DNA of 64,000 bases. It comes from Mycoplasma crocodyli MP145 (GTDB lineage Bacteria > Bacillota_I > Bacilli_A > Mycoplasmatales > Metamycoplasmataceae). A program made the position numbers and the translations under genes. The stretch covers positions 382,099 to 446,098 of the forward strand of contig NC_014014.1 of assembly GCF_000025845.1 (NCBI RefSeq), in the 5' to 3' direction. The notes below the pieces were generated by a model. It searched no databases and was not told where the DNA came from. It saw only the letters and a program-made list of their open reading frames with translations. Positions 1 through 64,000 of this stretch are shown here, piece after piece. How positions within the stretch are numbered: position 1 is the first letter of the stretch; each line of letters opens with the position of its first letter.

Positions 1-2
1 AA

Positions 3-869
3 TTTTTAGAAAATGTATCTAACTATAACATTTTTGCTAATTCAAATGCACAAGATCAAAAATTGTATGGTTTTAGAAATATTGTTGACATTAGAAGTTT
101 ATCTAATCAAAAAGTTTGAGTAGCAAAAGTACCTAATTGATTCAGTAAAGTTAAGGATGATGCTATTCATGATTATGAAAAAAATAGATTAGATCAAGTG
201 AATGGTTATGTATTGCTTATTAATGGTAAGGATGAAGCTGAAGCCAAAAAGAATCTTGAATTAAATTTAAAACAATTTGCAGCAAATGATCAATATGACT
301 TAATCAAAAAATTAAGTGGAGCAACACTTGAACAAAAAACCATTTCTTTTGCTAATTTAGGAAGAGTAGCAGGAAATGAGAGTAGTGTTCTTGATAATTA
401 TTTAAACATAACATTTTCAGATGGAACTAACTTTAATCTTTATCGTTCATTTGACGAAATTGAATTCGAATTTAGAAAAGGTTTCTTTTCACAATTAGAA
501 AATTCACATAACCTATTTGAAGCAGGTGAATATACAAAAGAAATGCTTCATAAAGAAATTACAAGATTAAGAACTGTATCTAAAGATTTAACACAACAAT
601 TAAATAATTTTCAAGAGGACTTTACTGACCTTGAACCAGATTATCAAAAAACAGTTAAAGAAATAAATGCAAGTATTGCTCAAAAAGAAGCTGAGTTAGT
701 TGAACTTAATAAAAATGCTACTGAAAATGCAGCTAAAATAGCAAAAGTAAATGAAGAAATAACTGCATTAAAAGCAGATCTAATTGATGAAGAAAAATTT
801 TTAAATAAAAACAAAGAATCACTAACTAAAAAATTAATGATTATAAAAAATCAATTAAACTTTAAATAA
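3..869 (+). CDS. 5' part (in window) of a giant secreted protein, cut by a frameshift
   Basis: The reading frame is already open at the left edge, so the true start and any signal peptide lie outside the window. The product is a mixed domain (about the first 165 visible residues, containing runs such as NGYVLLINGKDEAE) followed by a coiled-coil region rich in Lys, Glu and Leu. It ends at a genuine TAA. The next frame opens at 859 and continues the same coiled-coil composition (about LNNTLETYQ) with no start signal. The two pieces are therefore best read as one gene broken by a one-base indel near 859-869. TGA codons here sit at tryptophan positions. The function of this part is unknown; its partner piece carries a zinc-protease motif. 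Confidence 0.8.
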
Positions 870-3800
870 CACTCTTGAAACTTATCAAGTAACTTTTGAT
901 AATCTTTTAGATACAACTAAACTAACAACACCTAATGAGTTCAAAAACATATTTAATAAACGTTATATTGCAGCAAGAGATATTCAAGGAGTTTTCTTTA
1001 ATGTATTCAAAGATTTAAATCTTCCTTCACCTTTAAAAGATGATGATATTTTACTTGATGATTTAATAATTTTTAATAATGACTTAGCTTATTTACCAAA
1101 TCAAATTATTACAAATAATATCCTTAAGAATTTAGCACAAGAATCATTTTCAAATTGAAGAGATTTCTATAACATTCAAGGTTTCTTATCTAAAAACAAA
1201 AGACTTGATGAATCTGAAAAAACATTTTTTGCTTACTCAAGTCACTTTAGTTCATTAGCTGATGAATTTAACAAGAAAAATCCTAATGCACTTGTTAAAA
1301 ACGAATATTCAAAACTTCTTAAAGAATTTAATAATTGAAGAGAAACTGTTGAAGAAAAAAATAATGTTGTCGAAGAAATTAAAACAACCCAAAATTTAAT
1401 TTTTGAATTATTTAAAAACTCATTCCACACTATCTCTGAAGCTTCAGGAAGACCTGAAGTTGTAGAAGGAATCAACTATATAAGCAACTTTATTCTAGCT
1501 GGTTCAAAAACAAATAAATCACCATTATATATGGATAAAGATTTTGAAAAATTTGTTGAAAGTAATTTTGATAATTTAACTTCATACTTTAATAAAATTA
1601 AGGAAAAATGAATACCATTTTATTCTGCTGCTCAAACTTTTTTAACTGCTCACAAGGCAGAAATGGATGAAGCTGAAAAATGAATTAAAGCATTAACAAC
1701 AATTGAAACAATTTTTGCTAACGATCCAAATGCTTCGGCAAATGATCTACTTGTTAAAAGAAGAGATTCGCTTAAAAAACAAGTTGATGATGCCAGAACA
1801 AAGTGAGAAGCAAGAAAAAATGATGCTGGATATGTTTATTTTGGTGAATGAAAGCAAGTAGGAGATTTCAATAAAAATATTGATACCTTAATTTCACTTG
1901 CTCAAAAATATTCGAAGCAAAAAACAAACTTTTTAGCATATAGTAAAGAAAAAAGAACTAGTGAATATCAATCAAAATTTATTCAATTTAAATTGCAATA
2001 TATTATTGATATGATAAATCCTCAAGATTCGAAAATGGTTGAACTTTACAATAAATATTTAAAAACTTTTATTGATCATTTACCAACATTACAAACTAAT
2101 ATTAATACCGATGAAAACACAAGATTAAAATGAGCGGAAGCAAAGCAAAAATTGATCAATTATCAAATTGAAAATGAAGATAAATTAGAAGACGCAGCCG
2201 TAAAAGAAGAAATAACTAAACAAGAAGCAGATATTGAAAAATTATATAATGAATTTTCAAAATTAAGTAACGAAATACTCTACAATACAGCTTCGTTAGG
2301 CGATAAAAACCTTTCAAAAGGAAAAGGTCCGTTGGTTGAGTTAATTAATCAAATGCTTGCTAGAAATTCTCAAATATTATCAGAAAACAAAAACATAAAA
2401 GAAGTCGATGAAGTTAAATACTCATTAAATGATAAAAATGGAAAAATAAAGAAATTGATTAAGGCACTAGAAGAAAAAGAAGCTTCATCAGGGTTTACAA
2501 CTTCTCTTGAAGAATTGGATACTTTAGTTACTCAATATAATGAAAAATCTGAAGAATATAAAAATCTTCAAGAAGATATCATAGTTAATAAAGCTAAAAT
2601 TATTGAATACAATGATGCAATTTTACAACTTGAAAAATTACCAGATACTAGTGATATAAAAACCAAATATTTAAAACTATATAAAGATAACTTAGAATAC
2701 TTTATCAAGAATATTGATATAGCTTATATTCAAAAAGCAAATAATGCTATTAAAGAAATGAATAAAGTTAAAGATTCTGTAAAAGCTAAAGCTGAAATTG
2801 TTAAAGAAAACTTTAAAAAAGCTAACGCAGAAAGAAAAGCCTTAAGTGATGAATTAAACTTGCTAACTCAAAAGTTTACAAAATTAAGTTTCAGTGGTAT
2901 TGAAAATGAAGAAAAACTTGATAAAAAAATAGATGAAATGATTTCATCATTAGATGTAAGTTTATTCAATCTTTCAAAGGCTGAATTACTACCGAATACA
3001 ATAAATTCTCAATTAATTAGTGCTGCTGAAAAAGCTTCACTAAAAGATAAATTTGAAGAATCAATTCCCGGATTAAATGCGGCAACATTACAATACTTTA
3101 GAAGCATAAGAAATGATTCGAATGTTAAAAAACTTATAAATGAAGAAAAGTTTTATGCTGAATTATTAATTGAACCATTGAAATTAGCCGGTGAATATAT
3201 AAATGCAATTGAAATAAAACCATTGGTTACTAAAAAGGATGCTCTTGAACAAGAAATAAGCGATTTAGATCCTGCCGATCCTGATTACGATGCCAAAAAA
3301 GCTAAATTAGACCAAGAAATTAAAAAACTTGAAGATCAAATAGCCCCTTTACAAACAAAAGTTGAAGAGTTAACAACTAAAACTGAAGAACTTGAACAAG
3401 AAGTGAATGATTTTCTAGATTCATTAAACGATGATGATAAAGAATCTAGAAGACTAAGTGATGAAGTTGTAGAAGAATCGCGTGAAAACTTTAAAGATAA
3501 ACTTTCTGACCTTGAAGATTATTTATCTAGATATGGAACATATGTTAATTTATTAAAATCTAGTGTTGCGCTAGAAAATAATTTAAATGATGCAAGAATA
3601 GTTGCTTTAAACAAAGCAATTGAACTAAGATATCAAGTCGCTAAAACCCAAATCTTAAGAAATGTTAAAGAAAACATAATAAAAGATTCTAAAGAACTTG
3701 GTGTTGAATTAAATAAAAATAGTGATTTAATTGTTGCTAAAACAAAGATTCAAATGCGTGAGTTATTATTAAAAGAAAAAATTATTAATGCTAACACTAC

Positions 3801-6800
3801 AGAAGAAGAAATTGAAAAACTAATTCATTCTGTAAATATTGATAATATCGATAAAGTTGGAAATAAATTAGTTATTACATTAAGAGAATTAGCTTCGGGA
3901 CATCAAAGAGTAAAATACTATAGTCAAAAATTCAATGATATATTTATGAAATTCAATGTTAAAGCAGATGCAAATGCAGAAGTTATTGCAAATATTGATA
4001 ACTTCTTAAATGTTGTAGGATATAAAAAAGTTTTAAATCCTAGAATGATAAGAGAAGAAGGTGATATAGTTGATCCAATTAGTGGTAAAACATTAAAAGG
4101 TTATTCAATTTATACTGATGGATATCAAAATCTTATTGATGATTTATTAACTAAGGTTCCTCAATCAGCTCAATGACTTGAAGGAGAATATTTAGATAAG
4201 ACTGTTGATCCTGAAACTGGATTATTCAAATATGAAATTAAAAAAGGAAAACATTTAGGATTTAGTAAAGACCATAGAATTGGTTTATGAGCTGTCTTAA
4301 AAGCAACCGATCCTAATTTTAAAGGTATTTCAATCGACTTTCTTAAATTTGTTGCAGCACATGAATATGGACACCACATGACGCTTAATGGAGCAAAAAA
4401 CTTAGGTGATAAAGCAGAAGGAAATAAATCAATTTTTGTTTCTGCTCTAACACCTGGAGCTACTCCTGGAATTTCAAATTACTACAATAGAGAAGCCTTA
4501 TCACTTTATTTGGATGCCAGAACTCACTTAAAATTAAATACAAGAACTTATTTAAATGGTAAATTTGTACTTAAAGAGGATGGTGAATATCCAGTATTCA
4601 TGTTCCCTAAAGTGGTTGTTAAAGATGGTAAAGAAACAATTGAATATGTTGAAGAAAAAGAAGAAGATATTTGAGGTGCGAAACTTTCAGATCCTTCTAT
4701 TGATAATGCGATTAAGAATTCTGCAAGAAGATTTATTCAAGATTTTGAAGGTATGAAAAAAGCTCTTGAAGAACGTAAAAAAGAATTGAATCTAAAAGGG
4801 AAAAATAAGGATAAAATTTCAATTTTCGACTTATGACTTCCTAATGCTATGGATACATACTCGGGAACACTTAATCCAACAGTTGAAGGTATAGCCAAAT
4901 ACTTAATTTTCGACAAAACTGAAAACAAATATAAATTCCTACCCGGTTCATTATCGATGCTTGAAGGTGTCTTAAAAGACGGTATGGGAAATCCTATAAA
5001 ATTCGATACTGTTAATGGTGAAATTTTACCTGTTATAGCAGATTATGAATATAAAGATTCAAGAAATGATAAGGTGCTTATTATTAAAAAAGTGCATGTA
5101 TACAATGAAGATGGCACACCTATTATAAGTGCTCCATTAAATGTAAACTTATTTAGCAAAGAGCTTGAAAAAGAAGGATACGGACCTAAATCAGCTGAAT
5201 ATATAAAAGCACGTTTAGATGAAGTTGTTGAAAATATTAAATCACTTGTTGTTAAGAAATTTACAGTTAATGGTTGAGACAATAGTGCTACTAACTTATC
5301 ACTTGATTCTTCACTTAATATTGACTATCCAGAAATTTACACTGAACTGCAAGTAAATCCAGATGAATATAAATCAGCTAAACGTTGATATAAAGAATAT
5401 GTCGGTGGTAGAAGTTTTGCTAATGGTTCAAGCACTCCAGAATATCAAAAAAATCCACTACAATATTATGTTAACGGACTACCAGTGGGACCCGACTTAA
5501 GATCAAGAATTAACCACGATAATTTCTTTGCTAATGTATCACCTAGCACAATTGAATTTCTTAAAAAACGTTTAAGTTTTTCAAGTTTAGGAACAGCACT
5601 TTATATCACCACTTTCCTTGGTGGAAATAATGGGCTAAGATTTGCTACTGCTTCAGGAATTGAAACATGAATTGATGAAAAAACAAGATATTTACCAAAC
5701 ATTAATTTAAATGAAGCTTATGAAAGCAATTTGTTAGAAGAGGATTTATCTAAATATTTAGACGAACTTGGAATAAGAAAATCAATATCTTCTCTTCATA
5801 AGTTCGCAAGTAAATTTGTTGGGAATGACATTAACAAATCACTTTGATTAATAAATAATGCTGAAGGTAAAGCGGTTGGAAATAACAATGATTCCGGTGA
5901 AGTCTTAATGGATTATGCTTCAGCAAATCACATAAAACTTAATAGCACTCTATTATCAAATGATGTTGATAAAAGTTTATTCGATAGTTTCTATTATAAA
6001 GATGCTGAAAAATTATATGGTTCAGATATCATCTTTAAAGATATTCACAAATGATATGATTTTGTAAGTTTGGATTTATCTAAAGTAACTATAGATAAGG
6101 ATAATAAGAAAGTTAACTGAAATTTAGACTATGTACAAAGCAAATTTAATTTAAATAGATTTATTAGAAATTTAAAACAAGCAATGCATAAACCTAATGC
6201 ACTAACAGACAAGAGAAAAGAAGAAATAAATAATTTAATCAAAGCTGATAATATGCAAGATTTTGCTAATGAATTAATGACTAGATTTTCAAATTCTAAA
6301 CTAAACTTATTTACCAAATCATTTAGACTAAATGAAATAGAAGTTAATGAAAATCTTGCATGAATATTTGACAAAGATCTAGGGTATGGAAAATTTAAAA
6401 CACATAACTTCACTATATTTAATCCTAATAAAATTAAACATGAAGTTGGTGTTTCAAACTTAATTGAAGCAACCAAAAAATACGCTTCAGAAAATAATGT
6501 TTTAAGCGGAAACTTAACAATATTTGACTACTTAGTATTTAATCAAGCAATTACTGTTCAAACCGATCAAATGATTGCAGCATTATTAAATGGAAAATCA
6601 AGTTTGCTTCCATTAATAACAACATTTGTTAATGGGGTATTTAAAAAAGCTGTTCCTTCAAGTGATGCATTATCATATTTCGATGGTAAAAATGAAAGAA
6701 AATTCAATGAATTTTTCACTGACTATACATATAATTTCGCTGAAGTTATTAACCGTGATAACTTACAAATAACATATAGCCCATCAAATAGTGAATTCGG

Positions 6801-7818
6801 AAACATGCCTTCATATTTATCAAATATTAATGAAGCCACAACTGGTCTTGAATATGTTGTTGATGCAGAAAGCACTAAAAAATGAAAAGATCTTGTTATT
6901 AAATTTAATGACAATAAAGAACCTTTCTCATCGTTAAAAGGTGCAATAAATCTATATACAATTTCACTTAATAATGAAAAAAGAAATATTTCAAGAAATC
7001 TAGGAACAAGGTTTATTAATACTCCACTAAGCCATGAAGATGATTTTACTGACACACAAACATTTAATAATTCATATTTTGGTAAATTCCAAACTATAAA
7101 CAACGGATGATTTAAAGATAGATGATACCGTGAAATTTTAGACTTTACCTTATATGATGAATATGGTAAACCGGTTGTTGATCCTTCAATTAGAATAAAA
7201 GATTTAGAAGGAAATGTCGTAAAAACTCGTCCAACAGCTTATTGACAATACTACATTCAATCTCAAGGAGTTGGTTTAAGATCACTGAGTGGAATTTGAA
7301 GAGACAAAGATAAAGATGCTGTTGCATTTTACGGATATATCCCTTCACACCAAGCAACAAAAGCTAACTACTTAGCATTCAAAAATACAAAAACAGGAAA
7401 AATAGTTACTATTCCAATCAATAAAAACAATTCAAACAATATGTTTTACTACTTAGAACAAAAACTAGATAATGAAATAAAATCTAAGAAAGAAAAAGGT
7501 GTTAGACATTATCTTAAAGATGAAAAATACACTTGACACGATTCGAAAGGTAATGAAACAAAAGGGGTTGGATTTATTTCATATGCATCTGATTATGCTA
7601 TTTTATCAAAATATGCAAATGCAATTATGTTGCCAGGTAATGAATACGAAATGTATTTTGCAAAAGATAAAAGTGGAACTTTTGGTGCAGAAATATATTT
7701 AGGAAAAACTGAATCAGTATCTGAAAATGGAAAAACATTTTCTCAAGCACCTACTTCAGTTAGAAGTGAAAATGGAAAAATTATCTTGAAAGTTCAAGAT
7801 CAATTCAACATTTATTAG
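859..7818 (+). CDS. Giant surface/secreted protein with HEXXH zinc-metalloprotease motif, 3' part (PDxFFG-like)
   Basis: About 2,320 codons are open without TAA or TAG; TGA encodes Trp. The first ~1,100 residues are largely helical and coiled-coil. A compact domain follows with the motif HEYGHH at 4360-4377. This contains HEXXH, the zinc-binding signature of gluzincin-type metalloproteases, and NREALSLYLD about 40 residues later could supply the third ligand. The remaining ~1,100 residues are globular, Asn/Lys/Phe-rich and end in a beta-rich region. I believe it belongs to the very large mycoplasma family called PDxFFG, but that name is from memory and the start is not in the window. It ends 11 bases before oppA, so it is probably co-transcribed with the peptide importer and may supply peptides. 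Protease activity is inferred from the motif only. Confidence 0.7.
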
Positions 7819-7829
7819 AAAGGAGAATT

Positions 7830-10682
7830 ATGAAAAAATCAAAATTAATATTGCCACTATTAGCAGTTTCTGCTATAGCTGCTCCTGTGGTTTTAATTAC
7901 ATCTTGTAAAAACGAAACCACAAATACATATCAATCACGTAACTCTTCTTTTGTAGGAGATGAATATGATTTTGGACTTGCAACTGCTCCACTTAACTCA
8001 TTAAACTATATTAAGTATCAATCAGTAGCTAAAATATTACCTTCATTAGTAGAAGCTCCTTTAAAAAATGGACCAAATGAAGCACTTAAATCAATTTATA
8101 GATTACCAGAAATTCAAATGGGAATTTATGGCGGTGATGAAGATAGTTCAACAATTGATCAATTTATTCTAAATCATCCAAATCAACTAACTGAATCTAC
8201 AGGAAGATTTTATCCGCTTGATCAATTTGGTTCAACTACCGGTTCAATAACAGTAGATAGAACAAAAGTTCAACAAGTAGCCGCTATTAATACAAAAGGA
8301 AATAAAATCCTTTCAATGTCAATAGCACTTAATGATGGACTAAGTAAATGATCTAACGGAGATGATGTAATAGGTGATGACTATATTGACGCATTACACT
8401 ATATGATAGACTTTAACACTGGTTCACAACATCAAACTAATTTACTTCAAAAGAAGATAAAAGCTGTATCTAAAATGATTGAAGCACAACAAAACTACAT
8501 TAAAAAATTTAAAAAAGCATATCAAAATCCTTTTGCTTATCCTAATCTAGTTGATAACGGAAAAGGAATAATGGAATATGAAGTAGTTGAACCAACTCCT
8601 GAAGACTTAAAGAAAGGTCAATTTAGTTCACTTTGAAAAAGCCAAAGTCAAGGAGATGAAAAAGAAGTTGATGCAATTAGACAAGCTGCTTTAGAGTTTG
8701 GAATTTATTCAGGAAGACTTTATTATAATTACTCGAATAAAGAAATTTTAAGTTCAATTCCATTCTCACCAGACTTTAATTTTAACGATGAAGTAACTGA
8801 AATAATGTTGCCTAATCCTGAATATGATTTAGCACTTCACTCCGCTGAAGAATTGAGAAATATTCCAAAAAGAATTGCTAAAAAAATTAGAAAATTCACA
8901 TACACTGATCCAAAACAAGTCTGAAAAATTGAAGAACTTTTAAGTCAATCAAGAGAATTAAAAATAAGATTAGATCAAGAATTTAACAATCGTAAGAATG
9001 ATCCTCAATATATGGCATTAGATAAAAATATGCGTTTATCTCTACTAAATAAAGCAGAGTTCAACCCACATTTAATAGCAAAAGATTTTGATGATAAATC
9101 TTATGCACAAAGAATAGTTTTTGCTAGAAGTGAATTTGGAATTAGAGTTGAATATGATTCTTATGAGCCAACTTCACTAAATAATGCTTATAAAGATTTA
9201 CTTGAAACTATAATACCAGTTAACAGAAAATTTATTGAATCAATTGGTGGAATTAACAATTTTGGACTTGATTCTAAAAGTTTTTTAACTAATGGGCCAT
9301 TCACAATTGATCAATTAGTTTTAGGACCTCAGGGATACATAACACTTAAGAAAGATTTTAGATATTATTCATCAGATAGAACAATATCAAACAAAATAAG
9401 AATTTTCTTTAGTCAAGATCAAAACATCAACTCTGCTATGTATGATGATGGTTATATAGCGGCTACAAAAATTCCTGCAATTCAACAATTATCATATTGA
9501 GCAAATTTAAACTACCGTAAAAATATGAACAAGTCATCTGGGTTTGGAACAATAGCATTTGCATTTAATCTTGATAATCAAACAAATTCAAAAAGTTATT
9601 TAAATAACAATGACTTAAGAAACGCAATTTATTATGCGCTCAATAGGAATGACTTATTAAAAATTGTAGGTTGAAATACTTCTTATCCTGTTAATACATG
9701 AACGGCGTTTGGACAAGGATCTTCTAGTTTTGGAGACCCTGTAGAGTTAGGTTTTGACCATGATAATATGCTTACAAAAGTAGATGCTAATCATGCAATT
9801 CCAATCCAGAACTATTCGCATATTGACCACTTATCAAAAAACTATAAATTTGAACACGTTGATAGAACAGATTTAACTTATAATTTGGATATTGCTAAAA
9901 AATACCTAACATTATTCAAAAATGCAAATCCAAATCTTAAAAAAATCACCCTTAAATTTATTCATAATTCAACAGATGAGCAACAAAATGCTGGAATAGG
10001 ATTAAAGGATGCGCTTAATAAAGCCTTTAATGGATTCATTGATATTGAAATTAAAGGTTTACCTGAAAACGTTTATGAAGATGCAAGAACAAAAGGTCAA
10101 TTTGATATCATTTACAAAAACTTCGATACCTATGGAACAGATACATATTCATATGTTAGAGTCTTCTTAAAACCAGATGAAATTAATTCTGAGCAACAAA
10201 AAAATACAGGTTTCAGAAATAATCCAGCTGGTTCATGAACATATAAAAAATACTTTAGTGCTTTAGGAATTGAAATTGATAAAGACAAAATAAAATCAAC
10301 TAATAAAGCACTTGAAGAAGAAACAAGAACTAGATTAAGAATTGAAAAAAATATCTGAGATAAAATTGTTGAACTTTCATTCCAAAAAGAAAATGAAAGC
10401 TTAAATGAATATACAGAAAGATATTCATCATTCTTCTCTGCACAATTTACTGATAAAGAAAAAGAGCAAGAATTTACCGAAAAAGGAATAGTGGCTATCA
10501 TATCAGCTTTTGAAAAAATAGTAAGAGATGGTGCTCCTGTTATTCCGCTTATGGAAGTAGATACTTATTGAGAAATATCTAGAGTTGGTGGTGTTTCATC
10601 ATTATATTCATATTCATTACAATACGCATATGATGTTAATAAACCACCACTTAAAAACTTGCCGCAAAAAATAGAATTTTAG
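7830..10682 (+). CDS. oppA: OppA-like oligopeptide-binding lipoprotein
   Basis: This is the substrate-binding lipoprotein of the peptide ABC importer, exposed on the outer face of the membrane. The 950-residue product starts with KK and a hydrophobic stretch ending in the lipobox ITSC, with lipidated Cys26. The rest has features of family 5 extracellular solute-binding proteins, for example an AIYYALNRNDLL segment near 9630. It is longer than typical bacterial OppA (about 550 residues), as is common for mycoplasma OppA. The start is set by GAAAGGAG just upstream. It follows the giant protein by 11 bases and precedes oppB by 7, so one operon is likely. The bound ligand is inferred from the neighbouring oppBCDF. 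Confidence 0.85.
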
Positions 10683-10689
10683 GAGAAAC

Positions 10690-11817
10690 ATGCAAAAAGA
10701 AAATTTAAATTCAGAATTTAGCACTGACAAAAACGCTTCTCAACGTTTCTTCTATGTAAATTCTATTGATAAAAATGATAAAAATACTTTTAACATTGAC
10801 AAAGCAAAACAAAATCCAAGATATGTTGATTTTAACAACAGAATCAAAACTAAAAGAAAATGATATGCACCTATTGTTAATAGTCAATCAACTTTCGCAA
10901 AAGGATTTTTTGGTGGATTAAGAATGATCCTCGAGTTTCTTGTTGTAGCATGAATAGTTATAACAGTTACATTCTTCTTGATCAATTCAGTCCCTGGTTC
11001 AACAGCAATTAGTGCTGGTCTTGATGATGCTCAAAAAGCAGCAATAGAAGCGAAATACGGGCTTGACTTACCATTAATCCAAAGGTATGGAGTTTATTTA
11101 AGAAACATATTCCATGGAGATTTTGGAATTTCACTTTCAGTATTTCCTGGTTATAAAATAAACGACTTTATATGAGTAAGATTCTTAAAAAGTTTCTATG
11201 TTGGAATTTTTTCGGTAGTCCTTACTTTAGGAATAGGTATTCCATTAGGAGTTTATGTAGGAAGTAATCCAGATAAATTACCAGATCACATTGCAACGGT
11301 TTTCGTTTCAATGTTATCATCGATTCCATCATTAGTTTTTGCCTTATTACTCTTATTGATAGGTAGAGAAGTAGGTTTACCATACATTTTCGAAGATAGT
11401 AACTTATTAACTTACATTCTTCCTGGGTTAGCCTTAAGTTTAGGTTCAATAATTGTTTATATTAAATATATTAGAACAGAATTAAATAGAGAATTAAATT
11501 CTCAACATGCTAAATTCTGTTATCTAAAAGGTATGACTAAAAGAAGATTTGTTTGAAAACATGCTCTTAAACCTTCACTATTTCCAATTGCTACATTCTT
11601 CCCTGTCGTTATATTTGGAAGTTTTATAGGTTCAATGTTTGTTGAACAAATATTCTTTATTACTGGATCTGGAGGATTATTGCTTCAAGCGATAACTTCA
11701 AAAGATTACAACATAATACTATTTATGGTTACATTATTCTCATTAATAACCATATTATCATATACATTAAGAGATATTCTTTACGAGGTAATTGATCCTC
11801 GTGTAAGAAGAAAATAG
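10690..11817 (+). CDS. oppB: OppB oligopeptide ABC transporter permease
   Basis: This is the first membrane permease of the oligopeptide importer. The product has 375 residues. A charged cytoplasmic N-terminal stretch of about 75 residues precedes the first membrane helix (FLVVAWIVITVTFFLINSVP). Several more helices follow, and the transporter coupling-loop region (KGMTKRRFVWKHALKPSL) binds the ATPases. It ends in a typical DPRVRRK tail. AGGAG lies just before the ATG. The N-terminal stretch is longer than in Escherichia coli OppB, which starts almost at the first helix. It sits between oppA and oppC with gaps of 7 and 11 bases. Confidence 0.93.
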
Positions 11818-11828
11818 AAAGGAGCATT

Positions 11829-12824
11829 ATGTCATTTAAAGATTATGCTAAAAACAAAAAAGATCGTCAAGAATCTAAAAACAATAATTTTGATTACGAC
11901 CTAGCTCCTAATAAATTTATTCAACCACTTAATTATAAAAAATGAGAAATAATCGGTAACATTCTAGAATTCCGTGAAACTTCATATATGAAAGATCATC
12001 AGAAACCATGAAAAGAATTTTTCTATAGATACAGTCGAAATAAAGGAGGAATTTTTGGATTTGTGGCTTTATTCACACTTCTTTTATGTGCATTTATAAT
12101 TCCATTTTTCACAAAAGATCCTTATTCACTTGACCCTCAAAATCCTTACAAAACATTCTTTACTGATAGTCATATATTTGGAACTGATCAATTAGGAAGA
12201 GACTTGTGATCGAGGTTATGACATGGATTAAGATATTCAATTACTTTAGCGGTAGTAGCTACTTTAATTCAAGTTACAATTGGACTTATTGTAGGTATTA
12301 TGATGGGGCACTTCCCAAAATTCGATAAAGTAATGACCTTCATTATTAAAGTAATTTCAAACGTTCCTTCAATTATTGTTCTTATAGTAATTACTATTGT
12401 TCTTAATCCCACATTTTGAGTTATTGTATTTGCTTTAACTTTTACCAGTTGAACAGGTATAGCAAACCAAATGCGTTCACAAGTTCTTAGGGCAAAAAAC
12501 TATGAATGAGTTGCTGCTTCTAAAATTTTAGGAACTCCAACATACAAAGTTCTATTAAACTACTTACCAGTTGTTATTCCACTTCTTGTAACGGAAATTG
12601 TTTTCCATATTCCTGGTGTTATTCTTTCAGAAACTTCACTTGCTTTTATTGGATTATCAATTCCAAATACACCTACCCTTGGTAACTTAATTACTGATGG
12701 TTCAAAAATATTTACTACATTTCCACGTTATGTGTTGATACCTTCGTTCTTATTAATAATTGTAACTACATCAATTCAACTTATGTCATCAGCTATTCAA
12801 GATAGTTTATTGAGACAAAGATAG
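11829..12824 (+). CDS. oppC: OppC oligopeptide ABC transporter permease
   Basis: This is the second permease of the peptide importer, 331 residues. A soluble N-terminal segment of about 70 residues leads into a first helix (GFVALFTLLLCAFIIPFF). The OppC hallmark HIFGTDQLGRDLWSRL follows near residue 120. Further helices surround an EWVAASKILG coupling loop, and the end is IQDSLLRQR. Many TGA-Trp codons fragment the gene if read with the standard code. A GAAAGGAG ribosome site sits upstream, and oppD begins 8 bases downstream. The complex would be OppA-OppB-OppC-OppD-OppF in the cytoplasmic membrane. Confidence 0.93.
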
Positions 12825-12832
12825 GATAAAAT

Positions 12833-15604
12833 ATGCCAAGAGTAAAATCAACTAATACAGCTACGCCACAGGCAAAAAGAACAACAACAAGAGCTAAAAA
12901 ACCGACTCTTGTTAATGATGAAAAACTAAATTTAATGAGCATAAGAACTAATCCAAGAAATGTAGTACAAAGTAAAAGAGATAAAAGAAATCTATCTAAA
13001 TTAACTAATGAAGCTAGAAATAAAAACCAAGTTTCAAATAGATTTGATAGAAACGATTCACCTTATATTGAAAGTGCCCCACGTGCACAAGTTAATAGAC
13101 TTGCTCGTAAGGAATTTGATCAAGAAAAAGATTATAAACCAGTCAAACCAGCTAGAAAACCTAGAACAACTAAAACTTCTAGCACGCCTAGAAAACCTAG
13201 AACAACTAGAACAACAACTCCTAAAGAAGTTAAACCTAGAAAACCTAGAACAACTAAAACAACAACTCCTAAAGAGATTAAACCTAGAAAACCTAGAACT
13301 TTAAAAGCAATTTCTGAAACACCAAAAAGAAAAAAAGTTGTTACAACAATTTTGAAAGATCCTCAAGCATATTTTACTGATAGTCCACTTCCAATTGTTG
13401 AACAATTAAATGAAGAACTAACTAGAGAAAAATTACCTAACCCAAGAGCTTATTTTACATCAAGCCCCTTACCAATAGATTTTTCTGAAAAAAGATATGT
13501 CCCAAATTTCGAATTTGTTGAGGAAAAACCAATAATTAACCAACCTGAACAAATTATTCAAGAACCAAAAGAAATAACAAGAGAAAAATTACCTAACCCA
13601 AGAGCTTATTTTACATCAAGCCCTTTACCAATAGATTTTTCGGTTATAAGAGTTAAACCTACAATTGATAAACCAGAATATGTCTTTACTGAAACTCCTA
13701 AAGAAATTGTTGAAGAACAAATTATAGAAACTCATGGTTTGAAATCTAAAGATATTCATAATGAGTATATTAAAGACCCAGATCCTAAAATTATTACAAC
13801 AATTACTGAAACCATTAAAACAACAAAAACTATTACAACTATTACCGATATTATCAATAATGTTGAATTAGAATTAAAAGAAGACCAAATTAAAACTGAG
13901 ATTGATTTTAAGAAAAAACTTTCTGAAAATGAATTAGGTTTCGCTGAAGAAATTATTGAAGTTTCTGTTGAAGAATCAGGGTTTGAACGACTATTTCCTA
14001 AACCAATAAAATACCTTCATAGACCTGAGCCAAAGGACTTAATGGTAATGAGAGGTATTAAAAAAACAGGTTTTTTAACATCATTTGGAGATGGTATTCT
14101 GGCTTTCTTTAAAGGCATTTATAAACTTGGAAAGAAATTTACAAGATTAATAGGAATCAATAAAAATGCTACTGAAAACTTTGATTTTGATTACTACGTA
14201 GAAAATGCTCCTGTTGAATATGTTTTTGCAAAAAATAGAAAAGTTGTTGCTGAAATTAAAGATATTTATTTAACTTTTGCAAACCCAGCAAACCCAGCTG
14301 AAAAGAATTTAGTTCTTAGAGGTCCTTCCTTCAAAGTGTATGAAGGATGTATCCATGCTGTTATTGGTGAAAGTGGTTCTGGTAAATCAGTTATTACTTC
14401 ACTATTGTATGGACTTACTGGTTCGAATGCCATAATTGAAAGTGGTAGTGTAAAACTTTATGGTCTAGAAGTTCAAAACTTCAGTCTCAAACAATGAGAA
14501 AGATCAAAATTAAGAGGTAGAATAGTTTCAGCCGTATTCCAAAACCCTATGTCAATACTTGACCCAACCATGAAAGTTGGAGAGCAAATTATTGAAGGAA
14601 TGTTAATTAATAAAATTGTTAAAGGCAGAAAAGCAGCAAGATTAGAAGCTATAAAATACTTACAAATGACTAAAATCGGTAATCCCGAAAAAGTTATGAA
14701 ACTCTATCCACATGAACTTAGTGGTGGAATGATACAAAGAATTGCCCTTGCAGCCATAATTTCGCTTAAACCAAAATTATTAATTATGGATGAACCTACA
14801 ACAGCGCTTGACCCAACAGTTCAAGCTTTAGTTCTTGATATTATTAGAGAATTACAAGCTGAATTTAAAATTGCAACCATTTTTATAACTCATGACTTAG
14901 GAGTTGTTGCTTCTATTGCTGATTATATCAACATAATGTATGCTGGTCAAATAGTTGAAAGCGGTACAAAGGAAGAAATTTTAATGAATCCTCAACATCC
15001 TTATACATGAGGTTTAATTGTTTCGATGCCTGATTTTAATAAAAATAGTAGACTTCAAGTAATAAGAGGAGCAGTTCCATCTAACCTTAATAATATTGTA
15101 GGTGATGCTTTTGCAGTTAGAAATGATTATGCACTAGCTAGAGATTTTGAAGTGCAACCTGATTACTATCAAATTAGTTCAACACATTTTGTTAAAAGTG
15201 CACTACTTGATGAATTAGCTCCAACTTATCAACCGCCTCATATTATTAAAACATTATGAGAAAAATATAATGCTTATTTGCATAAATTATATGGTAAAAA
15301 TATTTTAGTTACTAGAAATGAGTATGAACACTATAAAGCATTAGCAAAAGAACATAACGAGATTGTCATTGAGTTAAAAGCTGAATATGAACCGTTAAGC
15401 ATCGAAAACTCTAAGGATAATGAAGATGATTTTAAAGTTTATAACACAAATGAAGAAGTAATTAAGGATAAAATCAAACCAGAAGATAATATTGAAAAGC
15501 AAATAGAACTTATCAAAGAAGTTTCTACCAATTCAACTTATTCAAAGGATAAAAAGAATTTAAATAAGAAAAATAAAAAGTCTAAAGGAGTAATTCATGG
15601 ATAA
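12833..15604 (+). CDS. oppD: OppD oligopeptide transporter ATPase with long repeat-rich N-terminal extension
   Basis: The ABC ATPase core spans about residues 472-735 of 923. It has Walker A GESGSGKS near residue 512, signature LSGGMIQR, Walker B LLIMDEPTTALDP and switch His in FITHDLG. A typical OppD has about 330 residues. Here roughly 470 residues come first. They are very basic at the start (PRKPRTT-type repeats encoded by 48-bp units), then hold two near-identical PNPRAYFTSSPLPIDFS repeats and a looser third copy, then an acidic and then amphipathic stretch before the ATPase. A further ~190 charged residues follow the ATPase. The role of these extensions is unknown. The ATPase function, powering peptide uptake with OppF, is secure. 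Confidence 0.92.
13148..13310 (+). repeat. In-frame tandem repeat inside oppD (PRKPRTT units, 48-bp period)
   Basis: Four successive copies of a segment beginning CCTAGAAAACCTAGAAC occur, most spaced 48 bases apart, encoding PRKPRT followed by Thr/Lys-rich linkers. The period is a multiple of three, so copy changes keep the frame. The encoded segment is strongly basic. Confidence 0.9.
13424..13641 (+). repeat. 62-bp direct repeat pair inside oppD
   Basis: The 62 bases at 13424-13485 recur at 13580-13641 with a single C/T difference. They encode REKLPNPRAYFTSSPLPIDF. A more diverged third version lies near 13359-13400 (DPQAYFTDSPLPI). The spacing of 156 bases keeps the reading frame. Confidence 0.9.
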
Positions 15605-16922
15605 AAAATATTATTGTGAAAAAATGCCTTTAGGTAAAAAAGTTTGTAGATTAATTTTGCCAGGAACTGAACAAATGTTAAATGCTTATCCTAATAAAAA
15701 AACATTAGTTTCATTAAGACATTTAGATATAAATTATGGAGCAGGTGTTAAAGCATTTGCTGCTATCAAGGATTTGAATCTTAACATCTATGAAGGTGAA
15801 GTGCTTGGACTTGTTGGTGAAAGTGGTTCGGGTAAATCTACTACTGGAAGAGCAATTATAGGTCTTACACCACATAGTTTTGGATACATAAAAATCAAAG
15901 ACACAGTTATTCCGAAAAACATTTCAAAAGGTCTTAAAACAACTAAAAAATATAAAAACATGATTAGTTTTATGATCAATAATGTTCAAATGATTTTTCA
16001 AGATCCAACAAACTCACTTAATCCCTACAAAAATGTTGAATGAGTTGTTTCAGAAGGTTTATTAAATTCAAAAAATGCTGATTATTTATTCCATATAAAC
16101 TTTGATCAACAGGTTTTGAGTAATGTATACAATCAAGTATTAAAACTTGAACCAGAAAGACCAATCTATGATGATTTACTTTCTATTTATAGAGAAGTTG
16201 AAAAAGGTATTGAAGAATCTTTCAAAATAGTTTTTGAAGACTTATTTGATAAAATTTCAAAACGTTATGTTGCAAATAGAGACTTATATGAAAATGTTAT
16301 GAAGTATATAACAAGTGCAAAAGAAGAAAAACTTGTTGTAAAAAATGCTTCATATAAAGATTGTAAAAAAATGTTAATTATTAACATGCTAAAACAAGTC
16401 GGGCTTGATGAAACTGTTCTGGGAAGATTTCCATTAGAGTTTTCTGGCGGTCAACAACAACGTTTAGGAATTTGTCGTTCAATAATTCTTAAACCAAAAC
16501 TTTTAATAGCGGATGAACCTATTTCAGCTCTTGACGTTTCTATTCAGGCTCAAGTTATTAATATCTTTAAAGAACTAAAAGAAAAATTCCATTTAACTAT
16601 TCTTTTTATTGCTCATGATTTAAGAATGGTTGAATACATTTCAGATAGAATTGCTGTTATTAACAAAGGAACTTTACTTGAAGTTGGAACTAGTCAAGAG
16701 ATAGTTAAAAATGCTCTTCATCCTTACACTAAGTCTCTTTTAGATGCGGTTCCTTCTATCGAATCTAAAAAAGGTTCTTTACTAGGTTATCAATATAATC
16801 CTGCTATTCATGATTATGATGAAACAAAACAACCAAAATGACAAAAAATAAATAAAGATCATTTTGTCCTTGCTTCTGATGAAGAACTTGAATCATTTAA
16901 ACTTATTGAAAGAATAAGATAA
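15597..16922 (+). CDS. oppF: OppF oligopeptide transporter ATPase
   Basis: This is the second ATPase of the importer, 441 residues. Walker A GESGSGKST is at about residue 74, the Q-loop sits in MIFQDPTNSLNP, the signature FSGGQQQR near residue 282, then Walker B LLIADEPISALD and FIAHDL. Between Q-loop and signature lies an insertion of roughly 130 residues not found in standard OppF (about 330 residues). Its ATG overlaps the end of oppD by 8 bases, so translation is probably coupled. An AAAGGAG site lies inside the oppD end. A strong hairpin terminator follows directly, ending the operon. Confidence 0.93.
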
Positions 16923-16923
16923 T

Positions 16924-16960
16924 AAAAATTGGAGATTACAACAACATCTCCGATTTTTAT
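16924..16960 (+). terminator. Rho-independent terminator after oppF
   Basis: AAAATTGGAGAT pairs with ATCTCCGATTTT around a short loop and is followed by T-rich sequence, 1 base after the oppF stop codon. It closes the protease-opp operon. Confidence 0.85.
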
Positions 16961-17090
16961 TATTTCTCTTGCCTATAGGTAAATACGTAATTTAAAAACT
17001 AATTAGTTTTAACTAACTTGTTTTTAAATTAATAATAAAAACTTTAGTTATTTTCAAAGAATTTCAATTATTAATCCAATAAAATACTAT

Positions 17091-17125
17091 AAAAAATGCT
17101 TATTCTAAATGAATGAGCATTTTTT
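17091..17125. terminator. Hairpin terminator downstream of the cysteine-rich gene
   Basis: A near-perfect 15-bp inverted repeat (AAAAAATGCTTATTC / GAATGAGCATTTTTT, one G-T-type mismatch) surrounds a 5-base loop. Read on the minus strand it has a 3' T-run just past the cysteine-rich gene, so it is most likely that gene's terminator. It is symmetric and could also stop + strand transcripts. Confidence 0.8.
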
Positions 17126-17137
17126 AATATATTTTCA

Positions 17138-17335
17138 CTATTTTGTTCCGCATGAACTCTTTGAACAAGAGTCTTTAGAACAATCGCTTTTTTCTTTGCA
17201 ACATGCTTTTGTTTCGCAAGCGCTTTTTTCTTTGCAACATGCTTTTGTTTCGCAAGTAGAAGCAGCTCTATTACATGTGCTTACTTTTACTTCTTGTTCT
17301 TTACTACTGTTGCATGATTTTTTACATCCAGCCAT
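17138..17335 (-). CDS. Small cysteine-rich protein (metallothionein-like composition), unrecognised
   Basis: This 65-residue product has 12 cysteines, many lysines and serines, and no hydrophobic segment. It contains two tandem copies of CETKACCKEKS (also visible as a direct DNA repeat) and further Cys-x3/4-Cys pairs up to the end (SSCGTK). Although short, it looks real: AAGGAG stands 6-7 bases before the ATG, a palindrome and A+T-rich promoter-like sequence lie upstream, and a clean terminator lies downstream. The composition resembles metallothioneins or other metal-binding or copper-buffering proteins, but I recognise no family. It is transcribed divergently from the M42 peptidase. Metal binding is inference from the Cys spacing. 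Confidence 0.7.
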   Translation of the reverse strand: MAGCKKSCNSSKEQEVKVSTCNRAASTCETKACCKEKSACETKACCKEKSDCSKDSCSKSSCGTK

Positions 17336-17424
17336 TTTTTCTCCTTATTTTAATAATTAAAATTATTTTAAAACTTTTTTTAAAATTGTTACAAATTTAT
17401 TCATTTTTTTTATTATGTAAAAAT

Positions 17425-17470
17425 AAAAAGTTTATTTATTTGTGTTTTTTTCAAAATAAATAAACTTTTT
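17425..17470. repeat. 19-bp inverted repeat (strong A+T hairpin)
   Basis: AAAAAGTTTATTTATTTGTG pairs with CAAAATAAATAAACTTTTT around a T-run loop. It lies between two divergent genes, so a normal terminator role is not obvious. Confidence 0.75.
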
Positions 17471-17584
17471 ATAAATTTTAACTAAAAATTTAGCGTTTTT
17501 TAGTTTATTTTTATTGATATTAATATTTAAAAGTTTAATAGTAAATTATTTAATTTATATAGATAAGCAAAATAATTTAAATCA

Positions 17585-17614
17585 TTGATTAATATTTGAT
17601 TATTAAATTATAAT
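17585..17614 (+). promoter_or_regulatory. Promoter of the M42 peptidase gene
   Basis: TTGATT and TATAAT are separated by 18 bases. The -10 ends 22 bases before the ATG, leaving room for a short leader with a TGAGG ribosome site. Confidence 0.65.
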
Positions 17615-17636
17615 TGTAATAATTAATGAGGTAAAA

Positions 17637-18722
17637 ATGAATAAAAAACAATTTAAAGAAAGATTAATTCAATACTTGGAAATTGAAGCGATGAGTCGTT
17701 ATGAAGAACCTGTTGCTAAACAATTAAAAGAAAATACTTTAAGCGAAAATTTTAAATATTCAAGAGATGGGTTAGGTTCCCTTATAATACATAAACCATC
17801 AAAAAATAAAAACGCTCCTAAATTAATGGTTGCTGCACATATGGATGAAGTAGGTTACTTAGTAAGAAGAATTGAATCTAATGGGCAATTATTATTAAGT
17901 CCTGTTGGTGGAATTTGGGCAACTGTTGCTATTGGAACTAAGGCTAAGTTAGTAACAAATAGAACTAATAAAAGTTTCTTGGGAGTTTTTGGTCATACAT
18001 CAATTCATATTATGAAATCAGAAGATGTTTCTAAAGCTACAACTAATGATCAATTGTATGCCGATTTTGGCTTTATTTCAGATAAAGAAGCTGTTGAACT
18101 AGGTGTTGAAGTAGGTGATAGAGTTTATATGTCAGGTGAAACTATATTATTTAATAATGATGATTTAGTTGGCGGAAAAGCGATGGATAATAGAGCAGGA
18201 GTTACTGTTTTAGATTATGTTGCTAATAAACTAAAAGATATTGAACTTGATGTGGATTTATATTTAGTTGGAACAGTGCAAGAAGAAGTAGGGTGTAGAG
18301 GTGCAAAAAGTTCTGTCTCACTTATTAATCCTGATTTAGCCATTGCTCTTGATACAACGTCATCTCATGATACTATAAATACTATTTCAGGAACTACTAA
18401 ATTATTTGGTGGAGCAGCCTTAAGAGTAAAAGATGGCGGTACATTAATGGATCCAAAATGAGTTGAGTACATTTATGAAGTTGCTAACAAAAACAAAATT
18501 AAAGCTTATAAATTTGTAGCTATGGGTGGTGGAACTGATGCACATGAATTGCAATTTGCACAGGGTGGAGCAGCTGTTATTACTTTATCGCTTCCACAAC
18601 GTTACTTGCATTCACCAATTGGAGTTTGTGCTATTAGTGATTTGATGGCTACAGGCGATTTGATTATAAAAATAGTTCAATCACTAAATCCAACTGAGTA
18701 TGAAAATATTAAATATAAGTAG
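17637..18722 (+). CDS. M42 family metallo-aminopeptidase (glutamyl aminopeptidase/endoglucanase-like)
   Basis: This cytoplasmic zinc/cobalt aminopeptidase has 361 residues, the usual family length. All expected metal and catalytic positions are visible: AHMDEVG (His68, Asp70), the bridging Asp184 in DNRAG, the catalytic/metal pair Glu216-Glu217 in VQEEVG, an Asp near 239 in ALDTT, and His303 in GGGTDAHE. The family removes N-terminal residues from short peptides, which fits a peptide-importing organism that finishes digestion inside the cell. It has its own promoter and lies next to, but not in, the opp operon. Annotations of PepA, YsdC or FrvX type would be equivalent. Confidence 0.92.
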
Positions 18723-18779
18723 TATATAAAAACATTGTTTTTTATGTTAAAATATAAATTATTTATGTAAGGAGGTCTT

Positions 18780-19025
18780 ATGGTAGAAATGAGTACTGGA
18801 GCATTTGCTGGAACAATTATAGGAACAATTATTGGTGTTGCTATTTTAGTTGGTTTTATTACATTTTTTATAGTAAAAAGATTGTTTGAAAAACAAATTA
18901 AAGAAAATCCACCCATTACTGAAAAAATGATTAGAGTTATGTTTAATCAAATGGGACGTAAAGCTTCTGAAACACAAATAAAGCAAATTATGCGTTCAAT
19001 GCAAAATGCAAAAGACAAACAATAA
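18780..19025 (+). CDS. yneF: YneF-like (UPF0154) small membrane protein
   Basis: This 81-residue protein has one N-terminal membrane helix (GTIIGTIIGVAILVGFITFF), then a conserved cytoplasmic part with ENPPITEKMIRVMFNQMGRK and ...QIKQIMRSM. This matches the UPF0154/YneF family found throughout Firmicutes and mollicutes, whose function is not established. A very strong ribosome site (AAGGAGGTC) precedes the ATG. It is a short single gene between the M42 peptidase and a convergent giant gene. Confidence 0.88.
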   Translation: MVEMSTGAFAGTIIGTIIGVAILVGFITFFIVKRLFEKQIKENPPITEKMIRVMFNQMGRKASETQIKQIMRSMQNAKDKQ

Positions 19026-19091
19026 TATTAGTTGCATCATTTTTTGGTGCATTTTATTATGTTGTTTTATATTTAATTTTTAGATAATCAA

Positions 19092-19134
19092 ACTTTAAAA
19101 AAATCCCTAGATTAGTCTAGAGATTTTTTTAAAG
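19092..19134. terminator. Bidirectional terminator between yneF and giant gene 1
   Basis: A 20-bp stem with one mismatch (ACTTTAAAAAAATC... / ...GATTTTTTTAAAGT) surrounds a TTAG loop, flanked by A- and T-runs on both sides. It serves two convergent genes. A smaller hairpin at 19031-19055 may also act for yneF. Its sequence recurs downstream of the paralogous giant gene 2. Confidence 0.85.
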
Positions 19135-19153
19135 TTTATATTTTGCTTTTGTA

Positions 19154-22100
19154 TTAAGCTTGATTTTTTCTTTTTTTACCTATTAATAATAGTAGTACTA
19201 TTATAGCTCCTATACCACTTGCAAAAGTACATGTTCATAAAATAATGTCTTTTGTTGTTCAATTGGTTTTTAATAAGTCTTCGATTTTTTGGAATTCAAG
19301 TAATTCAGAATTATATTCTGGTGAATTATATGATGTTGATTTTTGAATTTGTTCACGTTTTTTATCAAGTTCTTTTTTGAATCTTGCATAAGCTTTTTTA
19401 CTGTAATCTTGACTTTTGTGTTCATCTTCAATTTGATTTAATTTACTTAGTAATCCTTCTTTAAAGGTTCTTAATAGTAAGTTTATTTTTGCTATTTCAT
19501 CACTGAAGTTTGAAGCTTGAGCTTTATCAATTTGTTTGTGTCTATTAATATCACTTAATAGTACTTCAAGATTTTCCTTGAATTCTTCTACTGAACTAAT
19601 TGTATATTCATCAAAATTCTTTTCAGTTTCTGCTTTAATGTATCTATTTAATCAATCCTTATTTGTTTCAAGAGTTGAAACGGCATCATTCATTTTTTTG
19701 TTCATTTCAGCATATTCAGCTTTTGTGAATCCAGGAGTTTTATTATCAATTTCAGATTTAATAGTTTTAAATATTTCATCAAACTTAATAACAGAAGGTC
19801 TTGTGTAAAATTCTTCTTTAATGCTCGTGTTTAGTTTGTTGTATGTATTTAATAATTCTTCTTTATTAGGAATTAGAATTTTTTCTTTTACTATCTTAGC
19901 TGTATTTTTAAATTCATCAAGTTTAGCTTTAGCAACTGATGATGTTTTTTGAATTCTTTCTTTATATGCAACTATATCTTTTAAGAATTTTTGTGTTGAA
20001 GGAGTTGTATATAAATCATAATTATCATTAAGAACTTTATCAATTTCTGCAAGTAAAGCATCTTTATTGTTTGATAATATACCATCTAAATTAATTATAT
20101 CATCAGCTAATTTATTATGCTTATCTCACTTGATTACAGGGTTATCAGTAATTTCATTGCTAATTCTATTTGCTTCTTTATTAAATGCATCTTGTATATC
20201 TTGTGTATATTGAGATTTATTAACTTCAAATTTAGCTCTTGCATCTTTTAGTAAATTAGTAAGGTTTGTTTTATTAGTGATTAAATTATCTTTTAACTTG
20301 TTAATTTTATCGTTTCATTCAGGTAATTTTGCTTGTTTAAATATTTCTTTATCAGATGTATTTATTTGATCTTCTAGTTCTGCAACTTTTTTATAGAATT
20401 GAGCAACTGAATCAACGGTATATTCTTGCTCTTTATCACTATTTAACTTTTCAGCTTTTACTTTAGTTAATAAATCAGTTTTGTTGGTTACTAATTCAGC
20501 TATTAATTTATCTGATTCAGCTTTTATAACGTTAAATTGTTCGTTTGTAACATCACCTAGTGCATCGATTTTTGTTTTGAGAGCGGCAAGACCGGTGTTA
20601 AATTGGGTTACACTTGCACTTGTGTGGATATCAAGATTAATTCCATCAAGCAAGGTTTTTAACTCGTTTAATACATCTTTGTTAGATTTAATGTTATTTT
20701 CTTTGTCTGTAATTTGTGCTACTAGACTTGTATATCTATCTAATGGTAATGAAGTATTGTTATCAAAACTTTTATCTAAATCATCCAAGTATTTTTTAAA
20801 GTCAGCAACAGCTTCAGGGCTTTTTGTAGGATAATCAGTTTTTTGTTTTTGCTCAATAAATTCTTTTAACATTTGTAGATTTGTTTTTAGCAACTTATTA
20901 GAGTCATCAATTTGTTTTTCATAATCATCATTCTTAGGTTTATCGATTTCATCATCTGCTAATATTGCTGTCTTTAATCTTTCAAGTTCTTTTAGATAAG
21001 CAGTTGTAGATGCTGGATTACTTGATGCTGCATCAACTTTTTTAAGAAGTTCGATTTTATTTATTAATGATTTTTGATATGTTTCAAGTAATTTTTCAAC
21101 TTCGTTTAATTTAGCTACATAATCATCATATTTAGGTGAATCAACTGATGTTACTTCTAGTCCTTTTATTTCATTTACTAATTCTTCAAGTTTAGGGTTG
21201 AATTTAGTTATTGAGTTTTCAGTGATAAATTTATTTACCTTTGCTTTTACTTCATCTGCTTTTGATAGTAATTTATCTTTATTTGTTTTTAGTTTAGCCA
21301 CTTCTTGATTTATTTTAGATATGTCTTCATTGTAATCTGCTAAAAGATAAGGTGAAGTTGTTTTGTCTACTTTCTTATAAATTTCATCTAGTTTAGCATT
21401 TACTTCTTTTACACTATCGATTGTATGGTAATCTTTACCTGCATTTTTAGCTTCTCTTACTTTTTCAAGTAGAGCTGTTTTGTATAGTTTAAGTTTGTCA
21501 TGTGCACTTTGTATTTTTTCTTTAATTTCTAATACATGAGCTCCTGTAATAGGATCAATTGAAGTATATTCATTTCTTATTGAATTAACTGCTTCTTTAT
21601 ATTTTTCAACTGATGTAGTTGTATAACTCGTTAATTTCGAATCATCAAGTGCATCAGTAAATAAGGCATCTATAACTTTTTTATTTGTTTCAACATTACT
21701 TAATAATTTATTTAATGTTTCTTTATCGGTTGTATATTGAGTTAATTTGTAGTCATCTTCTTTTTTAGGTTCAATTTCTGTTTTTAAAGCATTAATATCA
21801 GCTAATAATTTATCTTTAGCTTGGTTTGTAAGTGATGAATAATCTGCATTAAGTGCAAGTTGTATCTCTTGTTGAATTTTTGATTTATGAGTTTGCAAGT
21901 CAGATAATATTGCTTGGTCAATTTTTTGTTTAAACTCTTCATATTTAGCTTTTGAAAGTGGTTTAAGTTCATTTTCGATTGCTCTATTAATTCTATCTAG
22001 TTCAGTTATGAGTTTATCTCTTGATTCGCTTGTGAATTTATCATTATCTTTATTAGCTGCTTTAACATCTTCTAGATATTTTAATGTATCTTTTTCAAAG

Positions 22101-25100
22101 TTAGATAATTTAGCATGTGCAGCACTTATTTTATCAGCTATTGCTTTATAATCTGCACTTGTTGCATTAGGTTTAGCGTCTATTTCTGATTTAATTGTAG
22201 CCATAGTAGTATTAAATTCAGCTAATTCAATAGGTGAATAGTTTGCAACATTAGTTGTTGAATCGCTCATTGTAGAAGCGTGTAATTCAAGTAATTTTTG
22301 TTGGTTTTTAACAAGTCTGTTTTTAAGGTCATCAATAGCTTTTAAGTTTTCTGTTTGTTTAGTATTGATTAAAGTTGTTTCTAGATTTGCTGGATCATTT
22401 AAGAAAGCTTCATGCGTTGTAATTTTAGCTTGGTATTCTTCTCATGATTCAGTTGTATATATATTTTCAATAATTTTAGCTTCTTGAAGTTTTTGAAGTA
22501 AAACACTCTTACATGTTACAAATTTTTCTTTAGCTTTATTTAATTTTTCTTGTGCTTCTATTAATTCACCATCACTAAAAGTAGTTTTATCTTTATATTC
22601 GTTTTCGATTGTTGCTATTTGAGCATTATATAAAGAAATCGATTCTGTTGTATATATATCAGTTTTTAATTTTTTAGCATTATTTAGTGCTTCATCATAT
22701 AAAGTTTTATTTGTTTTTTGAGTTTTTAGTTCTGCCTCAAGATTTGTAAACTCTTGTTTTATTCTTTCATAAGTTTCTTTGTCAAGTGAAGGTAAAGTCT
22801 CTACTTCAGCTTTTTTAGCATTAACAAAATCATTTCATCTTTGAGTTGTTGATGTTGGGTATCCATCAAAGGTTTTTACTTTTTCAACCGTATCTATATG
22901 GTTAAGCAAGTCCTCTTTTCATGTTTTGAGGTTTTTTTCAAGTCCATTTAGTGTGTTAAGATATATTTCGTATTTTGGATCATTTATTTCGTTATCTGAT
23001 GTAATTGTATTTTTAAATGCTTCTACAGCTGATTTATATCCATTTTCCGATAAATCTGTGTATTTAGTAAAATCTTTTGTAGTTACTTCAGTAATTTTTA
23101 ATAAAAGTAAATCTTTATTAGATTTAAGGAGTTTTTTCTCTTCATCCACCTTATTTCTATAATCTTCATCTTTTTGTCCATCTATTTCAGATTCCCCTTG
23201 AACTTGAGCAAGAAGTGCCTGTAATTTAGCACCTACAACGATTTTGATTTGTCCATTGTGATATTCTAGTGTATTAACTGAATTGATTTCACTTTGAATA
23301 TATTTTATAAGTGCTTGTTGTTTTGTTTCGAGTTTAGAAATTTCTTGTTCCAATTTAGTTAATGATGTATCATACTCATTTTTTTTGATAGCCGTTGTTC
23401 CAGTTGCTAATGCTACTTGTTCATTCAATATTGTTTGATATTGATTTCATGTAGTAATAGTATAGTAATCAGCTGTTTTTAAGTCTTTAATTTTATTTGC
23501 TATAGCTAATTTCAATGCTTTATTATATGTTTCTAATAATTCGATGGCTTTATCAATTTCTATAATTTGTGCTAGCAATTCATCTTTAGTTATCAATGCT
23601 TTACCGGTATGGTATTGAGCTCTTAATTCAGCAATTTTGTTTTTATATGTCAATGTGCTTTCTAATGTATAAATATCAGTAGCTTTTGTTAATGCCATTG
23701 TTAAATGCTCATCAAGCTCAGAAAGATTTGTTTTTCTAGAAGTTTTATAGTTTTCTAATTTATTTATAATGGTTGTTGCTTGAGCCCTTTTTATTGTTTC
23801 TTTATCAATTAAATTTTGTGATTCTTTATTTAATTCCTCAATATATTTGTTAGTAGATTCAAGTGTAAAAGAGTCTAAGTTTTCATTTTTTAAAACACTT
23901 ATTTTATCATTTATGTATTTTTTGTTGGTAATTAAATGAGATTTTAATGATTCTTTGAGTGTTTTAATTTGATTAAATTCAGCTAAGTCTACCACAGGAG
24001 CGGGTGTTAATAAGTACTTATCAAAAGCTGCTTTATGAGCATTATCATAAATTGTAAATGATTCCAATGTATAAATATCAGAGTCTAATGTTTTATTAAT
24101 AATTTCTTTTGCTTCATTAATGTAGTTTGCTTTTGTAGGCAATGCAGCATTTAATCTAAAAACATAATTTGTTGCTTCATTTTTTCCAATCGTTTCTTTG
24201 GGATCCATTTCAGATTTAATAGTTTCAAGCGCAGTTTTAGCTTCAGTAATTTGTGCTGGAGAAAAACCTCCGCTATTTAATGATAATTTGTTTGCTTCAT
24301 ACAAATCGTTAAGCATCTTTTTATTAGTTTCAAGTTTAGATTTTCAAGTTTCTATCTTAGCTTTTTCACTTGATAATTCAATTCTTGTTATTGTACTTTT
24401 TGAATTAATAACATTTTCTAAATCTATCAAGTTATTATCAATTGTGTTTGTTGTTTCTGCTGTGTATTGATCTTTATTTTCACTTTTAACAGTTGTTATT
24501 TTTGTTTTTAATTCTTTTATACAAGTGTGTTCATCAACAATTGATTTTAATGATTCTAATTGATTTAATAAAGCATCTAATTCAGCTTTTGTAAAATTAG
24601 TTTTTGTAGCATTTGATGCTTTAATCGCTTCAACTTTAGTTTTGAAATCATTGAATTCCGCTTCTTTATATTCTTGTTCGTTTAAAGCTAAAAGTTCAGT
24701 TATTTTCTTATCAAGGATTGATTTATTTGATACTAAAACTTTTGTTTGTAATTCTGCAATTTTAGCAAGAGCAGCAGCATGAATTGTTGTAGTTATCTTG
24801 TCTTCGTTTTGTGATTCTATTGATGATTTGTATTCATTTAATTGTTTGTTAAGTTCAATTTTAGAAGCTTCTGTATAATTTAAATCAGGATTATTAATTG
24901 CTTCGTTGATTTTTGCAATAATATCCATTTTATTTCTCAATAAAACACTTTTAGTATCATTAATTTTTGATATTAAATCATTATATTTTGCTTCATCAAT
25001 GTTTATGGTTTCATCAATTTTACCCTTTATATCTGTACCATTCAACTTTGTTGTATATGTTCCATATGAATCTGTAGTATAGGTATCTTTATCGACTAAC

Positions 25101-28100
25101 TCAAGAGCTGATGCTAACTTGTCCTGTAAAGATTTTTGTCTAGAAATTATTGCTTTTTCAAGTGTTTCATATTGAGTTTTGTATGAATTATATTGATCAA
25201 CATTAATATCATTATTTGATTGAATTTGTGATTTCAATTGTGTTATTTTTGATTTGAAATCAGCAACCGAATCATTCATATGATAAGGGAAATTCTTACC
25301 TTCAAATTCAGTTAATTTTTCAATTAAAATTGATTGATATGTTTTAAGTTTTGAAGTTGCATTGTTAATTTTTTGATCATATTCATTTCTTTTTGCTTGA
25401 TTAATTTCCGTTGCATTTTTAAGAGTTATTTCATTCTTTAAATTGTTTAAATATTCTTCAAAAGCAGCGATGCTTGATGCTTCATATTTATATTTTTCAG
25501 ATAAATTTTTCTTGGCATCAATATTTGATATCAATTTATCCCTATTTGTAATTAATGATTTCTTAGCGTTTTCAATTTGCTCTATATGTGTTGCATATTG
25601 AACGTCAGTTAAATCATTTAAAAGTGAAACTTGTGTTTTTATTTCTTCGATTTTTTGTTTTGTAGTAGCAACACTGGCTGCATCATATTCTTCAAAAGTA
25701 TTTGTTAATACTTCATTAAGTTTTTTATCAAGTGAATCTTTATTACTTTCTAACAATGAATTTGTAGCAGCAATTTCAGCGCTTTTTGTTTGATAATCAG
25801 ATTTAAGTAATTCAGAACCTGAATCAATAGCGTTCTTTAGTTCTTCAAGTTTGTTTACATATTTTGTTTCACTATCTTGTGTATATTTATCAAAATCTTT
25901 TGATTTAGCAGCGATTATTTCTTTAATAAGTTGTGCCTTGTATGTTAATAATAAGTCTTCTTTGCTTTTGATTATAGTTTGTAAAGCATCAAATTCTATT
26001 TTTGAGTATGTTGATTTTGTGGTAATTTCATTTTTTAAGGTTTCTAATTCGTTTCTAAATTTTGTTACATCTGCTTCTACATAGTTTAATTTAGCATCAG
26101 CTATTTTTTGTTCTAATAGAGCAATAGCGTCTTCTAAATAGTTTTGTGCATTGCCAAAAGCACTTGCCAATTGTGATAAGTCAGTTTCTAATTCAGTCTG
26201 TGTTATTGATATGCTATTATTATTTGCCTTATTTTCTTTTTCGGTTAATAAAGCTTCAATTTTTGCTTTTTGTTTTGCTGATACTTTATCACCTAAAGCA
26301 GTTAGTTGAACATTATAAGATTTTACTTTTTCAAGTAGAGCTTGATTATTTGTTTTCGGTGTTACTAAGACATTAATTTTAGCTTTTTCTGTATCAAGAT
26401 TAGATATATTAAATTGTTTTGTAGGATCATTAATGTCGGTTTCTAGCTGATTGAATTTATTTTTGTGATCTTGTGCTGATGTTTTTTCGTATATATCATA
26501 GTTATCAATCTTTTTCTTGTTGAGTTCTTCTTTAAGGATGTTTCTAATTGATGTTTTTTCAAGGTCATCTAATATTTTATTTAGTTCTAATTTAGCAGCA
26601 GCAAGTTGTTCAGAAGTTAGATTTTGTTTATCATATTTTTTATCCAATTCAATTAGAGCAGCTTTATATACGTTTTCACCATCTACTGTATAGTTATTGA
26701 AGTCTATAGTTGTAATTAGTTTCTTGTATTCTGATCAATTAGTTACCAGTTGTGCTTCTAGTGCTTTAATTTGGTTTGAATATGTGGTAAAACTAGGTTT
26801 AAATATTTTTTCATTTTTCTTAATTGATTCAACTATTTTATCTAATTCGGCTTTATATTTAGCTTTTGATTCTGTTGTGTATTTTTGATCTTGTCCTAAT
26901 AATTTGGCTGTTTCAGCTTCGGCAAGAATTTGCTCCATATTAGTTTTTCTTAATTTAAGTGCTTCATTCAATTTGGTTGAAAGTTCATCATAAATTATTT
27001 TATTGAATTTATCATCTGCAGTCGAACTACCTTTTGTTTTGATGTTGTTAAATTCGTTTTTATATGCAGTAGTTGATTCAACAGTAAATTCATCTAAATT
27101 TTCTTTTTCCTTAGCTGTTATTTGATTTTCAAATGATTTTTTATATGTAATTAAATTGCTTGATTTACTTGAGTTGATTTGATTGATGTAATTTTCGTAT
27201 TTGCTAGTTTCTACTTCTCCACCATTTTGTATCATTGTTTTCAAAGTTCTTAATTCGGTTTTAAATTTTTCTACACCTTCAGGTAAATATAAAGCATGAG
27301 CATCACCTAGCATAGTGTCGATATCATCTAATAATTTATTCTTATTTGATACTAAAATATCAGTTTTAATTCTATTGATTTCAACCCTATAACTTTCATA
27401 TTTAGCTTTTGCTTGTGCACCTTGTAATGAGTCAGAAAATTGTGTGTTAACATCATTTTCTAATTTTGTTAATGCAGCTTGGTGTGCATTTTTAGAATCT
27501 TGAGTATAAAATTCAGGATTTTTTACATAAATTAAAGCTATTTCTTGTTTTAGATATTGTTTTCAAGTTTTGAGTAAAGCATTCAATGAATTTGCTTTTG
27601 TTTCATATTGAGTTACTTCTATTCTTGTAACATTTTCTTTACCTGTTACTTCTTGAATTAATTCATTAATTTTAGTTTTATATTCATCTAGTGATGAAGG
27701 GTGAAAATTATCAAAACTTGCAGTAAGTCTTGTTTGTAAATCTTTTAGTACAACCGATTTATTTGTCACAAGTTTATCTTTTATTTTTTTAATATCATTC
27801 ATTACTTGTTTGTAAACACTTAGTTGCTCTGAAACCTTAATTCCATTTTTGTCAGTTGTTTCAACGATATTGATATTGCTGTCAATTCATCCTTGAATTT
27901 GTTGTTTTTTGTTATTTATTTCTTGTGTTGTTTTATCATAAGATTGTTTTGTATAGAAATCAGAATCTTTAATCAATTGATTAGCTGCGTCATAATATTC
28001 TGAGTTTGTTGTTGAACCAAAAACTCTTATTTCAACAATTGACACATTGTTATAAGTTCATGTAGGTTTACTTCATTGATTAAAAACAAAAGAAATTCTT

Positions 28101-28588
28101 CTAACATTTTTAGCTGTTTCATTAAACTGATAGTTAATAAGACCATAATTACCAGATCCGTAACCAGATTTTAAAGACTTAGCATCTTTTATAAGTTTTT
28201 CACTTGAATCATACAATCTTACATCCATATTGAGAATGTGATTATACTCAAATACTAAATCTAAACCTCTGACATCAACATCTTCCTTAAATTTTAATTC
28301 AAATCTATAATTATCTCCCCCGAATGAATTATCTATATGGGTTGATGCTCATCTTGAAAACATATTAAATGAAACACCATCTATTGCTTTTTCTGGTGTT
28401 TTATCTGATTCGCTTGTAAAACCATAAATACTTGCAGTAGTTCCTTTTGATGCTAAAGCAAGGTTTATGTTTTTATGTTCTGTTGTTGTATCTTCAGTGT
28501 AAGCTACAGAAAGTGTACTTGCAACAGCAGTTATACTTGCTGTACTAGCAGTTAGCAAAATAACTGATTTTTTATTAATTTTTTTCAT
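19154..28588 (-). CDS. Giant surface protein 1: signal peptide, F5/8 type C (discoidin-like) head, FIVAR-like repeats, C-terminal anchor
   Basis: One frame of 3144 codons is open throughout (TGA = Trp). It has a KK-led signal peptide without a lipobox Cys (about residues 1-30), then a domain of ~150 residues that reads like an F5/8 type C/CBM32 module: NLALASKGTTAS, PEKAIDG, SRWAS, ending NNVSIVEIRVFG. The rest is a chain of roughly 35-40 helical repeats of about 70-80 residues. These recur around Y-T-x-x-S-x-x-x-Y-x-x-x-L and end in L-x-x-N-K-x-x-L, resembling FIVAR modules. A final membrane helix (ASGIGAIIVLLLLIG) and KKRKNQA tail anchor it. The likely role is a long adhesive fibre binding host glycans. 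This is inference; no homologue is recognised by name. Confidence 0.82.
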
Positions 28589-29069
28589 TTTATATACCTC
28601 AATTTTTATATATTTAATAATTATATATTTTTATATATATGAAAATAAATAATAGATTTTTTACATTTTTACTTAAAAATGCTTTTTTAATAGATAAATT
28701 AGGTTTAAATTTATTTTTATTGTTTTTTTATAAAGAAGATTTTTTGTTTTGAAAAGTAAAATGTTAAAATCACATTTTTTCATCTTTTTTTTCATTATTA
28801 ATACATAGTATTAACAAAAAATTCCATTTTTAACTAAGTTGCTCTTTATAGTTTATTTTAAATTCGCTTGAATTTTTATCATATGCTTATAGTGTTTAAT
28901 ATAATCCTAAAAATAGGTGATTTAGGAGATTGCTTATAACTAGAACTTAACTATTTTATTAAAGGTAAAACAAAGTTAAGTAGCGATATAATGAAAGATT
29001 ATTGGTGCATATCTTCAAATTTTCATTAACTTTATCTTCTTTCAAAGTTTTTTAGATAATTAGATGTTT
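28589..29069. promoter_or_regulatory. Intergenic region between the two giant genes
   Basis: Positions 28589-28800 are the leader and promoter region of giant gene 1, with a PyTATATA-rich stretch and a version of the element found upstream of gene 2 (TATATGAAAATAAATAAT). Beyond 28800 there is no recognisable gene. TATAAT at about 28899 and a small inverted repeat (ACTTAAC / GTTAAGT near 28946-28980) are visible on the + strand ahead of the hairpin at 29070. A short untranslated transcript is possible but unproven. Confidence 0.4.
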
Positions 29070-29102
29070 AAAAAATCCCTAGATTGATCTAAGGATTTTT
29101 TT
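29070..29102. terminator. Terminator of giant gene 2
   Basis: AAAAAATCCCTAGA pairs with TCTAAGGATTTTTT (one mismatch) around TTGA. It closely matches the terminator of giant gene 1 at 19092-19134, showing that the duplicated unit includes its 3' flank. Confidence 0.85.
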
Positions 29103-29136
29103 GTTGTATGTTATTTTTTTATTTAATAATTAAACA

Positions 29137-32100
29137 TTAGCTTTTTCTTTTTTTGGCTATTAATAATAGTAAAACTACTATAGCTCCAATTCCGCTAGCA
29201 AAAGCACCTGTTCATACAAGAATATCTTTTGGTGTTCATTTATTTTTTAATAAGTCTTCTATTTTTTTGAATTTCAATAATTCTGAATCATATTCTGGTG
29301 AAGTATATGAGGTTGATTTATTAATTTCATCACGTTTTTTGTCAAGTTCTCTTTTGAATCTTGTATAGGCTCTTTTATTGTAATCTTTACTTTGATGTTG
29401 ATTATCAATTTGATTTATTTTGCTTAACAATCCTTCTTTAAATGTTCTTAGTAGATGGTTTGCTTTGGTTATTTCATCAGAGTAGTTTGAAGCTTGTGTT
29501 TTATCAACGTTTTCATTTTTATTGATATCTGTTAATAATGATTTTAAATTTTCTTTATAGGTATTAACCGATTCGTTGGTGTATTCATCAAATTTCTTAT
29601 TAGTTTCTGCTTCAATATATTTGTTTAATCAATCTTTGTTTGTTTCAAGAATTGCAACAGCACCATTCATTTTTTTGATCATTTCTTCGTATTCGGCTTT
29701 TGTAAATCCTGGATTTTTATTATCAATTTCAGGCTTAATAGCTTTAAGCATTTGATCAAATTTGATTACAGAAGGTCTTGTATAAAATTCTTCTTTGATA
29801 GTATTATTAAATTCATTGTATTTATTTAATAATTCTGTTTTGTTTGGCATTAAAACACTTTCTTTTGCCGATTTTGCTGAACTAACAAATTCATCAAATT
29901 TAACCTTAGCAATAGATGTCATTTTTTGAACTTTTTCTTTATATGCAGCTATATCTTTCAGCAACTGTTCTGTTGAAGAAGCGGTGTATAAGTCATAATT
30001 ATCATTAAGGATTTTATCTATTTCAGCCAGTAAAGCATCTTTATTATTTGATAGTATACCATCAAGATTAATAATGTCATCCGCTATTGTTTTATGCATA
30101 TCTCACTTGATTACAGGGTTTTTGGTAATTTCTGATTCAATTCTATTTGCTTCTTTACTATATGCATCTTGTATTTCTTTTGAGTATTTAGATTTGTTAG
30201 TTTCAAATTTTTCTTTTTCTTCTTTTAGAAGTCTTGTAAGGTCAGCATTATTAGTGATTAAACTCTCTTTTAACTTGTTAATTTTGTCATTTCATGTACT
30301 TAATTCAGTTTGTTTGAATACTTCTTCCTTATTGTTATTAATTTCTTTTTCTAGTTCCTCAACTTTTCTATAGAATTGTGAAATTGAAGCGGTTGTATAT
30401 TCTTGCTCTTTACCGTTGTTCATTTTTTGTGCTTGAACTTTATTCAATAAATCAGTTTTGTTCGTTACTAAAACAGCCATTAATTTATCGAATTTAGATT
30501 TAAGAGCATTGAATTGTTCGTTTGTAGCATCTTCTAAAGTACTAATTTCATTTTTAAAACTTACAACTCCTGTGTTAAAGACTGATACACTATCGCTTGT
30601 ATAGATATCATGATTAATTCCATCTAGCATTGCACTTAATTCACTCAATGCTTCCTTGTTGGATTTAATCTTGCTTTCTTTGTCTGAAATCTCTGCTAAC
30701 AATTCATTGTATCTATCGTTTGATAATGTTGTATTTTTATCTAAAGTTTTGTCTAATTCTTCCAAGTACTTCTTAAAGTTATCAACCGCCTCTGAACTTT
30801 TTGTAGGATAATCTGCTTTTTGTTTTTGATTAATTAATTCTTTTAACATTTGAACATTTGTTTTAAGTAATTTGTTAGCATCTGTAATTTGTTTCTCATA
30901 TTGATCGTTCTTAGACTTATCTATTTTATCATCAGCTAATATTAAAGCTCTTAATTTATCTAATTCTGCAACATATTCAGTTGAAGAAGCAGGGTTATTT
31001 GTAGCTGCATCAACTTTTTTTAGAAGATCAATTTTTTTAGTTAATGATTCTTGATATGTTTCAAGTAGTTTCTTAACTTCGTTTAGTTTAGCCATATATT
31101 CATTATATTTTGATAAATTTATTGTTTTTTCATCCAAACCGTTAATTTCATTTATTAATTCTTGAATTTTAGGATTGAATTGAGCTAATGAATTTTCTGT
31201 GATAAAAGCATTTACTTTATCTTTTATTTCTGTTGCATTTGTTATAAGTTTTGATTTATTTGTTTTTAGTTTCGCTACTTCTTCTGCAATTTTTGCAATA
31301 TCATCATTGAAGTTTGTTACAAGATAAGGTGTAGTTGTTTCATTAACTTTCTTGTAAATTTTCTCAAGTTCAGCAAATACGGATTTTACACTTTCATCAG
31401 CATAATAATCTTTATTAGAGTTTTGTTCTTCTCTCACCTTCTTTAACAGACTTGTTTTGTATAATTCAAGATTCTTTTTTGCACCATTTATTTTATTTTT
31501 AATTTCTAATACATGTGCAACTGTAATTGGCTTAATTGAACTATATTCATTTTTAATTGAGTTAATTGTTGCTTTGTAAGAACTAACTGATTCACTTGTA
31601 TACTCAGTTAGTTTTGGATCGTTTATTTCACTTAAAAATAAGTCATCTATTACTTTTTTATTTGTTTCCACCTTATTTAATAATTGAGTTAATGTTTCTT
31701 TATCTTTTGCATATTCAGGTTTTTTATAATCGATTTCATTTTTAGTTTTAATTGAAGTTTCTAAATCGGTTATTTCTTTTAATAATTTATTTTTTGCTTC
31801 AATTGTAAGTTCTGAATAATCGGCTTTAAGTGCAAGTTTAATTTCATCTTGTATTTTTGCTTGATAAGTTAAAATTGAATCTTCTTTATTTTTGATTTTT
31901 ACTTTTAAATCTTCGAATTCTATTTTTGAGTATGTATCTTTTGATGTTATACCTGTTTTTAGACTCTCTAATTCAGTTTTAAATTTAACAACATCACTTT
32001 CTACACGGTTTATTTTTTCTTCTGCTATTTTTTCTGTTAATAATGTAATAGCATCTTCTTTAAAGTTTTGTATGTTACCAAAAACTTTTGATAATTCTAA

Positions 32101-34515
32101 TAAATGTGTTTCTAGTTCGGATTGTGTTACTTGTTTTGTTTTGTCATTTCCTAAAGTCTCTTTATTGGTTAATAAAGATTCTATTTTAGCCTTTTCTTTT
32201 GTAGAAACTTCTGTTCCTAATTTTGTTAGTTCAGTTCTATAAGCATTTACTTTTTCAATTAAAAATTCATTATTTGTTTTAGGTGATGCTAAATTAGTTA
32301 TTTTAGATTTTTCAGTATCAAAATTGGTTCTATTAAATTGGTTTGCACTATTATTTAAATTGTTTTCTAATTCATTGTATTTATTTTCATATGATTGCGC
32401 AGACTCTTTTTCATATTTATTGTAATCAGTTATTTTCTTTGATTTCAGTTGTTCTTTAAGAACGTTTCTAATTAATGTTTTTTCTAGTTTAGCGAAAATT
32501 ATGTTGTATTCTGATTTAGCTGTTTCAAACTCATTAGCAGTTAACGCTTCTTTATCATACTTATTGTTTAAAGTATTTAATTCTAATTTATATGAAATTT
32601 CACCATCTTCAGTATAAATTTGAAAATCATTTAATGAAATTATAGATTTGTATTGAGATTGATTAGTTACTAAAAGTGATTTTAAATTGTTAAGTTTATT
32701 TGTATATTCTATAAAACTTATTTTAGAAATTTTTTCGGTTTCATTTATTGATTTAATGATTTTATCCAATTCGACTTTATACTTAGCTTTTGAATCGATT
32801 GTATATTTTGGATCTTTTCCTAATACATCAAATGAAGCAACATTAGCCAAAATTTGAATTTTATTAGATTTTTGTAATTTAACAGCTTCTCCAAGTTCTT
32901 TTATAAAATTATCTGAAACCTGTTTATTGAATTGATCATCGACATAAGAAATGATTTTAGATTTTATAGCATTTATTTTTATTGTATATTCGTTAGTCGA
33001 TTCAACAGTGAATTCATCTAAATTTTCACTCAATTTTGTATCTATTTGTTCTTTTAATCACTTTTTATAAGTAATTAAATTATTTGATTTACTTAAAGAA
33101 ATTTGTTCCTTATATTCATCATATTGACTTATATCAACATATTGACTTTGTGTGATTTTTGTTTTTAAATCGTTCAAATCTTTTTTATAATTATTAGCAC
33201 CAAAAGGTATGAATAAATCAAAATTTTCACGTAATAAAATGTCTATTTCACTTATTAATTGTTCTCTATTTGTCTTTAAAATTGTTGTTTTTATTCTTAT
33301 GATCTCGGCTTTAAAGTGTTCATACATAGCCTTAGCTTCTGAACCTTTTAATGTATCTGGAAATTGTGCATTAACATCACTTTTTAATTTTGAATACTCT
33401 TCATTATATTTAGTTTTAGAATTTGCAGTATATAATTCAGGAAATTCAATTTTAATTCTTGAAATTTCTTCGTTTAAATACTCTTTTCAATTTTTTAATT
33501 GAGAATTCAATAAATCGGCTTTATTTTGATAATCTTTAACTTCTGATCTTTTAATATTACCTTTTACATTTACTTCATTCATTAATTCACCAAGTTTTGT
33601 TTTGTATTCACTCAATGATGAAGGATGAATATCATTAGAATTTAGATTTTGTTTTGACAATAAATAATTTAAAACTACTACCTTGTTTGATATAAGTTTA
33701 TCCTTAATATTTTTTATATCATTCATAACTCTATTATAATCACCTAATTGTTCTGTGGTCTTAATTCCGTTTTTATCTGCTTCTTGTTCGATATTAGTAT
33801 TACTATTTATTCAACCTTGTATTTCATTCTTTTTATTGTTTATTTCTTGTAATGTAGAATCATACGTTTCTTTTGTATAATATTCTAAATCCTTAGTTAG
33901 TTGATTCACTTCATCATAATATTCTGCATTTATTGTTGAACCAAAAACTCTTAACTCATATATAGATAAATAATTAAAATATCCTGTTATATGGTTTCAT
34001 TTATTAAAAATCAAAGAAACTTTTCTAACGTTTTTTATCGTTTCGGGAAATTGATAATTTATAAGTCCATAATCTCCGTTCCCTTGTCTAGTATGAAGTG
34101 ATTTAACTTCCTTAATGATAGATCCGCTTGAATTATAAAGTTGAATATCCATATTAAGAATGTGATTAGATGAAAATACTAAATCAAGCGCTCTAACGTC
34201 ATAGTCATTGTTAAAATGTAATTCAAATTTATAATTGGCTCCACCTACTATATTTCTGTTCATATCGCTCGATATTCATCTATAATCATTGTTAAAAGAT
34301 ACTCCATCAATTGCTTTTTCCGGATTCGATCCACCCCTGTTACTAAAACCGGAAATAGTTGCTCTCGTTCCGTTTCTAGCTAGTGCAAGGTTTACACTTT
34401 GGCGCTCTGTTGCCGTGTTTGTTGTGTAACTTACTGATAGTCCACTTAAAATGGAAGTAATAGCTATTGTGCTTGAAGCAAGCAAAATACTTCCTTTTTT
34501 ATTAATTCTTTTCAT
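29137..34515 (-). CDS. Giant surface protein 2, paralogue of giant surface protein 1
   Basis: This frame of 1792 codons has the same architecture as its downstream neighbour. It has a signal peptide (MKRINKKGSILLASS...), an F5/8 type C-like head (NLALARNGTRAT, PEKAIDG, YRWISS, YLSIYELRVFG), about 19 FIVAR-like helical repeats, then a membrane helix (ASGIGAIVVLLLLIA) and KKRKS tail. Both ends align with giant protein 1 nearly block by block. The 4056-bp length difference corresponds to one internal repeat block present only in gene 1, with the junction near 31860. It was probably produced by tandem duplication. A surface adhesion or glycan-binding role is inferred from domain type and topology. 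Confidence 0.82.
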
Positions 34516-34590
34516 TTATATACCCCTTTTTTGTATGTTTTTTTATTATATAATTTTTTGTATATGAAAATAAATAATGAATTATTTACT

Positions 34591-34620
34591 TTTTTGCTTA
34601 AAAGTGGTTTTTTTGTAGAT
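34591..34620. repeat. 30-bp direct repeat, copy 1
   Basis: The segment beginning TTTTTGCTTAAAAGTGG and ending TTTTTTTGTAGAT is repeated without mismatch 122 bases further on. A diverged version lies upstream of giant gene 1 near 28666-28695. Confidence 0.9.
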
Positions 34621-34712
34621 AAAATAACATTAAAAAACCTTTTTTGTTTTTTATAGATAACTTTTTTTATTTTTTCAAATTTAAAAAGTTTAAAAGCGTG
34701 TATTTTTCATCA

Positions 34713-34742
34713 TTTTTGCTTAAAAGTGGTTTTTTTGTAGAT
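34713..34742. repeat. 30-bp direct repeat, copy 2
   Basis: Identical to copy 1. It may be a second regulatory site or the residue of another duplicated promoter. Confidence 0.9.
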
Positions 34743-34858
34743 GAATGAGCCTTAAAATCATTTTTATTTTCAAAATGGTGAGTTTTTTAGTGAAAATGAA
34801 AATGATTAAAATGAGTATTTTTAAAAGCTTTTTTCAAGAATAATATAAGTATTAAGAA

Positions 34859-34888
34859 AAAATCACTATCTTTTAAAGATAGTAATTT
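34859..34888 (-). terminator. Terminator of ktrB
   Basis: ACTATCTTT and AAAGATAGT form a short stem. On the minus strand it is followed by GATTTTTT, shortly after the transporter stop codon. Confidence 0.75.
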
Positions 34889-34895
34889 TATTTTT

Positions 34896-36557
34896 TTATC
34901 CTATAACTAAGTCATCTTCTATATAACTATATCTATTAAAGTAATTCTTTTTTCTGCCTCAAACAAGTAGAGTTGAAGATACGCCAAATTGTCCGATAAA
35001 CATTAAAAGTAAGATAACAATTATACTTGCAGTATTCAATTCTTTAGTTAATCCAGTTGATAAACCAGTGGTTCCAAAGGCACTTGATACTTCGAACATA
35101 ATGTGCTCAATTCCGTAGTTTCTCATACCAATATATTTATCTACTGAATAATAAGAGTTGATTGATCCGCCGTGAATATCAAATGATGAAACGCTTATTA
35201 GACTTATTATCATGAGGAGTGATATTGATATTAATGTGACTTGAAAAGCCATTTTAACAGTATTTTTATTAATTGTTCTTTTAAAAGCAACAACTTCTTT
35301 TCTACCTAGCATTCTATTAACCAAACTCATTATTATAATAGCAAATGTAGTTGTTCTAATTCCTCCACCAGTTGATGATGGGGCAGCACCAATAAACATA
35401 GCCATTGTAAAAGTAGCAATTGTTCCTGGGCTTAAATTTCACATATCTATTGTTGTAAAGCCAGCTGATCTAGTTGAAAAACTCGAGAATAATAAAGCAA
35501 ATAATTTAGAACCGGTAGAACCATACATTTGACCTAAATCAACATAAGGTTTTAAAACAGGATTATTTAGGTCAAATGTATTTAGTAATCTATCATCTTT
35601 GGGAATATAAACAAGATTTCAAAAAGATTCTTGATTAGTTGAAGTTATTTCAAAAATGAAACTAAATAGAAAGATAAAAATTAATACTCCAATATAACAA
35701 ATTAAAGACATTTTTGTAAATAAAGAAAAATGATATTTTGTCTTTTTTCTCGTTATTTTATGAATAATAAAATTACTTATATCATATAGTGTTGGGAATC
35801 CTAAACCACCAATGACTAATAGTAATATAAAAATTATTTGAATACCATAATTTAAGTAATAAGGCATCAATGAATTACCACCTATAATATCGAAACCTGC
35901 ATTATTTATTGCAGATATTACATGAAAAAAACCATATCTAAACGACAAAGATCAATTATTATAAGGAGAGATGTAATTGTTATTAATGTATTCTTTGATC
36001 CCTTCTGTTGTTTGTGGAGGAACATAGTAGAAATAAAAAGACAATAATAGTCCAAAAAGCAAGATGCAAAACAATAAAAATTTAACTGATGTTATTACTA
36101 ATTTTGCAGTTTCATTTATTTTTATTCCACCACGCTCAGTATTAACTAAATTAATCTCACTTAACGAAATACTTTTCTTTCTAAGTATCCAATTTATAAT
36201 GAATATTTTTATTGTAAATATACCTATACCGCCAAGCAAAATAAGTATTGCTATTATAGCTTGGCCAAACATGTTTCAATGTTTAAAAGTGTCAACAACC
36301 ACTAATCCTGTGTCGCTAAATGCAGACGAAGTTGTAAATAAAGCTCCTATATATGAGATTCTATCTATCTTTTCGATCGATCCATTCATCTCAAAAGTTG
36401 TATTTTGAGTTCATGGACTTCATAAAAATAATGATGAAATTATCACTACAATAAAATAAATTAATAAAATGTATTTTATCTTTGATACATTTTGTCTTCA
36501 ATTTTTCATTTTATAATATATTTTATAAATAAAAGAATCTCTTAATTTTCTCTTCAT
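34896..36557 (-). CDS. ktrB: Potassium uptake transporter, TrkH/KtrB family
   Basis: This integral membrane K+ (Na+-coupled) transporter has 553 residues. All four selectivity-filter loops of the superfamily are visible in order: SSAFSDTGL, ISAINNAGFD, PSSTGGGIRT and SSAFGTTGLST. Many hydrophobic segments lie between them. I place the start at a minus-strand ATG preceded by AGGAA, which gives MKRKLRDSF and a first helix (YILLIYFIVVIISSLFLW). Later ATGs would remove the first pore loop. KtrB normally works with a cytoplasmic KtrA/TrkA nucleotide-binding regulator, and none is encoded in this window. It is a single gene with its own terminator. Confidence 0.92.
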
Positions 36558-36822
36558 TTTTTCCTAACTTATCAATTATAAACTTAATAAATTCTAATTT
36601 ACATAGAATTTGGTGTGTAAATATAAATTTATTTTAACAAAAAATAGTAAAAAACATAGTAATAAAATATTTAAAAAAGAAACATTAAATATTTAAAATA
36701 TGCTAAAATTAAAAAGAATTTAAAATTCAATCAAATATATTTATGGATTCACTTGGGTGTGCTTTGAGAAGAGGTGCTAGGTGTTGGAAATAAATATTAA
36801 ACTAACAAACTAAAGGAAAAAA
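36558..36822 (+). promoter_or_regulatory. rpsB promoter and unusual leader
   Basis: An extended -10 (TGCTAAAAT near 36701-36709) would start a leader of about 100 bases. Its section 36744-36787 is clearly richer in G than its surroundings and has CACTT that can pair with either of two AGGTG copies. It could be an autoregulatory ribosomal-protein leader. AAAGGAAAA precedes the rpsB ATG. Confidence 0.45.
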
Positions 36823-37773
36823 ATGTCAGAAAACACACAAAAAGAAACAGTTAAAAAAGAAACTGTTGCTAAAGAAGTTGTAGCTAGAGATGCTAAAAAT
36901 CCTATTGTTTCTAAGGATAAACTTTTAGAAGCAGGAGCATACTTTGGTCACAAAGTTCATCAATGAAACCCTAAAATGAAGGAATACATTGTACCAGGTA
37001 AAACAAACCGTGGTGCACATATCATTGATATATCAAAAACACAAAAATACTTAGAATTTGCATATTCATTAATTAATAAATTTGCAGCTAAAAAAGCTAG
37101 TTTTATTTTTGTAGGCACAAAAAAACAAGCACATGCAGCTATCAAAGAAGCAGCAGAAAGAACTCAATCATTCTATGTAACAGAAAGATGATTAGGTGGA
37201 ACACTTACAAATAATCAAACAATTATGTCTCGTGTTAAAGCTATGGAAATTTTAGAAGCTAAAGCAGCAAGTGGATTTAAAGGATATACTAAAAAAGAAG
37301 CAATAATCTTCCAAAAAGAATTAGATAAATTACATAAAAACTTAGAAGGAATAAGAAACATGAAACATATTCCACAAGTTATGATTGTTGCCGATCCGAA
37401 CGAAGATGAAATTGCCGTTAAAGAAGCAAGAAAAAAAGGAATTAAAGTTATCGGTATCCTCGATTCAAATGCTAACCCAGATTCAGTAGATTTTGGAATT
37501 CCTGCAAATGATGATTCATCAAAATCAATTTCATTAATTATTACAATTTTAGCTGATGCTATTGTTAAAGCTAGAGGTGGGAAAGAATTATTTGCTTATC
37601 AACCAGATGAATTAATAGTTTTACCTGAATATCAACCCCCAGTAAATGCTAAACCGAAAAGAGTATTTCCTAATGGTAGAAGACCATTCAACAAAAACTT
37701 TTCAAAAGATTCAAATAGAGAAGGTTTTGAAAAAAGAGAATTCAAAAAACCTACTGAAGTTAAGGAGAATTAA
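36823..37773 (+). CDS. rpsB: 30S ribosomal protein S2
   Basis: This ribosomal small-subunit protein has 316 residues, longer than the usual 240-260. A charged N-terminal extension of about 30 residues precedes the conserved start of the fold ([19 protein letters not shown]). The Arg/Gly motif in [12 protein letters not shown] is present, as are [21 protein letters not shown] and the dimer-like C-terminal helix. A basic Arg/Lys/Phe-rich tail of about 45 residues follows. The tsf gene follows after 2 bases, the standard bacterial rpsB-tsf operon. Confidence 0.96.
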
Positions 37774-37775
37774 TT

Positions 37776-38651
37776 ATGGTTAATATGGAAACCCTTAAGA
37801 AATTAAGAGAAAAAACTAACGCCGGAATGATGGATTGTAGAAAAGCTCTAGATAGTACAAACTGAGACCTGGCTGCTGCTGAAGAATGGTTAAGAGAAAA
37901 TGGTATTTCTAAAGCTGCTAAAAAAGCAGATAGAATTGCTGCTGAAGGATTGGTAACAATTGCTTCAAATGGTAAATCGTCAGTATTAGTAGAATTAAAC
38001 TCAGAAACAGATTTTGTTGCTAAAAACGAAAAATTTGTTAAATTACTTAATGAAATTGCTGCTGCGATTTTAAAAGCAAACCCTAAATCAAATGATGATG
38101 CTTTAAAGGTTAAATTGGCTTCTGGTCAAACAATAGAAGAAGCTTGCGTAGCTGCAACATCAACAATTGGTGAAAAAGTTTCATTCCGTCGTTTCTTCGA
38201 AGTGCATGCAGGAAAAGATGAAGTTTTAGGAAACTATGTTCATGCAAATGGTTTAATTGCTGCAATCGTAAGAATTAAAGGTACTAGTGAAGAAATTGCT
38301 AGAAATGTAGCAATGCACTTAGCTGCAATGAATCCTGAATTTATTTTTGAAAAAGATATGAGTGCCGAAAGAGTAAAACATATTAAAGAAGCTTTTGAAA
38401 CTCCTAAAGATTTTGATAAAAAACCTGAAAAGATTCAAAAATTAATAGTTGATGGATGATATGCAAAACAATTATCAGAAATTGTTTTACTTGATCAATC
38501 GTTCATTATTGAAGATTCAAAATCAGTTGGAAAATACTTAGAAGATCATAAATCTACTTTAATTGAAGCAAAAAGATTTGAAGTTGGTGAAGGTATTGAA
38601 AAAGTTCAATCAAACTTTGCTGAAGAAGTTATGTCTTTTGTAAATAAATAA
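37776..38651 (+). CDS. tsf: Translation elongation factor Ts
   Basis: This is the nucleotide exchange factor for EF-Tu, 291 residues, the normal size. Both family signatures are present: LREKTNAGMMDCRKAL near the N-terminus (UBA-like domain) and ELNSETDFVAKNEKF about 70 residues in, plus the core repeats IGEKVSFRRF and AMHLAAMNP. The start is the ATG after AAGGAG; another in-frame ATG lies 9 bases later. It is co-transcribed with rpsB and ends at a strong terminator shared with a convergent gene. Confidence 0.97.
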
Positions 38652-38654
38652 TAA

Positions 38655-38694
38655 TTAAAAATCAAGCCCATTTAATGAGCTTGATTTTTAAAAT
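38655..38694. terminator. Bidirectional terminator between tsf and the convergent coiled-coil gene
   Basis: AAAAATCAAGC pairs with GCTTGATTTTT around an 11-base loop. It overlaps the last codons of the minus-strand gene and has T-runs on both sides. Confidence 0.88.
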
Positions 38695-41024
38695 TCAAAA
38701 TTTTTAAAAATTGTATTGAATAATTCCATTATTTCTTTTACTTGTTCTTTTGTTTCTCTTGAAAATTTAGAATTATCAAAATTTCTTAAATTAATTCCAT
38801 ATGAATCAGACGGTACTATGTTCTTGTCTTTCTCATTTAAGATAAAATTGACTTTTTCTTCTAATTTTTCTTTAAATGTTTTAATCATGTTCTTTTGTTT
38901 GCTAATAATTTTATTCAATTCTTGAATCTGATTGATTAAATCATCATATAAAAGATTTTTATCTCTATTAAATTCATTTATTTTTCTTTTTTCATTTTCC
39001 AATTTTTCATAATCACTTCTATATTTATAAATTTTCTCATCTAACCTTTTCTTATAATTTAGAAAATCTTCCAATGTACTTCCATTTGTATTTGCTAATT
39101 CTTTTCTAAAAATAATTTTTAGTTCGTTTTCTATTTGTTCTTTATAAATAGAAATATCTTGTAATGTTTCTTGATTAAAATCTTCAAGCATTTTATCGCT
39201 TATTTTAATCTCAATATTTGTCAATTGATTTAGGAACAAGTTGTTATATTCCATAATATCCATATAAGCAAAATATTTTGATTTTAATTCTGCGCTTTGC
39301 TTATCATTTTCATCAATTTTATTTTGAAAATCTTTATCAACTAATATATAGGCACTTAAACCTTGTTCAGCAGCTTGAATGTTTTTATTTTTTACATCAA
39401 GTAATTTGATGTCTTCTTTAAGATCTTCAACCATTCTATCTATAAGGTCTTGAAGTCCTGGCCTATCTTCAAAATCCATTGATACATACATTCCTTTAAT
39501 TGTTGCATCTTGACTTTCTATATCGCTTTGAAGTAATAACGCTTCCTTTTTTAGGTTATTAATGCTTACCAATTTATCTACTTTTTCATTACTTTTACTA
39601 TTAAAATTAAACATAATGTTTAATGAATTGTTTTCAATTACATTAATTTGTTCATGCAATTCATTTATATAAAGAGATTTATCACTAACCCTTACCATTT
39701 TAGTATTAAGATAAATTAATATATCACTATATTTTTCTTCGGATTTAATTAGAAATTCTTCAATTTTTAAACGATCTTTTTCGATTTTACCATTGTTGTC
39801 TTCAATATATTTTAATAAGCTATTAATTTTTTCATTAATAATAATTTCATCTTCATTTTTTATAACGGTGAGATGTTTTGAATATGTTGCTTTTTTGTTA
39901 ATTAACATTGTTTTAACTATCAACTGTTTCTTATAAAATTCTAAGAATTTAATTTCGAAAAACTTTGCACTCTCTTCAGAGTCAAATTCCTTATTGATTA
40001 ATAAATTAATTTTATTTAAGTTTTCTAATTCATTGTATAAATGATAATTTTGATAATCATTTAAACTCTTTTGGATGTTTATACTATCTTTTTGAAATGA
40101 TAGTAATTCTTTTTTCTTCTTTAATTGAGTTTCTTCTTCTAATAATTTATGAAACAAATATTTTGTTTCGGTTAATGAGATACTTAGTAATTCATTATTT
40201 GAATTAATAAAATTATTTATTAAATCCATATGTTCATCTATAACTCTTGTTTGAACAAAATTGTTAAATTGATTGTTCAACTCATTAATATCATTATTAT
40301 TTTGAATTAATTTATTTATAGATTTTACTCAATATTCAATTATTATTTTAGATGTTTCCTTATCTTTTTTTATTGTTTCTAACTTGGTTAATAATTCAGA
40401 TAATTTTTTATTCTTCTCTTTTATTCTTCCTGAAAAGACATCGATTAACTTTTTATATTTTTCCTCTTTTTCATTACCTTTTTCTTTATTAGTTTCAAAT
40501 ATCAAATTGGCCATTAGAACGTTTTCTTGCTTTAATAAAATCAAATTATTTACAAACTCTATATTAAATTCTTTAATGGTTTTATTATTTTTATTTAATT
40601 CTATTCGCTTTAGATCTATTGCCTTAATATTATCATTAATTTTATTAACTTCTCTTACATCTGTTTTACTAATATTATTGTTTTCTATTATTAACTCTCT
40701 TGAGTTATTAAAAGATTTTTCAAGTTGTTTAGAAAAATTTTTTAATAATGTTACTTTTTTATCAATTTTAATATTAGTATCAAGATCTACTGTTCCATCT
40801 TTATTTTTAGACACTTCCTTTACTAAAGGTTTAGTTTCTTCAATTGCTGCATGATTTATAACTCTACTTTTTGTACTTTTATTAAGAGTTGCTTCCTTAT
40901 TTGACTTGTCTATAGACTTTTTGTCCTTTTTAGTGACTATTATACTTGTTGCTACTATACAAGCGGTAGCAGCCATACCTATTGTACAAGCACCAAGTAT
41001 TAATATCTTCTTTTTTCTATTCAT
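38688..41024 (-). CDS. Membrane-anchored coiled-coil protein, unrecognised
   Basis: This 778-residue product has one hydrophobic segment near the N-terminus (ILILGACTIGMAATACIVATSIIV) preceded by RKKK. After that it is almost entirely Lys/Glu/Asn/Leu-rich helix with heptad-like spacing and no recognisable enzyme motif. The N-terminal segment contains LGAC and ATAC, but neither is at a convincing lipobox position, so I favour an uncleaved anchor. The start is firm: GGAGGT precedes the ATG. One TGA near 40329 encodes Trp, and reading it as stop would wrongly split the gene. It is a single gene. A role in adhesion or cell scaffolding is possible, but nothing in the sequence proves it. Confidence 0.8.
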
Positions 41025-41099
41025 ATACCTCCATGCTGTTATTTAAAGAAATAATGATTTTGACAAAAAAAGTAAAAAAATAGCATTTGTAAAGTTAAT

Positions 41100-41131
41100 A
41101 CAAAAAAACAAGCCCATTAATTAGCTTGTTA
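41100..41131 (-). terminator. Terminator of the efp operon
   Basis: AACAAGC pairs with GCTTGTT around CCATTAATTA. Read on the minus strand it is followed by a T-run just after the Asp23-like gene. Confidence 0.8.
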
Positions 41132-41136
41132 AATAA

Positions 41137-41439
41137 TTAGTAATATCCATTAAATTTGATTTGGATATTCTTTGGTTTAAAATCTATTAAATTAACTGTT
41201 TCTTGTTCCATTTTTTCAATAACTGTTTTAATTAGTTTGTCTAGATCTTTATTTCTCTTGAATTTAAGATCTAGAAATATTTCTAAGTTTTCATTTTTTT
41301 CATCAAAGCTTATTCTGGGATCGTTGGCTAATTTTACATATTTTATTTCATTAATAACTTTTGGTATAACATCAAGAAAAGCACTTTCATGTACTATATA
41401 GCTTTGATTCAAACTATATGATGATTTTATTATGTTCAT
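41137..41439 (-). CDS. Small Asp23/Gls24-like protein next to efp
   Basis: The product has 100 residues. The pattern of a first helix, a short strand around FDEKNENLEIFLDLKF, a long helix (LDKLIKTVIEKMEQET) and an ending strand (PKNIQIKFNGYY) follows the fold logic of Asp23/Gls24 proteins. I recall small mycoplasma proteins of this kind beside efp. Its ATG overlaps the efp stop codon by one base (TAATG), so translation is coupled. The exact function is unknown. Confidence 0.65.
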   Translation of the reverse strand: MNIIKSSYSLNQSYIVHESAFLDVIPKVINEIKYVKLANDPRISFDEKNENLEIFLDLKFKRNKDLDKLIKTVIEKMEQETVNLIDFKPKNIQIKFNGYY

Positions 41440-42002
41440 TATTTTGAACCTTTACCTTGATATTTTCCTGTTTCGGTAGAAACTATAACATATTCACCTT
41501 CTTTAATGAACATTGGAGTTTCGATTTCGAATCCTGTTTCTAAAATTACTTTCTTTTGTGGATTTGTTGTTGTGTTTCCTTTAACTGCATCTGGAGCACT
41601 TTCTACCAACAATTCAACATTTGGTGATAATTCAACGTCTAATACTTCTTCTTGATATTTTCTTATTTGAACTTCAAGACCTTCCTTTAAAAAGTTTAAT
41701 TCTCATTCAACGTTTTTAACTGGTATTTCAACTTGTTCATATGTTTCATTATCCATAAGAACAATATTTTCACCATCATTATACAAATAATTCATTCTTC
41801 TTTTATCTATGTGAGCAGGTTTAACTTTGTCACCACCTGTATAAGATTTTATGGTTGTAGAACCTGTTCTTAGATTCTTAACTTTAGCTTTTACATTAGC
41901 TTGTCCTCTACCTTGTTTTGAGTGTTGTGCTTCTAAAACAATGTAAATATCGTTACCGTCTTGGTAGGTAATTCCTGGTTTAAATTCATTAACATTAATC
42001 AT
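41439..42002 (-). CDS. efp: Elongation factor P
   Basis: This translation factor rescues ribosomes stalled at proline runs. It has 187 residues, the standard length. The N-terminal KOW-like domain starts INVNEFKPGITYQDGND and carries the tip loop SKQGRGQA. Here residue 32, which is post-translationally modified in many bacteria, is Arg rather than Lys. The middle domain continues with VKPAHIDKRRMNYLYND. The C-terminus ends ETGKYQGKGSK. AGGAG precedes the start. One TGA-Trp codon lies near 41703. Confidence 0.95.
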
Positions 42003-42166
42003 GTTTTTCTCCTATTATTAAATAATATGTTTATTATATATTAATATGTATTTATTATTGCAAAATTTTAAATGTATATATACGGTGAACAAAATATTTT
42101 TTTAAAAACTTAAAAAAAGGAAAAAAAAGGGAAAATTCACCCTATAAAAAATCATACAATTAGGAT

Positions 42167-42622
42167 ATGAAAACACAAATTAATTTAATTCCTAGACTAG
42201 GAATCCTACAATTGAAAGAACAATTCGTAGAAAAAATAAATAACACAAAGAAAACACAACTTAACAAAAAAATCATCATAGTAGGAGAAGATGATGAATA
42301 CTTTTTCTTTTTGGATGTTAAATCTAAAGAAGAAATTGCTGAAGATTATTTAAAATTAGATAGACTTTTTGATAAAAGCGGGTTATTGAATGAATTTATA
42401 GATATAGCTAGCTTGTATAGAATAAAGACAGAGAATTTAGTAACTAATCTTGAAAGAGATGAATACAATGAAATAATATGTTTTTCATTAGAACAAACTT
42501 GTGAAATTAGCATTCTTAAAAAGTTAATTGAATCATTAAATAAAGAAAACAAAAAACTACCTCGTTTAATAAATTTAATTAAAAAAGCATCAGGTTCTGA
42601 TGCTTCATGTTCTAGTGTTTAA
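42167..42622 (+). CDS. Hypothetical protein
   Basis: This 151-residue protein is soluble and Lys/Leu/Glu-rich, with a hydrophobic strand (KKIIIVGEDDEYFFFLDV) followed by helices. No family is recognised. A TACAAT box stands 6 bases before the ATG, so the transcript may be leaderless; AGGAT is immediately adjacent. Its 3' end contains a hairpin (AAGCATCA / TGATGCTT at 42583-42606) and overlaps the convergent phosphohexomutase gene by 11 bases tail to tail. Confidence 0.7.
   Translation: MKTQINLIPRLGILQLKEQFVEKINNTKKTQLNKKIIIVGEDDEYFFFLDVKSKEEIAEDYLKLDRLFDKSGLLNEFIDIASLYRIKTENLVTNLERDEYNEIICFSLEQTCEISILKKLIESLNKENKKLPRLINLIKKASGSDASCSSV
42583..42606. terminator. Hairpin within the overlapping gene ends
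   Basis: AAGCATCA and TGATGCTT form an 8-bp stem inside the last codons of the hypothetical gene, just past the stop codon of the convergent phosphohexomutase. For the minus strand it is followed by TTTTTTAATTAAA, so it could terminate the phosphohexomutase message. Confidence 0.6.
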
Positions 42623-44129
42623 TTAGAACTTCAATAATTTTTTGGTAATTTTCTAATTTATTTTGAGCTGTGGCTTCATCTTTGTCCAGTGCGAAGATAT
42701 AAAATTTAATTTTTGGCTCAGTTCCTGAAGGGCGGTATGAAATTCAAGAGTTATCATCAAATTTATACTTAATCATATCAGTAGGATTATTATCATTTAA
42801 ATAATCAATCTTTTGATATGTACTGTTTGGAAATGATAGAGAATTGAATTTTTCTCTAAAATTCTTGATCATAGACATATCACTCATTTCATGTGATATT
42901 GTTTTTGATTTTACAAATGAATATTTTCTATAAATACTATTTAATGCATCTATCAATGTCATACCTTTATTTTTATAGTATTGTGCTATTTTAATAATTA
43001 TTACTAATGATTGCAAAGCATCTTTATCTCTTGCGAGTTCTTCATCTATTAACGAACCATAACTTTCTTCAAAAGAAAATAAATGTCTTAAATTTTGATT
43101 CTTATTAATTAAATCACCTATTCATTTAAATCCTGTTGGAACTTCAAAAACTTTAACATTATTTTTCTTTGCTATAATTGCTGGTAAATTGCTTGATACA
43201 TATGAATAGACCATGTAAGTGTCTTCAAGATTACCTTTATTAAAATTAATTAAATAATCAAGTATTATTGTTGCCGTTTGATTTCCATCAAGTAAAACAT
43301 ATTCATCATTATGTTTAATCATTGCACCAACTCTGTCTGAATCGGGGTCGGTTGTTATTAATAAATCAATGTCATTGTTATTTCTTGCAACATTAATTAA
43401 TTCGGTATAGGCACTTAGTGATTCGGGATTAGGATTTTCTGAATAAGTAAAATTTGGATCTTCAATCATTTGTTTTGTAGCAAAATAAGTATTTTTAATA
43501 TCAACTAGAGCATCTAATATTCTGGTTGCGTAATATGCACCGGTCCCATGTTGAGGAGAATAAGCTATTCTTAAATTACCTTGGTTAAAACCACCTCCAA
43601 CTTTTATTACTTTTTGAATATATTCACTTTTTAACTTTGGTTCTACATATTCAATATTTGAAATATCATTGTAGGTATCTAATGTATTTAAAATATTTTT
43701 ATAAGGTTCAAAAAATGCCTTTAGTTCTTTTATTTCGTCAGGAAGCATTTGATTAGCATTTTTGTTATAAAGTTTTACACCATTATATTGAGCAGGATTA
43801 TGACTAGCTGTAATATTAATCCCAATTCCAACTTTTAGTTTCAATATTAAATAACTTAAAAAAGGAGTAGGAGTTATTTCTTGGCTATAATAAACTTTTA
43901 TTCCATATGATGAAATAATGTGAGCAAAAAGAAGAGCGAAATCTTTTGATTTTCTTCTATTATCTCTACCTATAACAACACTCTGATTTAAGCATTTATT
44001 TTGTTTTAAATATTTGGCAACCCCATTTGCTATTTGATATATATAATTTTCATTTAGTTGATTTTCATTTGGACCGAGTATTCCACGAATACCAGCGGTT
44101 CCAAAGTCAAGTTTTTCATAGTTTTTCAT
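42612..44129 (-). CDS. Phosphoglucomutase/phosphomannomutase (phosphohexomutase)
   Basis: This enzyme interconverts hexose 1- and 6-phosphates for glycolipid and sugar-nucleotide synthesis. It has 505 residues. The family features run in order: FGTAGIRGILG at the start, the phospho-serine loop ITASHNP near residue 110, the metal-binding loop TTDPDSDRVG near 268, and the phosphate-binding RPSGTEPKIK near the C-terminus. Length and motifs fit the PgcA/ManB-type alpha-D-phosphohexomutases; substrate preference cannot be read from sequence. There is no ribosome site. TATAAT lies 6 bases before the ATG, so a leaderless transcript is likely. Confidence 0.93.
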
Positions 44130-44165
44130 AAAAGTATTATATTAAAATAATTTTTGTATTGTAAA
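44130..44165 (-). promoter_or_regulatory. Promoter of the phosphohexomutase gene, probably leaderless
   Basis: On the minus strand TTTACA, 18 bases, TATAAT, then 6 bases and the ATG. Transcription would begin at or next to the start codon. Confidence 0.7.
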
Positions 44166-44215
44166 GATTAAAAAAGTTTTTCAATTATAATAACTATTAT
44201 TATAAGGCAGGTAAA

Positions 44216-45079
44216 ATGAAAGAACAAATTAATTCAAAAATCAAAAACACATTTAAATTAACGACTATGGAAATTGCAGTATCAGGATTTTTTATCGCTA
44301 TGATTCTAATTCTTTCTGTATTTACAAAATATACAGCTTTTAGATTATTAAACCTAAATTTTAAATATTTATTTTTTATATTATTCGGATTCTTTTTAGG
44401 TTGATTTAAAGGTGCTGTTTTAGCATTTATTGCAGACACTTTAACGTTAATGATTTCCGGATCAATAGGCTATTGAATGTGAGAGTTTTCTATAATACCG
44501 CCAATGATATCTTTAGCTTCATCTATGTACTTTTATTTAGTAAGAAATGTTAAATGATTCTCATATATTGCACCAAATGTTATAGTTTTATTAGCCTTTT
44601 TTATGTCGTTATTAGTAATAATATTACAATCAAAAGGATTGAAAGAAGATGGTTTATTTACAATTTCAAGAACATTTGGAATCAACAAACTTTCAAGCGG
44701 AATTGTTATAGGTTTATCCATACTATTTTTCGGATTAATTATTCTATTAAGTGTGTTTTGGATAATATATTTTAAAACAAGAAATAAACGTATTATTTTG
44801 TACATAAGCGCCTTTGCTATAGTTGTTTTAGTCATTGTTATATTCAGATGAATTTGACATCCTATTGCATATATAAACTATTTAAATTACGTCAATAATT
44901 CAAAGCCGGGATACGCATTAAGAACTTATGGGGATTTCTATTATTTTTGAATGGCTAATAACATTCTTAAATCTTTAATAACGATTCCAATATATACTTC
45001 ATTATTAATAATGTTGATACAACCATTTGAGTATTTAAGAAACAGATATTTAGTAGAACCTTTATTATACCAATATTAA
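44216..45079 (+). CDS. ECF transporter S component (substrate-binding membrane protein)
   Basis: This hydrophobic protein has 287 residues and about six to seven membrane segments. The first ones, IAVSGFFIAMILILSVFTKY and YLFFILFGFFLGWFKGAVLAFIADTLTLMIS, match the S components of energy-coupling-factor vitamin importers, which capture the substrate while a shared EcfA/EcfA'/EcfT module supplies energy. A folate-type (FolT-like) component is my best guess, but riboflavin or another vitamin is possible. No EcfA or EcfT is in the window. AAGGCAGG precedes the ATG. It lies divergent from the phosphohexomutase and 35 bases before nusB. Confidence 0.75.
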
Positions 45080-45114
45080 TAAATAGTTTATAATATTTTA
45101 GTATTGGAGTTATT

Positions 45115-45567
45115 ATGGAAGTAAAAAAATCACGAAGACAAAATAGAGAAGAAGTAATTCAAGTTTTATATAGATTTGAACTTTTTAATGAGAAAATAGA
45201 TGCAGCCATTGCATTTCAAGAGTTTAGTTTCTTATCAAATGAACAAGTTAAATTTATAGAAAAAATAGATAACAACTATGACTTTTTAAAAAGTATAATC
45301 GCTAAATTCTTAAATCAAAATTGAGCTTGATTAAGAATTCCACCGCTTATCAAAGCGATTTTAATAAATGCTTCAGCTGAGTTATTTACAATCCCACCAA
45401 GGATAGTGATAAATGAAGCCGTTGAAATAACTAAAGACTATTTTTGTATGACTCCAGATGATGATAAGTATTATAAATTTGTTAATGCTATTTTACAAAA
45501 TGTATACAAGGCAATTGTTGCTTTGGAATCGAATCAACTAAAGGACGAAAAAGATGGCTCTAATTAA
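45115..45567 (+). CDS. nusB: Transcription antitermination factor NusB
   Basis: This RNA-binding factor helps transcription of rRNA operons. It has 150 residues, the usual size. It starts SRRQNREEVIQVLYRFEL, typical of NusB, and carries the characteristic C-terminal half RIPPLIKAILINASAELF...PPRIVINEAVEITKDY...KFVNAILQNV. TTGGAG lies before the ATG. The next gene starts 14 bases before its stop, so the two are translationally linked. Confidence 0.93.
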
Positions 45568-45982
45568 GAGAACAAAAATTGAAGCATTGGAAGATGCTCT
45601 AAATTTTGCTCTTGTTTACTTTAAAAAAACAAATACATGTAGTATTGAACTACATGAATTATTTTTATTAAAAAAATCTAATTTAGCAAAAAGAACAGTT
45701 GATTCTTATTATGAACTAATTGAATCTAAATTTGTAATAAATAATAAACCACTTTTCAAAAACTTTTTTTATTATTATTCTTATGAGATTTTAAAGTTCG
45801 AGTTTCTAACAAAAAAATCACATAAATTATTTACTGAAAATCCATATACATCAGCAAATAAGGATGAAATTAATAGTTTAAAGAGAGACTATTATAATAG
45901 CTTTATTGATGAACTTCAGAAGTTGGAATTAAAACATAGATATAACAACTTTCTGATGGATTTTTTAGAAATTATTAAATAG
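45554..45982 (+). CDS. Hypothetical protein between nusB and sufS
   Basis: This 142-residue product is a soluble, aromatic- and Lys-rich helical protein with no motif I recognise. Its start overlaps the nusB end by 14 bases and its stop lies 7 bases before sufS, so it sits inside a nusB-sufS-sufU operon. AAGGACGAAAAAG upstream could serve as the ribosome site. Confidence 0.72.
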   Translation: MALIKRTKIEALEDALNFALVYFKKTNTCSIELHELFLLKKSNLAKRTVDSYYELIESKFVINNKPLFKNFFYYYSYEILKFEFLTKKSHKLFTENPYTSANKDEINSLKRDYYNSFIDELQKLELKHRYNNFLMDFLEIIK

Positions 45983-45989
45983 GAGAATT

Positions 45990-47148
45990 ATGAATAAAGA
46001 AATAAGAAGTCAATTTCCAATTTTAAAAGAAATAACTTATTTTGATAATGCAGCACTTGTTTTAAAACCAACAAGTGCAATTAATGCTTTAAATTATTTC
46101 TATAATCATATTTCCGTAAGTACAAGAACAGCCGATACACCACTAGGAAATATCATAACTAAGACTATTTCTGATACCCGTAAAAAGATTGCTAAGCTAC
46201 TCGATGATGCAGAAGAAAACATAATTTTTACCAGCGGAACAACGGAATCAATTAATAATATTTGCTATCATGATTTCTAGATTACTTAAAAAAGGTGATG
46301 TTATTCTTTTTGAGTGCATATAACCATTCATCAAACATGCTTCCTTTGAATAGAAATGGGCTAAAATCGGTTGGGCGCTTCAATAAAAGTTTCTGAAGAT
46401 ATTATGAATGATATTGATGAAAATGTAAAAGTAATTTCTCTATCACAAGAAACAAATAATTTTTAATGAGAATATTGATTTGGAAAAGATTTATAAAAAG
46501 GCTAAAAAATACAATTCGATTTTAATAAATGATGCTGCACAAGCAATAGCTCATGAAAAAGTGAGTTTTAATTCTTGTGATGTTATCGCTTTTTCTGCAA
46601 ATAAATTTTATGGTCCTACTGGTTTAGGTGTTTTAGGGATAAAAAGTGAATTACTAAGAAAGGTCAGTCCAAGTAAATTTGGAGGCGGTTCAGTAGCAAA
46701 TATTAATAAAGATAACTCATGAACACTAAAAGATACTATAACTATTTTTGAACCTGGAACACCAGATTTGGCTGGTATTTATATGTTTAATGAATCATTG
46801 AATTTCTTCGATTCAATAGGTTACAAAAGAACTAATGCAATTCTTGATGATTTAAGTATTTATTTACATAATGAATTATCTAAACTTGATAATATAGATC
46901 TTTATAGTAAACCAGGAGATAAAATTGCATTAATAAATGTTAAGAATGTTAATGCTCAAGATGTCGCTACTTATTTGGGGGATAAAAATATTTATACTAT
47001 TGCCGGAATTTTTTGTGCTCCATATTTAAGAAATATAAAAAGTGATAATTCTTATTTAAGAATCTCATTAGCAATTTATAATAATTATGATGATATAGAT
47101 AAGTTGGTTAATGAATTAAAAAATGGAGGTGATTTTCTTGAATTTTAA
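45990..47148 (+). pseudogene. sufS: Cysteine desulfurase SufS, interrupted by about four frameshifts
   Basis: An N-terminal piece (to 46280, ending at a real TAG) and a C-terminal piece (from about 46470) both clearly belong to SufS, the PLP enzyme that takes sulfur from cysteine for Fe-S clusters and tRNA thiolation. Visible are TSGTTESINN, NDAAQAIAHE, the PLP-lysine region FSANKFYGPTGLG, and the active Cys in GIFCAPYLRN. Between 46262 and 46470 the expected sequence appears in successive frames (ISRLLKKGDVI, AYNHSSNMLPLNRNGLKSVG, ASIKVSEDIMNDID, then NENIDLEKI), requiring about four one-base indels, several at homopolymers. As printed the gene cannot make a full product. A local sequencing fault is a real alternative, since SufS is normally needed. 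Confidence 0.85.
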
Positions 47149-47581
47149 TCAAAATAAAGCTAGAGAAATAATAATGAATAACTACTTGAATTCTCAATTT
47201 AGTTGTGATTTTTCTCATTTAGAACATAAGGAACGAACTTATTATAGTTCTTCGTGTGCTGATACATTAAAAATAAGTTTATTTTGAAACCAAAACAAAC
47301 TTAACCAAGTTATTTATGAAGCTAAAGGATGTGCTATTTTTAAAGCTTCAAGTGAAATATTTTTAAAAAATATAATAGGTAAATCAAGTGAAGAAATTTA
47401 CAAATATATTGAGTTATATTATTTATTTTTGGATAATCCTAATAATTTTGATGATCTTCTAATAGAAAAACTAAATGAATTATGATGTTTTTATAATGTT
47501 AAAATCCACCTTAATCGCTTATCTTGTGCTAAATTTATATGTGAAAGTATAAAAAAAGAGTTTAAGTTAGTAAACAAATAA
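47138..47581 (+). CDS. sufU: Fe-S cluster scaffold SufU/NifU-like protein
   Basis: This sulfur-acceptor/scaffold partner of SufS has 147 residues. The three family cysteines are visible in degenerate contexts: SSCADTLKISL, AKGCAIFKASSEI and LSCAKFICESIK. I take the TTG at 47138 as start because GGAGGTGA stands just before it and the first residues (MNFNQNKAREII) suit the family; an ATG at 47174 would shorten the N-terminus. It overlaps the sufS end by 11 bases. Its stop overlaps the start of the ruined methyltransferase gene (TAATG). Confidence 0.85.
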
Positions 47582-48069
47582 TGAAATTCAAGATATTAGA
47601 TTTATTTAGTGGTGCTGGTTGTTTTTCATATGAATTAGAAAAGAATAAGTAATTTAAAACAGTTTTAGCTGTTGATTTTGATGGTAACGCCATAGAAACA
47701 TTTACTAAAAATTTTCCAAATTCAAAGACTTTGACGGATGATATCACTAATAGTGATATAAAACAATTGATAATTAATCAATCAAAAAATCTTGGTGTTA
47801 ACATGATTATAGGCGGTCTGCCATGTCAAGGTTTTAGTTTAAAAGAAAAAAACTTGGTCTTAATGATCTTGGGAATTTTTTATTTTTAGAATATATTGAT
47901 ATAGTAAAATATTAAAACCAGAAATTTTTATTATAGAAAATGTTAAAAATTTACTAAATACTTGTAATGGTTATTTTCTAAATGAAATTATAGAAAGAAT
48001 GGAACACCATGGATATAACATAAGTTATGGAATATTAAATGGTAAGGATTTTTGGAGTTCTATAAAATA
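47581..48069 (+). pseudogene. DNA (cytosine-5) methyltransferase remnant
   Basis: The N-terminal motifs are those of a 5-methylcytosine methyltransferase: motif I LDLFSGAGCFSYELE, an acidic loop AVDFDGNAIETF, motif IV GGLPCQGFS with the catalytic Cys, and motif VI IENVKNLL. The frame is broken by an in-frame TAA at 47650 (probably from CAA), a frameshift near the A-run at 47851, another near 47905, and more near 48045. The target-recognition part and motifs IX-X are missing. It begins on the sufU stop codon. It is non-functional as printed. Confidence 0.85.
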
Positions 48070-48131
48070 AAGAAAAAAATTCATTTATTACGAGATTAAA
48101 TTATTTTAGCACCAAGATTTTTGGTAAGAAA

Positions 48132-48571
48132 TTGTATTTCGGAACAATAAATACCATCAGAAAAAGAATTATTAAACGGAATAGCTTCTCCTACTGGAAT
48201 ATTAATAGAAATAAATACATTGTAGAATTAGTTAGACTATTTACACTTGATGAGTGTATGGGTTGTAAAGGAAAATATGAATTAAATAATAGAACTTTTA
48301 TTCATAAAAAACTAACAAACCATATTTTGAGATTCATCATAATATTTCATTAGGTAATAACATAGCGTTGGATCATGAAAATAATTTAGTTAAATTATGA
48401 CCTGTTTGCCATACCAATTTAAAACTTGGCATAGGGATGGAGTATGATCAAAAAATTATAATTTCAAATATCCTATTAAACAGTAAAACAGTTAAAGAAT
48501 TCGCACAGAACTTTATGAATGAATATAATGAAGATAAACTCATTAACTCAATATATAAAAGTCTTAAGTAA
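48132..48571 (+). pseudogene. HNH-type restriction endonuclease remnant
   Basis: Two pieces in different frames together show an HNH/zinc-finger nuclease. The first has LDECMGCKGKYEL (a CxxC knuckle). A frame change near 48320 leads to EIHHNISL, LDHENNLVKLWPVCHTNL (the second half with the HH and CH positions) and a helical tail ending at TAA. The order and position behind a methyltransferase remnant suggest the nuclease half of a decayed type II restriction-modification unit. The upstream part of the gene is not recognisable. Confidence 0.7.
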
Positions 48572-48572
48572 T

Positions 48573-48607
48573 TAAAAAAAGCATTTAACTTTTAAGTTAA
48601 TTGCTTT

Positions 48608-48610
<3 letters not shown>
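48573..48610. terminator. Bidirectional terminator between the R-M remnant and atpC
   Basis: AAAAAGCATTTAACTT pairs with AAGTTAATTGCTTTTT. It sits at the end of the ATP synthase operon, overlapping the atpC stop codon, and of the convergent remnant. Confidence 0.85.
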
Positions 48611-51272
<2,662 letters not shown>

Positions 51273-51280
<8 letters not shown>

Positions 51281-52856
51281 TATTTATCTCTTTATATTTT
51301 GCAGGCATTGGTGTGTTTGATTCAACATTATAATTAGGAATTGATGCAACTATTGAATTAACAATTTTTACTAAAGCTTTTTCAATATTAGCATAATTTT
51401 CCACACTAATTTCTCCTGATGTGGCTATGTCTAAGGCTAATTGGTTTCCATCTCCACCAACTTCAATATATTTTAAAACTGCATCTCTATAGTTTTTAAT
51501 GTATTCTTTTGGAAGTGGATTAATGATTCTTTCTTTAACTCCTAAAAGAATTATTGATTGGGCAATTTGTGAAATAGGTTGATATTGTTCTTGTTTTAGA
51601 AGTTCATAAACTTTTCCACCGTGATTTAATATTGTCTTTGTTGATTCGTCAAGATCTGAACCGAATTGAGCAAAAGCTGACATTTCATTATATTGAGCCA
51701 ATTCTAGTTTTAAAGAACCTACTACTTTTTTCATGGCTTTGATTTGTGCTGCACTACCTACCCGGCTAACACTAAAACCAACATCAACTGCAGGTCTTTG
51801 TCCTGAATTAAATAGGTTTTCTTTTGTGAATATTTGACCATCAGTTATAGAAATAACATTTGTTGGAATATAGGCTGATATGTCTCCTTGTTGAGTTTCG
51901 ATGATAGGTAAAGCAGTAATTGAACCACCACCATTTTCTTGTGTAACTCTTGCTGCTCTTTCTAAAAGTTGTGAGTGTAAGTAGAAAACATCTCCAGGAT
52001 AAGCTTCTCTGCCTGGTGGTCTTCTTAGTAATAACGATAATGTTCTATATGCAATAGCATGTTTTGATAGATCATCATAAACTATTAAAACATCTTTTCC
52101 TTTTTCCATTCATTCTTCAGCAATTGTAACTCCTGTATAAGGGGCAATATATTGTTGAGGAGCTAATTCACTAGCACCCGAAACAACTATTGTTGTATAT
52201 TCTAAAGCGCCAGTATCTGCAAGTTTTTTAACTATTTGTGCAACTGTTGAATTTTTTTGTCCGATAGCTACATAAACACAGTTAACATTCTTGTCTTTTT
52301 GATTAATTATTGTATCAATAGCAATAGCTGTTTTTCCAGTTTGTCTATCTCCAATTATTAACTCACGTTGTCCTTTTCCAATTGGTATCATTGAATCTAT
52401 AGCTATAATACCAGTTTCAAGTGGTTGATTAACTTCTTTTCTAGACATAACACCACTTGCTACTCTAAAAATTTCTCTTGTTTTATTGCTTTTAATAGGA
52501 CCTTTTCCATCAATTGGATTCCCTAGTGAATCAATTACTCTTCCGAGCAATTTATCACCAACAGCTACACTAATAACTTTTCCAGTTCTTTTAACAATAT
52601 CACCTTCAGAAATTGAAGTGATATCACCAAAAATAGTTACTCCTACAACTTCTTCTTCGAGGTTTAATGCTAATCCATATGTTGAATCATTAAATATAAC
52701 TATTTCAGAGTTCATTACATTTTCTAAACCATTTACTAATGCAATACCATCTCCAATAGAAATAACTCTTCCAATTTCTGCATAGTCGATTTTGCTATCA
52801 AAGTTTTTTATTTTATCTCTAATGATTGCTGAAATATCTTGTAATCTACTTGGCAT
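51273..52856 (-). CDS. atpA: F1 ATP synthase alpha subunit
   Basis: This non-catalytic nucleotide-binding subunit has 527 residues. It has Walker A GDRQTGKT, the alpha-specific [39 protein letters not shown], and ISITDGQIF...[17 protein letters not shown]. An internal TGA-Trp occurs around 52110 (EEWMEKGKD). It overlaps atpH by 11 bases and atpG by 8, a tightly coupled operon. Confidence 0.98.
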
Positions 52857-53403
52857 TTATTCCCTCTCTTTCCTTTATAATTTCATGTTTTATTTTTTCT
52901 AAATCATTGTTAATGTTTCTTTCAATGATTTCTGAACCTAAATGAATTTGATAACCGCTTATTAAGTCTTCATCAACTTCGTTTTTAAGTTCAAATTTTT
53001 CTTTGTATAAAGTTTCCAACTTTTTCTTGATTTTTTGTAATTCTGTTTTTTGTAATTTTTCAGCGGTTACTATTCTTGCAAATTTAATATTTAGTTCATT
53101 ATTAGATAATCTAAGGTAATGAATTAAAATATGCTTAAGCAATAAAGCATTATTTCTTTCTGTAACAACTTTAACTAAATTAATTAGTCTACGATCTAAG
53201 TCATCAAAAATTTCATCAATAATTTCAAACTTCTTTTTAATTGGGATAGATTTAGTATTTAGAAAAGCTACTAAATCATTATTTTCAACCAGAACATCCT
53301 TTAATTTATTAACTTGTGTATGAATCGGTTTAAAATCACCGACTTCTTTAATTAGGTCATAGAACGCAATTGCATACCCTACAGGATTAGCTTTTACATA
53401 CAT
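52846..53403 (-). CDS. atpH: F1 ATP synthase delta subunit
   Basis: This stator subunit linking F1 to the b subunits has 185 residues. The N-terminal helical bundle ([17 protein letters not shown]...) and the conserved C-terminal strand region ([19 protein letters not shown]) are recognisable, though the family is weakly conserved. It overlaps atpF by one base and atpA by 11 bases, which supports the call. Confidence 0.9.
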
Positions 53404-53987
53404 TAATTTTCCTCTTTAACAAGCTTTGATTTTAGAAAGTCATCTATTATTTCTTTTTGTGTAGATTTTGAAATTTCTTTTTTTAGAATTTTTTTTGATA
53501 AATCTACAGCAGCTTCTGCTATACGTTTTTTAGATTCTCTTTCAAATTCTATTTGTTGACTTTCTATATCTAAATGTGCTTCTTCAAGTAAGTGTTTTGC
53601 ATCACTTTTAGCTTTTGTTGTATATGAAAGTATTACTTTTTCTGCTCTTGTTTTCGCCTGATTAATTACAATGTCTGATTGTTTGTGTGCTTCTTTTAGT
53701 TTTTCGTTTGCTGTTTCAACCAATTTTGCTGCTTCAATTTTTGATTCAATCGAATCATCTATGTTCTTTTGAATAAATTCGTGTCTTTTCATCATTGCTT
53801 TCTTAACTGGTTTATATAAAAAGTAAGTCAAGAATAAAAAACACAAAATAAATGAAATAATTGTTGCAATCATCATAGGAACATTAGGAAAGATTTTTAA
53901 AAATCTTTCACTTATTGATTCACTTATTGATGTAGGTGCATCTATTTTTGCAAAATTAATATTTGTTATTTTTTCAATAATATTCAT
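53403..53987 (-). CDS. atpF: Fo ATP synthase b subunit
   Basis: This membrane-anchored stator stalk has 194 residues. One hydrophobic helix (MMIATIISFILCFLFLTYFLY, about residues 37-57) is followed by a long charged helix with the usual RHEFIQKNIDDSIESKIEAAKL pattern. The ~36 residues before the membrane helix are longer than in most bacteria; this is common in mollicutes, where they may form an extra exposed segment. Confidence 0.92.
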   Translation of the reverse strand: MNIIEKITNINFAKIDAPTSISESISERFLKIFPNVPMMIATIISFILCFLFLTYFLYKPVKKAMMKRHEFIQKNIDDSIESKIEAAKLVETANEKLKEAHKQSDIVINQAKTRAEKVILSYTTKAKSDAKHLLEEAHLDIESQQIEFERESKKRIAEAAVDLSKKILKKEISKSTQKEIIDDFLKSKLVKEEN

Positions 53988-54018
53988 TATTTAATTTCCA
54001 TAATTTAACTAAAAATAA

Positions 54019-54324
54019 TTACTTATAAACGAATAATAAAAGAATTGATATAACTAATGCATAAATAGCTGACGATTCTGATATAGCCATACCAATAATC
54101 ATCATTGAACGAATTTTAGATTCGGCTTCTGGATTTCTTCCGACTGCTTCTGCAGCTTTTCCAGCAGCAAATCCTTGTCCAACTCCTGTTCCTAAAACAC
54201 CAACCATGGCTAAACCGATTCCAATTCCTACAAGTCCAAATCCTAGACCTTTATCTGCAGCTTTTTGTGCTTCTGCAGCTACTGGTGTTGTGTTTTCTAA
54301 TAATGTTGTGATTTTATCTAACAT
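54019..54324 (-). CDS. atpE: Fo ATP synthase c subunit
   Basis: This proteolipid of the rotor ring has 101 residues. It has two membrane helices and the polar loop [12 protein letters not shown] between them. The proton-carrying acid is Glu83 in [14 protein letters not shown] Gly-rich first helix has [19 protein letters not shown]. The N-terminus is about 25 residues longer than in typical c subunits. AAGGAG lies upstream. Confidence 0.96.
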
Positions 54325-54333
54325 ATTTTCTCC

Positions 54334-55077
54334 TTAATAAATTTCTTGTTTAACCTTAATGGTTTTAACTTTTTTCTTTTCTTTAATTTCTACTTCAGAT
54401 TCATTAACTCAATATATTGTTGTTAATAGAGAAAAGACATATGCTTGTATAAATGCTCCTAGTAAATCAAAATATATATGGAAAAATGGGGTAATTATTG
54501 GAGCAAAGAAATATCATTCATGATTTTCTAACCCTGGGATTAATCTTCATAACATACCACAAACAAGGTATATCATAAATACAATTGTTCCTCCACCAAT
54601 TATGTTTCCATAAATACGAAAGCCTAATGAGATAAGTGGTGCAAATTGACCAACAACTTCAATAATATTTATATATTTTTTGAAGAATCTCCATTTTTGA
54701 TAGGCAAACCCTACGACATAAATTCCTAATCATGAAGCAAGCGCTAATACAAACGGAACAGAATATGAAGTAGTTATTGGTTCAAGTCCAAATATACTAA
54801 CTAAGTTCCCTACCAATAAAAATGTAGCAAGAGTAAAAATGTAATATCTTGCTTTAGAAATCTTTCCATTAGTTGATGTATTGAACGAATTTTCTACAAC
54901 ACCTACATAAGCCTCTGTAATTAACAAAAGACCGCTTGGAGCTTCTTCTGGTTTTGCTTTTCTCACTTTAAAGAAGACTATTAATGAAATTATCATTATT
55001 ATAATTGCAGTAATAAATAAAGAAAAAAGTTGAGGTTGGTTTCAAGAATCAAATAAATTATCTTTAATAATATCCAT
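54334..55077 (-). CDS. atpB: Fo ATP synthase a subunit
   Basis: This proton-channel subunit has 247 residues and several membrane helices. Recognisable are the helix-4/5 region with the essential Arg (FAPLISLGFRIYGNIIGG) and the last helix (FDLLGAFIQAYVFSLLTTIYW). Several TGA-Trp codons occur. A GAGAGGT site precedes the ATG, which lies inside the end of the atpI gene. Confidence 0.95.
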
Positions 55078-55504
55078 CTTTACCTCTCTTTTTTTTATAA
55101 TTATAAATGCTATTACTAAATAGCAATGAAATAGGTATTAAAGTGATACCAAAAATATATGCAAATATATTAATTGGTGCATCAATTGGATACTTATTTA
55201 ACTTGTTTATAGTTATATATGACTTATTAATTAATAATGAAATAATTAATATTACTGCTACTAAAGACATATTGATAATGAATTTAGTCATTCCTAAGAA
55301 TATAGCACTTTTTTTACCTTTATAGATGAGATAAATACATAAAGTATTTACTTCATAAAGCAAATATGAACTTAAGGCTCCAACAGTAAATCCTAAAAAT
55401 AAAGCATAATTTATACTTCATAAACTAATTAATATTAAATTTACTATTGAGAAATTTCCAAAAAAAACTATATAAAAAATTTTATTAAATTTTCCTTGTT
55501 TCAT
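55064..55504 (-). CDS. atpI: ATP synthase subunit I-like membrane protein
   Basis: The 146-residue hydrophobic protein has four predicted membrane segments (IVFFGNFSIVNLILISLW, YALFLGFTVGALSSYLL, FIINMSLVAVILIISLLI, IFAYIFGITLIPISLLFSN). Its position as first gene before atpB is that of AtpI, the assembly factor for the c ring and cation supply. Sequence resemblance is only general, as usual for AtpI. AGGAG precedes the ATG, and it overlaps atpB by 14 bases. Confidence 0.75.
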
Positions 55505-55597
55505 TTTGCTCCTGGTTTTGTGCTATTGTTATTTTAAAACTTTTTAAAAAAATGGTTGAAAAAGTTTTAAATATTTTTTTTGTTATTGATGAAAATA

Positions 55598-56056
55598 TTA
55601 TCATCTTATTTTCATGATGATTTTTTCAATTTCATTTTCTTTTTTATTTCGTCTTGGAGCATGCGCTTCGAAAGGCATAAATAAAGCAAAAGTGTTTTCT
55701 TTTATTGGCGCTCTTCCTTCTTTTGCTGGATTTTTATAAAATACAATATCGTCTTTTTTATTATATTCTTGAACTATGTTGCTTGACTTTAATTCTGGAT
55801 TTGCAACATAAGAAATATCATCTTGAAATCCTGCATATAAATGAATATCTGCATATTGATAGTGAAACTCGCTAAGTAAATTATCATCGTTTAATGTTTC
55901 ACATTTAATTCTTTTAAAAAAAATATCATCATCAATTTTTGTGATTCCTAAATCTACTTTTAAGTAGTTATTATTTTTTAATCAATCTATTGCTCTATCT
56001 AGATTTTTATTAATTCCATAGTATTTATGGATATTGCTTAATTTATCATAAATCAT
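55598..56056 (-). CDS. YhcH/YjgK/YiaL family protein (DUF386-like)
   Basis: This 152-residue cupin-like protein has NTFALFMPFEAHAPR near the C-terminus and an EFHYQYADIHLYAGF stretch, both characteristic of the YhcH/YjgK/YiaL family. In Gram-negative bacteria members occur in sialic-acid and related sugar operons, sometimes as anomerases. The substrate here is unknown. The second last codon is TGA (Trp), so the true stop is the following TAA. AGAGGA precedes the ATG; it lies 8 bases behind rmuC, so the two are co-transcribed. Confidence 0.82.
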
Positions 56057-56064
56057 ATTTTCCT

Positions 56065-57414
56065 CTATTCTAGTGAATTATTCTCTAATAATTCAGCTTC
56101 ATCTATTTCATCGTAAATATCATCAAGAATCTTGGAATTTTCAATTCTTGCTTGCAAAAGTGATTCATCTTTTTCAAACGAAGTTCACATTCTTTTTTTA
56201 CTGTTTTTGAATTTGTGTAAATTCAAGAAAAGTTTTTGATCAGATTTTAATAAATCCGTTAATTCATTATTGAGCGAAATAGCTCTTTTGGCAATTGATT
56301 CAATTTTCTTTTCTCTTGATAAATATTTTTTTTCAAACTGATCTATTAAATCAACAAATTCTTTTGCATACATCGAATCTTTAAAGCGATTATGTCATGT
56401 CGATATCATTGAAACAATATAATTTGTTATAGATGGAGAAATGAATTCGATTTTGTAATTCTTTCTTATTTCCTCGGTTAATGTTCCGCCTTTAAGTGAA
56501 ATAATTTCTGTAAAAATTGCCTCAGAAGGGATAAAAATAAGAGCTACATCAGTTGTTTTGTTTTGAATAATATATTTTGAGGCTACATCTTTAGCTTTAT
56601 TTTTAATGTTATCTGCAAAATACTTTTCAGCATTAGTTATTTCCGATTGTGTTGAATTTGGATTTGATTTTATATCTAAATAATCTTTAAAGGCTTCTAA
56701 TGGGAATTTAGAATCAATTGGAAGTAATGTATTATTGTTTCCTTCTTCTTGTCCTATTGTTATAGCAAAGTCAACTATTTTTCTATCTCCCATATCATAT
56801 TGTCGGTAAAATCCTTGTCCTTCAATAAAAGAGTCACTAAGTATCTTTTCAAGAGCAATTTCACCAACAGTTCCTAGACTTTTAAAACTTTTGTTAAATA
56901 TTGATTTAAGTTCCTCGATATTACTTGAAAGCTTCTGTAAGTCATGAATTTTTTCTTGTAAGTTACTTACATTTTTTTCTAGATTTCCAAATTCATTTTC
57001 AAGTTTTGGTTTAATTATTTTTTCAAAACCAAGTTCAAGACTGCTATTGATTTTTTGTACATTAGCATCACTTCTTTTTACTTCTTCATCCCTTCAAAGG
57101 TTCGAATCTTTTTGAATCTTTTCTTTTGCATCATTCAATTCAGAAAGTTTAATTTTTAATTCATTTGAAATATGCTCATTTCATTCTTTACTATTTTTTC
57201 CAATCTCTTTGATACTTTCAATATTTGCTTTTAAATAAGCGTTTTGATCTCTTAGAAAATCTTCTGTTTTATTTTCTACAAGAGACATTTCTTTAGGTTG
57301 ATTATTTTTCATTTTTTTAATCAAAATGACGCCTAAAATTGAGGCGGTGATAACGATAATCAATGAAATAAATGATAAAACTATTGATATTATTAATGTT
57401 GCATTTGTACTCAT
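56065..57414 (-). CDS. rmuC: RmuC family DNA recombination protein
   Basis: This membrane-tethered protein has 449 residues. An N-terminal helix (LIISIVLSFISLIIVITASILGVILI) is followed by about 130 residues of coiled coil. The conserved RmuC core comes next: SLGTVGEIALEKIL, IVDFAITIG, LLPIDSKFPLEAFKDYL (nuclease-fold Asp/Lys), and VALIFIPSEAIFTEI. E. coli RmuC limits inversions at short inverted repeats, probably as a nuclease. Several TGA-Trp codons occur. AAGGAG precedes the start. Confidence 0.9.
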
Positions 57415-57473
57415 TTTTTCTCCTTGTATAATTATAATTATATTTTAATTATTCTTTTATTGAAATTAAACTA

Positions 57474-57518
57474 AAAAAGAACTAATTAGCACTTTTGTAA
57501 AGATACTTAGTTCTTTCT
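57474..57518 (-). terminator. Probable terminator after the licD operon
   Basis: AAGAACTAA and TTAGTTCTT form the outer arms of a hairpin located just after the stop codon of the 108-residue gene. It precedes rmuC and may end the licD operon message. Confidence 0.55.
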
Positions 57519-57524
57519 TGATGA

Positions 57525-57851
57525 TTATTTAGTTATTTTTAATGTTCATTTTTCTTTTTTTTCAACCCTGAATTGTTCAAGAATTTCATCTAATTCTTGT
57601 TCGCTGTATTTTTCACCTTTTTTAAGTGCTTGAAACAAGAAAGCGGCATATGAAATATAGTCAAATTTAGCTTTTGGTTTAGATATTTTATATGTTAGTC
57701 TTGAACCATTGCTTAGTATTTCATCAACTTCAACATCTACTCCGTCAAATTCATTTTTTAAATCTTTATTTAATATCGCTACTTCTTTTTTTAATTCAAT
57801 AATTTGTTCTGCTAATAATCTAACTTTTTCCAAGTCAACTGATTTCTCCAT
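57525..57851 (-). CDS. Hypothetical protein downstream of the aminotransferase
   Basis: This 108-residue soluble protein has an N-terminal coiled coil (EKVRLLAEQIIELKKEVAILNKDL) and a mixed C-terminal half (NGSRLTYKISKPKAKFDYISYAAFLFQALKKGE). No family is recognised. Its ATG overlaps the last base of the aminotransferase stop codon, so it is translated with that gene. One TGA-Trp lies near the end. Confidence 0.72.
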
Positions 57852-58969
57852 TATTCCTCTTTCTTTTTATTCTTCTTAAGTTCATTTAAATAATTTTTTG
57901 TTTCCATTACTAAATTTTTAGCATCATCTAATGTAATTGTGTTAGATATACCAATTCTAAGTTGGCTGTTTCTTTTTGATAATCTACCTAGTTCCATATA
58001 AATGTTGTGTTTATAGTCTAAAGTATTTCTCAACTTGATGGTTTCAATCCCTTCTGGAGCATCTACAACAAGTAATCCTAATGTTCTATTTTGATATTCA
58101 ATTTTATTTTCGAATCCCATTTTTGAAAACTCTTTGTCAAGATAGTTATATATTACTTCTTTTTTTCTTCTGATTTCTTCTATTGTTTCATTTTTCATTA
58201 TAACCAAGCTTGCATGCATAGCCATTAAAATACTTGAAGCTGGTGTAAATGGTGTTGATTTAAAATCATTATAATAAGATTCATATTTTGAAAAATCAAA
58301 GTAGAATTTATAATTCTTATTTCTCTTTGATTCTTCAATTGCTCTATGAGAAGCACAAAGTACACTTAAACCAGGCATAACCGAAAAACCCTTACCTGAT
58401 GTAGCAAAAGCTATATCAATGTTGTTTTTATCGAAATTTAAGTCATGATTAATAATAGCACTTACACTATCGACTATAAATAGTGTGTTAGGCGCAAATT
58501 TCTTTAGTGATTTTGATAGAGCATGAATATCATTTAAAACACCTGTGCTTGTTTCATGTCAAGTTACAATTAAAGCCTTATATTCATTGTTTTTAAGAGC
58601 CTTATTAACATCTCTTATATTAAATGTAGTTCCATCTTGATATTCTAATGTATCAACATTGCAGCCCATTTGTTGAGCCATTATTTTAAAACGATTACTA
58701 AAGTCTCCATTAACAATACTTAAAACTTTGTCGTTTTTTTCTAATAAATTAACTATTGTCGCCTCTAGTAAACCAGTAGCTGAACAAGTCATTATCATTG
58801 GTAAAGCAGTTTTTGTTTGAAATAAATCTTTTAACATTTCCACTGTTTCAGACATATAATAAGTGAATAACTCTGAACGGTGATGAATTACTGTTTGAGA
58901 TAAAATGTCGCTAATTTCTTTATAGTTATTAACCGGACCAGGAGTAAATAAGGTGGTATTAAATTGATG
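57851..58969 (-). CDS. Class V PLP aminotransferase domain (2-aminoethylphosphonate/alanine-glyoxylate type), 3' part of an interrupted fusion
   Basis: The frame holds a full aminotransferase fold: LFTPGPVNNYKEISDIL...HHRSELF at its start, the ATG...EAT ligand region (SATGLLEATIVNL), VDSVSAI, then the PLP-lysine region FATSGKGFSVMPGLSVLCAS, and RIGISNTITLDDAK near the end. This is the pattern of 2-aminoethylphosphonate-pyruvate and serine/alanine-glyoxylate transaminases. The first ATG in this frame (58855) would delete the conserved TPGPV segment, and no start codon with a ribosome site stands before it. The upstream nucleotidyltransferase frame runs straight into this region. I conclude that it was one fusion gene split by a single indel near 58950-58970. 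Confidence 0.82.
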
Positions 58970-59691
58970 CTATAAGTTTCATCAATTTTTAATAAGTCAT
59001 TGAAACTATCAAGTTCATTAATTACATTAACACCTAGTGAAATATGTTTCATTTTCGACTTTAAAGTTCATAAAAATGTTTCAAAATAATTTTGCTTATT
59101 TTTTTCATTTTGATAATATTCACCAATTTTTTCATTTATTTCTTTGCAAATATCTTCATTTAAAAATAAAAAACCACTTCAAATATTTTTGTTATATGAA
59201 TCTTTATATAATTTATGTTTAATTACATTTCCAAGTAAGTCATTTACAAAACCTCATTCTGAGTTATGTTGTTTATTTTTTTGTGAAAAAGCTATTGAAT
59301 TATAATTTTCTTTAATCAATGAAACCGCATTTTTAAAAACATTGATATCATCGATAAATAAATCACCTTCTATATATAAAGTATTATTAAAAAGATTATG
59401 AGAATAATATAAACTTGATATATTATTGCTTGTTTCATAATCTGGATTTTCTATTAATTTAACGCCGTATTTTTCTTGTAGATATTTAAATTGATCACCT
59501 AAATATCCCACAACAATTGAAATATTATTTATACCTAACATTTTTAAATATTCAATATTTCTTTCTATAAGTGGAATACCTCTAACCTTAATTAAAGGTT
59601 TTGGAATATATTGAGTTAAAGGAGACATTCTTGTTCCTTTACCTGCGGCAAAAATTATTGCATTATTTATTTTATTATTTATTTTTTCCAT
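58888..59691 (-). CDS. LicC-like nucleotidyltransferase domain, 5' part of an interrupted fusion
   Basis: This sugar/alkyl-phosphate nucleotidyltransferase domain has about 235 residues. Features are AIIFAAGKGTRMSPLT (nucleotide-binding loop), KPLIKVRGIPLIERNIEYL, SIVVGYLGDQF, and the metal-binding YIEGDLFIDD. Short length and motif spacing fit phosphocholine or 2-aminoethylphosphonate cytidylyltransferases (LicC/PntC type) better than glucose-1-phosphate enzymes. As printed, the frame runs out of similarity after SINLIPP and stops 22 codons later; the aminotransferase frame takes over at the same point. Its ATG overlaps the end of the LicD gene by 13 bases. Confidence 0.82.
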
Positions 59692-60440
59692 AATTCATAA
59701 TACCCATAAAATTTAGTTTTATTGTCTTTTTTTTCAACTCTAAAATCCTTTCCATATCATTGTTCTAAAAGTTCTTCAACATTACCAATACATTTTACAC
59801 TTCTATTTTCAAAAGTAATAACTTTTAGTTCATTAATTTTTTCATTATGCAAAATGTTTTGTTTTTTATATGAATTTTTAGGTCAGCAAGTAATAAAATA
59901 TGTATCTTTTTCTTGCTTGGTTCTATTCAGATATTTTATTGCTTCATCAGTAGTTAATTTTTTAGATCAAAAGAAAAATAAATTACATAAAAATGATAAA
60001 ACCTTACTTAATTTTTTGTATTTAAAAAAAACGTTTCTATTCATCGATGCTTTAAATGCTCTTATCTTTATAAATGGTGAATTACAATACTTATTTAATT
60101 GTTTCATAGTTGATTTGGTAATTACAAATAAATCTATAGAAGCAGCATCTATATTAAATTCATCTTTTTTTATTACGAATTTAGGTATAGGATAAGGATT
60201 ATTTTCTTCGGGTTTGTAAATGATATTGTCTGGATGATTAATCTTTAAGAAATCATATGTTTTTTCATCAATTAATAAATCCATATCTTCATCTCATTCA
60301 ATCATTTTTTCTTTTCTATAAGCGCCCAATAAAGTGCCATAAGCTAATGAATAAAATAAGTTGTTTTTATTGCAAATTAATAAAAATTCATCAAATATCT
60401 TAAGTAGTTCTTTTTGTTTATTCTTTGTTTTAACATCCAT
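59679..60440 (-). CDS. licD: LicD family phosphotransferase (phosphocholine/phospho-alkyl transferase)
   Basis: This 253-residue protein starts with the LicD hallmark: LAYGTLLGAYRKEKMIEWDEDMDLLID, in which the WDEDMD acidic cluster binds metal. LicD proteins move phosphocholine, or similar groups, from a CDP/CMP donor onto surface glycans or glycolipids. Here it is encoded immediately before the nucleotidyltransferase-aminotransferase unit that could make the donor. It has a textbook promoter and a GGTGG site before the ATG. The acceptor in a wall-less cell would be a glycolipid. Function is family-based inference. Confidence 0.82.
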
Positions 60441-60462
60441 AAATTACCACCATTTATTAAAA

Positions 60463-60491
60463 ATTATACTATTAAGATGTGTTTTTTTCAA
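60463..60491 (-). promoter_or_regulatory. Promoter of the licD operon
   Basis: On the minus strand TTGAAA, 17 bases, TATAAT: an almost consensus vegetative promoter. The -10 ends 22 bases before the licD ATG. Confidence 0.8.
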
Positions 60492-60534
60492 ACTTATTTA
60501 TTAATAATATTACATTTATTTGTTTAAACTTGTT

Positions 60535-60540
60535 TATAAT
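60535..60540 (+). promoter_or_regulatory. -10 box of plsY, probably leaderless
   Basis: TATAAT is followed by 7 bases and then the plsY ATG, with no ribosome-binding site between. TTACAT at 60510 with 19-base spacing is a weak -35. Confidence 0.6.
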
Positions 60541-60547
60541 TGTTTTT

Positions 60548-61252
60548 ATGAAAGAAACATTTTTTATTATATTAGTAAACTTGCTAATTTTATTAATTTC
60601 ATATTTAATTGGAAGTTTAAATACTTCAATAATTTTAAGTAGATGAAAGAAAAGAAGAGACGTACGAAACTATCATTCTGGTAATGCTGGTGCAACAAAT
60701 TCGTTAAGAACTTTTGGTAAAAAATTTGCTTTTATAGTACTTATTCTAGATATTATTAAAACTTATGTTTGCATCGGTTGTGTTACTCTATTTAACTATT
60801 ATCAACCTATTTTAGCAATGGAATATGGAACAATTCCAACAGTTGCAGGATTAGGGGTTGTGATAGGTCATATTTATCCTATTTTCTTTAAATTTAAAGG
60901 TGGAAAAGGCGCTGCCTGTTCACTAGGAGTTCTAATTGCACTTAATCCATTATTTTTACCAATTGCTGCTGTTTTCTTTTTTGGAACAATTTTTCTAACA
61001 AGATATGTTTCACTAGGATCAATGCTTACAAGTGTTATTATGATAGGGTTTGCTTTTATTCCTTGAATGATAACTGGTCTACTTGGTTTTAACAATTTAA
61101 ACTATGTTGGTTGATACTACCCTGGGATAATTTATGTAATTTGTGCATGCTTATTAATTTTTGCTCATAGATCAAATATTAACAATTTAATAAATGGTAA
61201 TGAACGTAAAACTGGTAAAAACAAAGAAGTTGTAAAAAATAATGTTTTATAA
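60548..61252 (+). CDS. plsY: Acyl-phosphate:glycerol-3-phosphate acyltransferase
   Basis: This membrane enzyme starts phospholipid synthesis by acylating glycerol-3-phosphate from acyl-phosphate. It has 234 residues. The family motifs are present: SYLIGSLNTS near the N-terminus, SGNAGATNSLR, FKGGKGAA, and HRSNINNLINGNERK near the end. The five-helix topology is clear. It faces the licD operon divergently and has a terminator right after the stop. The ATG at 60548 starts the first membrane helix, and no alternative precedes it. Confidence 0.95.
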
Positions 61253-61275
61253 GAAAGTGCTGGCCACTTTTTTAT
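61253..61275 (+). terminator. Terminator of plsY
   Basis: AAGTG-CTGGC-CACTT followed by TTTT, immediately after the stop codon. Confidence 0.7.
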
Positions 61276-61338
61276 TTAATCTAATTTTAAATTTTTAAAA
61301 ATATATATAATTAAGAATATTTAAAATATGGAGGAAAT

Positions 61339-62775
61339 ATGTATAGTAAAGTAAAAGGAACAATAGATTATAATCAAGAAACATTTAAAATTAAACATTA
61401 TTTAATTGACAGATTTAGCTTGTTGGTTTCAAGATATGATTATCAAATGATTGAAACGCCAATTTTGGAACACTCAGATATATTTAAAAGAAGTGCTGAA
61501 TCAAGCGACATTGTAAACAAAGAAATGTACGAATTTAAAGATAAAGGTGATAGAGATTTAGTACTTAGACCCGAAGGAACAGCTTCATTTATAAGAGCTT
61601 ATATCGAAAATAAATGATATGCATTAAAAAATCAAAAATTCTCTTATGTTGGACCAATGTTTAGATATGAACAACCACAAAAAGGAAGATTTAGACAATT
61701 TTATCAAGCTGGAGTTGAATTTGTAGGTCCAAAAAATCCATTGAAGGATTTAGAAGTTATTAAATTAGCTGTTGATTATTTATCATCATTAAATTTAAAA
61801 TTTAAACTTGTTATTAATTCAATTGGCGACAATGAATCAAGAAGTAAATATGAGAACGCTTTAAGAAAATATTTAATTCCATTTAAAAATGAGTTAAGTG
61901 AAATAGGACAAAAAAGATTAGAAGGTAATGTTCTAAGAATTTTAGATGATAAAGTAGATTCTGTAAAACCTTTTATGAAAAAAGCTCCAAAAATATCATC
62001 ATATTTAAGTGATGAATCTAAAAAATATTTTTTACAATTATCAAATTTACTCAGTGATTTTAATATCTCGTTTCAATTGAATAACAAACTTGTTAGAGGT
62101 TTAGATTACTATGACGAAATAGTATTTGAATTTGTATCAACCGACCCTGAAGTTGGTTCTCAATCAACATTAATTGGTGGAGGTAGATATTCGAATTTAA
62201 TTAAGCTTTTTGGTGGTGATGACACCAGTAGTGTTGGATTCGGTCTTGGAATTGATCGTATTTTACCTATCAAACAAAGAGATTTTCAAAACATTAAACC
62301 TGGAAGTCATGAATATGAAATGCTTGAAGAATTAGGCTTCAAAAAAATTTACGACATATACTTTATACCTTCAGAAGATCCAGAAAGAAGAACTGATTTA
62401 TATGCTATTTATTCTTTATTTGCATCATTAGGTTTACCGGTAATTTTTGAACATGAACCTGTTAACCCTAAAAAAATATATGAAAAAGCACAAAAAAGTG
62501 AAGCTAGATTCACAATTTCAGAACTAGACTCTGATGAAAATGAGTTTAAAATGATAACGTCAATAGGAAAGAAAACAGAATCTTCTCATGAGTACATTTA
62601 TGAAGATTTACCTTCTACAATATTACAATCGATGATGGATCATGAAGAAAAATCTGTATCAGAAGAAAAACAAAGATCAATGTATTATGACATGTTTATT
62701 GGCTTGGTAAATAATACTCAATATAATGATGAATATGAAGAATTTTACGAAGAAGAGGAAGAGCAAAATGAATAA
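61339..62775 (+). CDS. hisS: Histidyl-tRNA synthetase
   Basis: This class II synthetase has 478 residues. It has motif 2 LVLRPEGTASFIRAY and MFRYEQPQKGRFRQFYQ, the His-A/B elements LVRGLDYYDEIVFEF and GGGRYSNL, and motif 3 GFGLGIDRI. It is 50-60 residues longer than typical enzymes, ending with an acidic tail (EEFYEEEEEQNE), possibly a mollicute feature. GGAGGAA precedes the ATG. The next gene, aspS, begins 8 bases before its stop; hisS-aspS is a common gene pair. Confidence 0.96.
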
Positions 62776-64000
62776 GATAATTAATAATAATCAATTATCA
62801 ATTAAAGACGAAGGAAAACAAGTCACTCTTTACGGATTTGTTGCTAATAAAAGAAAATTTGGGGAATTAAACTTTGTAGATTTAAGAGACAGATATGGAA
62901 TTACTCAGTTAGTTTTTAATCAACCTATTTCATTCAGTAAAGAGAGTGTCCTTGAAATATTTGGAAAAGTTGTCAAGAGAAAAGATGAAAACACCAAAAT
63001 ACCGACAGGTCAAATCGAGGTGGTAGTGGAAAAATATAACATTTTATCACTTGCTAATGAATTACCTTTTTCAATAAGAGATGATTTAGAAGTTAAAGAG
63101 GAAAACAGACTTCAATACCGTTATTTAGATTTAAGAAGACCAAGTATGTATAACAATTTGGCTCTAAAAAATAAAGTTTTTTATGCCATTAGAGAATATA
63201 TGCAAGACCATGATTTTTTAGAAGTTGAAACTCCTATTTTAGCTAAAGGTACTCCAGAAGGAGCTCGTGATTTTCTTGTTCCAACAAGAAATAAAGGAAA
63301 CTTTTTTGCACTTCCACAATCACCACAATTATTTAAACAATTACTTATGATTTCTGGGTTTGAAAAATATTACCAATTTGCTAGATGTTTTAGAGACGAA
63401 GATTCAAGAAAAGACAGACAACTTGAATTTACTCAATTAGATATAGAAGTTAGTTTTAAAAGTGTTGAGGTATTTCAAGAATACATTGAAGGATTATTCA
63501 AATATTTCATGTCAAAAATTGGCATTAAAATCAAAACACCATTCCAAAGATTGAAATTTTTTGATTGTTTAAGAGATTATGGAACTGATAAACCTGACTT
63601 AAGATACGAATTCAAAATAAAAGATATTAATGATTTTTGCATTACAACAAACTTTGATGTTATTAAAAATGCTCAAAGTAAAAGAATGTTGATTATTGAT
63701 GAAATAATTGATAAAAAAGATCATAAAGTTCTTGCTGAAATTGTAGAAAAAAATAAAGCAAAAATTTTATTTTATATGACTGTTAGTGAAGGAAAAATTC
63801 TTCATTCTAACTTTGCTTCAAAAGTTGAAGAAGAATCATTGAAACTAATAAATCAATATAAAGTTAAGAATGGAACCATTTTTATCGTTGCTGATTCTTA
63901 TGAAAATGCATCACAAGCCTTAGGTGCATTGCGTGTTGAATTAAATGCCAAATACAAATGAGCTAAAGATGAATATAATTTCTCTTGAATTACTGATTGA
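62768..64000 (+). CDS. aspS: Aspartyl-tRNA synthetase, 5' part
   Basis: The first 411 codons of a class IIb synthetase are present; the gene runs off the right edge. Visible are the OB-fold N-terminal domain (VTLYGFVANKRKFGELNFVDLRD), YRYLDLRRP, motif-2 region ETPILAKGTPEGARDFLVP, and the aspartate pocket FALPQSPQLFKQLL...FARCFRDEDSRKDRQLEFTQLDIEVSF. The start is the ATG giving MNKIINNN, preceded by GAGGAAGAG; an ATG 42 bases upstream lies deep in hisS and adds an unrelated basic stretch. TGA-Trp codons occur in the last visible 50 bases. Confidence 0.95.

What the first reader, a model, noticed from the sequence alone, without database searches (positions are those of the whole stretch)
19154..34515. 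Tandem giant surface fibres: discoidin/CBM32-like head on dozens of FIVAR-like helical repeats
Two neighbouring genes encode 3144- and 1792-residue proteins with a signal peptide, an N-terminal F5/8 type C-like domain (NLAL..., PEKAIDG, RWAS/RWIS, VEIRVFG/YELRVFG), long arrays of ~70-80-residue helical modules, and a C-terminal membrane helix with KKRK. Together they fill almost a quarter of the window. F5/8 C and FIVAR modules co-occur in Gram-positive glycan-binding proteins. Here the catalytic part is absent and the stalk is enormous, suggesting a glycan-recognising fibre or adhesin on a wall-less cell. I recognise no named mycoplasma family with this exact layout.
Basis: partly seen in the sequence, partly recalled or inferred. 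Interest (0 to 1): 0.75.

Follow-up and report, generated by a model that had tools for sequence, protein, structure and literature searches.

The report
Giant lectin-tipped mycoplasma surface fibres
Two neighbouring mycoplasma genes encode very long membrane-anchored surface proteins, each with a sugar-binding-type head on a stalk of 43 or 23 small helical bundles, which looks like an adhesin design known from Gram-positive bacteria rebuilt for a wall-less cell.

Summary
Both genes are intact under code 4 and encode 3144 aa (359 kDa) and 1792 aa (207 kDa). The stalk is 43 and 23 modules with a median period of 67 aa. The genes are tandem duplicates; the larger carries one extra block of 1351 aa (20 modules). 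The head is not recognised by Pfam F5_F8, but four tests place it in the F5/8 type C (CBM32-like) fold: profile-profile comparison with 39 mycoplasma F5/8 domains (94%, reversed controls <1%), a mycoplasma F5/8 HMM, profile hits to CBM32 paralogues, and an AlphaFold model matching CBM47/CBM32 lectins. Modules are confidently predicted three-helix bundles. The nearest solved structures are the Ebh/Embp repeats and alpha C protein, but Pfam FIVAR and DUF1542 are not met. The same stalk-plus-anchor carries GH20 enzymes and a catalytic-free double-CBM32 protein elsewhere in this genome. Three divergent members occur in one sister genome and in none of 59 other congeners; the window locus is an empty site in the sister. 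Most likely a tip-lectin surface fibre or adhesin: a new variant of the CBM-headed helical-stalk design (Epf/AsaA, Embp) with a transmembrane anchor. Glycan binding is untested.

The parts
19154..28588 (-). P1, 3144 aa surface fibre gene (table 4)
28502..28588 (-). P1 residues 1-29: K-rich n-region and hydrophobic segment (signal peptide or signal anchor); possible SVA|Y cleavage site
   Evidence: sequence; inference
28010..28471 (-). P1 residues 40-193: F5/8 type C (CBM32-like) fold head
19259..28009 (-). P1 residues 194-3110: stalk of 43 three-helix modules, median period 67 aa
21881..25933 (-). P1 residues 886-2236: 1351 aa (20 modules) absent from P2; P1 and P2 are collinear on both sides
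19178..19246 (-). P1 residues 3115-3137: C-terminal transmembrane helix
   Evidence: hydropathy
19157..19177 (-). P1 residues 3138-3144: basic cytoplasmic tail KKRKNQA
29137..34515 (-). P2, 1792 aa surface fibre gene (table 4), tandem paralogue of P1
34429..34515 (-). P2 residues 1-29: signal peptide or signal anchor
   Evidence: inference
33934..34398 (-). P2 residues 40-194: F5/8-fold head, about 58% identical to the P1 head
29239..33933 (-). P2 residues 195-1759: stalk of 23 modules
29155..29223 (-). P2 residues 1765-1787: C-terminal transmembrane helix
29140..29154 (-). P2 residues 1788-1792: basic tail KKRKS
28582..28790 (-). upstream region of P1, 77% identical over 213 columns to that of P2; each gene appears to have its own promoter
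34509..34717 (-). upstream region of P2, homologous to that of P1
19077..19130 (-). terminator-like inverted repeat plus T-run after P1
29049..29102 (-). terminator-like inverted repeat plus T-run after P2, 83% identical to that after P1
18780..19025 (+). small YneF/UPF0154-like membrane protein (name from memory); left border of the insertion
34896..36557 (-). TrkH; right border of the insertion. In sister genome G248 the orthologues of the border genes adjoin without P1/P2

Best explanation
P1 and P2 are type-I membrane-anchored surface fibres. After export the N-terminal head, an F5/8 type C fold domain of the CBM32 kind, sits at the outer tip. A string of 43 (P1) or 23 (P2) three-helix bundles forms an extended stalk, and one C-terminal helix with a basic tail holds the protein in the membrane of this wall-less bacterium. 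The head most likely binds a host or matrix glycan, so the proteins act as adhesins presented clear of the surface coat. From Embp F-repeats (170 aa, two bundles, about 7 nm) I estimate stalks of about 150 nm and 80 nm if extended. The two genes arose by tandem duplication of a promoter-gene-terminator cassette. They differ in length by one block of 20 modules, so stalk length changes in whole modules. The same stalk-plus-anchor carries GH20 enzymes elsewhere in the genome, so it is a general display device. Supported by calculation: head fold, bundle fold, duplication, block difference, paralogue architectures, empty site in the sister genome. Inferred: surface exposure, orientation, lengths. 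Untested: ligand and adhesion.
For: ORFs, membrane helix and modules. Head fold: hhalign of five family heads against 39 mycoplasma F5/8 domains gives 94.1%, E 1.3e-7; reversed controls 0.2% and 0.4%. A mycoplasma F5/8 HMM hits P1 60-174 at E 1.9e-7 in a two-sequence search. The head profile finds CBM32 domains of own-genome paralogues at E 1.2e-8 and 4.8e-7. One family head hits PF00754 at E 0.0038. AlphaFold with no CBM32 in the alignment gives pLDDT 82; 183 PDB matches at E<=1e-3, top ones including a fucose-binding module, CBM32 and lectinolysin lectin domain. Stalk: pLDDT 94.6, three helices per module; nearest solved structures EbhA, BibA, Embp, alpha C protein. Paralogues: 2xF5/8 + GH20 + 3 modules + TM, and 2xF5/8 + 3-4 modules + TM. 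Sister members and empty site.
Against: No binding residues were identified and no ligand is known; F5/8 folds also bind lipids and proteins or serve as scaffolds. Pfam F5_F8 does not score either head. The stalk could itself be the binding part, as in Embp. Export, cleavage and surface exposure were not tested. Lengths are extrapolated from a different repeat. The head alignment used for folding had only five rows, and the five models ranged from pLDDT 60 to 82.
Confidence: 0.62

Rival explanations
1. Embp-like matrix binder: the helical modules themselves, in many weak copies, bind host matrix protein such as fibronectin, and the head is secondary.
For: Closest solved structures to the modules are EbhA and Embp. 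Embp F- and FG-repeats are each sufficient for fibronectin binding (PMC7587433).
Against: Modules average 22% identity with no conserved surface seen. The same modules in 3-4 copies tether GH20 enzymes, which suggests a spacer. FIVAR membership itself is not shown.
Confidence: 0.2
2. Surface shield or antigen-variation coat: the main role is steric, with stalk length masking the membrane, and the head matters little.
For: Members differ widely in module number (3 to 43), P1 and P2 differ by a 20-module block, and heads diverge to 17-24% identity between species.
Against: No recent module duplications (mean 22% identity) and no long simple-repeat tracts in P1/P2 or their upstream regions, so no sign of fast switching. 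The head fold is kept in family members of both species.
Confidence: 0.08
3. Gliding-machinery leg protein like Gli349 of Mycoplasma mobile, a long membrane-tethered protein that grips sialylated glycans.
For: Similar general idea (long flexible leg, glycan binding; PMC4937208 abstract).
Against: No motor-type genes were recognised among the window genes scanned; nearest relatives by profile and fold are Gram-positive stalk adhesins and CBMs. Gli349 was not compared directly here.
Confidence: 0.03
4. Remnant of a stalked glycosidase: the proteins derive from GH20-type enzymes that lost the catalytic domain and now only help hold substrate glycans for the tethered enzymes.
For: Own-genome GH20 enzymes share the F5/8 domain type, module and membrane anchor; the 677-aa neighbour is the same layout without GH20.
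Against: Heads are single and very divergent from the enzyme CBM32s. The long stalk has been kept and expanded. The direction of change was not tested with a tree.
Confidence: 0.07

Closest known systems
DUF1542-repeat adhesins (AsaA, Epf, SasC, MabA), PMC7846122
   Same: Secretion signal, N-terminal non-repeat head that can be CBM-like, long array of helical repeats, C-terminal anchor; AsaA is 3146 aa with 31 repeats.
   Different: Repeats are DUF1542 and the anchor (of AsaA) is LPxTG in a cell wall. Here DUF1542 does not match (hhalign 2%), the anchor is a membrane helix and the head is F5/8-fold.
Embp/Ebh giant FIVAR-GA proteins of staphylococci
   Same: Dozens of tandem three-helix bundles forming a rod; their repeats are among the nearest solved structures.
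   Different: No F5/8 head is described for Embp in the passages read (PMC7587433). Here Pfam FIVAR is not met and there are no GA modules.
CBM32/CBM47 lectin domains (F5/8 type C superfamily)
   Same: Same beta-sandwich fold; top PDB matches; profile match to mycoplasma F5/8 domains.
   Different: Below Pfam detection, single copy on a non-catalytic protein, ligand unknown.
Own-genome GH20 enzymes on the same stalk (L018:5337-9989, 10039-14781)
   Same: F5/8 domains, same modules, same type of membrane anchor.
   Different: Carry GH20 catalytic domains, two Pfam-recognised F5/8 domains and only about 3 modules.

Membership tests
F5/8 type C (CBM32-like) domain superfamily | Pfam PF00754 match above the curated cut-off | tested here: not met
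   No hit for P1 or P2; one of five family heads hits at E 0.0038
F5/8 type C (CBM32-like) domain superfamily | Significant profile homology to bona fide F5/8 domains | tested here: met
   hhalign 94.1%, E 1.3e-7, reversed controls <1%; HMM hit E 1.9e-7
F5/8 type C (CBM32-like) domain superfamily | Galactose-binding-like beta sandwich | tested here: met
   AF2 model and Foldseek, TM to target 0.57-0.77 for stand-alone CBM32/47 domains
F5/8 type C (CBM32-like) domain superfamily | Carbohydrate binding | not testable with these tools
   needs glycan array or ITC
FIVAR (PF07554) | Pfam match above the curated cut-off | tested here: not met
   own genome 0 matches, while 49 of 248 genomes of the order have one at E<=0.001; none among the top families for 15 triple-module segments
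FIVAR (PF07554) | Profile homology to FIVAR | tested here: inconclusive
   hhalign 23%, P 9e-4, in register, reversed controls 0.2-0.4%; falls to 4% with the wider module set
FIVAR (PF07554) | Three-helix bundle like the Embp/Ebh repeats | tested here: met
   pLDDT 94.6; top Foldseek match EbhA, probability 0.94 but E 0.035
DUF1542-repeat adhesins | DUF1542 repeats | tested here: not met
   own genome 0 matches; hhalign 2%
DUF1542-repeat adhesins | LPxTG sortase anchor | tested here: not met
   C-termini are TM helix + KKRKNQA/KKRKS
DUF1542-repeat adhesins | Unique N-terminal head plus long helical repeat stalk | tested here: met
Embp/Ebh | FIVAR-GA module pairs | tested here: not met
   no FIVAR or GA Pfam hit

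The most novel reading that the evidence does not exclude
A display system private to one small mycoplasma clade: one helical-bundle stalk plus membrane anchor carries interchangeable heads (F5/8 lectin, double CBM32, double CBM32 + GH20). Stalk length is changed in whole-module blocks, so lectins stand far out on long fibres while glycosidases stay close to the membrane on short ones: capture at a distance, digestion at the surface.
Probability: 0.35. Interest if true: 0.68.

Novelty: new variant of a known kind. Interest (0 to 1): 0.52.

Why it matters
Wall-less bacteria cannot use wall-anchored (sortase) fibres, yet this genome has a full-size counterpart held by one membrane helix, with a stalk family that current profile libraries miss. 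It gives a concrete, testable adhesin candidate in a reptile-type mycoplasma (species name from memory) and shows lectins and glycosidases sharing one tether. It also shows that domain libraries under-call both F5/8 heads and FIVAR-like stalks in mycoplasmas.

Tried and rejected
Pfam, NCBIfam and PDB sequence searches with whole proteins or the single head gave only chance hits (HlyD, gpW, WH_MCM3_C). Two scans of 84,980 GTDB genomes with the head and with the P1/P2 alignment found no relatives, so the family is either narrow or too divergent for that method; the genome search route then found the sister genome. An order-wide head profile gave two weak hits in another family (G194 E 1.6e-4, G209 E 7.5e-4), not pursued and not counted as members. 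A first hhalign against FIVAR used unoriented loci and was discarded, then repeated correctly. Recent tandem duplication of modules was sought and not found. Simple-repeat phase-variation tracts at the two genes were sought by motif and not found. DUF1542 was tested and rejected.

Full report
What is there. The window lies in a single-contig 934,379-base genome (G000:C1:382099-446098). From the size alone I recall Mycoplasma crocodyli MP145; this is memory, not a tool result. Under code 4 two genes on the minus strand, 19154-28588 (P1, 3144 aa, 359 kDa) and 29137-34515 (P2, 1792 aa, 207 kDa), are intact. Both start with a K-rich, hydrophobic segment without a lipobox cysteine and end with one strongly hydrophobic helix and a basic tail (KKRKNQA, KKRKS), the pattern of a type-I membrane protein by the positive-inside rule (inference).

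The stalk. An iterated HMM seeded on 11 C-terminal copies finds 43 modules in P1 and 23 in P2, tiling everything between head and membrane helix; the seed HMM finds nothing in 20 shuffles. Spacing is 63-73 aa with median 67, apart from an 83-residue first step and one split pair in P2. The consensus is KNFDEYTPESVNKYKTELNELKNEINKKTNITKAEYEEYKNKINKLKSKLKTNK plus a short first helix. Modules average 22% identity with no recent duplications. P1 and P2 align collinearly: P1 1-885 with P2 1-886 (54%), then P1 2237-3141 with P2 887-1791 (66%), so P1 has one extra block of 1351 aa, or 20 modules. AlphaFold of three modules with a 15-row alignment of window and paralogue segments gives pLDDT 94.6 and three helices per module. 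Nearest solved structures by fold include EbhA (E 0.035, probability 0.94), BibA and Embp, with alpha C protein lower. By sequence profile they are alpha C protein (E 0.0013) and Embp (E 0.006). No Foldseek match reached E 0.001, so this is consistent but weak. Pfam FIVAR does not match, and profile-profile comparison is suggestive at best (23%, P 9e-4; 4% with a wider set; reversed controls <0.5%). I call the modules FIVAR-like three-helix bundles, not FIVAR.

The head. Pfam F5_F8 does not score P1 or P2. Four results place it in that fold. A profile of five family heads matches 39 Pfam-found mycoplasma F5/8 domains at 94.1%, E 1.3e-7, against <1% for reversed controls. An HMM of those 39 domains hits P1 60-174 at E 1.9e-7 in a two-sequence search. 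The P1/P2 head profile finds the CBM32 domains of own-genome paralogues at E 1.2e-8 in the ORF set searched, and the five-row profile at 4.8e-7 in the whole genome. An AlphaFold model built without any CBM32 sequence (pLDDT 82) matches a fucose-binding module, CBM32s and the lectinolysin lectin domain, with 183 PDB chains at E<=0.001. The five heads keep W51, R78, W143 and E157 (numbering of the folded segment). The Glu in the terminal xExxxFG strand is where F5/8 domains usually coordinate a structural calcium (memory, not tested).

The family. Elsewhere in the same genome, L018 (838-857 kb) holds three tandem genes: 677 aa (two Pfam F5/8 domains, 3-4 of the same modules, TM, KKRR) and 1550 and 1580 aa (two F5/8, GH20, about 3 modules, TM, basic tail). 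L019/L059 (290-306 kb) and L058 (566-571 kb) hold long-stalk members, one with a recognisable head. One sister genome, G248 (same genus), has three divergent members (L056:10075-13383; L057:9159-9962 with 9947-12199; L057:12453-15443), heads at E 1e-13 to 2e-5. The other 59 genomes of the genus gave no match. Among 20 fetched F5/8 loci of other genomes, only one protein (L092) carried a few weak module hits.

The locus. In G248 the genes left of the window pair (oligopeptide transporter, M42 aminopeptidase 84%, a small YneF-like gene) run straight into TrkH (78%); the aminopeptidase-TrkH gap is 447 bp, against 16.2 kb here. P1 and P2 also share upstream regions (77% over 213 columns) and terminators (83% over 54 bp). 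So the pair arose by cassette duplication and is a clean presence/absence difference; which way it went was not tested.

How it most likely works. Exported, held by a C-terminal helix, with the F5/8 head at the far tip of a rod. Embp F-repeats of 170 aa with two bundles are about 7 nm (PMC7587433), so about 150 nm for P1 and 80 nm for P2 if extended (estimate). Given the fold, a glycan-binding adhesin is the most likely role; the ligand is unknown. That enzymes share the stalk argues the modules are mainly spacers, but Embp shows such modules can bind fibronectin themselves, so that rival stays open.

Known or new. The design resembles the DUF1542-repeat adhesins (AsaA, Epf; PMC7846122) and Embp/Ebh, but it fails their repeat-family and anchor tests. 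A library search for mycoplasma, discoidin and adhesin gave no paper on such a family by title and abstract; FIVAR proteins are mentioned for M. felis (PMC11004492). Verdict: new variant of a known kind.

Noticed in passing
L019:6204-11341 (G000:C1 about 296.2-301.3 kb): A long-stalk paralogue (1234 aa ORF) ends at an A-run and the reading continues in another frame to a normal C-terminus with TM helix: a frameshifted gene, sequencing error or slippage site.
   Followed up: partly
L057:9159-9962 and 9947-12199 (G248): Sister-genome member with head and stalk in different frames, again a frameshift at the head-stalk border.
   Followed up: partly
window 1531-7818 (+): 2095-aa protein at the head of an oligopeptide ABC transporter operon, no Pfam hit, only 29% identical over the aligned part to its 1727-aa sister counterpart, while downstream transporter genes are mostly 54-69% (OppA 37%).
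   Followed up: no
window 38688-41024 (-): 778-aa protein with no Pfam hit, 24% identical to its positional counterpart in G248 although most flanking genes are 58-92% identical; likely fast-evolving surface protein.
   Followed up: no
G002, G024, G040, G045, G066 (family f3, genus g10): Whole-genome scatter of short ORFs of roughly 200-330 aa carrying FIVAR matches, often two per ORF; looks like a large paralogous FIVAR surface-protein family.
   Followed up: no
G212:C15:3341-9448: A mycoplasma with about 20 or more tandem DUF1542 repeats.
   Followed up: no
L017:3940-9822 and 10019-13936; L016:7717-11709: Further own-genome proteins with 2-4 F5/8 domains and no stalk modules (other likely glycan-active proteins).
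   Followed up: no
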